Both the position numbers and the translations under genes were made by a program. A stretch of DNA of 48,677 bases from a virus, in the IMG/VR virus record IMGVR_UViG_3300044911_003254, positions 1 to 48,677 of that record. One strand, 5' to 3'. This document shows positions 1 through 48,677 of this stretch, one piece after another. The stretch's first letter is position 1. Every line of letters begins with the position of its first letter. The notes beneath the pieces are model-generated. The model saw only the letters and a list, made by a program, of their open reading frames with translations. It had not been told where the DNA came from and made no database searches.

Positions 1-79
1 AACTGACGGATACCCTGACAACATGCATAAAGCACAGTCAACAATGGGCGAAGTCGTAATCAGCCTATTCATGCGCTAA
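1..79 (+). CDS. 3' end of an unidentified virion-region gene (partial)
   Basis: Only the last 25 codons are present, read in the frame starting at base 2 and ending in TAA at 77-79. The reading frame is open from the window edge, and the stop lies 13 bases before the capsid gene with its AAGGAG ribosome site in between, as expected for the preceding gene of the same operon. In phages the gene just before the capsid protein is often a scaffold, prohead protease or decoration protein, but the visible residues do not show which. Function unknown. Confidence 0.6.
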   Translation, partial: TDGYPDNMHKAQSTMGEVVISLFMR

Positions 80-92
80 GGAGTAAACCAAG

Positions 93-1403
93 ATGGCTAT
101 TAGAGATATGAATCAGCTTAGGAAGATGCCATTCCACGAAGTGGACGCAAAGGCTGATGTAAAGTTCAAGGACTTTGAGTACGCTTGGCGTTCTCCAAAG
201 CACCAGCTTCCAGATGGCAGAGAACTGAAGATGAAGGACGTTTTGACCATGTGGGAATCCCCATTGTGGGTTCCTAAGGTCATTAACAACAACATCCAGG
301 AAGCAATCGAGCCTATGCTTATTGCAACCAACATGTTACAGCGTCTTCCATTCAATGGCTACGGGACATTCGTCGACATGCCAGTTATGGGTGCTGTAGA
401 CGGTGATTTCGAGGTCGGCGAGCTTGAGACGTTCCCTGAATTGCGTGTGACCTATGGTCCAGCAGCTCAGATCGCTAACGCGCCAGCCAAGTACGGTGTT
501 GCCGTGAAGTTCTCGGATGAGGTACTTCGCTACTCTCAGTTCGATGTAATCACGATGGCAACTCGTCAGGCTGCTCGCGCTCTAGCACGTAACAAGGAAG
601 AGAAGATTTGGAATATGTGGTACAAGCTTGCTCGTGTAACCCACGACAACTTGAGCCCATTGAATTCGGCATTTGGTACGACAACTGGTCGCGATTTGAC
701 AGGTGCACAGAACGGTACTATCACGATGGACGACGTCTTTGAGATGTACGCACAGGTTCTAGCTCATGGTTATACCCCGAACCTCTTGTTCGTTCATCCT
801 TTGACATGGCTCATGTTCCTCCAGGACGCTCAGCTTCGTGCTTTCGCCCAGATGAACCAGCAGGCTTGGTACCCAGGTCAGTGGACAGGCAACCCAGCTC
901 ATCAGGATTTCCCTGCTGGCTTCGGTGGTCAGGCTCTACCGGGTGGTCAGGCTCGTTCGTGGCCTAACCAGAACGGTCACGTTCCTAAGGATGGAGACGG
1001 AAACGTTCTACCAATCGGTGCAGATGGCGAATATCAGAACTTGCGCACAGCTCCAGTTCTACCAAGTTATCTTGGCTTGCCTTTCCGTATCGTTGTTAGC
1101 CCCTGGGTTCCTTATGATGTGTCCTCGAACACCACAAGCATCATCATGGCAGATAGCAATGAGCTTGGGTTCTACATCGAAGAGCATGGTCCTAAGTCGA
1201 ATGAGTGGACAGACCCTGAGACTGACATCCTGAAGATCAAGATTTCCGAGCGTTACTTGATTCGTCCAAAGGATAGAGGCCTAGGTTTGGCAATTGCAAA
1301 GAACATTGTAGTAGACAGCAACAAGATCATCCTCCCAGCAACGGCACACATTGATGTGGCTGGAAGCATCTCTGCTGCAACTCGTAACGTAGCTGTTCCC
1401 TAA
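93..1403 (+). CDS. Major capsid protein (HK97-fold type)
   Basis: This 436-residue protein is most likely the major capsid protein that builds the icosahedral shell. Length and composition fit an HK97-fold subunit: a charged N-terminal arm, a long central region with the helix around residues 150-180 that resembles a spine helix, and the segment LLFVHPLTWLMFLQDAQLRA near residues 228-250, which is typical of the A-domain of these proteins. An ideal AAGGAG lies 8 bases before the ATG. A strong terminator follows immediately, so the gene can be transcribed to high level separately from the genes behind it, as a capsid gene needs. Codon choice is visibly more biased (many GCT, CGT, GTT, CCA codons) than in the low-copy connector genes downstream, which again fits high expression. 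Family assignment is by pattern recognition; a structure prediction would settle it. Confidence 0.85.
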   Translation: MAIRDMNQLRKMPFHEVDAKADVKFKDFEYAWRSPKHQLPDGRELKMKDVLTMWESPLWVPKVINNNIQEAIEPMLIATNMLQRLPFNGYGTFVDMPVMGAVDGDFEVGELETFPELRVTYGPAAQIANAPAKYGVAVKFSDEVLRYSQFDVITMATRQAARALARNKEEKIWNMWYKLARVTHDNLSPLNSAFGTTTGRDLTGAQNGTITMDDVFEMYAQVLAHGYTPNLLFVHPLTWLMFLQDAQLRAFAQMNQQAWYPGQWTGNPAHQDFPAGFGGQALPGGQARSWPNQNGHVPKDGDGNVLPIGADGEYQNLRTAPVLPSYLGLPFRIVVSPWVPYDVSSNTTSIIMADSNELGFYIEEHGPKSNEWTDPETDILKIKISERYLIRPKDRGLGLAIAKNIVVDSNKIILPATAHIDVAGSISAATRNVAVP

Positions 1404-1426
1404 TTAATTAGGCTGAACTGAATGCT

Positions 1427-1462
1427 AGGGCCCTCGCCTGATAAGGTGTCAGGGCCCTTTTT
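1427..1462 (+). terminator. Intrinsic terminator after the capsid gene
   Basis: The arms AGGGCCCT at 1427-1434 and 1451-1458 pair perfectly, the inner CGCC/GGTG can extend the stem around a short loop, and the right arm runs into a T-rich tract at 1457-1462. It lies between the capsid stop and the next ribosome site. Confidence 0.85.
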
Positions 1463-1476
1463 ATTAGGAGTCAAAA

Positions 1477-1923
1477 ATGTCACAGGTTGATTTTTCAAAA
1501 GTATCAATTGTCGATAGAGTCGACACTCTAGAGTCCGATGCTGCGGATCTCCAGGTCGGTCAACTCTACGCTTCGCTTACCGCTGCTGCCGAAGTTGGCA
1601 ATGTCCGTGCTGTCGCTATTCAGGTAAAGGACTTCAGTGGCACAAATGTTGCTGCTGCTTGTAAGTTCCACTGCCAGGTATTCGACGCAAACATGCTAGC
1701 TGCTGTTGTCGGCTCTTGGCGCCTAGCCGAAACTGGTGCTGGATCAGAAATTACTACTACGGCCAAACCGTCTCTAATTATCCAGACAAGTGCGAATGGG
1801 GCTGCTACTGTGTCGGTAACAGATGTTGCTGGTGCATCAAACACGACTGTTTATCTAAAGGTGAGTCCTCTAGGCAACTTCGGTCGTGACGAGTACATCG
1901 CACTTACATTCGATAACGCCTAA
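1477..1923 (+). CDS. Probable capsid-associated (decoration-like) protein
   Basis: A 148-residue protein with an AGGAG ribosome site 6 bases before its ATG. It has a short helical N-terminus with heptad-like spacing (VDRVDTLESDAADLQ, residues 12-26) followed by an Ala/Thr/Val-rich, predicted all-beta body. I do not recognise a named family. A small, beta-rich, strongly translated protein directly behind the major capsid gene is often a decoration or cement protein, and the codon bias resembles that of the capsid gene, which suggests many copies per virion. The beta body is also like that of small phage head proteins that trimerise through an N-terminal coil. The role is inferred from position and composition only. 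Confidence 0.7.
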   Translation: MSQVDFSKVSIVDRVDTLESDAADLQVGQLYASLTAAAEVGNVRAVAIQVKDFSGTNVAAACKFHCQVFDANMLAAVVGSWRLAETGAGSEITTTAKPSLIIQTSANGAATVSVTDVAGASNTTVYLKVSPLGNFGRDEYIALTFDNA

Positions 1924-1927
1924 TTAA

Positions 1928-1987
1928 TTTAGGTTTTACTGGACAAGGTTAATTGAGCAGACATATACTTACTCCGGTTAACCTAAA
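1928..1987. repeat. Inverted repeat in the gap before the 2002 gene
   Basis: TTTAGGTT at 1928-1935 is the exact reverse complement of AACCTAAA at 1980-1987, and the right arm overlaps the palindrome GGTTAACC at 1976-1983. The spacer is 44 bases. There is no T-run, so it is not a standard terminator. It may be an operator or an RNA structure close to the ribosome site (GGAG at 1990-1993) of the next gene. Confidence 0.4.
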
Positions 1988-2001
1988 CTGGAGTAAACAT
2001 T

Positions 2002-2535
2002 ATGCATATTTACCTGAACCCACCTCGTGCCTTCTGGCAAATCCCAGATACTAATATCACTTTAATGAAGGCGAAGCCTCTGAGAGAGATCTCAGAGGCT
2101 GAACTATCCAAGCTCTCAGTAGAGCAGCGAACTATTCTCGACAAATCTTTAGAGTCTGGAGTTGTTCGTTCTATCGACTCAGAGAGTCCACTACTTGGAT
2201 CTCTTGGGGCAGGGGGATTGGATATCCTTGCCCTCTCCGCTGCTGAGATTCAGCGTAAGCATATTTCAAGAATCGTAATGCAAAGAAGGGCTGGTCTTGC
2301 CGAACTAAACTCTCTTCTGGAAAGAGAGAAGGCGAAACCCTCCCCTCGAGAAGATGTGATTACAGTAATCAAGTATGGAATTGAGCGCATTCATCAAGAA
2401 GATCCAGATACCCTTGAAGATAAGTTCTACAGGGAAATAGAAGTGATCGAGGACGTTATTGAGCCAGAAGTGCCAGTAGAGGCACCTAAGAAGACCCGCA
2501 CAAGGATGAATAAGCTGGCCATGGAGACTAACTAA
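2002..2535 (+). CDS. Unknown virion-region protein with a helical middle and acidic tail
   Basis: A 177-residue protein not recognised as a named family. CTGGAG lies just before the ATG. The N-terminal third has an extended start rich in Pro and aromatic residues; residues 35-55 and 80-135 look strongly helical (for example ISRIVMQRRAGLAELNSLLE). The C-terminus is acidic and Pro-rich (IEPEVPVEAP) and then basic. This helix-plus-charged-tail layout resembles the 5539-5910 gene in the same operon, although I see no clear sequence identity. It stops 3 bases before the next ATG, so translation is probably coupled. A role in head assembly or head-tail joining is possible from position but not shown. 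Confidence 0.75.
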   Translation: MHIYLNPPRAFWQIPDTNITLMKAKPLREISEAELSKLSVEQRTILDKSLESGVVRSIDSESPLLGSLGAGGLDILALSAAEIQRKHISRIVMQRRAGLAELNSLLEREKAKPSPREDVITVIKYGIERIHQEDPDTLEDKFYREIEVIEDVIEPEVPVEAPKKTRTRMNKLAMETN

Positions 2536-2538
2536 CAA

Positions 2539-3120
2539 ATGAAGCAACCATATCTTAACTCGTTGATGGCATCACTATTAGCCGAACCCAGTCTAATTGC
2601 AGACGGTTTTGCCGATGGGAACGTTGATACTACGATCACCGAAACGAAGACGTTCTTGAGAGACACCACAGACGAGGATTCAGACGTGGTTTTCACAAGG
2701 CAGATAGAGAAGAATGCTGATGGCGACATTCTCTCAATTTCAACATGGTCGATAGCCAATGCTCCGACTGTCACAGATGTCTCAACAGACCAAGACGACG
2801 ACGCAACCGTGGCCCGCTCAGGGACAACGGAACTGACCATTACGGGGTCTAACTTCGGTGCTGAAGACACAGACATAGAAGTCTACTTATTTGTCCGTCA
2901 GAGGAATAAGGTCGACTGTATCGCCCCTACGCCATTCAAGAATAGGATCAGAATCCCAGCAACTATCACCAGCATATCTGTTGGGGATGATGAGATCGTA
3001 GCTGAGGTCACCCTGGAGAGTCTCTATGGATATGACCCAGGTCCAGGCCCATGCGAAGTTCTGGTCTTTAACCACAAGCGTCTTCTTGTCTCAGAAGAAT
3101 TTCAACTAACGGTTCTCTAA
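2539..3120 (+). CDS. Virion protein with an IPT/TIG Ig-like domain
   Basis: A 193-residue protein. From about residue 75 it shows the pattern of an IPT/TIG immunoglobulin-like domain: a start around IANAPTVTDVS, then TELTITGSNFG near residues 97-107, then EVYLFV. ITGSNFG is the hallmark turn of this family. The C-terminal third (EVLVFNHKRLLVS) may complete the sandwich or form a second beta domain. Ig-like domains on phage heads usually decorate the shell or help adhesion to surfaces. The gene starts 3 bases after the previous stop and its own TAA overlaps the next ATG (TAATG at 3118-3122). Placement among head genes suggests surface decoration; a neck function cannot be excluded. Confidence 0.75.
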   Translation: MKQPYLNSLMASLLAEPSLIADGFADGNVDTTITETKTFLRDTTDEDSDVVFTRQIEKNADGDILSISTWSIANAPTVTDVSTDQDDDATVARSGTTELTITGSNFGAEDTDIEVYLFVRQRNKVDCIAPTPFKNRIRIPATITSISVGDDEIVAEVTLESLYGYDPGPGPCEVLVFNHKRLLVSEEFQLTVL

Positions 3121-3572
3121 TGCGTAGACACTCGTACCTCCGTGCAGGAGCAATCAATTCCCAAAATGGCTCTTCTGGAGGTACGGTCGTCGTCGTTCCT
3201 GGCGAAGATAGCGTGTGGTCCTGCGACCCCGGTCTTCCTCTAAACTCTCTCGTCTATATTTCATCTTCAAATACTGTTGCAGAAGCCGATGGCTCTTCTC
3301 AGGATACTATGACATCCATAGGTTTTGTCTCGTCAAAGAGTGGCTCATCTTGTAGCGTCCATTCGGCTGGGGAACTTGCAGGCTTCGAGGGCCTAATCCC
3401 TGGGCGTACATACTATGCGGGTAAAGAACCAGGGACAATCTGGACCCCAACAGAAGAAGATGAAACTTTTCCTCTTGTCGTTCAGGTCGTGGGCAAGGCT
3501 AAAACTGAAGAAGTTCTATTAGTTATGATCAACCCAGGCCCATTTATTCTCTTCCCTCCAATATCCCCTTAA
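3120..3572 (+). CDS. Small beta-rich virion protein, fibre-tip-like
   Basis: A 150-residue protein, almost entirely beta by composition (many Ser, Gly, Val, Thr). The order of elements VYISSSNTV, then IGFVSSKSG, then GLIPGRTYYAG, then LVVQVVGKAKTEEVLLV matches a pattern often seen in phage fibre tips and small trimeric head proteins, where a substrate-value beta domain ends in a VGxA-xxxxxLLV strand. It overlaps the preceding gene by one base, so the two are probably translated together and may form one surface structure with the following head-side fibre. The family name and role are inference. Confidence 0.7.
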   Translation: MRRHSYLRAGAINSQNGSSGGTVVVVPGEDSVWSCDPGLPLNSLVYISSSNTVAEADGSSQDTMTSIGFVSSKSGSSCSVHSAGELAGFEGLIPGRTYYAGKEPGTIWTPTEEDETFPLVVQVVGKAKTEEVLLVMINPGPFILFPPISP

Positions 3573-3653
3573 CTAGCACCACCGCACAGTTATTGATTTC
3601 CTGAAACTTGGCAAGCATGATTTGTATTAACTGTCAAGTGTAAAACTTATAAC

Positions 3654-3674
3654 GCTTATATATTTCTTATAAGC
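3654..3674. promoter_or_regulatory. AT-rich hairpin just before the head-fibre ribosome site
   Basis: GCTTATA at 3654-3660 pairs with TATAAGC at 3668-3674 across a 7-base loop. It lies in a 113-base gap, directly upstream of the purine-rich ribosome site of the fibre gene at 3686. It lacks a T-run. It could protect the mRNA 5' side or bind a regulator. The surrounding TATA-rich bases (for example TTATAAC at 3647-3653) could also hold a promoter -10 element, but no good -35 is at the right distance. Confidence 0.4.
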
Positions 3675-3685
3675 AGGGGGAGACA

Positions 3686-5419
3686 ATGGCAAAGGCATAT
3701 ACATTTAGCGCTTCAGGTGGTTTGGTCCCTGTTGATGCCCTAGAAGCTGCCACATCTATTAATATCGCCAGCAGCGCATTCGTCGCTGATACCAACGGTA
3801 TTACAATGGGCTCGAACAAGGATATTACCTTGTCAGGTGGTGGCGAGATTCTCGGCCTGCCAACTACCCCATCAGCATCAGATGCAGCTGCCTCGAAGGC
3901 ATATGTGCAGTCGTACGCTGATAGCGTAGCATCAGGTCTTGATGTCAAGAAGAGCGTAGTCGCGGCAACTACCGCTGCTCTAACAGATGCCGTAACTTAT
4001 GACAATGGAGCTTCTGGTGTTGGGGCCACGCTGACAAGCAACTCGAATGCTGCCATGCAGCAGGTAGACGGTGTGTCTCTTTCTGCCGGCGACAGAGTCC
4101 TCATCAAGGATCAGGCAGACCCAGAGCAGAACGGTATCTATGTTGTGACTAACGCTGGTAACATTATCTCTGCTCCATACATTCTTACTCGTGCAACCGA
4201 CGCAGATACTGGTGGTGCAAATGGTGAGATGACTCCGGGCATGTTCTGTTTCGTAGAGCAGGGTTCGACTAACGCAGACACAGGTTGGGTGCTCAGCTCC
4301 CCTGATACGGCCATCACAATGGGAACTACCGAAGTTACATTCACTCAGTTCTCCAGTTCAGGTACGATTACAGCTGGCGCAGGCCTGACAAAGACAGGTG
4401 GCATAATCGATGTGGTCTCGGGCAACTCGGCCATCGTAGTTAATACTAACGATATCACATTGACTCTTGCCACGAACTCTGGTCTTGAAATCAGCTCAGG
4501 ACTGAAGATGGATCTCGATAGCAACTCTGGCTTGGCCCTCGGAGCTGGAGGTGTGAAGCTTGATGTGAGTGCACTGGCAAGCGGCGCAGGCGTATTTAGC
4601 GGAAGCACCATTGATGATGACTACTTCCCTTACTACGATGTTGCTAACTCCGCAACGAAGTATGTCGGCTTCGCTCAGCTTGCAAGCACAATGGCAGGAA
4701 ATGGCCTTGCTGCTTCTGGTGGTGTACTTGCCCTTGCCCTCAGCGAGCTAAGCACAAAGGCATCTCCAGATTCTCTTGACATGATTACGCTTGTTGATGC
4801 ATCAGACAGCAGCAGCAAGAAGGCCTCGATGGCTTCGCTTGCGGCAATCATGGCCGGCCTGTTGGACGGCGGAGCTCTTGTTGTAGAAAGTGATGAGCTG
4901 GCAGTGAATGTGGACAATAGCACAATCGAGATTAGTTCTGACGCGATCCAGGTCAAGGACCTCGGTATCACCGAAGATAAGCTCGCTGCAAGCTCTGTCA
5001 CCGCTGATAAGCTGCTGCTTTCTTCGGACTCGTCAAGTCTTGTCTCGAATGCGGCCATCACTGCTCCACTAAACAAGGCTGCTTATGTTGTTACCGCAAC
5101 TGGCAAGGTCGCCCTAGCTGCAAACAGCCAGGCTGGCATGCATGTCCAGGGTCTGCTTGGTAACGGTTCGGACATCTCTGCAGCCAATGAGGACGTCAGC
5201 CTCTATACTGTCGACGGATCCTTCCTCTCGATTGCATCGGCTGCACGAGATTCGGCGAACTTTACCCCTGGTGCAATCGTATACGCAATTGCTTCTGGAT
5301 TGCTAACAACAGACTTTGCGAACGACATCGACTCGGGAGACTGGTGTTGCCCTGTCGGAACTTCTGTAGGCACAGACTCCTTAATTCTTAGAATCGGGCT
5401 GCCTTTCCAGAAAGCCTAA
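3686..5419 (+). CDS. Head-side fibre protein with an adhesin-type domain
   Basis: A 577-residue Ser/Ala/Thr/Gly-rich protein with few charged and almost no aromatic residues, typical of a trimeric phage fibre. An N-terminal shaft (residues 1-85) leads to a domain at about 91-225 with the landmarks VDGVSLSAGDRVLIKDQ, QNGIYVVT, ILTRATDAD, FVEQGSTNADTGW and TTEVTFTQF. The same domain occurs in the tail-fibre gene at 44618-46060. Residues 225-460 contain repeated short beta units and ITEDKLAASSVTADKL, a motif common in fibre shafts. The C-terminus (about 460-577) may be the trimeric tip. Strong codon bias, a private ribosome site and a terminator right behind it point to high copy number. Because it sits among head genes it is more likely a capsid fibre than a tail fibre; this is inference. 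Confidence 0.8.
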   Translation: MAKAYTFSASGGLVPVDALEAATSINIASSAFVADTNGITMGSNKDITLSGGGEILGLPTTPSASDAAASKAYVQSYADSVASGLDVKKSVVAATTAALTDAVTYDNGASGVGATLTSNSNAAMQQVDGVSLSAGDRVLIKDQADPEQNGIYVVTNAGNIISAPYILTRATDADTGGANGEMTPGMFCFVEQGSTNADTGWVLSSPDTAITMGTTEVTFTQFSSSGTITAGAGLTKTGGIIDVVSGNSAIVVNTNDITLTLATNSGLEISSGLKMDLDSNSGLALGAGGVKLDVSALASGAGVFSGSTIDDDYFPYYDVANSATKYVGFAQLASTMAGNGLAASGGVLALALSELSTKASPDSLDMITLVDASDSSSKKASMASLAAIMAGLLDGGALVVESDELAVNVDNSTIEISSDAIQVKDLGITEDKLAASSVTADKLLLSSDSSSLVSNAAITAPLNKAAYVVTATGKVALAANSQAGMHVQGLLGNGSDISAANEDVSLYTVDGSFLSIASAARDSANFTPGAIVYAIASGLLTTDFANDIDSGDWCCPVGTSVGTDSLILRIGLPFQKA

Positions 5420-5444
5420 TTTAGTTCGATAGTGAATGGTTTTG

Positions 5445-5470
5445 AAAGGGGAGCTTGCGCTCCCCTTTTT
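5445..5470 (+). terminator. Intrinsic terminator after the head-fibre gene
   Basis: AAAGGGGAGC at 5445-5454 pairs with GCTCCCCTTT at 5459-5468 around the loop TTGC, and a long T-rich tract follows to 5476. Its stem is nearly the same as that of the terminator at 13052-13087. Confidence 0.9.
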
Positions 5471-5483
5471 CTTTTTCTATAAT
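5455..5483 (+). promoter_or_regulatory. Possible sigma70-type promoter
   Basis: A perfect TATAAT at 5478-5483 stands 17 bases after TTGCGC (5455-5460). The -35 box matches the consensus only at TTG and overlaps the terminator loop. A promoter here would restart transcription for the connector genes behind the terminator. Weak evidence. Confidence 0.3.
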
Positions 5484-5538
5484 CATGCTGAATCAAGTCA
5501 TTGATTAGATTATTGAACTTTTGATTATAGGATTAAGT

Positions 5539-5910
5539 ATGATCGAGAAAAGAAAAGTCCCCGATGCGGATATGGAAATCATTAGAAACATGGACCAGCA
5601 ACTTGAATCGTTAGTAAAGATGCACCACAAAGTTCGAAAAGATTTTCTACGCGCAGAAGCCGTCCTGCTCAGAGAGCATGGCACTTGTGAGAGAGAATTG
5701 AAGACATTTGTTGTTGGACTGTTAAAATCGTTTGATGTCCCAGAAGAAGATATAAAGAATTGGCGACTAAATGTCGAAGAAGGAGAATTCACGAAAGAAG
5801 GAGAAGAGCCTGAAGCAGTCCCTGAGCCAGAGGCTATAGAAGAGCCCGAACCTGAACTTTCGAAAGAAGCTAAGGCCCTTCAGGAAATTCGTAAGAAATA
5901 TAAGAGGTAA
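5539..5910 (+). CDS. Small helical protein with a Pro/Glu-rich tail
   Basis: A 123-residue protein, family not recognised. A longer frame can be opened from TTG at 5521, but I chose ATG 5539 because TAGGATT lies 5-10 bases ahead of it and nothing resembling a ribosome site precedes 5521. Residues 8-60 are strongly helical and charged (coiled-coil-like, DQQLESLVKMHHKVRKDFLRAE). Residues 80-108 form an acidic linker rich in EP pairs (EPEAIEEPEPE), and the end is a basic helix (LQEIRKKYKR). It stops 2 bases before the next gene. Helix, flexible acidic linker and basic peptide are features of scaffold- or connector-binding proteins, but this is only a suggestion. Confidence 0.75.
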   Translation: MIEKRKVPDADMEIIRNMDQQLESLVKMHHKVRKDFLRAEAVLLREHGTCERELKTFVVGLLKSFDVPEEDIKNWRLNVEEGEFTKEGEEPEAVPEPEAIEEPEPELSKEAKALQEIRKKYKR

Positions 5911-5912
5911 AA

Positions 5913-6914
5913 ATGGAAATTTCCGCCACTAGCCCAGAGAACGAAGACGAAGGACGTCCCTTAAACACAGTTATATCTGTAACTTTTGATGAGGAGATTG
6001 ATCCAGATAGCATCCAGGCGGGCGCATTCATCGTCACGACTAGTACAAGCAAGCTAGTGGTCCAGGGGCCCTCTCTGGAGAATTTAACTCCCGAACCACC
6101 TCACAGCTATCTTACTTCTGACGTATTCACCGGTATCGTTGAAGGTGTCATAACAACAGAGGACAACCTTACATTCGTATTCACACCAAATTCACCACTC
6201 TCCCCCAATGCCACTTACAAAGTAATCCTTGGCACAAAAGTTGTTTCTAAAACAATTGGCTCTGTTGAGAGTGGCGCCGAGAATACATCTACTGGAAGCA
6301 TCCTCCTAAAGGGTCCATACGTGGGCGAGGACGACACATTCGTAATTACAATACGAAGTACTGGCTTGCTCGGCACAGCCACCTTCTCATACCACAAGAC
6401 ATCAGGGGGATTAGAGTCTTCCGTCCTGGTCACAGATCGACTCGTTGAGCTCGAAGATGGAATCTTCGCCATATTCACAGCTGGTAATTTTGCCCTCAAC
6501 GATACATTCTCATTTGACGTTTACGAAGGCGTACCTCTAAGCGAGATCAACAGCTTTACCTTCTATACTGGGGCTTCCACATATGTAGAAGTAAACGATG
6601 AGATCCCATCATTCAAAATTGCCCAGCGAGAAGTAGATGGCTTTAGGAGGATCGACAATGTTCCTTCGGTGGATAGCGGCACTCTCGCCCTAGTGAGTAT
6701 TGTTCCATCGGACCGAGCTTCAAATGTCCCACTCGGATTCGAGACGATTACTTTAACATTTAACAAAGATATTGACCCAGATTCAGTATCAGATGCTTTT
6801 ATTGAAGTCTTAATGGAAAATCTCCCGCTTGATGAAACCGAACAGATGTCTGTCCCGATGTTCGTTTCGGCAACTGTCAGTGGCAAAAAACTCATACTAA
6901 GATTTCAGGGGTAA
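5913..6914 (+). CDS. Ig-like (Big_5) virion protein whose last domain is cut short
   Basis: A 333-residue protein. Residues 3-115 form one complete bacterial Ig-like domain of the Big_5/SbsA type: SPENEDEGRPLNTVISVTF, EEIDPDSI, then LTFVFTPNSPLSPNATYKVIL. Residues 130-235 form another beta domain (GPYVGEDDTFVITI, GTATFSYHKT). From residue 262 a second Big_5 domain begins (VPSDRASNVPLGFETITLTF, DIDPDSVS) but the protein stops right after the strand SGKKLILRF, where the family continues with a further strand and an ALDG-type turn. The missing half appears at the start of the gene at 7880. Starts after AGAGGT, 2 bases behind the previous stop. Likely an exposed head or neck decoration; the split is described under findings. 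Confidence 0.8.
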   Translation: MEISATSPENEDEGRPLNTVISVTFDEEIDPDSIQAGAFIVTTSTSKLVVQGPSLENLTPEPPHSYLTSDVFTGIVEGVITTEDNLTFVFTPNSPLSPNATYKVILGTKVVSKTIGSVESGAENTSTGSILLKGPYVGEDDTFVITIRSTGLLGTATFSYHKTSGGLESSVLVTDRLVELEDGIFAIFTAGNFALNDTFSFDVYEGVPLSEINSFTFYTGASTYVEVNDEIPSFKIAQREVDGFRRIDNVPSVDSGTLALVSIVPSDRASNVPLGFETITLTFNKDIDPDSVSDAFIEVLMENLPLDETEQMSVPMFVSATVSGKKLILRFQG

Positions 6915-6918
6915 ATAG

Positions 6919-7488
6919 ATGGCCGCTACAATAATTATCAATGAGTGGAATGGTTCTGTTGGAGCCCAATCAGCAACTTCAAAAGCTGGATCCACTGTGA
7001 AGTTTAAGTCTGCAGATGACGCAATTGTCAGTACCGATAACCCATTGGTGAAACCAAATGCAGGTGTCTATAGGTCTTATGAAAAGTGGCTGAGATGTTA
7101 TATTTCTGACCTAGGAGATTCTGCTTCAGTCTCAAATATCGAAGTATTCACAACAGGCACTCCCAACACAGGAATCTCGGTCTGGGCAGCTACATTCGAT
7201 ACGTATTGTGATGCTAATGGAGATGCAGAAGCAGATCCTCATGCTCCAAGGATTGGAGGCTATAGCAGTGCCAATGCCCTTCCACAACCAAAAACAAATC
7301 TATTCCTAGCAACTTCTACAGATCCTATTTCCTTAGGAGCTGGACCGTTCTCTGAGAATCAAGCTGATGGGGATATTGTAGAGGCAGGTGTCGGTAGTTA
7401 CCTTGCCCTTCAGATGGAAGTATTGCCAAGTGCGACAACTGGTTCTACAAGAAGCTATCAAGTTATCGTTCGGTACGACGAGGAATAA
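6919..7488 (+). CDS. Beta-rich virion protein of unknown role
   Basis: A 189-residue protein. After a short lead (MAATIIINEWNGS) it shows motifs I associate with a recurring family of small phage structural proteins: a DNPLVKPNAG segment near residue 40, YEKWLRCYIS near 55, and a final beta strand with an IVRYDE-type ending (SYQVIVRYDEE). Predicted all-beta with no membrane segment. It starts 4 bases after the truncated Ig-like gene, behind GGGGTAA, and ends directly before the next ATG. It is one of the two genes lying between the halves of the split Ig domain. Probable virion component; copy number and location unknown. Confidence 0.75.
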   Translation: MAATIIINEWNGSVGAQSATSKAGSTVKFKSADDAIVSTDNPLVKPNAGVYRSYEKWLRCYISDLGDSASVSNIEVFTTGTPNTGISVWAATFDTYCDANGDAEADPHAPRIGGYSSANALPQPKTNLFLATSTDPISLGAGPFSENQADGDIVEAGVGSYLALQMEVLPSATTGSTRSYQVIVRYDEE

Positions 7489-7887
7489 ATGACTAAGGAT
7501 AGGTTCAGGTGGCATTTTACTTTCAGGGTCCAGCCACTAGATGAGGTAACTATAGAAGAAGATCATCCGGATATGGCGTTCCTCAAGGGTCTTGCTGATT
7601 GCCACTTGGTTGCTGCAACATTAATTGATGTCGATCACTTCTCTTTATTCGAGGAAGAGGAAAGACAATTCCAATCAGTTATTCACTCAATAAGATTAGA
7701 GCCTTGTAAGTTGTCTAGGGTCTTTAGAAGAGTTGAGGTTAATCTTACGACAGGGACTAAACGTATTATTCCGGCATTCACCTATAGGGCGGACACAGAG
7801 CACCACTGTTTCGCTTTTCCTGACATCGTCGTCTTAACGGACAATTCGAAATTCTCAAGAGAAGCATGGGGAGACGAAGATGATTAA
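7489..7887 (+). CDS. Conserved-looking unknown protein in the neck gene cluster
   Basis: A 132-residue protein, family not recognised. It begins immediately after the previous TAA with no spacer, which suggests coupled translation, and overlaps the next gene by 8 bases. The N-terminus RFRWHFTFRVQP and the stretch VFRRVEVNLTTGTKRIIPAF (residues 84-103) look like beta strands around an acidic helical middle. It carries several His and Cys residues (for example HHCF) without a clear metal site. No signal peptide or membrane segment. The neighbours are Ig-like and connector genes, so a virion role is likely, but nothing in the sequence gives a function. Confidence 0.7.
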   Translation: MTKDRFRWHFTFRVQPLDEVTIEEDHPDMAFLKGLADCHLVAATLIDVDHFSLFEEEERQFQSVIHSIRLEPCKLSRVFRRVEVNLTTGTKRIIPAFTYRADTEHHCFAFPDIVVLTDNSKFSREAWGDEDD

Positions 7888-8572
7888 TTTTTCACTAGAA
7901 GCTACAATCGCCCCCAGCAGACCAGTAGGCAATAGAATCATTTTTGTGACAGTATCTGGAATCAGAGCCCTAGACGGCTCGGCTCTCAATGGTGCTGTAA
8001 CAACTCATTTCACTACAGCATTCTCGCCATTCTATTCTAATGTCATGCGTGTACGTTTAATTGCTGGAGAGTTCCTCACTGACGTTCCAGACGATACAGT
8101 CAATCAGCTAGTACAATATTTCTCTCGTCAAGCAGATCTAATGAACTTCTGTCCAGACGTAGCAGCTATCAATCCGACGACATATGCCAGCTACAGAAGC
8201 AGATGGGTTACAGCTTCAGTTATAGTTAGTCTTTTGTCTGGTAGCTCTATTAATGCAATGATGCAAAAGAGACTAGGCGATTTCATGGTCAAAAGAGACA
8301 AGGCAGCTCAGGACCTGTATAAGGGGCAGCTCGAAGAGCTCCGCCAGCTCACAGACATACTACAAGATGGGGGTTTCTATGGGCGCACTCTGGATGTGGC
8401 AGTGAAGGGGATTAACAACCCTGACACCCCTGATTTTGGACGCCTATGGGCTCGCCCCGAAAACTACACAGGACAAGTTATCCCCGCTGCGAACTCAAGA
8501 GGAGTATATGCTAGAAGCTCCGATGGAGCCGCTCAGAGACGTAGTAAGAAGAATTTCAGGGACAGATACTAA
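7880..8572 (+). CDS. Half Big_5 Ig domain fused to a helical head-tail connector-like protein
   Basis: A 230-residue protein. Its first 48 residues read as the second half of a Big_5 Ig-like domain: NRIIFVTVSGIRALDGSAL then TTHFTTAF, with no first half in this gene. The rest is mainly helical: MRVRLIAGEFLTDVPDDTV near residues 56-74, then helices rich in Ala, Gln, Met and Leu to about residue 165, and a basic, Arg-rich end. Short helical proteins in this position of tailed-phage genomes are usually head-tail adaptors sitting under the portal, and the ADLMNF and YRSRWVTASVIVSLLSG segments fit that style. GGAGAC is the ribosome site; the start overlaps the preceding gene by 8 bases and the end overlaps the next by one (TAATG). 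The Ig part pairs best with the truncated C-terminus of the 5913-6914 protein. Confidence 0.75.
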   Translation: MINFSLEATIAPSRPVGNRIIFVTVSGIRALDGSALNGAVTTHFTTAFSPFYSNVMRVRLIAGEFLTDVPDDTVNQLVQYFSRQADLMNFCPDVAAINPTTYASYRSRWVTASVIVSLLSGSSINAMMQKRLGDFMVKRDKAAQDLYKGQLEELRQLTDILQDGGFYGRTLDVAVKGINNPDTPDFGRLWARPENYTGQVIPAANSRGVYARSSDGAAQRRSKKNFRDRY

Positions 8573-9120
8573 TGAGATCCTTTCGCCCCTTCAGCAACAC
8601 AGCAGGCCGCTTAGAACTGGACCTCAGAAAAGAGCTCAACAAATTTATGTTTGGAGCTTCTGATGAACTAGGTAAGGGCGGCCTATTCATCTTACGCAAG
8701 ATGGATACAAGATCCGGAATTGTCTATCCAAATTCAGAAACAGATCTGATTGCATGTGAATGCAAAGATACCCCAGAGAATGAACCTGAAATTGATTATA
8801 GGTGTGACAAGTGCGATGGAGAGGGGTACTTATTCAAGGACATCATCGTCCCGGGCTACAAGACAAATAGATTCGAGTATCAAGACGTCGAGAAGTATAA
8901 GCAATGGGGAAAGCATACGATCTCAATGTCATTCTTCTACATTGAGTATTTTGATCCTGTCTCACACTATGATAAAGTTCTTGAACCCACAATTGATCTT
9001 GAGGGGAAGATTGTAACTCCAGTGGAAATTCTACAGTCGCATAATATCCATATGGCAGAACGTTTCCGAGGAGATCATGGCAGAACGGAATACTGGCGAT
9101 TAAGCTGTTTCTCAGAGTAA
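8572..9120 (+). CDS. Neck / head-closure protein with a four-cysteine zinc ribbon
   Basis: A 182-residue protein. It follows the layout of a head-closure (neck) family in which a beta-barrel is interrupted by a small zinc-binding loop: FILRKMDTRSG (residues 39-49), then Cys62-x-Cys64, then Cys78-x-x-Cys81 in a CDKCDGEGY segment, then a beta body with KTNRFEYQD and SMSFFYIEYFD. The GEGY after the last Cys resembles the GTGY/GTGF of related neck proteins. Zn binding is inferred from the four-cysteine spacing. It would sit between the portal-side adaptor (7880 gene) and the tail terminator (next gene). Start codon overlaps the preceding stop by one base. Confidence 0.75.
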   Translation: MRSFRPFSNTAGRLELDLRKELNKFMFGASDELGKGGLFILRKMDTRSGIVYPNSETDLIACECKDTPENEPEIDYRCDKCDGEGYLFKDIIVPGYKTNRFEYQDVEKYKQWGKHTISMSFFYIEYFDPVSHYDKVLEPTIDLEGKIVTPVEILQSHNIHMAERFRGDHGRTEYWRLSCFSE

Positions 9121-9167
9121 CTCTGAATACGGTACATTAACCTACTCAAATAGTTATTGGTAAAACA

Positions 9168-9854
9168 TTGGAAAATAAACAGATCCTTGAAGCATCAATT
9201 GATAATTATCTAGCCCAACTAACCAGTCAGGCTGCAGAAGAGGCACGTAGTCCTAGATTACGCTCTCCACTTCCTGCAACTGATATAGATGGGTTCTTTA
9301 GATTAGTAGGGCAAGCTTTGAAGCGTCAGCAAGAAATTGATGGCGCCAAGAAGGAAATCTTTTACACAGAAGAATTCCCCGAAAAAGATGATAATATCAA
9401 TGGTGAAGTCATCACTTATAGTGTAGTAAGTAGATTGCCTGGCACCTATGAAAGAAAAACAGTCGGAGCCGCGATGAATGAAGGAAATATTCGTCAAAGG
9501 CGAAAGATGTTAAGAGAATCAATCATAGATCCAGATCATCCAGGTTCTAACATCTACACATTCGGGCAATGGTTCGACAACAGAGTTGAATTTGATATCA
9601 TCGCCCAGAATAACAAAACCGCAAATCAACGGGCCCTTTGGTTCGAAGATTTTATAGATTCATGGACATGGTTCTTCGAAGCGAATGGCGTAAATCATAT
9701 CAGATACGAAGGGCGTGGCGCTGATGCAGTGATCACCCCCGAAAATAAGAAGATTGTCATCCGCCCCCTGATATATTATGTCCACACGGAAAAAGTAACA
9801 GTTGTTCGTGAACACACGCTTCGCAGCTTAATCGTTGCAAGTTCCCTTAGTTAA
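9168..9854 (+). CDS. Probable tail-completion (neck/terminator) protein
   Basis: A 228-residue protein. The best start is TTG at 9168; its ribosome site is poor, and the next in-frame ATG is far inside the protein, so the start is uncertain. The N-terminus is helical (ASIDNYLAQLTSQAAEEARS), the middle is beta (GEVITYSVVSRLPGTYERK), and a later block reads NRVEFDIIAQNNKTANQRAL then FEDFIDSWTWFFEANGV and IVIRPLIYYVHTEKVTVVRE. A beta strand, a helix beginning with A-N-x-R-A-L and a final strand with two aromatic residues is the usual plan of phage tail-terminator and tail-completion proteins. Its position just before the sheath gene fits. The 47-base gap upstream holds nothing recognisable. Assignment by plan and position, not by a diagnostic motif. 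Confidence 0.7.
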   Translation: MENKQILEASIDNYLAQLTSQAAEEARSPRLRSPLPATDIDGFFRLVGQALKRQQEIDGAKKEIFYTEEFPEKDDNINGEVITYSVVSRLPGTYERKTVGAAMNEGNIRQRRKMLRESIIDPDHPGSNIYTFGQWFDNRVEFDIIAQNNKTANQRALWFEDFIDSWTWFFEANGVNHIRYEGRGADAVITPENKKIVIRPLIYYVHTEKVTVVREHTLRSLIVASSLS

Positions 9855-9866
9855 GGAGTACTACTA

Positions 9867-12356
9867 ATGGCAGACAAGTTCCCAAATATTCCAGGTATCG
9901 TAGTAGGTATCCGCGACGGTAGCCTTCGTCCAGAAGCTCCGCCAGCAGGCCCTACTGTTGTCGTACTTGGCACAGCAAAGAAGGGTCCTTCTAAGAGCGA
10001 GACGAGAGTTGCTTCCGGAAGCTCTGCTCTATCAAGATTCGGGCTAAGCGGCACCCTCGGTCGTGGCCTTGTTGAGGTCTTCCAAGGGGGAGGCGATAAC
10101 GCTCTGGCGTTCCGTGTTCTCGCTACGAAGGGTAAGATCGAGCACATTGGAGATGTGACCGGAGCAGCAGGCTACACAGTTGAAACAGCTGCAGAAGGTT
10201 CGGATGCTCTGAGCAAGATCAGCGTTCTCTACGACAACGCTCTCGATCTTCTAAAGGTTTTCGATGCAGCTTCAGGCCAGCTCGTTTATTCTAACGATCC
10301 AGATGCTCCTGTCGACCTAGGTGTCGTAACTGTCACTGGAGAAAAGGCGCTCGATAATGCTTTTGGCTCCATTGGTTTGCAGGTCAAGGTTCTCGCTGAT
10401 GAAGCAGCCCAGATCTTCACAACCGATGATGGCGCCCCAACAGTCATAACTCTGACAGATGCCGCAACTAGGCTTGCTCTCTTGCAGCCACTATCTGCAA
10501 CGAATGCTTATGTTGTCCAGCTCCGTAAGTCTAATGGTGCTGTAATCGCAGAGCGTGCAGTCGAATCTTTCGACGCAACACAGAAGACAGTCACACTTGC
10601 AAGTGCGATTACGGTAAACGCAGGCAACTTCGCAGAAGCAGCAGATCACGAAGTTCGCTTTATCTCGACTGTAAAGCCTATCCGTGCAGACAAGATCCTT
10701 ACTAATAGAATTTATGCGAATAACGGAACGAACGTACAGCCGCTATTGGTCACCCCAGGCTCCGACTTTAACGGTCTGCCAAAGGTCGCCAATGACGAAG
10801 GTTGGACGGTTGACGTAACAAGCTCTGTTGGCGCTCTTGCAGTTGACGAAGTATCTCCTGCCAAGATGAATATGTACGAAGCGATGGAAGATGCTTTCAT
10901 GGCTTTGGAAGCTACAGATTTTTCGGTAATCGTAATGCCAGGTGTGTATGCTGACGACCCTGCTCTTGATGGCAGAACCACCGGTGCAACAGCACTTCCA
11001 GATGAGGCATTGGCAGATGTCACCGAAGTAAACACTATCGCGGGTTTCGCAGATCGCGTTGACGTGACCTTTGACGATGCTGGTGCTCGCACTACAGCAG
11101 TCACTGCTCTTGCAACAGGTGGACGTGGCGCATTCTGGGCAGTATTCACTACGGCTCAAGGTTCTGCCTTCGGCGATAACCTTACTGAGGGAGAACTGGT
11201 TCGTACGGCTCGTGTTCTTTCTTGGGAAGAAGATGCAGATGACGACACAGTTTTAAGACTCTTCTTCGACCGTGACGTAAGCTTCTCTGTTGATGACAAT
11301 GGCCTTGTGGTCGCTGCAGCAAGCCCAACAATGGCTGTATACCAAACAGATCAGCTCTTTTACCATCGTTCGGTAGAGGTTGACGGCAAGCTTCGCCACA
11401 TGTGGTACCCAGAAGCAACTGACGAAGATGGCTATACCTATCACGAAGTCAACTTCGCTTACCGTCTCGCTCAGTTCTGCCAAGAGATGACAGAGAACGA
11501 AGTCGCCATCAATGGTGTCATCGGTGTTCGTCCTCCTACAAACCATTTCAGTGCTGCTGCAATGGCTCAGTGGATTGGTAAATCTCCAGCCTTCATTGAG
11601 GGAGATGTCAGTGTAAACGGAACCGGTCTGCTTGGTAACAAGTTCGTGGCTGGCCTCTTGATGGAGGACAACTCACAGTTCGACCCAGGCTACAAGGCAA
11701 CTGAGACTGGAGATCTTGATGATGATGAGATTTTGCTCGACGGTAACGACTTCGAGATTGATATGGGTAAGTTCTTGAGCACAGTAGCTTCATGGCCGAT
11801 TTTGAGCAATGATGCTGATACTTCAGGACTAGGCTATATCAACTCTGGCGCTGCTCTTTATGCTGGTTTGCTCGCTGGACTCCCATCGTGGAGAGGCGCT
11901 ACAGCTAAGTTCATCGGTGGCCGTGGAATCAGACTCCCAATGAAGCTCGCAAAGCGTCATCAGGATTCTTTGGCAAAAGCACGTTATGTTGTGTTCGACC
12001 AGCGTCCAGAAGGCGTAATTGTAGTAGACGCACCGTCTTCTGCCCTGCCAACTTCTGACTTCACACGTAACATGACAGTGAGATTGGTTTCTGAAGCGGT
12101 TAAGATCTGCCGCGATGTGTCTCGTCCGTTCCTTGGTGACCCACTTAGTGGGATCAAGAAGGCCGGTCTCGAGACAGCCCTCAAGAAGGGCCTATCGGAT
12201 CTGCAGAGAGCTTCTGGTGGTGCCCTAGAGGCATTCAATCTAGCTCTGACGCAGACTGCGCTAGACAAGATTCGTGGCACTGCAAAGTTAACCCTAACGT
12301 TACAGGTCATCAACGAACTACGTAAGATCACTGTAGACGTTGCTCTAGCTCAGTAA
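9867..12356 (+). CDS. Tail sheath protein
   Basis: An 829-residue sheath protein; contraction of this layer drives the tube through the cell envelope. The N-terminus has the usual insertion strand and opening of sheath proteins (PGIVVGIRDGSLRPEAPPAG, then TVVVLGTAKKGP), and the C-terminal 140 residues carry the conserved sheath core: YVVFDQRPEGVIVVDAPSSA, MTVRLVSEAVKICRDVSRPF, LSDLQRASGGAL and a final strand LTLTLQVINELRKITVDVAL. It is longer than many sheaths; residues about 90-330 and 380-500 look like added beta domains on the outer surface. AAGGAG precedes the ATG and the codon bias is strong. No terminator separates it from the tube gene 12 bases downstream, so both are made from one abundant transcript. 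Confidence 0.92.
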   Translation: MADKFPNIPGIVVGIRDGSLRPEAPPAGPTVVVLGTAKKGPSKSETRVASGSSALSRFGLSGTLGRGLVEVFQGGGDNALAFRVLATKGKIEHIGDVTGAAGYTVETAAEGSDALSKISVLYDNALDLLKVFDAASGQLVYSNDPDAPVDLGVVTVTGEKALDNAFGSIGLQVKVLADEAAQIFTTDDGAPTVITLTDAATRLALLQPLSATNAYVVQLRKSNGAVIAERAVESFDATQKTVTLASAITVNAGNFAEAADHEVRFISTVKPIRADKILTNRIYANNGTNVQPLLVTPGSDFNGLPKVANDEGWTVDVTSSVGALAVDEVSPAKMNMYEAMEDAFMALEATDFSVIVMPGVYADDPALDGRTTGATALPDEALADVTEVNTIAGFADRVDVTFDDAGARTTAVTALATGGRGAFWAVFTTAQGSAFGDNLTEGELVRTARVLSWEEDADDDTVLRLFFDRDVSFSVDDNGLVVAAASPTMAVYQTDQLFYHRSVEVDGKLRHMWYPEATDEDGYTYHEVNFAYRLAQFCQEMTENEVAINGVIGVRPPTNHFSAAAMAQWIGKSPAFIEGDVSVNGTGLLGNKFVAGLLMEDNSQFDPGYKATETGDLDDDEILLDGNDFEIDMGKFLSTVASWPILSNDADTSGLGYINSGAALYAGLLAGLPSWRGATAKFIGGRGIRLPMKLAKRHQDSLAKARYVVFDQRPEGVIVVDAPSSALPTSDFTRNMTVRLVSEAVKICRDVSRPFLGDPLSGIKKAGLETALKKGLSDLQRASGGALEAFNLALTQTALDKIRGTAKLTLTLQVINELRKITVDVALAQ

Positions 12357-12368
12357 GGAGTTTAGTCA

Positions 12369-13013
12369 ATGGCAAATCCGCAACTCAGCAGCCAGTTTAT
12401 CAGATCATACAATAGCTTCGGCGGTGTTGATATTCGTGCTGTATTCGGCAACAAAGTAATCGGAACGCTCCAGGGTATCTCCTGGAGCGTAACCCGTGAG
12501 AAGGCCCCAATCTATACGATGGGTGACCCTGATCCTCGAGCATTCGCTAGGGGAAAGCGTGGTATCGCTGGCTCGCTAGTATTCATCCAGTTCGACAGAC
12601 ATGCCCTTCTCCATGAAATGGAGTCGGCTAAGTTCTGGGCCGATAAGGATAGCTTGCGACCAGACGGCCTAGACGATGGCACCATTTCCGCCCTTGACCC
12701 AAACTCGGGGAACAGCCCAAGTGCAACTGCCTTCCAAGCAGAGACAAACTTCGGTTCAAGTCCTCGTGACGATCAGACTGCGGTTAAGCCTTGGTTCTCA
12801 GACCAAATTCCACCATTCGATATTACACTTGCAGCAGCCAATGAGTATGGTGCGGCAGCAACAATGCGTATCTACGGTGTAGAAATTCTGAACGAAGGTT
12901 CGGGTGTTTCTATCGATGACATCGTCCTCGAGCACCAGATGACATTCGTCTGTCGTACAATCGACCCATGGCGTACAGCGAAGCAGGCCTTCGTAGATCC
13001 AAACAGTGTCTAA
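12369..13013 (+). CDS. Main tail tube protein
   Basis: A 214-residue protein in the classic slot directly after the sheath. It has the motifs of a tube-type beta-barrel subunit: FIRSYNSFGGVDIRAVFGNK at the start, GTLQGISWSVTREKAPIYTMG, then GKRGIAGSLVFIQFDRHAL, PPFDITLAAANEYGAAATMRIYGVEIL and a final strand near TFVCRTIDPW. The gene at 13103 is a paralogue with the same order of motifs. Strong codon bias, a ribosome site (AAGGAG) and a terminator straight behind the gene argue that this copy is the abundant one that builds the tube, with the paralogues used once per tail. Segment 95-140 (DSLRPDGLDD, SPRDDQTAVKP) is extra compared with the paralogue and may form a surface loop. Confidence 0.85.
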   Translation: MANPQLSSQFIRSYNSFGGVDIRAVFGNKVIGTLQGISWSVTREKAPIYTMGDPDPRAFARGKRGIAGSLVFIQFDRHALLHEMESAKFWADKDSLRPDGLDDGTISALDPNSGNSPSATAFQAETNFGSSPRDDQTAVKPWFSDQIPPFDITLAAANEYGAAATMRIYGVEILNEGSGVSIDDIVLEHQMTFVCRTIDPWRTAKQAFVDPNSV

Positions 13014-13024
13014 ACAAACTGTTT
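13001..13024. repeat. Inverted repeat at the end of the tube gene
   Basis: AAACAGT at 13001-13007 pairs with ACTGTTT at 13018-13024 across 10 bases. It spans the tube stop codon and overlaps the first base of a TTGACA box. It has no T-run, so it is more likely an operator or mRNA 3' structure than a terminator. Confidence 0.35.
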
Positions 13025-13049
13025 GACATATAAAAGGATCTTCTGTAAT
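13023..13049 (+). promoter_or_regulatory. Possible promoter with perfect TTGACA
   Basis: TTGACA at 13023-13028 is followed after 15 bases by TGTAAT at 13044-13049. Spacing is short of the ideal 17. The element also contains GACATATAAAA, which partly matches GACATATAC at 1959-1967. The terminator at 13052 lies at the expected transcription start, so a transcript from here would begin inside that hairpin and read into the paralogue genes. Confidence 0.35.
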
Positions 13050-13051
13050 TG

Positions 13052-13087
13052 AAAAGGGGAGTTTCCTGACGGGAGCTCCCCTTTTTC
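13052..13087 (+). terminator. Intrinsic terminator after the tube gene
   Basis: AAAAGGGGAG at 13052-13061 pairs with CTCCCCTTTT at 13076-13085 and a T-tract continues to 13087. Its core stem is shared with the 5445 terminator. It would separate the abundant sheath and tube transcript from low-copy tail genes. Confidence 0.88.
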
Positions 13088-13102
13088 TTTTCTGGAGATT
13101 CA

Positions 13103-13765
13103 ATGGCCGACCTAACCTATAAAGAGAGCATCTTCTCACAGTCATACAACTCATACGCGGGTACAGATATCCGCGCTATGATATCTATGCCAGCGGCAAA
13201 TGGGCAGGATCCCATTTTCAAAGTCTTAGGAAACCTACAGACAATCTCATATAGCATCTTCCGTGAAAAGTACCCTGTGCGTGCCCTCGGCCACGTCGGG
13301 GAAAAGGGTCGTACTCGTGGCACTCGTACCATCGCTGGTTCGATGGTCTTTACTGTATTCGATAGACACGTTCTTTTTGATTTGCTTAGAAGAAATCCAG
13401 GGGATGTGAATTCAAATGCCGTAACTCCCACAAGCCTGGCGGACCTATCGTATGTAATGGTAGACCAATTGCCTCAGTTCGACATCGTTATCCATTTTGC
13501 TAATGAATATGGGTATGCCTCCGAGTTAGTAATCTTCGGAGTGGAAATTTCTGCTGAAGGTCAGGTCATGTCAGTAGAAGACCTTATCACGGAAAACACA
13601 GTACAGTATACAGCAACTCATATGGCCTTAATGCGTCCAGGTGGGTATACTTCTCCGCTATCACAACCTTCCGAACCTGTTGAAAACTTCACATCATTAA
13701 TGAACCGAGAAGCCTCTCCAGCAATGCAAGAGCTAATCCGCAAAACACGTAATCCATATAGGTAA
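13103..13765 (+). CDS. Tube-like paralogue, probable tube-end or hub-adaptor protein
   Basis: A 220-residue protein homologous to the main tube protein. Shared landmarks in the same order: SQSYNSYAGTDIRAMI versus IRSYNSFGGVDIRAVF, LGNLQTISYSIFREK versus IGTLQGISWSVTREK, TRTIAGSMVFTVFDRHVLFD versus KRGIAGSLVFIQFDRHALLH, and DQLPQFDIVIHFANEYGYAS versus DQIPPFDITLAAANEYGAAA. It lacks the inserted loop of the main tube protein and has an extra C-terminal tail (TSPLSQPSEPVENFTS). It lies behind the terminator, so it is likely made at lower level. Tailed phages with contractile tails often use tube-fold paralogues to join the tube to the hub or cap; that is the role I infer. Confidence 0.8.
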   Translation: MADLTYKESIFSQSYNSYAGTDIRAMISMPAANGQDPIFKVLGNLQTISYSIFREKYPVRALGHVGEKGRTRGTRTIAGSMVFTVFDRHVLFDLLRRNPGDVNSNAVTPTSLADLSYVMVDQLPQFDIVIHFANEYGYASELVIFGVEISAEGQVMSVEDLITENTVQYTATHMALMRPGGYTSPLSQPSEPVENFTSLMNREASPAMQELIRKTRNPYR

Positions 13766-13770
13766 GATAA

Positions 13771-15009
13771 ATGGCATTAGATCAAGCAACTAGAGATAGA
13801 ATTTCAGGGGATAGCGATACGATGCAGAGGAACTCCGACGCATGGTCTAGAGTCCCCGAGGGTACTCAACTGCCAAGCGGACGGGTATTTAGTCGTAACG
13901 TCACAAATGGGTTCACTATCAATACGACTACAGAGCAGGCGTTGGCGGATGATAGATGGGTGCAGCAGAATTACGGGAATCAATCTGGCGGCGGTACTGT
14001 AAATAGACAAGCGGCTACTCGTATTCCATCGGAGCAACAGTCCCAGCAGCCACCTGCCCCTCCAGCAAAAACAGTAAGCCGAGATGACCCCCGTCGCCCA
14101 AAAGCTGAAGAAGTTCAAGACCTTGACGCTGCACTTGCAGGACTAGGGCCGCCAACAAATCCAGCAGTTGATGATATTACCCTAGCTCAGGTCAGGGCCA
14201 TCTCAGACCCTGCACAAGCATTATGGAATTCTGGCGGGCTTAGAACACTGATGCTCGAGCAAGAAGAAAGGCGCAAGGCCGAGCTCGAAGCAGAAAAGCG
14301 GAGAAACGCAGCCAAGACTGCAAGTAAATATATCCCTCAATATTACAGTGGGACACAGGCTCAGATATACTTTGATGATGTGTTGATAGACGAAATCGTC
14401 CAGATCCAATATTCAACAGCAACTAATAAGATGCCAATCTATGGATACGCCTCCGAGCTATTCGACACAGTGGCCAGCGGCAACCTCTTGGTGCAGGGGA
14501 ATTTCGTAATCAACTTTGTTGAGGCAGGTTATTTGGCAATCATTGCTGCTGCAATGCTAGAGAAGAAGTTTGGGGTAAATGCAATCGGGAGACGCTCACA
14601 GCGCAAGTGGGTCAGCGAGGAGCGCAGAAGCGCACCAAACTCAATACTTCAGGTCTCCACAAGCCCCACGAGCATTCTCACCCCTGGTTCATATCTAAGT
14701 AACCAGGCTATAAACCAAGTACGTGGGCTTGGGAATAAGGAATTCAGGGCATTAGCGAGAGAAGCAAACATAAACAAACTCAGTCAATCAAACCAATTCT
14801 CTGGAATTCCCCAAGGATATAACACACGTTTTGACCTGATGGCTCCATTCGATATCTACGCAGTCTTCGGAGATTACACAGATCCGGAAGCAGATCACAC
14901 AGTCCGCAAGCTAAAGAATGTCTACTTGACAGGACAGGCACAAACGATTATATCTAGTGGAGAACCTGTCGGCGAGGTCTATAATTTCATATGTCGGACG
15001 ATTGAATAA
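13771..15009 (+). CDS. Third tube-fold protein with a long flexible N-terminus
   Basis: A 412-residue protein. Residues 1-185 are low-complexity and polar, with Gln/Pro-rich stretches (EQQSQQPPAPPAK) and a basic helical end (EERRKAELEAEKRRNAA). From residue 190 a tube-like fold appears: AQIYFDDVLIDEIVQIQYST, NKMPIYGYASELFDTVASG, LVQGNFVINFVEAGYLAI, then FDIYAVFGDYTDPEA, RKLKNVYLTGQAQTIIS and a final strand GEVYNFICRTIE. The order resembles that of the two preceding tube paralogues but similarity is low. Probably a baseplate or tube-junction component. The stop overlaps the next gene by one base (TAATG), and the last 30 bases are partly repeated at the end of that gene (see the repeat entries). 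Confidence 0.75.
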   Translation: MALDQATRDRISGDSDTMQRNSDAWSRVPEGTQLPSGRVFSRNVTNGFTINTTTEQALADDRWVQQNYGNQSGGGTVNRQAATRIPSEQQSQQPPAPPAKTVSRDDPRRPKAEEVQDLDAALAGLGPPTNPAVDDITLAQVRAISDPAQALWNSGGLRTLMLEQEERRKAELEAEKRRNAAKTASKYIPQYYSGTQAQIYFDDVLIDEIVQIQYSTATNKMPIYGYASELFDTVASGNLLVQGNFVINFVEAGYLAIIAAAMLEKKFGVNAIGRRSQRKWVSEERRSAPNSILQVSTSPTSILTPGSYLSNQAINQVRGLGNKEFRALAREANINKLSQSNQFSGIPQGYNTRFDLMAPFDIYAVFGDYTDPEADHTVRKLKNVYLTGQAQTIISSGEPVGEVYNFICRTIE

Positions 15010-15010
15010 T
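14981..15010 (+). repeat. Left copy of a 30-base imperfect direct repeat flanking the HNH gene
   Basis: Bases 14981-15010 match 15661-15690 at 22 of 30 positions by eye, with no gap and in the same codon register, ending in the identical ATTGAATAA. It encodes YNFICRTIE plus stop, the end of the third tube-fold gene. Confidence 0.65.
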
Positions 15011-15689
15011 GGAAGATGTTAAGAAGATCTTAGAAAAGACAAGAAGTTATAAACTAACTTCTGAACAAACGGGTGTATCTGTAAAGAACTTAACTTCATG
15101 GAATCATCGACATTGGCACATCCAGATTACACCATGGCCCGAAGATAGAGTTCTAATGTTAACGACAAAATTCGCAACAACATCTGACAAGATGCTCGCT
15201 GGCGAACTCGGGCTATCCGACAGGCAAATCCAATCGAAAGCACGACAGTTGGGCCTCTATAAAACAGAGGGCTATTTAGATATCCTCCGTCAAGAAACAG
15301 CGAAAAATATTGCCTCAGGACCTCAGAGACACCAGTCAGAGCCAGGACAAGGACCTCCAACTAAATTTGGTCCTGAGCATCAGAATTGGATAGCAGACCG
15401 GAGCAAAGTCAAGGGACCTAGACGTAAACAATATAGGTTCTCAGTGGTGACAGCACGGCAGGTAGATTCAGAACAGCTGGGATATTGTAATAGATGTGAT
15501 ACTCTTATAGAGACAAGAAAGGAATTTGATCATATAATTCCAGTAGCAATTGGCGGCTCTAGTCTTAGAGAAAATTGTCAGATGCTATGTCAACCATGTC
15601 ATCTAGTAAAGACAAAGCAAGAACGCCAACTCACATACAACTATAACCCAATGTATAAAGACAATTTTATAGCAAGGACAATTGAATAA
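15009..15689 (+). CDS. HNH homing-type endonuclease
   Basis: A 226-residue free-standing HNH nuclease. The C-terminal HNH core is clear: Cys160-x-x-Cys163, then DHIIPVAIGG with Asp174-His175, Asn189, and LCQPCH with Cys194, Cys197 and His198 for zinc and catalysis. Before it are two predicted helix-turn-helix units, LTSEQTGVSVKNLTSW (residues 16-31) and DKMLAGELGLSDRQIQSKAR (60-79), the kind used by homing endonucleases to read their target. The gene sits between structural genes, overlaps the tube-fold gene by one base, and its last nine residues (DNFIARTIE) imitate the end of that gene (YNFICRTIE). This looks like a mobile gene inserted cleanly at the end of a conserved phage gene. The expected target is the matching site in related phages that lack it. 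Confidence 0.88.
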   Translation: MEDVKKILEKTRSYKLTSEQTGVSVKNLTSWNHRHWHIQITPWPEDRVLMLTTKFATTSDKMLAGELGLSDRQIQSKARQLGLYKTEGYLDILRQETAKNIASGPQRHQSEPGQGPPTKFGPEHQNWIADRSKVKGPRRKQYRFSVVTARQVDSEQLGYCNRCDTLIETRKEFDHIIPVAIGGSSLRENCQMLCQPCHLVKTKQERQLTYNYNPMYKDNFIARTIE

Positions 15690-15690
15690 G
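15661..15690 (+). repeat. Right copy of the 30-base imperfect direct repeat flanking the HNH gene
   Basis: See the left copy at 14981-15010. Here the repeat encodes DNFIARTIE plus stop, the end of the HNH nuclease. The following bases AAGGA serve as ribosome site for the next gene. Confidence 0.65.
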
Positions 15691-15697
15691 GATGCCA

Positions 15698-16189
15698 ATG
15701 AAAGTAACACCGAAGACAGCAGCAGTTAGCGAATTTCTAGAAGCAGACGAGCCAGAAGTGAAGGAGCCAGAAGTAGAGGAAGAGGAAGAAATCCTCGATC
15801 CATTGGACGCCATGGCTAAGCAGTTCCCCGACGCCCCACCACGCAGAATGGTAGAGGGATGGAAGGAGCTTTATGGAGACGTCTATGCATTCGTCCCAGA
15901 CGCTACGTCTCTGTATTTGCTAAGACCATTACGCCGCATTGAACACAAGAACATTGCTAAGGAAATCAGGATGTTCTCCGAAGGTCCAACAGCAAGAGAA
16001 GATCCCGCTCTAGTTGAAGAAATGATGCATGAGAAGGTTGTCATGCTTTGCTTGCTGTACCCATCTGCCTCTCCTCAGTTCTTGACGATGAGTAAAGCTG
16101 GGCTAATGCCAACACTCTTTAACCTTGTGATGGAGCACTCGAAGTTCTTGTCACAGCAGAAAGCCCTAGAAGTTTGCTACAAGCTCTAA
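15698..16189 (+). CDS. Tail-assembly-chaperone-like protein
   Basis: A 163-residue protein. ATG codons stand at 15692 and 15698; I chose 15698 because AAGGA at 15688-15692 would be too close to the first. Residues 10-40 are an acidic linker (PEVKEPEVEEEEE). The folded part shows the usual plan of tail-assembly chaperones: a beta pair around DVYAFVPDATSLYLLRPLRR, a helix IEHKNIAKEIRMFSEG, and then EEMMHEKVVMLCLLYPSA followed by a Gly-containing turn and LMPTLFNLVMEHSKFL. Such proteins hold the tape measure in solution during tail building. Its position between tube and giant tail genes fits. No slippery heptamer is visible near its end, so the common frameshift to a longer form is not supported here. 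Confidence 0.75.
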   Translation: MKVTPKTAAVSEFLEADEPEVKEPEVEEEEEILDPLDAMAKQFPDAPPRRMVEGWKELYGDVYAFVPDATSLYLLRPLRRIEHKNIAKEIRMFSEGPTAREDPALVEEMMHEKVVMLCLLYPSASPQFLTMSKAGLMPTLFNLVMEHSKFLSQQKALEVCYKL

Positions 16190-16198
16190 GGAAAGTTT

Positions 16199-16444
16199 AT
16201 GAATCCTAACAGTAGATCAGTAAGAGCCTACAGAGGCTTTAAGTGGACAGAGAAGCTATCATTTGAATGTCTCGGGGAGGGCGATGTTTTCGTCCTCTAC
16301 GAGGCAGACGGAAAGCAGGTTACAGGGGAGAAGAACGGCAAGAAGGTTACAGTCTTCAAGGCCACAAGCTCTCCTCGCAAGATCAGCGGCATCTGGGGCA
16401 TTGACGCAGAGCCATACACTGAAAATGTTCCGGAGATCAAGTAA
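16199..16444 (+). CDS. Small basic unknown protein
   Basis: An 81-residue protein, family not recognised. AAGGAAAG stands before the ATG and the stop overlaps the next ATG by one base (TAATG). It looks like a compact beta fold: a start RAYRGFKWTEKLSFECLG, a hairpin FVLYEADGKQVTG with a Lys-rich GEKNGKKVTVFKA, and WGIDAEPYTENV near the end. It lies between two tail-assembly-chaperone-like genes, and is probably co-translated with the following gene. A minor tail or assembly role is possible; nothing more can be read from it. Confidence 0.65.
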   Translation: MNPNSRSVRAYRGFKWTEKLSFECLGEGDVFVLYEADGKQVTGEKNGKKVTVFKATSSPRKISGIWGIDAEPYTENVPEIK

Positions 16445-16905
16445 TGGATAGACCAGATTTATTAAAGCTCGTTAAGAACGAGGTAGTTCTAGTCGAGGAA
16501 ACAACGACTGTCATCGCAAACCCAGATGGCTCTGGAGGCATCGAGATCGTCACCCAGAGGGTAGATGAGAAGCCCATCCAAGGGACCTTAACTTTTAAGG
16601 ATGAAGAGTGGGAGAACGTAGAGCCTAAGATTCTAGAAGTAGCCGAGCAGGCACGTGGTCCCGCGCACCAACATCTTAGAGAAGCTCTCGCCCCAAGAGC
16701 GACCATGGTCTACGAGACTGATACCATGAAGGTCACCTGGGGGCTAAATGGAGTAGGCGAAAGTGTCACTCCAGTATCGACAGTCTTTGTCCGCTCAGGT
16801 AGGACCTCTGACTGGACTCGCCTTGATGGCGCCCAGTCATTCAGTTTCTCTCTAGACGTCAACGCCCCACTTCCAACAGTCCATCTCACAATGGTGCCAC
16901 TATGA
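16444..16905 (+). CDS. Beta-rich unknown tail-region protein
   Basis: A 153-residue protein, family not recognised. The N-terminus is helical (DRPDLLKLVKNEVVLVEET). A linker IVTQRVDEKPIQGTLTFK is followed by a helix near residues 57-83 and then strands MVYETDTMKVTWGLNGV, SVTPVSTVFVRSG, WTRLDGAQSFSFSLDV and LPTVHLTMVPL. The last 70 residues look like a small beta sandwich. It starts by overlapping the previous stop and its own TGA overlaps a 22-codon frame at 16902 (ATGA). It sits between chaperone-like genes and before the giant tail genes, so it may be a minor tail component or assembly factor. Confidence 0.65.
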   Translation: MDRPDLLKLVKNEVVLVEETTTVIANPDGSGGIEIVTQRVDEKPIQGTLTFKDEEWENVEPKILEVAEQARGPAHQHLREALAPRATMVYETDTMKVTWGLNGVGESVTPVSTVFVRSGRTSDWTRLDGAQSFSFSLDVNAPLPTVHLTMVPL

Positions 16906-16970
16906 GCGCAACAATCTCTATTAAGGGACAAGTAGAAAAACCAACAAGAGATATTCCTATCAGACGCTAA
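16902..16970 (+). CDS. Possible 22-residue micro-gene
   Basis: An ATG in ATGA overlap with the previous stop opens a frame of 22 codons ending at TAA 16968-16970. The peptide is basic (SIKGQVEKPTRDIPIRR at its C-terminal part). There is no independent ribosome site, so it would depend on coupled translation. It may only be a linker region before the next gene, whose GAGG site starts 10 bases later. Low confidence. Confidence 0.35.
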   Translation: MSATISIKGQVEKPTRDIPIRR

Positions 16971-16992
16971 CCAATACTGAGGTTCTCTCAGA

Positions 16993-17724
16993 ATGCATTA
17001 TTTAACAAGCAAGGTAGCGACCTCATCGCTATACCAAACTCTATTCGATGATGGCTACGTTGTTTGGACTCCCCTCCCCTGGTCAGAGTACAAAAAGCTC
17101 CGTGAAGCGCGCCTCATAAGAGGCGCCGACATCGACATCGACCTAGAAGAATTCGTATACAACAAGTGCGTCATCTTCTCTTCTTATGACGAAGAGCCCC
17201 CTCCAGAATTAGACATCGAAGATAAGATGCTATTCGTGGAAGACTGCCGGCTGGATCAACCAGCCGGCGTCGTCTCTACGGTAGTAAAGGCTATCTTATA
17301 TTTCTCAGGCGCCCTCAAGGCCGACACAATTATCCAACAGCTTGACTCTCAGCGTGGTGCCATAGACAACATAGAGGACCAACTGACAGTGGCCATCTGT
17401 AGAGCCTTCCCATCTTACACTCCCGAGGATATTGAGAAGATGGAATGGCAGACAGTGCTCAAAAGAGCAGCTCAAGCAGAAGCTACATTGATGGGCAGGG
17501 TAATCGAGCCACCATTCAGAATAGTTACTGAAGAGGATATCGAGAAAGAGAAGAGGAAGCACAAGATCGATATCCAGAAAGAGATTAAGGATATGAGTAG
17601 AGAATGGAATGATATCCAAGATCCAAGACAGCTCGAAAGAGAGATCGACACAATGAGAAGGGAGAAGCAACAACAGCAGTCTCAGCTACGTGAAGAATTC
17701 TTTAGACAAAAGGGAATGAGATAA
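16993..17724 (+). CDS. Second tail-assembly-chaperone-like protein
   Basis: A 243-residue protein directly before the first giant tail gene, with GAGG about 9 bases ahead of its ATG. Residues 20-65 hold a helix-strand region (SEYKKLREARLIRGADIDID, EEFVYNKCVIFSSYDEE), residues 88-155 a helical core (AGVVSTVVKAILYFSGAL, DNIEDQLTVAICRAFPSYTP, MEWQTVLKRAAQAEATLMG) like that of the chaperone partners encoded just before tape measures. The last 75 residues are a long charged helix (IEKEKRKHKIDIQKEIKDMS, REIDTMRREKQQQQSQLREE), a likely coiled coil that could bind a tape-measure-type client. The gene ends one base before the next ATG. Assignment rests on position and helical plan. Confidence 0.7.
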   Translation: MHYLTSKVATSSLYQTLFDDGYVVWTPLPWSEYKKLREARLIRGADIDIDLEEFVYNKCVIFSSYDEEPPPELDIEDKMLFVEDCRLDQPAGVVSTVVKAILYFSGALKADTIIQQLDSQRGAIDNIEDQLTVAICRAFPSYTPEDIEKMEWQTVLKRAAQAEATLMGRVIEPPFRIVTEEDIEKEKRKHKIDIQKEIKDMSREWNDIQDPRQLEREIDTMRREKQQQQSQLREEFFRQKGMR

Positions 17725-20700
17725 ATGGCCACAAACACACCCATCCAAGGGATAGATAGACGTCCATTCATCGAGGTAACCGGCCACGAGCAAGCCGATT
17801 ACAATAGATGGACAAACGCACTTAAGTATGCTGCGTTTGGTTCTATTGCCATTGTGGGTGTACGGTGGGCCTCAACTACTATAAAAATCCAAGTAGATCC
17901 TAATAAATTCAAATACTTATCTGGAGGCCTAGACAAGGTTGGCCAGACACCTTGGTACGAAGTTCGGGGAAAAACAAAGCTCGCGAATGGGAAGATAGAG
18001 GCAACCGTAGGTGATTTCCTTCTCGAGGGGACTAAGTATTTCGAGGAATTATTTGGGGGCATCCCAAGAACATTCGGCCTCTATGGTGCGCTAGGCAGAC
18101 AGACCTTTACAAATGCAAACTCGAGGCTACACATCCCTGCCTCTGCTCTGGAGGGGGCTCAAAGCCATTATGAGGCGCTAATAGGAAGGAGTCTCTTCCC
18201 CGAAGAGGAGCTGCACGGATTCCAGGTAGCTCCATTCTCGGAAGCAGACCTCGAAGAATACGTTCGCTCCAAGGCTGCCCGCGAGTCATTAACTCTATCA
18301 AATCAAGAGATTAAGAGTGAAGTAGCCAAACTGGTAGAAGGTGGTATCGCCTCACCAGGCAAGGCCCCTGGTCTCTTTAGTCTAGACGAACATGGAGCCA
18401 TCAAGGAACTTGTATCTCCTGATGTAAGGATTGGTGTCCGACGTTGGGATATGGGAGGGCCAATTGATCCGGCGACAGGACACTCCAAGTACCAACAGGT
18501 AATCCGTGATATGGACACATTGTCTGAGACGATGGGCGCAAGACCCATTAGTCACACAAATGAATTTCCATACATGGTCTACAAGACTCCAGAGTCGACA
18601 AAGTTAACAGGAACAACTCGAGAACTAGTCGAAACCTTCATAGATCCTAAGCTGGTAGAGAAGGGCGCAGATTCTGTCATGGGGCCCAAGGCTAGGGCCG
18701 TAATGCAAGAGGGCGAAGTCTTTACGAAGAAGATGAGTGAACGCTATCTTCGAATGTTAGATCAGCCACTTGAGGCCATCGAAGACCTCGTTGGTAAACA
18801 GGATCTATTCGCTGGAGTCCGCAAGACAAAGAGCTATGCCTTCTTAAAGAACCTATTCGGGACTGGTGGAGACTACAGCGGTTCGACAATGGACCTCTGG
18901 GGTAGACATGCAAAGCGGATTATCCCACTCGCGCTAGGGCTCACGGCGGCCTACGAGTTAGGCAGTCGAGTGACAGAACTTGTCTCTGACAAATCTCTAG
19001 CTCAGGTCGGTGGTGCAGCAGTTGGCGCGACCCAGAGAATCTATGCGAGCATCTCGGATAAGCTGGGCCTCACAAGTCTCAACAAGGCCCAAGAGAGAGA
19101 AGCCGAGGGATCTCATAGACTACTCGGAGTGCTAGCCTTCCCCTTTGCAGGAGCTGTGACTGGGGCGACTATAGCTTCCATAACTAATCCTATTGCTGCT
19201 GAGGCGGGCAAAACCGGATGGCTTGCCGCGAGAGAAGAAGTCCACCAGCTGCCAGATGCCATGGGGGCACTCAAGAGGGATCTCCCTATAGTCGGCGACT
19301 TAAGCAAGCCTATGACTAGAGGGAGAAAGTTTGGCATCATCGGTGCTGCTATCGGTGGAGCCATGAGCTTGCCATTCCTCCTCGGAGCACTTGGCTCTAA
19401 CAAAGACTACGATGAAGTTGTCGCAGAACAACGAGGAGAAACAGAAGTAGCTGTCCGCAAGGGTGCCTTCTGGGAAATGGGCAGAACAGATATCGAAGGG
19501 GAGCAGACGCAGTATTACCGCCCAAACTGGTACGCTCGTCTAATGGATTCCCCTGCCGACGAACTTCAGTTCGGAGATTACGCAGACAAACCATTCAGCA
19601 GAATGATTAAAAGCGTTATCGATCCGTACTGGAGAGAGAAAGAACTCTACTACGAACGTCCATATCCTATCACAGGACCAGACACAAGTGGCTTCGGTCC
19701 ACTCGGCACTCTCTGGGGTATGACTATTGGACGAGTTCTCAAGCCGCCCAAGGTCATGCATGAGGATGAGGTATCTCCAGGAGGAAGAGAAGGAGTTTCT
19801 GCTGGCGAAGTAGTACTTTTTGGAAAGAACGTATCTGAGGCCCCTAGCGAGGCATTAGGCGGCCTTGGTCCGCCCGCCGCTGCATCACCCTACGACCAGT
19901 CCTTCTTGGCTGGGGAAATGGCATATAAGGCCACGGAAGCATCAGGTTTACCTGGCTTCATCTTCTCTGCTGTAAAGAAGGCCGTGACGGGGAGCAGCGA
20001 CTTCGGTGTAGACCAACCAGTTCTCGCCAGCTTTGCTGACGTGGGATCAATGAGAGATCAGTTTTGGGACTCAAATATCGGTGGTGGTTTTACCACAACA
20101 GAAGCTCTTCGACGTTTCATTCCAAAGGAGCGCTTCCAGTTGGAGAAGGTAAACCCAATTCAGAACGAAATGCCATCATGGATGCCAGGTCCTGAAAATT
20201 ATATCGACTTCAGCCATGGCGATCCATATCAGGCAATCCCGGAAGGTGAATACAGACTTCCAGGAAGCGGATACGAATCTAGATTTAAAGAACTTGCTGG
20301 TGTCAATCCTGAGGATTATCCAGACATTCATAAGTATAGAATCCTTGGCGACATCGCTCCATTCTCTCAGCAGTTCAAAGATATATCCAAGAAGATAGAA
20401 GGTCTTGCGTCATCCGGCAGTCTCTCCGAGAAAGATCTAGCTCTCTACGAAGGCACCAAGGTTGAGTTGAGAGAAAGAGAACAGAAGGTAAAGTTCAGAG
20501 AAGAGCCAGATTCTTTGATAGGGAAATATTGGGCTGGTATCACTAAAGCAGGCAGAATGAATCCAGTGGAACACCTACTGCCAATTTCTCCCGTGCATAA
20601 GTTCGCAGGTCCAGTAGACTCTATAACAGAATACGAAGACAGGAACCTGTATAGCACTAGATCGCCAAGCTGGGACAGCCCTATCGAGGACTTTATCAAG

Positions 20701-21630
20701 CCAGCATTGTACAATGCAGCTCATGCTTTTGGCTACGAAGGCATTCCAGATAGCGTCCAAGAGAAGAGAGATCTGACCGAATACTTCGATAAGCTCGAGT
20801 ACATGAAGTACAAGCGGTTAGAGGCTAATGCTAGAGGAGAAGGTGAGGGTCGGGCCGCTTTTGCTTTTGCGAGAAAAGCTGAATACACAATGTTCGGCGC
20901 TGATCCATATGCTGATATGGATACAGTGAAGAAGGTCCTTCCTCGAGAGGAACTACCATTCTTTGAACAGTTTATTACGTCTGAGTCGCCAGAGGAGAAG
21001 GGGCGTATCTTAGAGATGGTCCCGCGCTATACTCGTAAATTCTATACTGCACAGTGGCAGAAACAAATTTATGCAGGTCTAGCTGCAAAGGGGAATCTAA
21101 CCTCAGACGAACAAGCAGCTGTAATAGCAATTGAATCTTCTAGAGCCACAGAAGGCGAAGCTACAGATACAAATGCTTGGAATAGTTACATAAACAAAGT
21201 AGAGGGCGGAGACGTTCGCAGCAATACATTCCCAGACTATATTAGAGCAAAGAAGTTAGAATCCTATTTTGAAGAGTCTCCTTTTGATGCACCAAAGGCC
21301 GACTGGATTGGCTATCACCCAGCAGTAACTATGGACGATGTAAAGCTAAAGGTGGTCCAAGCTCAGGGTATGGATTTCCACGACTTTGATTTATGGGAAG
21401 GCGACGAGCGCTCTGCAGCAAGAAAGCCATATCTAAACGAAGCGGCTAGCGATCTGATGAGTCCTACGATAATAAGAGAAGATATCGTGCAGTCATTGAC
21501 TGCTCTAAGATTGAATGACTTGGACGTAGAGATTGTGCCAACATCTGGAGATCAAACTAGAATCACCTTAGATGTAGGGACTAACAGAAGAAAAGAGCTC
21601 GACAGAGAGATTAAGAGGTACGGAAGGTAA
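17725..21630 (+). CDS. Giant tail / ejection protein 1 in the tape-measure slot
   Basis: A 1301-residue protein. Several Gly/Ala-rich hydrophobic stretches could span a membrane: about residues 36-50 (AAFGSIAIVGVRWAS), 399-414 (IIPLALGLTAAYELG), 466-495 (LLGVLAFPFAGAVTGA) and 537-556 (GIIGAAIGGAMSLPFLLGAL). After these comes a block rich in Trp, Tyr and Pro (YYRPNWYARLMDSP, DPYWREKELYYERPYPITGP, then GRVLKPPKVMH; residues about 590-680), and then an acidic, mixed region to the end. It lacks the long continuous coiled coil of a standard tape measure. It overlaps the next giant gene by one base (TAATG). From position I infer a protein packed in the tail lumen that enters the envelope on ejection, working with the polymerase-like and hub proteins encoded next. 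Confidence 0.75.
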   Translation: MATNTPIQGIDRRPFIEVTGHEQADYNRWTNALKYAAFGSIAIVGVRWASTTIKIQVDPNKFKYLSGGLDKVGQTPWYEVRGKTKLANGKIEATVGDFLLEGTKYFEELFGGIPRTFGLYGALGRQTFTNANSRLHIPASALEGAQSHYEALIGRSLFPEEELHGFQVAPFSEADLEEYVRSKAARESLTLSNQEIKSEVAKLVEGGIASPGKAPGLFSLDEHGAIKELVSPDVRIGVRRWDMGGPIDPATGHSKYQQVIRDMDTLSETMGARPISHTNEFPYMVYKTPESTKLTGTTRELVETFIDPKLVEKGADSVMGPKARAVMQEGEVFTKKMSERYLRMLDQPLEAIEDLVGKQDLFAGVRKTKSYAFLKNLFGTGGDYSGSTMDLWGRHAKRIIPLALGLTAAYELGSRVTELVSDKSLAQVGGAAVGATQRIYASISDKLGLTSLNKAQEREAEGSHRLLGVLAFPFAGAVTGATIASITNPIAAEAGKTGWLAAREEVHQLPDAMGALKRDLPIVGDLSKPMTRGRKFGIIGAAIGGAMSLPFLLGALGSNKDYDEVVAEQRGETEVAVRKGAFWEMGRTDIEGEQTQYYRPNWYARLMDSPADELQFGDYADKPFSRMIKSVIDPYWREKELYYERPYPITGPDTSGFGPLGTLWGMTIGRVLKPPKVMHEDEVSPGGREGVSAGEVVLFGKNVSEAPSEALGGLGPPAAASPYDQSFLAGEMAYKATEASGLPGFIFSAVKKAVTGSSDFGVDQPVLASFADVGSMRDQFWDSNIGGGFTTTEALRRFIPKERFQLEKVNPIQNEMPSWMPGPENYIDFSHGDPYQAIPEGEYRLPGSGYESRFKELAGVNPEDYPDIHKYRILGDIAPFSQQFKDISKKIEGLASSGSLSEKDLALYEGTKVELREREQKVKFREEPDSLIGKYWAGITKAGRMNPVEHLLPISPVHKFAGPVDSITEYEDRNLYSTRSPSWDSPIEDFIKPALYNAAHAFGYEGIPDSVQEKRDLTEYFDKLEYMKYKRLEANARGEGEGRAAFAFARKAEYTMFGADPYADMDTVKKVLPREELPFFEQFITSESPEEKGRILEMVPRYTRKFYTAQWQKQIYAGLAAKGNLTSDEQAAVIAIESSRATEGEATDTNAWNSYINKVEGGDVRSNTFPDYIRAKKLESYFEESPFDAPKADWIGYHPAVTMDDVKLKVVQAQGMDFHDFDLWEGDERSAARKPYLNEAASDLMSPTIIREDIVQSLTALRLNDLDVEIVPTSGDQTRITLDVGTNRRKELDREIKRYGR

Positions 21631-24600
21631 TGGCAAATAATGATTTCTTTGGGGACTATGTAGCACCGGGAATTATGATTGCTGGTGCGGGTGTAACTGC
21701 ATATCGCACATATAGAGATATTTCTGCGAAAGGAACACTCACGGCTCCATGGAGAGCCCAGAAAGAAGCAAGCGGAATGTACAAGAAGATTATGGAAGCT
21801 CGAGGCAACCGTAACTTCAGAACCGCAGAACAAGTCGCGTCCCTCTTCTATCCGGGAGCTGGTGCAGAAGGTGTAGCAGATGCGATGGGGCTCATCCGTG
21901 GCTCAACAGTGAAGGGGCTAATACGTTCGTATGGCTTACAGAAGACCGCAATCGGTCTCGGCATAGACCTAGAAAACCCAGCATCGATAACCAGAGAGCA
22001 GCTCACTTCACTGATAGGTGGCAGCGCAGAAAACCCACTTGGCACAAGATTCTACAGAGAGCACCTAGAAAGAGTCGCCTCTTATAACAAACTAAATCTG
22101 ATCACACCAACTGGGCTTCAGGGGGCTTCCCAAAGAGGCGAAGCAGCATTAAAGAAACTTGCCACTGCGTATGGACAGATCGAATCAGAAGGCGGAGTCC
22201 TCAAGACTGTAAAGCAGCTCAAGGAAGAGGGTGGGTTCGCCTTGTCGTCTATAACAGGAATAGAGACACCAGTCTCTTACACAAAGGGCAAGGCGCAACT
22301 AGAAAAGGCCTTTGCCGGCAGAGAGGGCCTTACTAGCCGCATCCAACAGCTCTATGAGCGGGTCCAACAGATCAACTCTACCCCTGGTCTAAGTAACAAA
22401 CAGAAGATGTCCATGAAGCTTATCACCTTAGAAGAAGGTGGCAAGATGTTCCATACTGGCGTTCGAATCACCTCAAACAAGAGAGTCCTAAATCTCTATC
22501 TGGAAGACGAAGACCATATTCTTAGATGGGGAAAGAACGGCAAGGTCAGAGGAGTCGCGAAGTATGTAGGCGCCGCGGATATCAAGACAAGAATCCTAAA
22601 GAACGACTACAAAGATCCATTCGAACTAGTGCGCCGCACTGATGAGTATTTCTTAGACTGGGCTCTTGAAGGAGGTCTGGAGGATTTTAGAAAGGGCTCT
22701 GTCAAGGGCGGGGAGTTCCTCAAGAGGTTTCTTGCCCGTACAAGAGAAGATTATAGTAAGCCTGTGATGATGTTGACGGCAAACCAGGCACTGAACAGAA
22801 GATACGCCAATCAGCTTGTGCTGGCAGATTCTGGATTAGCTCCAAACGAATTCCAAGTTCTTAAGAATCAGCTAATTGATAGGGGCATAATGGACCCAAC
22901 CGCAGGGTTGAGCGCAAACCAAGCAACAAGCATGAATGTGGCGATGCCCACAAGGACCGGCCATATCTATGGCGCGGATCCTCTTGGTCTGACTGGCGAC
23001 AACAAGAGTGTTGCGCAGACACTCCGGGACAAGGTTGTTACAAGCACTGGGAATAAATTCCGAAGCACCCCAGCTCTATTCGGAGTAAGGGAAACTGTTG
23101 CCGGCGATATCAAGACCCGATTGAGGACCTACTCAATGCCAGACGCTGTAGCCAACACACTATTTTCCATGACAAATAGAGCAGATCTACATCTTCATGA
23201 AGACGAATTTGTTCTGGCAGATCGTATTGGCTATAAGGAGAATAAGTCACTTGGCGCCTTTGGCCCAGACAGTCCGGTAAACGCCAAGATCGCAAAGCTC
23301 TCTAAAGCAGAGGGCGGGGTACTGGGAGATTTGGCTAATCATTTAAGAGAGGGTCTCTCTGGTGATTATCTCCAAGAAATGCTCGATTATAGAGAGCAGC
23401 TCAGAAACTATCTGGACCCGGCAGACACAGGTTCACAAGCCTTCAAGCAATTCATAGAGTTGGACGAGGCTCTTAAGACCATTACATTAAACCCTGGTGA
23501 CTTTGTAGGCATTGGGGCAGATGGCAGGATGACTACCATCCCCGACAATGCAAGAGCCTTCTACTTGACTGAATTAAAAGAAGACTTGGTCAATGGAGAG
23601 CCCACCATACAACTTGCTGGCGAGATGCACAGAGACCTCACAAGACAAGACAAGCTGATGGCCTTCAAGGGAATTATCAAAGGAGAGACAGACTGGCGAT
23701 ACGCTCAGAAGCTTAGTGCTTTATACGAGGCCAATAAGAACGACCCGAGACTCATCGCTGCACTGGACCCAGACAAAATAGATGTTGATGCAATCAGGAA
23801 AATATTTGCTCCAGACTTAGAGCAGATCAACAAGGCAGAGGCCGCCTTCTTGCAGTCTGCTGGTCCAGAAGACCGATTCCATTTAGAAGATGCATTTCGG
23901 GGGACTACTGCGGATAAACGGTGGAGGGCTGCCGTAAAAGAAGTCCGGGGGACACAGCTCCTAACCGTCCAGGGCACAAAGAAGATCGGCGATGCAAACA
24001 TGGCTAATCTTACTCATGGCCTAATGGAAGAACTATTTGATGAAGCGCTGACTATTAAAAATTCAGGCCTACAAAAGTTAGAAGACAACATGTTCAAGTT
24101 AACTCTTGGAGAAGATGTCTTACAAAGTCCAGACGCCAGAAAGATACGTGATCAGGCATTACGCAGATTGGAGCTGAAACATGCAGCTCTATACGAACGT
24201 CTCAATTCTATCAGGGAGCTTGGCTATACTATCAATCCAGAAACAGGTACGCCCCAGATTATCGATAATGGGAAGTACAATCTAGCAGACCGCTTCGAAA
24301 AGGCTGTCGGACTGACAATGGAATCGCCAAGCAGAAAAGGTCGCTGGGCGCCAGATAGATTCTTCAAGGATCTAGCCGTCGCTAAAGATGTAGCAGTATT
24401 TGGCATCCATGAAGCTGCTATCAAGCAAGGAGCTAATGCTTCATTGTTGGAAGCTGGCTACATCTACCGACAGCTTCATGAGGCAGGTGCTTTTAAAGAA
24501 GGCAAAGCAAGAGAACTATGGGGAGCAACTTTAGAGGGCCAGTTAAAATACGGAGCATTAAACCGCACAGTAGGCGTTCACGGTAGTCCAGCTAAAACTG

Positions 24601-27209
24601 GTGGTTCAGGTCGCCAGGGCTCATTCAACTTGCAGACTCTAGGCCACACCCAAGCTCAAGGTGGTGTTGTCGCAGATATGGGTATCGAGCTAGCTGGACG
24701 TCTGACTTCTGACAAGGCAGACGAGGCATCCGAAATCTTCAAGAGATCTGCATACTTTGACTCAAAGGAGAATCTCAAGGCCATCTCGATTAACGAGTTG
24801 GCGGGAAGCGACCTTCCCGGTGGTGTCATCTCAGATCTATTTTCCCCAAACCAAGAACAGAGAGATGAGGCATTTAGGGCGGTAAGAGAGAAATTCGGAG
24901 CAGCAGATTCTGGCGGACTGATCTTTGGGACTGGCTCGGAAACAAATAAGTACATCTATCACCCTCAGGCCATCAGCACACATACAGGAGGATTCACAAC
25001 TCCTTCAGGTATCTACAGGCCAACAGCAATCGATGAAGCTCTGCAAGGGCTTATCATGGATGCCCGAATGGGGAATCGAGATACAACAAGGAGGATCGCA
25101 GCATATGGTGATGCACTTGCTGAAATTACTGTAGGCCGCACCCAGGCTCCCGCCAAAGCCTTTTCAGGACATGTCCAAGGGTCCTTGCGTCTTCAGGCTC
25201 AGTCAAATGCCAATCCAGATCTCTTCTCTGGGCTCGGAGATTACATCAATGAGAACTATGCAAATAAGTTAGGAATCAGAGAGAACTTAGTCGACCAGAT
25301 GGTCGAGGATCTTGGCATACAGGGAGATCGCGATTCAATCATTGCTCAGCTGAGAAAAGGCGAGCTAGCGTCACTGGTGCACCGTTCCCCTGACACGGAA
25401 ATGCATCGTATCTCATCGGTCCAGATGTTCAGCATCGATAACGTTCTAGAGAAGTACGCAACCAAAATCTCGGCTGGTAAGACCACCCCAGAACTAATGC
25501 ATGCACTTTGGGGCCTAAGCGAAAACCGACATGATAAATTAGCAGTCAAATTAAATGAGTTAGAGAAAACACTACAAGAACAAAATGAACAGATAAGGTC
25601 AAACGTCAAGGGCACCCTCGTCGACCTAGAGGGGCACCACAGGGCAGCAACTCTATCTGGCAGGGGGAATAAGAAGAGGAGAGCAAATGCAAAGCAAGCC
25701 TTAAAGGCCGAGGTTGCTCGGCTTAATGCCACCCACGGGTACAATATCCAATACACATCTAAGGGCGGACTTATCCGTAAGTCTTTCCCTCAGGGGGACC
25801 TTATTGATATTGAAGCCAGAAAGAAGCAGCTGATCACAGCCGAATTAGCAGACTATTACAAGAAGCAACATGAGGGGACATCTGTCTGGTTGCCCAAGCA
25901 AATCGAACAAGTCCTCGGCGCCGACTATGACGACGACCAAATCAGCATCTTCATGGCGAAGGACAAGAGCATTCAGGGGCGGCTTCAGGAACGTGCAGCC
26001 TACCAAGAACAGCTCCTAGGAGCTTGGCAGAAGTCTAAGCAAGTTGCTGGCAAGGGGGCAGAAGATCGACTTGTCGAGTCAATGAGATCGACTGGTGGGC
26101 TCTCAGCAGAGCAGAAATTAGCCGAAGAAGACTTCTTGTATAAAGTAAGACAGGAAGAACTCTATAAGGCCCTTAAAGCAAAGGACCCATCAGTAATAAC
26201 ATCAGAAATGATGGAGCAAAATAGCGAACTCTGGAAGATGAGAGCACGGGCCAAAGATCAGATGGCCCAGCTGGAAAAGGCTAGAATTGGCAGCATGTCC
26301 AATGCAACAGATTTCGCAAGAGCAATGCATAGAAGGACAGCAGGAACTACTTCGGCTGGAGCCAACTCAAGGCTCTTTGCAGAGATGCTAATGGGCATCA
26401 TGCCAGAAAGCATTTTGAAAGTACGTCAGGTTCCTATGCATCAGGTTGCAGATGTTGGCCGGCATGCTGCTTACATGCAAGAAGCACTGCGTGGAAAGTT
26501 CGGTTCTTCTGACCATGCCATACAGCAATTCCAAGAGCACTTTAGGGCTCTACATGGTGTCAAGCCGAACACTATCATCGACGAGATAGCTTCGCCAGAA
26601 CATATCAGGATGGTTCTCCAGGCTGGCGAAAAGGCAGCAGCGAGTAAAGAAGAGTTCAGCCTACTGACTGCTCTCAAGAATGAAACTGCAACAAATGAAG
26701 CTAGAACAGCAGCCATGAATGCAGCTAACAATGGAATGGCTTCAAGCATGCAGCACGAGCTCTATCGAGAGGCCACAAAAGGCGTGGTTCCAGAAATGTC
26801 GCCACTACAAAAAAACATTAAGAATACAGCAGCCTCATTCTCTGATGCATATGATATCATGCTAAGGCACAAGAAGCCTCTGATGCTTGGTGCAGGTTTG
26901 GCAATTGCGACCTCAATGTTACTCGGCTCCCCTGGTAGTATATCTTCAGAAGAAGCTGATGCCGCAGGAGCAAGGCATTCTACCGGAGACCCAACCACTC
27001 CACCAACAGATATGGGACACTCCGCAAGAGTGTCCACAGGAACCGGCAGGGCAGTGAGAGTCAGAGGTAGCTCAAGTGGAGATATTGATCCGAGTGTAAT
27101 TGCAGCAAAACTAGGACAGCGTTTTCCGGGATCAAGCGTGAGCTTCACGGTCAACGATTATCGGGAACGAATCAACCAAGAATACATTAGGAAGAAACTA
27201 GATAGATGA
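21630..27209 (+). CDS. Giant virion protein with a single-chain RNA polymerase core
   Basis: An 1859-residue protein carrying, in order, active-site motifs of the two large subunits of cellular-type RNA polymerase. Beta-like: HEDEFVLADR (His523 to Arg532) resembles FEDSILVSER of E. coli beta, with Glu524-Asp525; NPGD at 621-624 starts a barrel as GD-x-LVG does; DKLMAFKG gives Lys675 and Lys680 in place of the catalytic lysines of DKMAGRHGNKG. Beta-prime-like: HRSPDTEMHRISSVQMF (1251-1267) matches NRAPTLHRLGIQAF, and GADYDDDQISIF (1430-1441) matches NADFDGDQMAVH with Asp1432, Asp1434 and Asp1436 as metal ligands. A likely bridge-helix region follows. Hydrophobic segments lie at about 10-26 and 1750-1770. 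Its place among tail genes suggests that it is packaged and injected, as known for crAss-like phage gp66. Catalysis is untested. Confidence 0.82.
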   Translation: MANNDFFGDYVAPGIMIAGAGVTAYRTYRDISAKGTLTAPWRAQKEASGMYKKIMEARGNRNFRTAEQVASLFYPGAGAEGVADAMGLIRGSTVKGLIRSYGLQKTAIGLGIDLENPASITREQLTSLIGGSAENPLGTRFYREHLERVASYNKLNLITPTGLQGASQRGEAALKKLATAYGQIESEGGVLKTVKQLKEEGGFALSSITGIETPVSYTKGKAQLEKAFAGREGLTSRIQQLYERVQQINSTPGLSNKQKMSMKLITLEEGGKMFHTGVRITSNKRVLNLYLEDEDHILRWGKNGKVRGVAKYVGAADIKTRILKNDYKDPFELVRRTDEYFLDWALEGGLEDFRKGSVKGGEFLKRFLARTREDYSKPVMMLTANQALNRRYANQLVLADSGLAPNEFQVLKNQLIDRGIMDPTAGLSANQATSMNVAMPTRTGHIYGADPLGLTGDNKSVAQTLRDKVVTSTGNKFRSTPALFGVRETVAGDIKTRLRTYSMPDAVANTLFSMTNRADLHLHEDEFVLADRIGYKENKSLGAFGPDSPVNAKIAKLSKAEGGVLGDLANHLREGLSGDYLQEMLDYREQLRNYLDPADTGSQAFKQFIELDEALKTITLNPGDFVGIGADGRMTTIPDNARAFYLTELKEDLVNGEPTIQLAGEMHRDLTRQDKLMAFKGIIKGETDWRYAQKLSALYEANKNDPRLIAALDPDKIDVDAIRKIFAPDLEQINKAEAAFLQSAGPEDRFHLEDAFRGTTADKRWRAAVKEVRGTQLLTVQGTKKIGDANMANLTHGLMEELFDEALTIKNSGLQKLEDNMFKLTLGEDVLQSPDARKIRDQALRRLELKHAALYERLNSIRELGYTINPETGTPQIIDNGKYNLADRFEKAVGLTMESPSRKGRWAPDRFFKDLAVAKDVAVFGIHEAAIKQGANASLLEAGYIYRQLHEAGAFKEGKARELWGATLEGQLKYGALNRTVGVHGSPAKTGGSGRQGSFNLQTLGHTQAQGGVVADMGIELAGRLTSDKADEASEIFKRSAYFDSKENLKAISINELAGSDLPGGVISDLFSPNQEQRDEAFRAVREKFGAADSGGLIFGTGSETNKYIYHPQAISTHTGGFTTPSGIYRPTAIDEALQGLIMDARMGNRDTTRRIAAYGDALAEITVGRTQAPAKAFSGHVQGSLRLQAQSNANPDLFSGLGDYINENYANKLGIRENLVDQMVEDLGIQGDRDSIIAQLRKGELASLVHRSPDTEMHRISSVQMFSIDNVLEKYATKISAGKTTPELMHALWGLSENRHDKLAVKLNELEKTLQEQNEQIRSNVKGTLVDLEGHHRAATLSGRGNKKRRANAKQALKAEVARLNATHGYNIQYTSKGGLIRKSFPQGDLIDIEARKKQLITAELADYYKKQHEGTSVWLPKQIEQVLGADYDDDQISIFMAKDKSIQGRLQERAAYQEQLLGAWQKSKQVAGKGAEDRLVESMRSTGGLSAEQKLAEEDFLYKVRQEELYKALKAKDPSVITSEMMEQNSELWKMRARAKDQMAQLEKARIGSMSNATDFARAMHRRTAGTTSAGANSRLFAEMLMGIMPESILKVRQVPMHQVADVGRHAAYMQEALRGKFGSSDHAIQQFQEHFRALHGVKPNTIIDEIASPEHIRMVLQAGEKAAASKEEFSLLTALKNETATNEARTAAMNAANNGMASSMQHELYREATKGVVPEMSPLQKNIKNTAASFSDAYDIMLRHKKPLMLGAGLAIATSMLLGSPGSISSEEADAAGARHSTGDPTTPPTDMGHSARVSTGTGRAVRVRGSSSGDIDPSVIAAKLGQRFPGSSVSFTVNDYRERINQEYIRKKLDR

Positions 27210-30200
27210 TTTTTCCAAGACAATCCACATCAACGACACCCCCAGAAGAAACAGCAAAGCCAGCAGAGACTATCAACTGGGAGAATGATCAGCCCCTCTT
27301 CGTAGATCCAGAAAGCTATGAGTTGCCAACGCGAGGAGCTGTCACTAGAGGTGTATTCGAAATCAACGGAATAAGATTTCCTATCCCCCCTCAAGGCATA
27401 TCTATTACTGAACAGAATCAGAACTTTAATTTTGAGACTCTGCGAACGCGAGAATCGACAAAGATCCGTTCTGGGCACGGAAGAATCGACATTACCGTAA
27501 CAGCACTTTTCACCGGCAACACAACTGGAAGTGTTGAATTGGTCAACGGCATCGTAGCTCCCGCAGATCCGTTGGCGGCAATCAACGAAACGCTCATGCC
27601 AATTCTTTACAGCCTGAAGAAGATGCCACTCTGCTTCCTCGATAATGAATTGTTAAGGACCACGTTGCCAGTGGTCCCCGGCGAAGTTATCGGAGCATTC
27701 GTACGTTCTGTCAATATCGGGACAGTGCCAGGGATGCCATATACCCTCTCTGCCGAATTCCAGTTCGTATGGTTCAACCACCGCCCATTTACACCAAGAC
27801 TTCGTTTTAGAAAGGAATGGTATGATCCGGCTAATACGGTAGATCAATTTACTAGTCTCTATCATTCTGTCTCGCGAGAGGACTCTGAAGGTGGTGGAGC
27901 AGAGGACGACAGCGGCCGCTTCTTGTTTATCAAGGACTATGGGCATCCAGGCACTGTATTTAATGCCACAGCCATACATACGTGGACAGAAAACATTCGA
28001 GAGGCTCGTCCGCTACTTGAATGGCTCTGGCCTTATCGCTACAAGTCAACCAACCGCGCGATCCGTCTTGAAGACCAGCCAGATGGAAGAAGCGAAAAGG
28101 AGCGCCCATATACCGAAAGAGCGTTAGCGGCAATGCCTCCTTTCAATCTTGAGAGTTTTGATCACAATGTAGCTTTCCAGTTTATGATTCCACAAGCGCC
28201 AGGGCTAATAGACACGCCAGAAGGCAAAAAGTCTTTAACAGACATTATTAGCAAATTCACCCCGGCGCAGAAGGTAATTCCGACTCCAGCTCCAAATCCC
28301 TCGACCACACATGCACCACCTGCTGGTGATAACACGTCTATCATCAATTGGTGGAAGCCTCACGTAAGCGGTCCATCAGGGGAAGATGTTATCACCCTAT
28401 ACAAGAACCCAAGTTCTGGACGGGTTCTGAATCCAAGCGAGAAAGCTGTGGCTAGCCTCATCTATACTCGTATGATAGATGAAGGATATACGCCAGCCTT
28501 TGCTATTGCGGCGATAGTCCAAGCCTCATATGAGTCAGGGCTTAATCCTACAGCAGCTCATAAGAGTGGCATCGCTCAAGGTCTATTCCAACTAAATCGC
28601 TACGTCGATAGGAAAGGAAAGTCGCGAGGGCTAGGAGCTTCTGATCCAAAGTTCATGGGAGGGCGTATTGCAGGCTCCCCAACAGAGGCAGCAGCTGAGC
28701 CCGACAAGTATTACAATGCAGGTGATGCTAACATTAACATCTCCAGAATCATTTCTCTTATCAGAGTTAATAAAGACCTACGAAATGCGGCTAAGGACAA
28801 GAACCTCTCCCCGGCAGAGTGTTTCGAAAAATTCTTTTGGTCTGGATTGGGTGCAGGCTATCGCCAGGTCAATAAAGCAAGAGATGAAGCAGAGCTAGCC
28901 AAGTACGAAAACCTATATGCAGGAAGAATCGCCCAAGCTTCTAGGCGCATTCCTGGATGGGACAGCAAAGCATTTAATTCTGGTAGCAGGTTACCAGGAA
29001 GGATTACAGCTTCTGAACTAGATATTGCGGTAGGACAGACCCCACTGGAACAGCGCTTCAGCGAACTATACAACTCAGAAGAAGCTCTCCGTATAGCGAT
29101 GGAGAGGCATCTCCCTGAGGCTGGCATGATGCCGACACAGGAAGAGCTCGTTCAGCTCACAAGAGATTTCGCTTCTACCACCCCTGATAAGCAGCTATCT
29201 GCTGAGCTATTAGCCCTAGCCACAGCAGTCTCGCAAAACGTATTGATTGTGAAGCATGCTATCACAGGTAAGATCGCTCAATTGGGGTTCCACGAAATAG
29301 ATATATCTGAATACCTAAATGCGGTTGTTCCAATGAATCTTGCTGTCACATTCGGCACAAATTTTGTGATGATGCCGTTAGATGGTCACAGGTTCGCAAC
29401 AACGCAATATGTTGGCGGCCAACAAACAGCAGGGACCATAAGCTTCAGGGCGTTAACTCCAATTGGTCGACAGTTCGTCAGAGATTTCCAATCCATGGTC
29501 AATGCCTATGAAACTTCTGCAATACATTTTAGAGAATTCGCAAAACGTAGAGGCATTGAAGTATTCAATCCACTACTGAATTCCATGAATATCCAAAGCA
29601 TTCTTCTCGAAACGATAAATGTAGACACGGTCACAGGATCTCCTGATGACCTCAACGTCGTGATGAGAATCGTAGACAACACAATAGTTGAAGAAGGACA
29701 AAGGCCCATTCTTGCAGTCGAGGAAGTCGGCTTTGACACAGTGGGCGCACAAGTCTTAGACCTCCTCATCAAGAAGAAGTATGTAGGAGTCACGTACGAA
29801 GCGTTTGTTCAGTCAGGGCATCAAGAACTCTCGAATAAAGTGCTAGCTAGCTTTACCGGGGGATCAACACTCCCGGACTCGAACAATATCGCAACAGAAG
29901 TATATGAAGATGGGTTGATAGTTACGGGCCACAGTGCACCACAGAAAGGGGAAAAGGGGCATAGCTCTCTACTCGAAGATTTGCTAAGTGAGCGTAGCTC
30001 GCTTGTCATGGATAGCATCCCTCTCCTCCGACGGATAAAACTTCCCGATGGTCGATACAAATTTTTCTATAAAGACGGAAAAACTACGATCATATCTAAT
30101 AGCGAATCCGATCCGCTTGCTTTTCCAGAAAGAAACACTGTGCCTGTGAGCCGCACAGAGGAAGTATTGGAGCATACGGTCGCTGTGAAATTTAGCGCGC

Positions 30201-33200
30201 TAAATTACGGCCCTAGTGATGTCGCAAAAACCGCTGTTGACGCATTAGTGGAGCTATCTGGGACAAGGTATACACTTGCAGCAAATGCTGGACTTGATGC
30301 AGAGGTCATTAGTTCGGCTCAATATAGTGGAGAAATTGGAAGGGCCATCCCTGCATCATCCGAAATGTCGAGAGCCACATTCCAAGTCCTATATGGAGAC
30401 AAGACTCATAGAGGGCTGATAGCCTCAGAAAAATTCAACAAGTGGAGCACCAACCATGGACGGAAACTTTTAAGTGCCCTGGGGCGATCTGCTGGCGGCA
30501 ATGGGGATCCAGACTTCGTATCGCTATTCGCCTCATCAATGCGAGGGGCCTCTTACCAGAAAACCAATCAAGCTTATCCGGACTTACTTCTTCCGCCGAA
30601 CCCAATATCTGGACTCTGCATTGATACAAATCCAGACTTCTTCTTGGTCAACGAATCTGACGTGAAGCTATGTCAGCTGGAGACTTTGAAAATCATTCAT
30701 GGTGCAGACACTGCAGCAACAGGAGTGAAGGGGATTGGCTTCGCCAAGGGAAGCAACGCAATTGATTATGGTCACGAGAACTTCAAAGATATCTATGGAG
30801 TCGGATCTGGCACAGGACTCCAGGCTGCAAATATAGGTAGAGACAATATTTATACTGGAACCGGTGATGTAAGAACTGCGGTTAATAACGGAGTATTCAA
30901 AACGAAAGTAGACGGCAAACCAGAAAGCAGGATTAGCGCGACGCCAGAAACGAATTATACGTTAGCTTCTCTGCCTGGAAGAGAAGCTAAGCTCCAAAAC
31001 AATATTTCGGAAAGAAGAACGAGGGAGAATTATGATCGTAAGCTCTCTATGGAAGTCCATTATTCTGAATCTGCTTATAAAGAAACCTTAGAAGAGGGCT
31101 TCTTCATTGGCACCTCTGACGGGGAACAGTTAGAAAATCTCAATAAGATACAACATGTCTTCAACCCGAAGACATACAACGAGATGTTCAAGACTTTTTG
31201 CGACAGGTATAAGAGCGATCACTATGCAGTCCGACGAGCCTTCCCTACATTCAAGGTATTCTTTGTCGAGGAAGACGGGGAGTCCGACTTCAGTACGCCA
31301 GAAGGATTGGGTGGAGAGATAATAAATAAACTTGCATCCACACCGTCACTCGATGACTTTTATGGAGTCAATGCCATCAAAGAAATCAGTATCGTCCACA
31401 ACAAGGAGAGCGCCGTATCCACATGTGTAATTCAGGTGCTTGACCTTGATGGCGTCCTCTACAATAGAAAGTTCGACGCCGGCAATGGTGGAGGACCGAT
31501 TAAAGATCTAACTGGAACTATTAACTCAGACGGAAGTAGGGTCCCAGAAAACAAACTGGTAGACGACAGTAACCCCTTCTATAGCACAATGATCAAAGAG
31601 GGAATGAAGGTCATCGTCAAGTTCGGATACTGTAATGATCCTACGGAGTTAGATACAATCTTTATTGGGCAGGTAGCTCAGTTCGAAGGAAACCAAGTCA
31701 TAACAATTGTATGCCAGAGCTATGGCGCAGAATTGGTCGCCAAAACATTTGGCACAGACCCTACCAAGAACGTCGACCTATGGAACACGACCACGGCCGA
31801 TCTTGTGCACGACACTATGGACAGAGAAGAAGTACGCCACTTTGGACGTTGGCGCCTCTCCGACATAGATCTTACTGGCGAGCTTTTCGGCCACCAAAAA
31901 CTCCGCCCAGACGGACGAGTCAAAACAGTATGGACATGGAGACCAAGCGTAGTAGACGACAATATCTTCATTCCCCCTGTAGAAGAGTATTCAAGTTTAT
32001 GGGAGCGACTTTGGGGGGACCTTCACTATGTATTCTGGAATACAACTATATGGGACGTATTCAAAGAGATGGAACTTCGTCATCCAGATTATGTAGCTTA
32101 TCCGGTCCCATATGGCCAAGGTGCGGATGCCCGAATGACAATGTTCTTCGGGCATCCAGATATGGAATACCTATCTAGACCAGCATTGGATAAGTTCGAA
32201 AGAGATGGTGAATTCACAGCAGGTAATGTCAGTCAGATGGAACTAAGAGATGCTCTCCTGAAGGTCAACAGTAAGCTGAATTACAACAGCCCCCCTGTCA
32301 GTGAGCAGGTCGCTCTGGCAAGGGGCATGGAAGAGACCCTACGTTTAACAGAGGCCGCTCCAGAGAATGTGGACAACAACCTCAGGGCCCTAGCCAAATC
32401 GATTGGAGCAAAAGAGGAGCTGTTTGTTGCCTGGAAGCCGAACGGGAAGAGGGCATTCGCAGAAATCAATAGACTAGAGCAAGAGGCAAGAGCAAAGGCC
32501 GAATCCGAAAAGGGCATGAGGCTGAATAAGGACTATTCCAGGATCGACAGTGATGCCTTCTATAGGACTACTGTTGCTTGGCAGGGGACTCGTTTGCGCC
32601 CATTCAGAAACTATGAGCTTGTGACAAGCCTGCATGACATCCTGAAGAACAATATCCGTACCGATATTTCAGAGTCATACAATAGCGTCGAACTGCACTA
32701 CACAAATGCAGGCATCTTTAGCTCTGTTAATTTCGGCACCTTTGATCAGAAGAGCCCAGAAACACTGGTCGTTAATGCTGATGACAATATCAAAGAGCAT
32801 CACATTAGAAGAACAATTGAAGCATGGCCGAACTGCACTTCTACGAACCTCGCAAGACGCTATGCTTCTCAGCTACTGGCTAACTCATTAAAGAAAAACT
32901 ATAGAGGCGAGCTTGTAATTCTGGGTAAGCCGCACTTGAAACCATACGACATTGTCTGGCTGAACGATACATATAGTGATATGGCAGGTCCCATTGAGAT
33001 AGAAGAGGTCGTTCATACATTCTCTCAAGAGACCGGGCTCATCACAGAGATCGTCCCGAATATGATTGTGTCTGTTGCTGGGGACGCCAAAATGTTGATG
33101 GTAGATGCTATTGGTAAGTTCTTTGATACAACAGCGAAGGACTTTACCACTGGTGCAATGCTGGGAGTGAGTGTTGGGCTTACCATAGGTGGTGGAGCTC

Positions 33201-33865
33201 TTGCCTACAATGCAGCCAAGAGTTTCAACAAAGCAGCTGCATTCGCAACCAATACAGGACAGAAAGCTTTGGATGCTGCTGAGAAAGCAGGAAAGTTCTT
33301 CAATGTCCTATCAGAAGAAGGTAAGAGACAGGCTGCTAATCTCACGGCAAAGGTGAGGAGCATGGGGCCAAAGGCGGAGAATATGGGGGTAAACTCGAAT
33401 GCAGCTGCTGCTAATAGTCTCAGACCAAGAGGCACTGGAGCATCCACATTAACAGCAGGAGCTCTTCAGATAGCCACGGACACCGTTATGATAGAATCAG
33501 GTCAAGGAGGCATCCCAATTAATGGAGAATCAGTCGCAGGCTTCGCTACAGGGCTTGGGGCCTCAGGTCTTGCGGCATTCTTGCCTATAACAGTAGGCGT
33601 ATCGGCAATCGTCGCAGGAGGCCTTCTGTACAAATTCCTAAAGTACAATACGACAAGAGAGCCTATTATTATCACACCTTTGATAAAAGATGGTAAGCCA
33701 TACATAATTGGCCTCGAAGGCTTCGAGACAGATGGCCTTGTTTGCACAAATTTTGATGGAGCAAAGAAGACTGCCGATGAAAAGTGGAAGTACTTTATTG
33801 ACGGAATCGATGAGGCGAACAATATCGTGGCTGCTGGTTGGGCGAACTTCTGGGCAGGTGAATGA
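27206..33865 (+). CDS. Giant tail hub protein with lysozyme domain and membrane segments
   Basis: A 2219-residue multidomain protein. Residues 45-270 are a hub-like beta domain (FEINGIRFPIPPQGISITEQ). Residues about 405-585 are a phage-tail lysozyme domain: IYTRMIDEGYTPAFAIAAIV, then ASYESGLNP with the likely catalytic Glu443, then SGIAQGLFQLNRY. A second hub-like region at about 700-830 has VPMNLAVTFGTNFVMMPLDG. From about 1340 a gp27-like hub region appears (FKVFFVEEDGESDF, VIQVLDLDGVLYN, MKVIVKFGYCNDPTEL, IFIGQVAQFEGNQVITIVCQ). Hydrophobic stretches at about 1985-2005 and 2112-2145 (GLTIGGGALAYNAA; LPITVGVSAIVAGGLLYKFL) could insert in a membrane. Its start overlaps the polymerase gene by ATGA. 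Expected job: central hub at the tail tip that digests peptidoglycan. The fusion of hub, lysozyme and C-terminal membrane segments is unusual. Confidence 0.85.
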   Translation: MIFPRQSTSTTPPEETAKPAETINWENDQPLFVDPESYELPTRGAVTRGVFEINGIRFPIPPQGISITEQNQNFNFETLRTRESTKIRSGHGRIDITVTALFTGNTTGSVELVNGIVAPADPLAAINETLMPILYSLKKMPLCFLDNELLRTTLPVVPGEVIGAFVRSVNIGTVPGMPYTLSAEFQFVWFNHRPFTPRLRFRKEWYDPANTVDQFTSLYHSVSREDSEGGGAEDDSGRFLFIKDYGHPGTVFNATAIHTWTENIREARPLLEWLWPYRYKSTNRAIRLEDQPDGRSEKERPYTERALAAMPPFNLESFDHNVAFQFMIPQAPGLIDTPEGKKSLTDIISKFTPAQKVIPTPAPNPSTTHAPPAGDNTSIINWWKPHVSGPSGEDVITLYKNPSSGRVLNPSEKAVASLIYTRMIDEGYTPAFAIAAIVQASYESGLNPTAAHKSGIAQGLFQLNRYVDRKGKSRGLGASDPKFMGGRIAGSPTEAAAEPDKYYNAGDANINISRIISLIRVNKDLRNAAKDKNLSPAECFEKFFWSGLGAGYRQVNKARDEAELAKYENLYAGRIAQASRRIPGWDSKAFNSGSRLPGRITASELDIAVGQTPLEQRFSELYNSEEALRIAMERHLPEAGMMPTQEELVQLTRDFASTTPDKQLSAELLALATAVSQNVLIVKHAITGKIAQLGFHEIDISEYLNAVVPMNLAVTFGTNFVMMPLDGHRFATTQYVGGQQTAGTISFRALTPIGRQFVRDFQSMVNAYETSAIHFREFAKRRGIEVFNPLLNSMNIQSILLETINVDTVTGSPDDLNVVMRIVDNTIVEEGQRPILAVEEVGFDTVGAQVLDLLIKKKYVGVTYEAFVQSGHQELSNKVLASFTGGSTLPDSNNIATEVYEDGLIVTGHSAPQKGEKGHSSLLEDLLSERSSLVMDSIPLLRRIKLPDGRYKFFYKDGKTTIISNSESDPLAFPERNTVPVSRTEEVLEHTVAVKFSALNYGPSDVAKTAVDALVELSGTRYTLAANAGLDAEVISSAQYSGEIGRAIPASSEMSRATFQVLYGDKTHRGLIASEKFNKWSTNHGRKLLSALGRSAGGNGDPDFVSLFASSMRGASYQKTNQAYPDLLLPPNPISGLCIDTNPDFFLVNESDVKLCQLETLKIIHGADTAATGVKGIGFAKGSNAIDYGHENFKDIYGVGSGTGLQAANIGRDNIYTGTGDVRTAVNNGVFKTKVDGKPESRISATPETNYTLASLPGREAKLQNNISERRTRENYDRKLSMEVHYSESAYKETLEEGFFIGTSDGEQLENLNKIQHVFNPKTYNEMFKTFCDRYKSDHYAVRRAFPTFKVFFVEEDGESDFSTPEGLGGEIINKLASTPSLDDFYGVNAIKEISIVHNKESAVSTCVIQVLDLDGVLYNRKFDAGNGGGPIKDLTGTINSDGSRVPENKLVDDSNPFYSTMIKEGMKVIVKFGYCNDPTELDTIFIGQVAQFEGNQVITIVCQSYGAELVAKTFGTDPTKNVDLWNTTTADLVHDTMDREEVRHFGRWRLSDIDLTGELFGHQKLRPDGRVKTVWTWRPSVVDDNIFIPPVEEYSSLWERLWGDLHYVFWNTTIWDVFKEMELRHPDYVAYPVPYGQGADARMTMFFGHPDMEYLSRPALDKFERDGEFTAGNVSQMELRDALLKVNSKLNYNSPPVSEQVALARGMEETLRLTEAAPENVDNNLRALAKSIGAKEELFVAWKPNGKRAFAEINRLEQEARAKAESEKGMRLNKDYSRIDSDAFYRTTVAWQGTRLRPFRNYELVTSLHDILKNNIRTDISESYNSVELHYTNAGIFSSVNFGTFDQKSPETLVVNADDNIKEHHIRRTIEAWPNCTSTNLARRYASQLLANSLKKNYRGELVILGKPHLKPYDIVWLNDTYSDMAGPIEIEEVVHTFSQETGLITEIVPNMIVSVAGDAKMLMVDAIGKFFDTTAKDFTTGAMLGVSVGLTIGGGALAYNAAKSFNKAAAFATNTGQKALDAAEKAGKFFNVLSEEGKRQAANLTAKVRSMGPKAENMGVNSNAAAANSLRPRGTGASTLTAGALQIATDTVMIESGQGGIPINGESVAGFATGLGASGLAAFLPITVGVSAIVAGGLLYKFLKYNTTREPIIITPLIKDGKPYIIGLEGFETDGLVCTNFDGAKKTADEKWKYFIDGIDEANNIVAAGWANFWAGE

Positions 33866-34218
33866 TGAGAAAAACAAACAAAGAGCTAAAAAATGCACAA
33901 ACGCAACTTTCCCATGTTGGCCTTAGGCCGCCAATCCCGGTCATCATTCGAAAAGTATACAGAGCAGAGAATCGAGTTACTGTCCAATTAGTCTCGAATG
34001 AGGGCGATGCCTTTGATGGAGTTCAGATCGACGGAATAAAATTCCCAATCATGGCACCTATAGACATAAGTATGAGCACGTTAGTTAAGCCAGGTGTCCA
34101 CGCCTTATTGTTTTATTTTGGTTGGCAAATGTCTAAAGGATATGTTGTACTATCTCACACAGAAGGAACCGAACAATCGGTTACCTATATGCCAATACGG
34201 CACTCATGGAGCATCTGA
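33865..34218 (+). CDS. OB-fold baseplate spike-like protein
   Basis: A 117-residue protein. ATG codons stand at 33862 and 33865; the second has better spacing from AGG at 33856-33858 and forms a TGATG overlap with the hub gene, so I prefer it. The sequence is a short helical lead followed by a beta barrel plan: IPVIIRKVYRAENRVTVQLV, FDGVQIDGIKFPIMAPID, VKPGVHALLFYFGWQMSKGY and VVLSHTEG. This resembles N-terminal OB domains of tail-spike proteins (Gp138/gp5 type), where the protein trimerises under the hub and pierces the membrane. It directly follows the hub gene, as spike genes do. The spike shaft itself is missing from this gene, so the next protein may supply it. Confidence 0.7.
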   Translation: MRKTNKELKNAQTQLSHVGLRPPIPVIIRKVYRAENRVTVQLVSNEGDAFDGVQIDGIKFPIMAPIDISMSTLVKPGVHALLFYFGWQMSKGYVVLSHTEGTEQSVTYMPIRHSWSI

Positions 34219-34655
34219 TGGCAGTACTCGACAAATTAAGGACATCAAAAGAAGAGCAAGAGAGGACAATAAAAGACGTCGCAGGAAGTATGAGAAAGCT
34301 GCGTTACACAGAGACAAAGCTGCTCAAGGCGTCCCCGTCTGGCAGAGCTGCAATCATGATCTCTCCGGACATCGTAGATATCTCCGCACCAGACACAGAT
34401 GACGCAAAGAGTACTGTTGGCATCTCTGTTATCGGGAAGTCTGGAACAGTCATCAGGGGGCCTGTAGGGTTTACTTCCAATCCTGGAGAGCTACGAATCG
34501 CTGGCATGTGGACATTCAATGATCTGCTTCTCTCTGGCGCCCCATCAACAATATTGACCCCAATCTCAGTACTACGGTTCTCTCTTCCCCTCGCCGATGT
34601 GCAGGAACTTCTAACTACAACGATGGCTATTGGGGCCTTAGCGGTTCTAGGATAA
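34218..34655 (+). CDS. Small baseplate protein, possible spike partner
   Basis: A 145-residue protein, family not recognised. The frame can be opened at ATG 34206, but ATG 34218 has GGAG at 34208-34211 and forms TGATG with the previous stop, so I chose it. Residues 1-40 are a charged helix (DKLRTSKEEQERTIKDVAG). Residues 40-145 look like repeated beta strands (GRAAIMISPDIVDISAP, VGISVIGKSGTVIRGPVGF, ELRIAGMWTFND) with a hydrophobic end. The short alternating strands could form a small beta-helix like the tip of a spike. This is inference from composition and from its place between the OB-fold and gp25-like genes. Confidence 0.7.
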   Translation: MAVLDKLRTSKEEQERTIKDVAGSMRKLRYTETKLLKASPSGRAAIMISPDIVDISAPDTDDAKSTVGISVIGKSGTVIRGPVGFTSNPGELRIAGMWTFNDLLLSGAPSTILTPISVLRFSLPLADVQELLTTTMAIGALAVLG

Positions 34656-34659
34656 AAAT

Positions 34660-35073
34660 ATGGCTGCTGCAGACAAAGTCGATTTATGGTTTACAGCTGA
34701 AGGGGATCTTGAAGTTGATACTAATGGAGATCTCAAGGATACCTCCGAGGTATATGGTCGTTCATTAATTCAAGAAATTCGGACGAGGTTAAGAGCGACT
34801 ACGGGTGATTGGGTTCTGAATAGAACCTTAGGAGCAAACTTAGAAAGTTTCACTGGAGAGCCAGGGACCCCAGCAAATATAAATGCCATTTTAATGGCAA
34901 TAAGAAATTCTCTTACTTCGGATCTTCTAATCTCTCCTGGGGATCTCGAGATAATCCCAATGCCTATCGGAAATAGCATTTGCCTATTCCGCATCATCGT
35001 CATCACTCCGAGAGGAGAGCTTACCGAAACCATGGCATACGACTCTGATAGTGCCAAATTCATAGGGTTATAA
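34660..35073 (+). CDS. Baseplate wedge protein, gp25-like
   Basis: A 137-residue protein that matches the plan of the gp25/W-family wedge proteins, which start sheath assembly on the baseplate. It begins with a double Gly-Asp strand region (TAEGDLEVDTNGDLKDTS, residues 12-29), then the family helix GRSLIQEIRTRLRATTGDWV (33-52) and a GANL turn, followed by a helical section and a final beta strand pair (NSICLFRIIVITPRGEL). The TGDW motif after the helix is typical. Length is standard for the family. It lies directly upstream of the gp6/J-like gene, the usual partner. An AT-rich leader of 4 bases separates it from the previous stop. Confidence 0.82.
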   Translation: MAAADKVDLWFTAEGDLEVDTNGDLKDTSEVYGRSLIQEIRTRLRATTGDWVLNRTLGANLESFTGEPGTPANINAILMAIRNSLTSDLLISPGDLEIIPMPIGNSICLFRIIVITPRGELTETMAYDSDSAKFIGL

Positions 35074-35074
35074 A

Positions 35075-36292
35075 ATGGCCAATACCATTACAGAAAACGC
35101 AGACCAGATTCTTAGCAGAGCAATCGATCAACTAAAAGCCAATTCACAGATTACCCGATTCACACCAGGCTCAAAAGCTAGAACACTGCTAGGTATTCTC
35201 TCATCGGAGCTAGAACGCCTAGAGGACACACTCACATCATCTCTCGTGTTGAGCCTAGTGAATGGAGCTAGTGGAATCTATTTGGACTTCCTTGGCGAAT
35301 TAGTCGGCCTCCAGAGAACCCCTCGTTCTGCTGCCAATGTTTCGATTGCAGATCAGACAATAGTAGTCTACGTAGACGACCCCTTGACGTTCGGTGACCT
35401 CAACGGTGGCCGTCCTATAATCATTCCAGCAGGGACAACCATCTCTTCCCCGGATGGAACAATCAGATATAGCACTCTCTCTCGTCTAATCCTCTCGCCC
35501 AATGCCAGAGAACAATTCGCAAGCGCAAGGTCTCTACGCTTTGGGGCTGGAGGTAATGTCGCGAAGGGAGTCTTGACAAAGATTAATTTCGAATCCTATA
35601 CAACATTCCCGAATACACAATTAAAGGTATCGAACGTATCTTCTATCGAGAATGGACAAGAACCAGATTCGGATAGTTTTTATCGCCACAAGATAACTAA
35701 TGCTCTCCTTGCTGCAGAAACTGGGAATCTAACTGCTATTAGACTTGCTGCATTAACAATTCAATCAATCGCGGATGTTGTTATACTTCCTCTATTCCGA
35801 GGAGTGGGCACGGCAGACTTGATTCTTGACACGACAGATGGCTCAGTATCCAACGTCATACTGGAAAGCGTTGCTAGATCTGTCTCTGTTGTTAAATCAC
35901 TCGGGATGGATATTCTCACAAGAGCCCCAAAATTAGTTGGCCTAGAGATTGCCATGGATGTCAGATATGTAAAAGGCACAAGCATTCCAGATAAACAACA
36001 GATTAATAGCAACATTCGTCAGTCGGTGATGGACCTTATTGCCAGCACTCAAATGGGCCAAACGTTAAATCTAAATTCAATCTCGAATGCTATAATGAAT
36101 AGCGATAAGAGAATTGCCGATATCGGCAGCCCAGGCAAACCACTATCAGAGGTGATCCTGTGGAGGGACTCTCTAGTCACCGGAGGCCGTAGACCTACTC
36201 TTGTGAGAGACGCAAATCTTCCTCTCCTTATAGATGAACGTCTAACACTTGAAGGAACTCCAAACGTCGCGATTAGGATTATAGAGAAATGA
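35075..36292 (+). CDS. Baseplate J / gp6-like wedge protein
   Basis: A 405-residue protein of the baseplate-J/gp6 type, which joins the wedges into the inner baseplate ring. Landmarks: FTPGSKARTLLGILSSELER near residues 28-48, SGIYLDFLGELVGLQRTP (66-83), a beta section with GGRPIIIPAGTTISSPDGT (109-127), and FGAGGNVAKGVLTKINF (155-171). ESFYR-type DSFYRHKITNALLA (202-215) and a helical C-terminal part continue. The end (LSEVILWRDSLVTG) is beta. The start is 1 base behind the gp25-like gene and the end overlaps the next gene by ATGA. Length is normal for the family. Confidence 0.82.
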   Translation: MANTITENADQILSRAIDQLKANSQITRFTPGSKARTLLGILSSELERLEDTLTSSLVLSLVNGASGIYLDFLGELVGLQRTPRSAANVSIADQTIVVYVDDPLTFGDLNGGRPIIIPAGTTISSPDGTIRYSTLSRLILSPNAREQFASARSLRFGAGGNVAKGVLTKINFESYTTFPNTQLKVSNVSSIENGQEPDSDSFYRHKITNALLAAETGNLTAIRLAALTIQSIADVVILPLFRGVGTADLILDTTDGSVSNVILESVARSVSVVKSLGMDILTRAPKLVGLEIAMDVRYVKGTSIPDKQQINSNIRQSVMDLIASTQMGQTLNLNSISNAIMNSDKRIADIGSPGKPLSEVILWRDSLVTGGRRPTLVRDANLPLLIDERLTLEGTPNVAIRIIEK

Positions 36293-38226
36293 TCACATAT
36301 GAACTAATTTCTCCAGAGACTTTCATTGGGGCTGGAGAAGTTTACTTGCAGATAAATGCCACAAACAACTCTGAGCCCACAGAGGAAATGCTTGCCTCAA
36401 TTTCAGTGAGCATTAATGATGTCCATTTGCCTGTAGACATAGAATCAGCAGAAGGTACTATAGTTATCACCGGTATCTTTACCGCCATTGGCGGACAAAG
36501 CATGCGGGTCTCTGTCGCGGGAACCGACACAGACGGACAATCAGTTGGCCACTTCAACATACTTGTCGCCCCTGAATCAGTATATAGATCTCCGGATTAT
36601 GTCTATGCTCCATACATGGAGCAACTAGCTTCGTATATGCCAGATTATACCAAGGCAGGCGCCGACAGATATTCAGTATTCCAACAGCTATTGAATCCAA
36701 TAGCTTTAAAGATGGATAACATTCGCCAGAGAATTCAGTCCCACAATCGCTCTCTTCTCATCAATGCATCAGACATTGAGGATCCTGATTGGCTATATGA
36801 GTACGAGCTTTCATCTGATGAAGAATTTAGTTTCATTGCAGATAGCGAAGGGAGTCCTTCTGTTGTGCCTCCAACTGCATGGGGCTATTCCGGTGTCAAC
36901 CGGATTGAGCTGACAGCAAAAGAATCTTTTAGAGACTTCTGGGAAGAGGCCATTCCAACAAGATTTTTAGTCTCAGAATCCACAAGACCCGCACTCATTG
37001 CCTTAACACCATCCCTTTCTCTAAGGGAGCTTGGTTCACTTAATGCATTTGATGTTCCGACTAACGGCCGAGTCTATATCCATATTCACTCAACAACATC
37101 ACTTGTTGATATAACAGGAAGTGAACTAGGCCAGACTTTCATCACCCTGAAGGGGGCAAGTGCAACTGGCGTTGATCAGACAGAAGAGATCCTCATTCTC
37201 GAAGAGGGAGATGTTTCAAGCAAACTTAACTGGTCAAGAATCGACTCTGTAAGCCTAGAAACGAATATCGAATCCGTGAGCGGAGAGGCCACTTTTGGGC
37301 TGTTCCCGACACGACTTGGGACCAGGGTAGAGCCTTCCTTCAAGAGTGTCTTAAACAGGCGCACAGACACTATTAAATGGCAAAGCGGAGAAGATGAGAT
37401 TGGAAGTTTCATTGACAAGCTCCTCTCTGGAGAAGGATACCTTGTCGATATTGCAAGGGGAATAAGTTCTTTTAATCCGGTCGAGAGATACAGACTTGCC
37501 AATATTAACGGAGATGCAGTCTCTATCACTGATTACAGCCTGAACATGAGCGGCAACTACTTTTACGGGATAGACTCCGACAAGTTGTACATCTGGGATA
37601 GACGTGACAGACTCCCGTCTAACCTAAGTCTCATGACAGGAATCACAGAACAGCCAGAGCAGTCGTTCGCCTTAGTCGCATATGATCTACAGACAGTAGA
37701 AGATAACGCCCCAAGCATCACTCTCTCCGTGGAGATGGAGCGGCCACAGGGGGTTAAGACTGCACGATCCTGGATGTGGAGTGTGGTTAAGCCCGACAAT
37801 GAAACACTCTATATAAAGCCTTCGACAGGAGAGTTGTTTGACTATGAGTACTGGAATGATAATCCAATTCCGATCAGCTACTACGGGATCAAAGAACGAA
37901 ATTTTGATCTGACACTGGATGAAGTTGGTGACTACATATTTGAATTGCGCATCTTGTATACAGATGGAACGACAGAAATAGTCCGTAAAATATTTCAATT
38001 GCACCAAAAGAATGCCATTGCCCAGTATGACTTAGGTCATCTTATTAGTTTAATTGATGAAATCAACCGTATCCATTTGACAGAAAATGGTGAACTTTGG
38101 ATCTCAAACGCAGAAGCGATATACAAGTTGCGTCCTGTGTATGACACATTCATGGTTGATGCAGAGAATAATAAGCTTTACTTTAGAGAAGAGTATGATG
38201 CTGTAGAGGTTGAATTCAATGAGTAA
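36289..38226 (+). CDS. Baseplate wedge / peripheral tail protein
   Basis: A 645-residue protein. Residues 1-95 look like an Ig-like beta domain (ISVSINDVHLPVDIESAEGT, GGQSMRVSVAGTDTDG). Then comes YAPYMEQLASYMPDYTKA (106-123) and a helix LNPIALKMDNIRQRIQSH, which resemble the wedge-type start of tail-protein-I-like components. Residues 170-420 are beta-rich. A second Ig-like domain appears near 480-580 (APSITLSVEMERPQG, RSWMWSVVKPDNETLYIKPS), and the C-terminal part has ELWISNAEAIYKLRPVYD. Position after the gp6-like gene supports a wedge role between the ring and the fibres. No enzymatic motif is visible. Confidence 0.7.
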   Translation: MITYELISPETFIGAGEVYLQINATNNSEPTEEMLASISVSINDVHLPVDIESAEGTIVITGIFTAIGGQSMRVSVAGTDTDGQSVGHFNILVAPESVYRSPDYVYAPYMEQLASYMPDYTKAGADRYSVFQQLLNPIALKMDNIRQRIQSHNRSLLINASDIEDPDWLYEYELSSDEEFSFIADSEGSPSVVPPTAWGYSGVNRIELTAKESFRDFWEEAIPTRFLVSESTRPALIALTPSLSLRELGSLNAFDVPTNGRVYIHIHSTTSLVDITGSELGQTFITLKGASATGVDQTEEILILEEGDVSSKLNWSRIDSVSLETNIESVSGEATFGLFPTRLGTRVEPSFKSVLNRRTDTIKWQSGEDEIGSFIDKLLSGEGYLVDIARGISSFNPVERYRLANINGDAVSITDYSLNMSGNYFYGIDSDKLYIWDRRDRLPSNLSLMTGITEQPEQSFALVAYDLQTVEDNAPSITLSVEMERPQGVKTARSWMWSVVKPDNETLYIKPSTGELFDYEYWNDNPIPISYYGIKERNFDLTLDEVGDYIFELRILYTDGTTEIVRKIFQLHQKNAIAQYDLGHLISLIDEINRIHLTENGELWISNAEAIYKLRPVYDTFMVDAENNKLYFREEYDAVEVEFNE

Positions 38227-39532
38227 AATATTCTCAGGCACAGTCCTAATAAATGAGACTTCTCACCAAGTCAGAGGGCCTCTATCTCTTACTGGGTCAA
38301 GATTGACAGGAACACTGTCTTTCCTTGAGGATGATACTTTTATTCTGCCACTTAGTGCAAAGGTCACGAATGGCCAAATCACTACATCTCAAAATCTATT
38401 TTTCTTAGATCCAGAATCGACTGTAATCAAAGTACTTCCAATACAGGCCGTTGATACATCCATTGATGCGAACTTCACTACAATCAGCATTGAGGCAGAT
38501 ATATTAATAGGTGGGGCAGAGGGGACTATTGTCATCACCCTGAATTCGGAAGAATCTAGATTAGCTGCTGATAGTTTCAGCGAAGACAATCTGGAAGAAG
38601 TAAATACTAGAAGTAAGAAGACCCTTGCCCGAATTCGAATAAATGAGGTGGGAAATCTATTTGATCACTTCGGAAACATGCTTTCTCTGCCGAGAATGGA
38701 AGGCGAATCAAATCGGTCGTACGGACAACGCATCAGATCTCTACCCGCAAAGAGACGTGGCTCAAGCTATAAGGGACTATTAAATGCCCTTACTCTCGAA
38801 CTGAATCTAAGCGATCAGGAGATTATCCAAGTCTCGACTCGTCCGGAATCTATCGTAAGTGAATTAAGAATGGTAGTAGAGGAAGGTTCTATCAAGATAT
38901 ACAGCTCATGGGTGAGTGAAGAAGATCAGCGTCAGGGGCTTAGGCCTGAACTAGAAAGAGAAGCGACATTGGGGGAAGAGCCAATTAAGACTGTAGGAAA
39001 ACTAGTTGACTGGATCAACGAAAGTTCAAACTTCCAGGCAACCTTAATCAGAGATAGTGACCTATCTGCAAAGTTCATTACTCAATTCGATTCACGAATT
39101 ATAGTAAAAGAAGAGCTGGTTGGTCAGGAAATAATTAGCTTTAAATATAAGAATATAATTCCTGGTTCGATTCTATTCACGAAATCAATAGGATTGAGAC
39201 GCGAAAGGTCGCTTGATAGTGAATTAGAATCTGCAGATGAATACAAAGTCGACTATGCTGACGGACTCTTGTATTGCTTCTCTCCTCCTGCTGGAAGAAT
39301 CAAAGTATCTTATCTAGTCAGTCTAAATGATTTCAAATTAAACTTATCCGATGTTAAGATAATGGATCTGGCAACTAAGGGGGCACAACGAATTTGCTTC
39401 GAACAAGTGGACAGAAATTTCTACACAACATTAGATGAAAGTACAGCCAATGGTCTCCCTAAGGAGGCAACATACAAAATAATTCGCGAAATCCTAACCG
39501 CTGGGGATTTCGATCAGTATTGGGGTGAGTAA
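38219..39532 (+). CDS. Baseplate protein with an N-terminal beta domain
   Basis: A 437-residue protein. A start TTG at 38210 is possible, but AGAGG at 38205-38209 is well spaced for ATG 38219, so I use that. The frame overlaps the previous gene by 8 bases. Residues 1-110 are beta-rich (SGTVLINETSHQVRG, LTGTLSFLEDDTF). Residues 130-190 are helical with FDHFGNMLSLPRMEGESNRS and YKGLLNALTLELNLS, a plan seen in wedge proteins of the gpI-type. The rest mixes beta strands with charged helices and ends TAGDFDQYWGE. No enzyme motif. It probably joins the baseplate to the large peripheral protein that follows and overlaps it by one base. Confidence 0.7.
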   Translation: MSKIFSGTVLINETSHQVRGPLSLTGSRLTGTLSFLEDDTFILPLSAKVTNGQITTSQNLFFLDPESTVIKVLPIQAVDTSIDANFTTISIEADILIGGAEGTIVITLNSEESRLAADSFSEDNLEEVNTRSKKTLARIRINEVGNLFDHFGNMLSLPRMEGESNRSYGQRIRSLPAKRRGSSYKGLLNALTLELNLSDQEIIQVSTRPESIVSELRMVVEEGSIKIYSSWVSEEDQRQGLRPELEREATLGEEPIKTVGKLVDWINESSNFQATLIRDSDLSAKFITQFDSRIIVKEELVGQEIISFKYKNIIPGSILFTKSIGLRRERSLDSELESADEYKVDYADGLLYCFSPPAGRIKVSYLVSLNDFKLNLSDVKIMDLATKGAQRICFEQVDRNFYTTLDESTANGLPKEATYKIIREILTAGDFDQYWGE

Positions 39533-42312
39533 TGGGTGATCAGATTGGTCAGGAAGACAACTTCAGTTTATTCGGAGGATTCCGACTTGTCTCTCGTGAC
39601 GAGGGGCATGCACTCTTCAGGAATCTTCCGGGATGGAAGTTCGACGAAGGGTTGTGGCAATCGCCCGATTTACTTAACTCATTTTTCACCTTACCATTAG
39701 CAAGCGATCTTGACTTTACACAGATCCCAGAAACATATTTTAAGACTGGGATAGGCAGCAAGAATGCAATTGAGCTAGATGAAATCAATTTCTTGGACGA
39801 AGGCTTTGTGCTTGGCTGGACACCAGGAGTTATACGAGGAGATTACTGGGTCTTCAGGAGTCCGGATTACCTCCATAGCTCCGAGAGCATACTCGCAATT
39901 CCGGCAAATGATATCACCTTTACCTATATTCCAGATACCGATCCAGGAACGCCAGACGAAGATTCTATCAGATCACATATAGATTTGGATTTTGAACCCA
40001 GCCTTATAAGTCCTGTCACGGTTAAGCGTTTGACTCGTGATAGGAACTTAGCGATAAAACAATCTGCAAGCTTCACTCAAGTTTCTAAATTCACTGGGAT
40101 CGCCACCAATGGTATTGAGCAAGACGGGGATGATTACAACAATACGGATAAGACTAAGCTGGAGTTCAAGCTTATAAAGAATGATTCAGACCCACATTGG
40201 AATGAGCCCATTCTCTTAAATGAGAACAGTGCGATCCAAGGCAGCATACTTCGTATCAGGATAGATGACGATCCTGTAAAGAGTTGGGGGGTAAGGTTCT
40301 CAAGGAAAGATATTTTTGTGAGAGAACTTCCATTCTCTCTCTGGCATGAGAAGTTCGCAGACCCAGACCAGGACCTAGAATACGGCGATTATGCAGTTGG
40401 CTATCAGGGGAGTAGCGGAGCTGGCGGTGGTATTTGGCTTTGGAAAGGCGGCGCGACTCTACCAGACAACCTGGGCACATTCAGCTATAAGCCGAATAAG
40501 CCCCTACGGTTACAGTTCAATCAAGACGTCCGCGTCTCGCATCCATTCGTAGAGATAACTGATAGCATCGTTGGAATAGACGGAGAGGTTTTCTTCCTCC
40601 CTTATTTTCCCGTGCTAGATGTATCTAGCTTCGAAAGCGAAGACTCGGTCGGAGAGTTGGTCCTAGACGTAGACAGCACCCAGGTATATGTGGGGGTTAC
40701 TCGATGGACGAGAGTTCAGTCTCTAGAGGATGTTGCGGCCGGTGATAACCAACAGGTGTATGAGCTGAACCCACTTTGGGGCACCATTCGTTTCGGTAAT
40801 GGCGGGAACGTTGTTGGAGATGCAGATCCAATTTATGGAGATAGACCTGACGAGCCCGTAACAGTCACATGGACTTCAGTCCCATACATCCGCTACGACA
40901 AAAAAGATAGCTCACATGTCTTCTCAGATCCAACTGAAGATCTAGATCCTATGACAAACGCATTGAAGCAGGGGTTCTTGGTGCTCGACAATCGTCGATT
41001 GACTCCATGGAGAATTGAGCTAACCACCAATAGTCCTTCTGAGAGGAACAGTCTTGGAACCTTGTATCATGGCAAGTTGGTCGACAACACACTGGAGGGG
41101 CTCGGTGTCCCTCCGACATCAGAAGCAGACATCACAACATTAAGAGCTAGAGTCTTGGCTTATGGTTCGCCGCCACAAGGCATCCCGAATGTCCCAGTGG
41201 AATTTGTTTGTCCAGATGGGCTCTTGGCATTTACACAATCTGCAGCTGTAACAGACGGAGATGGTTACGCATACACCGAAGCTTTCGGCAAGAGTAATTT
41301 CAATGAGTTTGTACTCAAGGTCCACCTCTTTAATTCAACGGAGGATCCAATCCTCAACCCTACGGCAAACGATCTCACGGCCGCCTTTACACCCCTCGAT
41401 CCTATTATTACAGATAGGACTCCAGAAGCCATAGCCGTATGGAGTGGAGCAGGAGCTGATTGGACTAACAATGCTCTGATTGTTACAGAACAAGTAGACG
41501 ATGCAGTTGAAGATATTTATCTCTTTGTTGTCAGCACTCCTGGAGCAAATACACTAGAGGATTACAACGATGATCCCCGAGCTCCTGAGGATTACCTCAC
41601 TCCATATAATTCAACAACGAGAGATGGTGGATTGGCTAAAGTCTGGGCATATGACAGTGATGGGGCTTATGAGATTGTTCGTCCTATCGAGGTAGTCCAA
41701 ATCTCAAATAAACAAGCCATCTTGGTCTTTGACCGTGAGCTACCATCTGGACAGCTTGTAATGGGATACCGTGTAGTTATTGACAGAACCAGCACAGTCC
41801 ATGCAAAGACAGTTGAAAGTCCAATTCTTCTAAGTAATGAATTGAATTTCTATCTGTCTCTCAACGAGACAATGAAGGGGCAATGGAAACTGCCAAACTT
41901 ACAAGGAATAGATGCAGACGGATTCCATGAAGAGGACCCAGACGAAGAGAATATCGATAGCTCGAGAATTGGAACGGCCACTTACATTTCTCCGAATGAT
42001 TACTCTGTCACCGAATTTAGGAATGAAGCTGATGAGATTATCGAGGAAGGTGTCTCTGCCATGACTCTAATTATTGTCGGTACTGGCTTTACGAGTATCC
42101 CGAATGGCCCTTCTGTTTATATAATCAAAGTAAATGAGGATGGTACAATTTCTAGCCTAAAGGATATCACCTCAGCATCTGCAGTAATTAGCGCAGACAG
42201 GATTCAAATCGACAGTCTCCCGGCTCCCCCAACAGGGAACCCAGGAGATTATTACATCGCGGTCTCTAGTTTCAGTGAACACACTAGCAAGTTGTTTACT
42301 TACATAGGATAA
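39532..42312 (+). CDS. Large peripheral baseplate protein with Ig-like domains
   Basis: A 926-residue protein, almost entirely beta by composition with many Asp and Pro residues. Near residues 535-620 the stretch LRARVLAYGSPPQGIPNVPV, then VTDGDGYAYTEAF, resembles an Ig-like domain of the Big_1/invasin type. The C-terminal 100 residues contain a TLIIVGTGFTSIPNG turn of the IPT/TIG type. The N-terminus (FGGFRLVSRDEGHALFRNLP) is distinct and may anchor to the baseplate. GGGGTGA is the ribosome site, overlapping the previous stop by TAATG. Likely an arm or fibre-attachment protein. Functions of the domains are inferred; no catalytic motif seen. Confidence 0.7.
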   Translation: MGDQIGQEDNFSLFGGFRLVSRDEGHALFRNLPGWKFDEGLWQSPDLLNSFFTLPLASDLDFTQIPETYFKTGIGSKNAIELDEINFLDEGFVLGWTPGVIRGDYWVFRSPDYLHSSESILAIPANDITFTYIPDTDPGTPDEDSIRSHIDLDFEPSLISPVTVKRLTRDRNLAIKQSASFTQVSKFTGIATNGIEQDGDDYNNTDKTKLEFKLIKNDSDPHWNEPILLNENSAIQGSILRIRIDDDPVKSWGVRFSRKDIFVRELPFSLWHEKFADPDQDLEYGDYAVGYQGSSGAGGGIWLWKGGATLPDNLGTFSYKPNKPLRLQFNQDVRVSHPFVEITDSIVGIDGEVFFLPYFPVLDVSSFESEDSVGELVLDVDSTQVYVGVTRWTRVQSLEDVAAGDNQQVYELNPLWGTIRFGNGGNVVGDADPIYGDRPDEPVTVTWTSVPYIRYDKKDSSHVFSDPTEDLDPMTNALKQGFLVLDNRRLTPWRIELTTNSPSERNSLGTLYHGKLVDNTLEGLGVPPTSEADITTLRARVLAYGSPPQGIPNVPVEFVCPDGLLAFTQSAAVTDGDGYAYTEAFGKSNFNEFVLKVHLFNSTEDPILNPTANDLTAAFTPLDPIITDRTPEAIAVWSGAGADWTNNALIVTEQVDDAVEDIYLFVVSTPGANTLEDYNDDPRAPEDYLTPYNSTTRDGGLAKVWAYDSDGAYEIVRPIEVVQISNKQAILVFDRELPSGQLVMGYRVVIDRTSTVHAKTVESPILLSNELNFYLSLNETMKGQWKLPNLQGIDADGFHEEDPDEENIDSSRIGTATYISPNDYSVTEFRNEADEIIEEGVSAMTLIIVGTGFTSIPNGPSVYIIKVNEDGTISSLKDITSASAVISADRIQIDSLPAPPTGNPGDYYIAVSSFSEHTSKLFTYIG

Positions 42313-42316
42313 GAAA

Positions 42317-44608
42317 ATGGCAGACATACTTAGTGATATTTACCCTGTGCCTGTAAGCTTTGTTGATGGTCAGCAACCTACTGCACGTTTCTTGAATGCT
42401 TGGGCTGCTCAGATCGACGTAGCTTTTGCCGTGCTAGCACGAATCATTGGAGATTTCGATGGTGAGTCCAGTGAGCAGGCTACCTATATTTCGAATCTTG
42501 TCCGCACAATGGGAAGCATGGGTTGGCTAGATTCAAGACTCCCTCGAGGATTGAAGTATGGTCTTGCGGATTTTGACGAGAACCTACCAAGAGTAGTTGA
42601 GTCCATCTCAGGAGGGAAAGAGGCGCTTCTGAGTTTCATTCCTGACTCAACCGTAACAACATTGGGGGCGGGGACTATAAGTGGATGGACAAAAAAGAAC
42701 GTGGGATCTGCGTCAAATCCTGGTGCTAATCTAACTGGGACCAACCAATGGACTCACTGGTCTCGCAAGATATACACAACGACCATGCTTCCAGTTGATG
42801 CCCAAATTCAATATGAGATAGATCCAGACAGCGCCCCAAATAATGCCACCGACTATTACGACACCTATGGCCCTAGCTCTGGGGCAAATGTTGTACCAAA
42901 TATATATGAGATTGCATCTGTCGTTACAGGTGGCGCTGGCGATGATGTTCTGACAACCCTATGTACGATTGAAGAAGAAGATTCAGAACTATGGGTTGAG
43001 ATGCCAACAATAAGACGTGCTATGAACCCATCACTTCCATTTGACACGTCAAACAGCACTCCACTCAATCTGATCTCAGGAACCGTACAATGGGTCGAAG
43101 ACCACGCGCCTAGATATACAGTCCCCCCGTACATCTTTGAACTTGGAGTTGCTGATGAATCTGGTCAAATCCCAGAAGGCCTTTGCAGTCTTTGGATCGC
43201 AAACGGATCGACAATAATCCGTCTTGTCAACCAGAACTCAGAAGAACAAATCCGATTCTTTGTTGATGAGGGCGATCGTCGCCACGTCAGAATTGAGCTT
43301 CCAGAAGGCTATACTCTTCCTCACCAAATAGAAGGGCAGGAGGACTTATCTGTAAGATATATTATTGCGTTTGCGGGAGTCGGTCTCGCAGATGCTATAG
43401 CCCATGTAAGAGCCAGGGTGGCCAAACATGCTCATGACGGGGCCGGAGAAGATAGTCTTATTTATGCCGCCTCTATATCCAATAGATTCAACCCATCACA
43501 ATACACAGAGTCTCAAACCCCATGGAGCCCCTTTCCGCAATATCTATTGAGGGCCGGATTCCTTGAAGATGACGACACTCTCAATAGAGATAATGCATTC
43601 TTAGGTGCACTTCTGATTGGGGCAGCAACTGCTACAGCGAACAACACAAACTCTCCAAATGATGATGGTGAAAGCTCTCATAAAATATATCTTGGCAGTT
43701 TTGGGGATGAAGCGCCCAACCTATTCTTTGACGTAACAGACACAAGTACGTCTCAGGGGGATGGCGGAGATAGTGGAAAGATTTTCCTTGGGGGGAGGTC
43801 TGTCAGAATTGGCGGAGATTTATTTGTTGGAGACAAGAACAACGGTGGATGGATTAATGCCGAGGACGCGTATTTCTCTTTTGGCGCTGAAGGAGATACT
43901 GAAGTAGGCGGAGCAGTTGTTGCCTCTTCGAAATTTCATGTTGCAGGCTCAACTGGATCTGGTCATGGAATTGGATTCGGAGGAGAGACATGGGCTGACC
44001 GAAAAGGAGAGATTAGCATAGCCTCTGAATTAGGCAGGGACTGGCAGATGGATCCTGATGATGAGGAGTATGAATCTGTCTGGTATGGAGTGTTCAATTT
44101 TTATTCCGGCCCTGACACAGATTATACAAGGATCATCACTGACGAAATATATACTCGTTATTTTGAGACGGGTAGGTTAGTCGTAGAAGAGACCGGAGAC
44201 AATGAGACAGACTGGTTTAGAAAAGTTGCAACAGTCGGATTCCGTAGGCTCCAGGATAGAGTCGAAGAGTTGTCTATTTCATATTGGGACAGTAGATGGA
44301 CTTCTCCTTCTTCCGCACTTAGCGAAGACGATTCAATCGTATATGTCACGGCGGTAAAGGCAAGAATCGACACGCTCGATGACGCTGTTGTCTATTTAAC
44401 CAACGATGAAGGGGATACCACAACAGTAAATATTGCAAATGCGGATATTGACACATGGATCGATCTGGTCGAGCCAATTGAGCTCAACCTTTCTAACGGA
44501 GATAGCCTTGCAGTTAGGATCTATGACTCTAGTACAGACCAGCCTGCACCAGCAGATTTCAAGCCAAAATCAATATCTCTCCAGCTAAAGTCTCGTTACG
44601 TCTTTTAA
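42317..44608 (+). CDS. Tail fibre / fibre-base protein
   Basis: A 763-residue protein. The N-terminus SDIYPVPVSFVDGQQPTARF (residues 5-24) followed by a helix WAAQIDVAFAVLARIIGDFD looks like a baseplate-attachment domain. Near residues 365-390 it has ARVAKHAHDGAGEDSL, an H-x-H-D-G motif common in trimeric phage tail proteins. Residues 430-590 contain Gly/Asp-rich repeats (GGDSGKIFLGGRSVRIGGDL, GFGGETWADRKGEIS), and the last 150 residues are beta, preceded by a helical stretch (FRRLQDRVEELSISYWD). A long Ser/Gly/Asp-rich shaft fits a fibre or fibre base. AGGATAAG precedes the start by 5 bases. It is probably the connector of the receptor-binding fibre encoded next. Confidence 0.7.
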   Translation: MADILSDIYPVPVSFVDGQQPTARFLNAWAAQIDVAFAVLARIIGDFDGESSEQATYISNLVRTMGSMGWLDSRLPRGLKYGLADFDENLPRVVESISGGKEALLSFIPDSTVTTLGAGTISGWTKKNVGSASNPGANLTGTNQWTHWSRKIYTTTMLPVDAQIQYEIDPDSAPNNATDYYDTYGPSSGANVVPNIYEIASVVTGGAGDDVLTTLCTIEEEDSELWVEMPTIRRAMNPSLPFDTSNSTPLNLISGTVQWVEDHAPRYTVPPYIFELGVADESGQIPEGLCSLWIANGSTIIRLVNQNSEEQIRFFVDEGDRRHVRIELPEGYTLPHQIEGQEDLSVRYIIAFAGVGLADAIAHVRARVAKHAHDGAGEDSLIYAASISNRFNPSQYTESQTPWSPFPQYLLRAGFLEDDDTLNRDNAFLGALLIGAATATANNTNSPNDDGESSHKIYLGSFGDEAPNLFFDVTDTSTSQGDGGDSGKIFLGGRSVRIGGDLFVGDKNNGGWINAEDAYFSFGAEGDTEVGGAVVASSKFHVAGSTGSGHGIGFGGETWADRKGEISIASELGRDWQMDPDDEEYESVWYGVFNFYSGPDTDYTRIITDEIYTRYFETGRLVVEETGDNETDWFRKVATVGFRRLQDRVEELSISYWDSRWTSPSSALSEDDSIVYVTAVKARIDTLDDAVVYLTNDEGDTTTVNIANADIDTWIDLVEPIELNLSNGDSLAVRIYDSSTDQPAPADFKPKSISLQLKSRYVF

Positions 44609-44617
44609 GAGGTTGAC

Positions 44618-46060
44618 ATGTCATTTTCTGGAAAACCTTATGGAATAAATCCGAGCACGGGACTCATAGAGCCGCTGACTAACATTAGCGGCTTGAGCAA
44701 TATCTATTTTGTTCGCGTTGCCACTACTGCAAATCTTACAGCCACATATAGTTCAGAGGGAAAGACCCTCACCAACTCGGGGGCCAATGCAGCTCTGTCT
44801 ATCGATGGCGTGAGCCTATCTGCAGAAGACAAGGTTCTAGTAAAGAATCAATCGACCGGCTCTCAGAATGGTCTGTACATCGTAACAACAGTCGGAGACG
44901 GTTCTACTCCTTGGGTCCTGACTCGTTCACCAGATATGGACACGTCTACAGAGACAGAGGAGAGGGATTGGTTCTGGGTAACAGAGGGAAGTACGAATGC
45001 TGATAACGGATTCGCACTCTCCACCCCTGGCTCCATTACGCTAGATACCACTACGTTAACTTTCACGAGAATGCTTGGAAGCGCCACTGGAAGTGGGCAG
45101 GCAGCATCTGCAGCACTAACCGATATATCTGATTTAGGTGTTGTCTCTGCAGCAGATAAATTCATTTATAGTGTAGCAGAAGGAGTCTGGACTTTTGGAA
45201 CATTGACGGCGGCAGGTAGAGCCTTATTAGACGATGCAGATGCTGCTGCACAAAGGACCACCCTGGGTCTCGGGACAGCTGCCACTCTAAATGTAGGAAC
45301 GGGTGCGAACAATATCCCCCAACTAAACGATACTGGAAAACTTCCAGCAGTAGACGGGAGCCTATTGACTGGGATTTCTGCAGGCTCACCATATGCATCA
45401 GATGAATGGACCGAAGTGTGGGAAGCCGCAGATGGCAGTACCGGATGGTCAACAAGCGGAAGCGCAACAACAAACGCTATTTCCACATTTGACAGTGTGT
45501 CAGCCTGGACTGTCACGACATCTTCTAGCTCAGCCTTTGCCTATAGAACATTAGCGGCAAGTGCTCCATCGAATAGCTTCGAGATAAGAGCCAAGGTCCA
45601 ATTAACAGTGGCGCATGCTTCTAACGATCCAGGTTCATGGATCATGTTTACAGCATTTGGAAAACTATTCCGACTCTGTTTTGGGACAAATGGTTTAGGT
45701 CTATATGGATCAACCGGGGGTATCGCTGGCTATCCGATGACAGCGCAAATCATATCCGAATGGACTACGATTACCCTAAGGGTTTATTCTCCAGATACGG
45801 ACAACACTGCGCCAACGACGAGCAAAGTTACGTGTGAACTATGGCTCGGAGAAGTTTATGCTGGGACAGCAGTTTGCTCGGCGCTTGTTGCCTCTTCTGG
45901 TTCGAATGAGGGGGCTGCTGGAGCTTTTAGCCTAGGGACAACCACAGCAACCGGAACTGCGGCGGTAGCCTGGGTAGCATATAGAAATGGCTTGAACGAA
46001 GCTCCTCCTTGTTATACATTCAGAGGACTAGGCTATGCACCCGACACAAATGCACCTTAA
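44618..46060 (+). CDS. Tail fibre with adhesin-type domain and lectin-like tip
   Basis: A 480-residue protein. Residues 32-151 repeat the domain found in the head-side fibre: IDGVSLSAEDKVLVKNQ, QNGLYIVTTVGDG, VLTRSPDMD, FWVTEGSTNADNGFALS and TTTLTFTRML. Residues 190-250 are a fibre shaft with the widespread motif ALLDDADAAAQRTTLGLGTA then LPAVDGSLLTGI. From about 260 to 460 the chain looks like a concanavalin/LamG-type jelly-roll (EWTEVWEAADGSTGW, FEIRAKVQLTVAHASNDPGS, FGKLFRLCFGTNGLGLYGST), a likely sugar-binding tip. It has AGAGGT before its ATG. I expect it to bind the host surface; it is a candidate receptor-binding protein. Confidence 0.78.
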   Translation: MSFSGKPYGINPSTGLIEPLTNISGLSNIYFVRVATTANLTATYSSEGKTLTNSGANAALSIDGVSLSAEDKVLVKNQSTGSQNGLYIVTTVGDGSTPWVLTRSPDMDTSTETEERDWFWVTEGSTNADNGFALSTPGSITLDTTTLTFTRMLGSATGSGQAASAALTDISDLGVVSAADKFIYSVAEGVWTFGTLTAAGRALLDDADAAAQRTTLGLGTAATLNVGTGANNIPQLNDTGKLPAVDGSLLTGISAGSPYASDEWTEVWEAADGSTGWSTSGSATTNAISTFDSVSAWTVTTSSSSAFAYRTLAASAPSNSFEIRAKVQLTVAHASNDPGSWIMFTAFGKLFRLCFGTNGLGLYGSTGGIAGYPMTAQIISEWTTITLRVYSPDTDNTAPTTSKVTCELWLGEVYAGTAVCSALVASSGSNEGAAGAFSLGTTTATGTAAVAWVAYRNGLNEAPPCYTFRGLGYAPDTNAP

Positions 46061-46071
46061 CGGAGAGATGA

Positions 46072-48270
46072 ATGCTTCCAATCAGATTTGGCATCACTGA
46101 TGTCACCACCACAAGACAAGTATGCGATATCCAAATCGCTATACAGGAAGATTACAGACATCTGGTCTATGTTGGTAAACCACAGCCACATCAGGTCCCC
46201 ATATCTTTTGTTGGGATGCCAGAGACATCATCTAAGAATATTCAGATCAAGGATCTATATGAAATTCCTGGTGGGTTTTCTATTCTCGAGAATTCTTATG
46301 CAGTTCGCTTCTTGCAAAGGTTCACAGATAAGGTCTTTGACTTAACAAGTCGTTACGCTCTCATTACCGATATTACTACTACGGACACGACCGGCGAGCC
46401 CCATCCACTATTCTATAAGCACATCCTGCCCGAAGGTTTCTCCGCTAGCCCGGAAATAGTGGATCAGGATATGAATCCAGTCAGGCCAGATACCTTCAGA
46501 GTTATCGTCCAGGACTCAGAAGTTGCTGTCTATCACAACTTCTATCCTGACATAGATCCAATCTCTAACCGGGTTCGAGTCTATTACATCCGCTACACAA
46601 CGAATGCTGGGGTTCCGGTATTCTCTTTGCTTGAGACGACTCCAGCATTCAAAGAAGCCACTCTATTCGACTGGCCTCTAGGTAGTAAAAGACTATACAC
46701 AGTAAGACAGATCGGCTCTAAGTTTAGATTCAGAATTCTCTACAGTGGGGTGGGTCCGTTCTACCTAAAGCTGAATCATGACTCTCAGATAAAATTGAAG
46801 AAGCCTGTACTCGCCCGTTCAACAGAGCCATGGTATTTGCGCATCACTGATGGCGAACTAGTCTCTGTTTTTGATGGATCATGGGAAAAATATAGTATCC
46901 CAGAGTATCACTTTCAGACCTTCACTCCAGTAGAGCCCATACAATACAGTGGGACACAAGAATGTAAGGTCATTACGAACAGGCTCGTACTATCTCCATT
47001 CGGAAATCTACTTGTCGACTCTCAGCATCGTATTGAGTTCTTAGTGACAGATGACACCTTGGCGCCAAAGTCCGGATACACGTCTGCCGCATCGGGACCA
47101 AGACGCTTCTGGGTGGATCGTTTTGGAAAGTGGAAGGCGCAAGGGGGCATCATAAAATTCCCACTATCGAGCTTCTCTGATTCCGACATCTCAATTAATA
47201 AAGCAGAGGGGATCATCAGTCTCCCAATTGATCTTTTGCCAACAGACAGAGTATTCATCAGAGCCTACCGTGAAGTCCGAGACTTTACATATATGTCTCT
47301 CAACTTGAATCCTCTTCATAACAGGAAGCTGCTAACAGGAAGAGCAGTGGTTTATATTCTTCCCGATTCTCAATTGGACGAATCAAGGGTCGCCATTCAC
47401 CACCTCATACTTGACATAGATGACAATATTGTTGCTTGGTCTGATTCTAGGCTTGGAGATCCTGGCCTAATAGAAGGACTGGCCGAAGGAGAAGGTACGG
47501 CCTTCGATAGATTCAAGAATCTATATAACAAAGTATTAATTCTTGGTGTAATCTCAATCAGCAGAGAAGCGTCTCTTAATGATTTAACCTTTATTGATGT
47601 CAGAGAAAAGGGCGGGGGACTTACTGACGAGATAGAGCGCAATCTTCCGAAGCTCTTAGAAGATTATCCAGAGCTTCAGTGGCTCTCGGATGATTCTGTC
47701 TCCGGACGCTCTATCCCGCTTCTTGGAAGCTTTACTATTGATCTCCCCTTCTCTCTACTAGAAGAGGCAGGAGGAAACTTCACAAAGGTCGATATAGAAA
47801 AGATTGTTGAAAGACATATGTCCTTAGGAGCTTTCCCGATAATCAACTACTACGCTGAAACACCAATCATAGAAAGAGCAGTTTACATCGAGGACACTGT
47901 GGCCCTCTTACTCAGTTGGAGTGGTGTCGCTCATGCAGATCAGTATAGGATTTATATTAGCGGAGAGAAGAATGGTGGTTATGGTTTCACGGACGTAACC
48001 CCAGAAGTTGATTCATTCCTCCCGAACTCACTTACTGCGACAATACCATTAGTAGGCAGCCTCAACACTCCCCTGATTCAATTGACACCTGCTGATAAGA
48101 TCTATGTATACATAGCTCCATTGAGGAACGGACACGAATGGCCTGCTAGTGAAATAGCAGCTATAGACTTGACTCACAACAGCAATTCTATAAACTTGCT
48201 TTTGTCAGCTAGCATCACTTCGGCTCCAAATTTCACATTTGATTTAAATGCGGAAATTATTGAGGGATAA
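46072..48270 (+). CDS. Large beta-rich virion protein with a C-terminal fibronectin-like domain
   Basis: A 732-residue protein, family not recognised. A GGAGAG site stands 5 to 10 bases before the ATG. Residues 1-400 are beta-rich with many aromatic residues (FRFRILYSGVGPFYLKLNHD), and residues 500-570 are a helical region (FDRFKNLYNKVLILGVISIS, EIERNLPKLLEDYPELQWLS). The last 130 residues fit a fibronectin type III plan (YIEDTVALLLSWSGVAHADQ, YRIYISGEKNGGY, DKIYVYIAPLRNGHEWPASE). It lies directly after the fibre gene, so it may be a second fibre or a baseplate periphery protein. The next gene follows without a gap. Confidence 0.65.
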   Translation: MLPIRFGITDVTTTRQVCDIQIAIQEDYRHLVYVGKPQPHQVPISFVGMPETSSKNIQIKDLYEIPGGFSILENSYAVRFLQRFTDKVFDLTSRYALITDITTTDTTGEPHPLFYKHILPEGFSASPEIVDQDMNPVRPDTFRVIVQDSEVAVYHNFYPDIDPISNRVRVYYIRYTTNAGVPVFSLLETTPAFKEATLFDWPLGSKRLYTVRQIGSKFRFRILYSGVGPFYLKLNHDSQIKLKKPVLARSTEPWYLRITDGELVSVFDGSWEKYSIPEYHFQTFTPVEPIQYSGTQECKVITNRLVLSPFGNLLVDSQHRIEFLVTDDTLAPKSGYTSAASGPRRFWVDRFGKWKAQGGIIKFPLSSFSDSDISINKAEGIISLPIDLLPTDRVFIRAYREVRDFTYMSLNLNPLHNRKLLTGRAVVYILPDSQLDESRVAIHHLILDIDDNIVAWSDSRLGDPGLIEGLAEGEGTAFDRFKNLYNKVLILGVISISREASLNDLTFIDVREKGGGLTDEIERNLPKLLEDYPELQWLSDDSVSGRSIPLLGSFTIDLPFSLLEEAGGNFTKVDIEKIVERHMSLGAFPIINYYAETPIIERAVYIEDTVALLLSWSGVAHADQYRIYISGEKNGGYGFTDVTPEVDSFLPNSLTATIPLVGSLNTPLIQLTPADKIYVYIAPLRNGHEWPASEIAAIDLTHNSNSINLLLSASITSAPNFTFDLNAEIIEG

Positions 48271-48677
48271 ATGGGACAATCTTTATCTAACGCAGGATTC
48301 GCAATTGGCGAATCATCTTGGCTTGTGCGAGATGACGACGGCCATGTTGTCACCCACATCGATTTCTCTAATGTTGAGCCAAGTTCTATCACGTCTATCA
48401 CTCTTACTTTTGAGTACAGAGGGGTCAATCCGATAAAGGTACTTGGCTTTTATCTATTAGACGTAGACCCTACAATATACCTTGGTAGTAGAAAACCTTT
48501 TGTCGATGCTGCAGAGATCATTAGATGGGGAGACGATTACGCATCTGAGTTGACAGCAACAGATCGAGCTGGCTTATCTGTGATGTACAAGGACTACGCC
48601 TCTGAAGAAGATACGCTGATAAGTTTTAGAAGTGGCTTCGGTGATACAGTGAATACTCCAATTGCTTACACTGGTCA
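48271..48677 (+). CDS. 5' part of an unknown beta-rich gene (runs off the window)
   Basis: An open frame of 135 codons begins at the base after the previous TAA and continues past the right edge. GAGGGA precedes it by a few bases. The visible part looks beta-rich (ITSITLTFEYRGVNPIKVLG, FYLLDVDPTIYLG) with a helical stretch FVDAAEIIRWGDDYASEL. The style is that of the preceding fibre-region genes, so it is probably another virion protein. No family recognised. Confidence 0.7.
   Translation, partial: MGQSLSNAGFAIGESSWLVRDDDGHVVTHIDFSNVEPSSITSITLTFEYRGVNPIKVLGFYLLDVDPTIYLGSRKPFVDAAEIIRWGDDYASELTATDRAGLSVMYKDYASEEDTLISFRSGFGDTVNTPIAYTG

Follow-up and report, generated by a model that had tools for sequence, protein, structure and literature searches.

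Does the long gene in the tape-measure position of this phage encode a complete RNA polymerase (RNAP) in one chain? The window, i.e., the whole stretch of DNA analyzed here, is a virus record from IMG/VR (48,677 bases) in which head, tail, and baseplate proteins are encoded on the plus strand. A sequence-only reading had proposed that the gene in the tape-measure position (hereafter the slot gene) encodes a single-chain double-psi-barrel RNAP of a sheathed-tail phage, and the proposal is supported by catalytic-residue conservation and by profile, family-search, and fold evidence. We conclude that the product of the slot gene is very probably a double-barrel RNA polymerase of the cellular type in a single chain; its activity is inferred. 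Homology, conservation of catalytic residues, the fold (good in a homologue, moderate here), and the location within a contractile-tail module were established computationally.

Genomic context of the slot gene

The phage is contractile-tailed, as the module contains a tail sheath gene and a gene for a baseplate wedge protein (Table 1). By blast, the gene order matches that of phage ME3, namely, major capsid, sheath, tube proteins, chaperonin, virion-protein gene, slot gene, and hub. This synteny confirms that the slot gene lies in the tape-measure slot between chaperone-like and hub genes. Notes in the ME3 annotation link genes of the module to Bacillus phage 0305phi8-36, and the phage is kin to both ME3 and 0305phi8-36. 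In the part of the source available to us, orf146 of 0305phi8-36, which precedes the hub gene orf147, is assigned as the tape measure (PMC2147016). From its position, the slot gene is inferred to be the counterpart of orf146, the gp numbers being taken via the ME3 annotation notes. A polymerase core in gp146 of 0305phi8-36 is likewise an inference, drawn from the relatives.

The open reading frame has the strand, extent, and length first proposed, and every residue named in that proposal was found where it had been placed. About half or more of the 1859-aa protein is polymerase core. The hydrophobic segments ascribed to it proved weak: the window protein has no 19-residue window with a Kyte-Doolittle mean of 1.6, and the homologue L063 reaches 1.71 (19-residue window) near its C-terminus. 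In Bacillus phage KLEB27-3, the counterpart gp034 is annotated as “structural protein,” although the basis of this annotation was not seen. A C-terminal tail of about 60 residues is alike across many slot proteins. This fits a remark in the accessible part of PMC2147016, according to which the alignment of the 0305phi8-36 tape measure with its BtI1 counterpart is limited to the last 60 residues. The tail is probably a virion anchor, which is an inference.

Table 1 Features of the slot gene and its module. Fractions give the proteins that carry the residue in the 20-protein alignment or, where the denominator is 24, in the enlarged set
Feature	Position	Strand	Evidence
Tail sheath	9867..12356	+	PHROG tail sheath E 2.6e-52; blast vs ME3 E 8e-29
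Tail chaperonin-like protein	15692..16189	+	Blast match ME3_33, E 1e-16
Upstream neighbour, 1301 aa	17725..21630	+	Blast match ME3_35 (0305phi8-36 virion-protein homologue), E 3e-68
Slot CDS, predicted single-chain two-barrel RNA polymerase, 1859 aa	21630..27209	+	Tape-measure (0305phi8-36 gp146-like) slot
E524-D525	23199..23204	+	Not conserved in 20-protein alignment
Predicted barrel B (beta-like), residues ~617-700	23478..23729	+	G627, predicted strands within 625-668, K675 and K680
K675 to K680, predicted catalytic lysines	23652..23669	+	19/20 each; 24/24 and 22/24
HRSP 1251-1254, HR 1259-1260, Q1265, beta'-side R-x-P motif	25380..25424	+	R1252 19/20, P1254 20/20
Barrel A residues 1420-1445 (WLPK..E..LGADYDDDQISIF)	25887..25964	+	Comparable: E. 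coli beta' LHPL....NADFDGDQM
DYDDD 1432-1436, predicted metal-binding DxDxD triad	25923..25937	+	20/20; 24/24
Residues 1548-1562 (LEKARIGSMSNATDF) after barrel A	26271..26315	+	K1550 16/20, G1554 18/20
Conserved C-terminal tail (..VNDYRERINQEYIRKKLDR)	27021..27206	+	Similar tails in many slot proteins
Downstream neighbour, 2219 aa, baseplate hub	27206..33865	+	Blast match ME3_37, E 9e-21
Baseplate wedge subunit	35075..36292	+	

Relatives of the slot protein

With the window protein alone as the query, the sole match among viral contigs has the same sequence as the window. An exact DNA search with the eight residues around DYDDD gave no match, a scan of genome contigs gave zero relatives of the slot protein, and tblastn of the whole slot protein against 50,697 phage records gave no match. 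Hence, relatives were sought via the neighbouring gene. Alignment of the upstream neighbour led to 54 syntenic viral loci, in each of which the next gene could then be read. Altogether, 41 distinct slot proteins of at least 900 aa were compared; among them are L063, which was found with the window family itself, and L049, in which the second gene past the neighbour carries the motif. Twenty of the 41, the window protein included, form one blast-connected group. Apart from the window protein, 18 of the remaining 19 members came via the neighbouring gene, and L063 came via patterns that include the motif. The nearest relatives are L008 (44% identity) and L009/L010 (30%); L063 shares 34% in the C-terminal and 26% in the N-terminal half; for L011, the value is 23% within the final 469 columns.

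A DxDxD motif at 60-85% of the length is present in 32/38 unique complete slot proteins, compared with 0/42 for the upstream and 3/30 for the downstream gene. Anywhere in the protein, the motif occurs in 32/38, 10/42, and 10/30 of the slot, upstream, and downstream proteins, respectively. Identical sequences were counted once. The count of 38 excludes loci without a slot gene (L007, L015, L047, L053, and L054), slot genes cut by the DNA end (L002, L006, L043, L044, L045, and L048), and L049 (under 900 aa), and the downstream control (n = 30) takes in proteins cut by the locus end. Six of the 38 slot proteins have no DxDxD at 60-85% of their length (L004 of MTATph1, L035, L038, L055, L056, and L059). 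Thus, a phage of this kind either dispenses with the motif or has it elsewhere. In MTATph1, the slot gene is followed by a transposase gene.

Conservation of the predicted catalytic residues

The slot proteins carry K-x-F-x(n)-K, R-x-P, and D-x-D-x-D in this order, as do barrel B and then barrel A of two-barrel RNA polymerases. Five motifs had been proposed for the window protein. Among its relatives, the lysines, R-x-P, and DxDxD are conserved, and the “ED” and “GD” motifs are not.

E524-D525: This pair had been read as beta-like. It is present in the window protein, but E524 is kept in 3/20 and D525 in 6/20 proteins. Hence, it was rejected as a beta “ED” feature of the family.

G623-D624 and G627: A GD barrel start had been placed at residues 621-624. 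These read NPGD, so that G623-D624 is indeed there, but D624 is found in only 2/20 proteins. G627, just after it, is found in 17/20.

K675 and K680: Both lysines hold as family signatures (Table 1). The basic pair lies upstream of the barrel A triad, which is the single-chain order.

R1252 and P1254: Of the proposed HRSP...HR...Q, the R-x-P part is conserved (Table 1), but Q1265 is retained in only 8/20.

D1432, D1434, and D1436: Each aspartate of DYDDD is invariant in the 20 proteins. The same motif order is found in E. coli and jumbo-phage beta' sequences.

K1550 and G1554: The conserved stretch after barrel A that contains these residues is inferred to be the bridge-helix region.

In a default MAFFT alignment of 17 of the 20 proteins, G627, P1254, and the three aspartates are invariant, and K675 and R1252 are conserved to at least 90%; K680 is missing from the conserved list. 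A 23-crop MAFFT alignment keeps the glycine, the first lysine, the proline, and the three aspartates invariant, and the second lysine and the arginine nearly so. For the enlarged set of 24, three members with large inserts were swapped for seven later finds. Here, the aspartates, P1254, K675, and G627 are conserved in 24/24, R1252 in 23/24, and K680 in 22/24 proteins. The large-insert members L016, L018, and L021 are absent from the 17-crop and 24-protein alignments, and the 23-crop alignment is also without L086. Some of the added members are not independent, as the motif is part of the patterns used to find them.

A multisubunit enzyme was also considered and was rejected because both motif groups lie in one uninterrupted open reading frame.

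Sequence and profile comparison with known polymerases

Scans of the window protein against Pfam (E ≤ 1) and PHROG gave no match. At this Pfam threshold, PF05183, which covers QDE-1/YonO-like enzymes, is not matched. PF00623 and PF00562 were not found in the window, although both were found in 14/14 control genomes.

Profile-profile comparison, as had been suggested, was carried out with hhalign. The 20-protein profile matches a beta' profile, made from E. coli beta' and four jumbo-phage beta' proteins, with a probability of 86% (E 4.8e-6, score 60.2). Against the same target, 30 block-shuffled profiles scored 16.0 on average (SD 2.1, maximum 21.1), and the reversed profile scored 15.2. Comparison with E. 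coli beta alone gave no match. The crAss-like phi14:2 RNAP reached only 0.1%, which is not significant, and the best weak alignment falls on DxDxD. Against P23-45 gp96 (residues 1-1250), the score is 36.1 with a probability of only 7%, on the RNP motif of gp96; shuffled controls averaged 17.1 (maximum 26.1).

Smaller profiles and single proteins were compared with beta' as well. The five-protein window subfamily gave 45% (E 2e-4) on DxDxD and, with another alignment, 31% (E 5e-4). KLEB27-3 gp034 alone gave 76% (E 2.4e-5). Other lineages with DxDxD scored low singly: ME3 3.2%, the L050 group 1.9%, the L012 group 1.1%, L049 0.5%, L034 0.4%, and L040 and L041 0.1%. Matches to the 20-protein profile were 99.6% for L012/L025, 95% for L034, and 86% for ME3/L033. 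The lineages without DxDxD, such as MTATph1, match neither beta' nor the 20-protein profile (≤ 0.2%).

Over 15 chosen phage records, PF00623 has only three places at E ≤ 1, and each of them falls within the slot gene, with E values of 7e-5 for KLEB27-3 and of 0.004 and 0.017 for the records of L027 and L050, respectively. All three are below Pfam's cut-off. In a Pfam scan of 23 cropped homologues, PF00623 was matched by 1/23 (E 0.25); sequence families alone would thus hardly have revealed the polymerase. When the 23-crop profile was searched against all PDB sequences, three were found at E < 10 (E 0.47-2.2), all of them phage-type RNAP subunits aligned at DxDxD: PHIKZ055 and two chains named RNAP beta' subunit. 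A four-homologue profile found only fumarate hydratases (E 0.08-0.5) among the PDB sequences.

We also used the 86-aa motif region of KLEB27-3 gp034 as a tblastn query against the 50,697 phage records. Of the 14 non-self matches listed, nine are RNAP subunits and five are hypothetical; all have E values of 0.09-7, and several come from closely related phages. Each of these matches is weak singly; their concentration on RNAP subunits is not weak. The 60 aa around DYDDD of the window protein gave one match among phages, a hypothetical protein (E 3), and no polymerase.

Structure models and fold matches

The model of the window protein (residues 470-1658) is of moderate confidence (pLDDT 59.6, pTM 0.39). 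A Foldseek search against 350,542 PDB chains returned nothing at E ≤ 0.001; 48 of the best 50 of 168 matches at E ≤ 10 are RNAP chains. With VIA-align, the best match is E. coli beta' (Z 7.8, rmsd 3.9, 214 aligned), which covers window residues 992-1658. The same list contains unrelated helical proteins up to Z 7.1. Hence, the VIA-align result for this model would not carry the case alone. The low-rmsd RNAP entries in it span the beta' half only. Among viral models, the window model best matches a piece of an ME3 protein (802 residues, E 2.8e-4). In length, the piece would suit one half of the slot protein of ME3 (1603 aa); its accession remained untraced.

A compact homologue, L030, gave a better model (residues 500-1262, pLDDT 79.3, pTM 0.55). 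Here, Foldseek found 48 PDB chains at E ≤ 0.001, all of them RNA polymerases, and the best 50 of 602 matches at E ≤ 10 are all RNA polymerase chains. The TM-scores are low (0.15-0.20) because the alignments cross domains. VIA-align matched the model with yeast Pol II (Z 11.1, rmsd 5.2, 306 aligned), QDE-1 (Z 10.8, rmsd 5.8, 315 aligned), and maize RDR2 (Z 10.5, rmsd 4.3, 285 aligned).

The alignments with QDE-1 and RDR2 run from residues 90-93 of the L030 model to its end, and the lysines are at 99 and 106. As these single-chain alignments begin at 90-93, the first strands of barrel B are not covered by the matches listed. Barrel B strands are predicted at the matching place in both the window and the L030 models. 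Since hhalign to E. coli beta came out empty, barrel B rests on the conserved lysines and glycine, the predicted strands, and the partial overlap of the homologue with QDE-1 and RDR2. Structure prediction had been suggested to look for two double-psi beta-barrels. It returned a beta'-type fold, with good confidence for L030 and moderate confidence for the window protein; the support for barrel A is stronger than that for barrel B.

Alternative explanations

It is hardly credible that a long helical tail protein without a polymerase fold matches the motifs by chance. The window protein alone has no family match and was modelled with moderate confidence, which would suit such an explanation, but it leaves the invariance of the catalytic columns, the shuffled-profile controls, and the fold matches unaccounted for, and family matches over whole records are confined to the slot gene. 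A protein that is foremost a tape measure, with a degenerate polymerase core retained as a fossil for structure, is improbable but deserves more weight than chance. Sequences diverge fast, the motif is missing in 6/38 slot proteins, and the accessible part of PMC2147016 assigns the tape measure, gp146 of 0305phi8-36, to this very slot. From a fossil, however, an early loss of the aspartates and lysines is expected, whereas among proteins that share 10-43% identity with the window crop, it is mainly the catalytic columns that are invariant.

Only marginally less improbable than a fossil is an active two-barrel RNAP that is not a virion protein, i.e., a late-expressed enzyme that is merely located in the tail operon. 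No proteomics was seen for this phage. Furthermore, a separate RNAP gene, orf99, lies among the non-structure genes of 0305phi8-36, as far as the available part of the source goes (PMC2147016); hence, phages of this lineage can employ non-virion polymerases. Against a non-virion enzyme, the gene is wedged among tail-protein genes in conserved order, the KLEB27-3 counterpart is annotated as structural, three relatives have a separate PF05183 RNAP besides the slot protein, and the P23-45 precedent is a virion protein (PMC10770324).

Proposed working of the slot protein

As a whole, the observations are likely best explained by a one-chain two-barrel RNAP that is carried in the tail, ejected, and transcribes the first genes, with activity and virion presence inferred. 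In the predicted protein, barrel B (about residues 617-700) would carry Lys675 and Lys680, and a connector of about 550 residues would join it to barrel A (about 1250-1445). The latter would contribute Arg1252-x-Pro1254 and Asp1432/1434/1436, which are predicted to bind the catalytic metals. The helices after barrel A would fit the bridge-helix and trigger region, and the conserved C-terminal tail may fix the polymerase within the phage tail, at the place assigned to the tape measure in 0305phi8-36. Upon tail contraction, the slot protein would be ejected with the DNA. The ejected polymerase would then remain close to the site of entry and transcribe the earliest phage genes independently of the host enzyme. 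Virion assembly, ejection, DNA-templated activity, and early-gene specificity are all inferred by analogy with P23-45 gp96.

A separate PF05183 polymerase was found in 3/10 records searched (L050, L051, and L052, each about 210 kb), and none was found in the other seven, ME3 and KLEB27-3 included. We lean only slightly towards a wider reading, in which a whole, deeply diverged lineage of contractile-tailed, mostly large phages begins infection with the slot-protein RNAP, ejected through the tube before or with the genome. The lineage would span ME3-like, KLEB27-3-like, and probably 0305phi8-36-like phages. In its members, tail ejection would be coupled to transcription, and some would use a second, QDE-1-like non-virion polymerase later.

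Novelty and significance

Among the matches listed in open PubMed Central (titles and beginnings of abstracts), we found no description of a contractile-tailed lineage with a tail-module RNAP, and PMC10770324 was the only one to report an RNAP in a tape-measure protein. This literature negative does not extend to the viral RNAP survey in Supplementary Data 4 of PMC10770324, which may list some slot proteins. No papers on KLEB27-3 were found in open PubMed Central. The sequence-only reading had called a single-chain enzyme in a sheathed tail little described; this stands insofar as no such lineage was found, but the reading did not name the tape-measure-fused precedent, P23-45 gp96. In view of this precedent, the window presents a new setting of a known arrangement.

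If true, the P23-45 arrangement, in which a cellular-type RNA polymerase resides in a tail protein and is not packed in the head, would be common in a broad sheathed-tail group, beyond a few Thermus siphophages. In the named examples, ME3 and KLEB27-3, the slot protein is annotated as hypothetical or structural. The start of transcription without the host enzyme, the passage of a folded polymerase through a contractile tail tube, and the diversification of single-chain two-barrel polymerases would become testable. Many deeply diverged polymerases would be added for comparison with QDE-1, YonO, and the cellular enzymes.

Comparison with known systems

phiKZ-like phages have multisubunit RNAPs, and the virion RNAP of phiKZ is packaged in the head, according to the part of the source available to us (PMC13282480). 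The slot protein has the same order of beta' motifs as the phiKZ/AR9-type enzymes. Those are split over several genes, whereas the window has one gene in the tail module.

The crAss-like phage phi14:2 is a podovirus and is not contractile-tailed. Its gp66 of the papers is taken, by size and motif, to be gp077 of the GenBank record. Like the slot protein, this RNAP is a giant single-chain two-barrel protein annotated as structural, and its DxDxD reads DFDID, with a non-Gly fourth residue as in DYDDD of the window. In contrast, no significant profile similarity connects it with the slot proteins.

QDE-1, plant RDR, and YonO-like RNAPs (PF05183) consist of a single chain with both barrels in the same order, and orf99 of 0305phi8-36 is taken to belong to this group. 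The L030 homologue model aligns with QDE-1 and RDR2, but the window protein, unlike these enzymes, has no PF05183 match.

The closest parallel in arrangement is gp96 of the Thermus siphophage P23-45, a tape-measure-fused virion RNAP that transcribes the pre-early genes (PMC10770324). It comprises 5002 aa with the RNAP in the N-terminal part, the shortest active fragment being 327-1124 (PMC10770324). RNAPs in tape-measure proteins are reported for P23-45 and three related phages, and virion RNAPs for crAss-like and N4-related phages (PMC10770324). As predicted for the window, gp96 is a single-chain two-barrel RNAP in a tape-measure gene, and its RNP motif and DFDGD (FRNPVMGHGG...GVDFDGD) resemble those of members such as L021 and L027. 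The tail of P23-45 is non-contractile, whereas the window phage is sheathed. The predicted core of the window protein occupies residues 600-1600 or so of 1859, with motifs at residues 675-1562 and not in the N-terminal part of a far longer protein, and its barrels are separated by the connector. Activity and virion presence are proven for gp96 and inferred for the window protein. The three records of about 210 kb that contain both a slot protein and a PF05183 enzyme resemble the virion/non-virion pair of P23-45.

Tail operon of the window phage

Two contigs from other metagenomes, one carrying loci L002 and L006 and the other L007, are identical (100%) to the window proteins across the parts covered; they represent the same phage, which is present in several samples. 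Its tail operon contains an HNH endonuclease-like ORF, possibly a homing element, which lies after the ORF at 13771 and ahead of the chaperonin-like gene. In the hub protein, residues 416-466 form a phage tail lysozyme-like segment (Pfam E 4e-5, below the cut-off).

Location of the features discussed
Feature	Record	Position
HNH endonuclease-like ORF	window	15009-15689
Chaperonin-like gene	window	15692-16189 (+)
Hub gene	window	27206-33865 (+)
MTATph1 slot protein	L004	18513-22442
Vibrio phage D69 locus	L074 (OZ195729)	1-3402

Slot proteins and polymerases in other phages

The records of L050, L051 and L052 (G005, G006 and G007; ~210 kb each) encode slot proteins, i.e., products of the gene in the tape-measure slot, of 3134-3258 aa with DFDGD, and besides these a separate PF05183 (QDE-1/YonO-like) RNAP gene. 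The MTATph1 slot protein is without the polymerase motif (DxDxD) but has a domain of the RNase_T exonuclease family (E 5.4e-5). Over a stretch of ~100 residues it resembles the N-terminal part of gp034, the slot-protein counterpart in Bacillus phage KLEB27-3 (E 8e-8), and the MTATph1 slot gene is followed by a transposase gene. The beta' motif region of gp034 is matched (E 1) by a ~1500-aa protein of Vibrio phage D69, annotated as hypothetical, which may be another single-chain RNAP.
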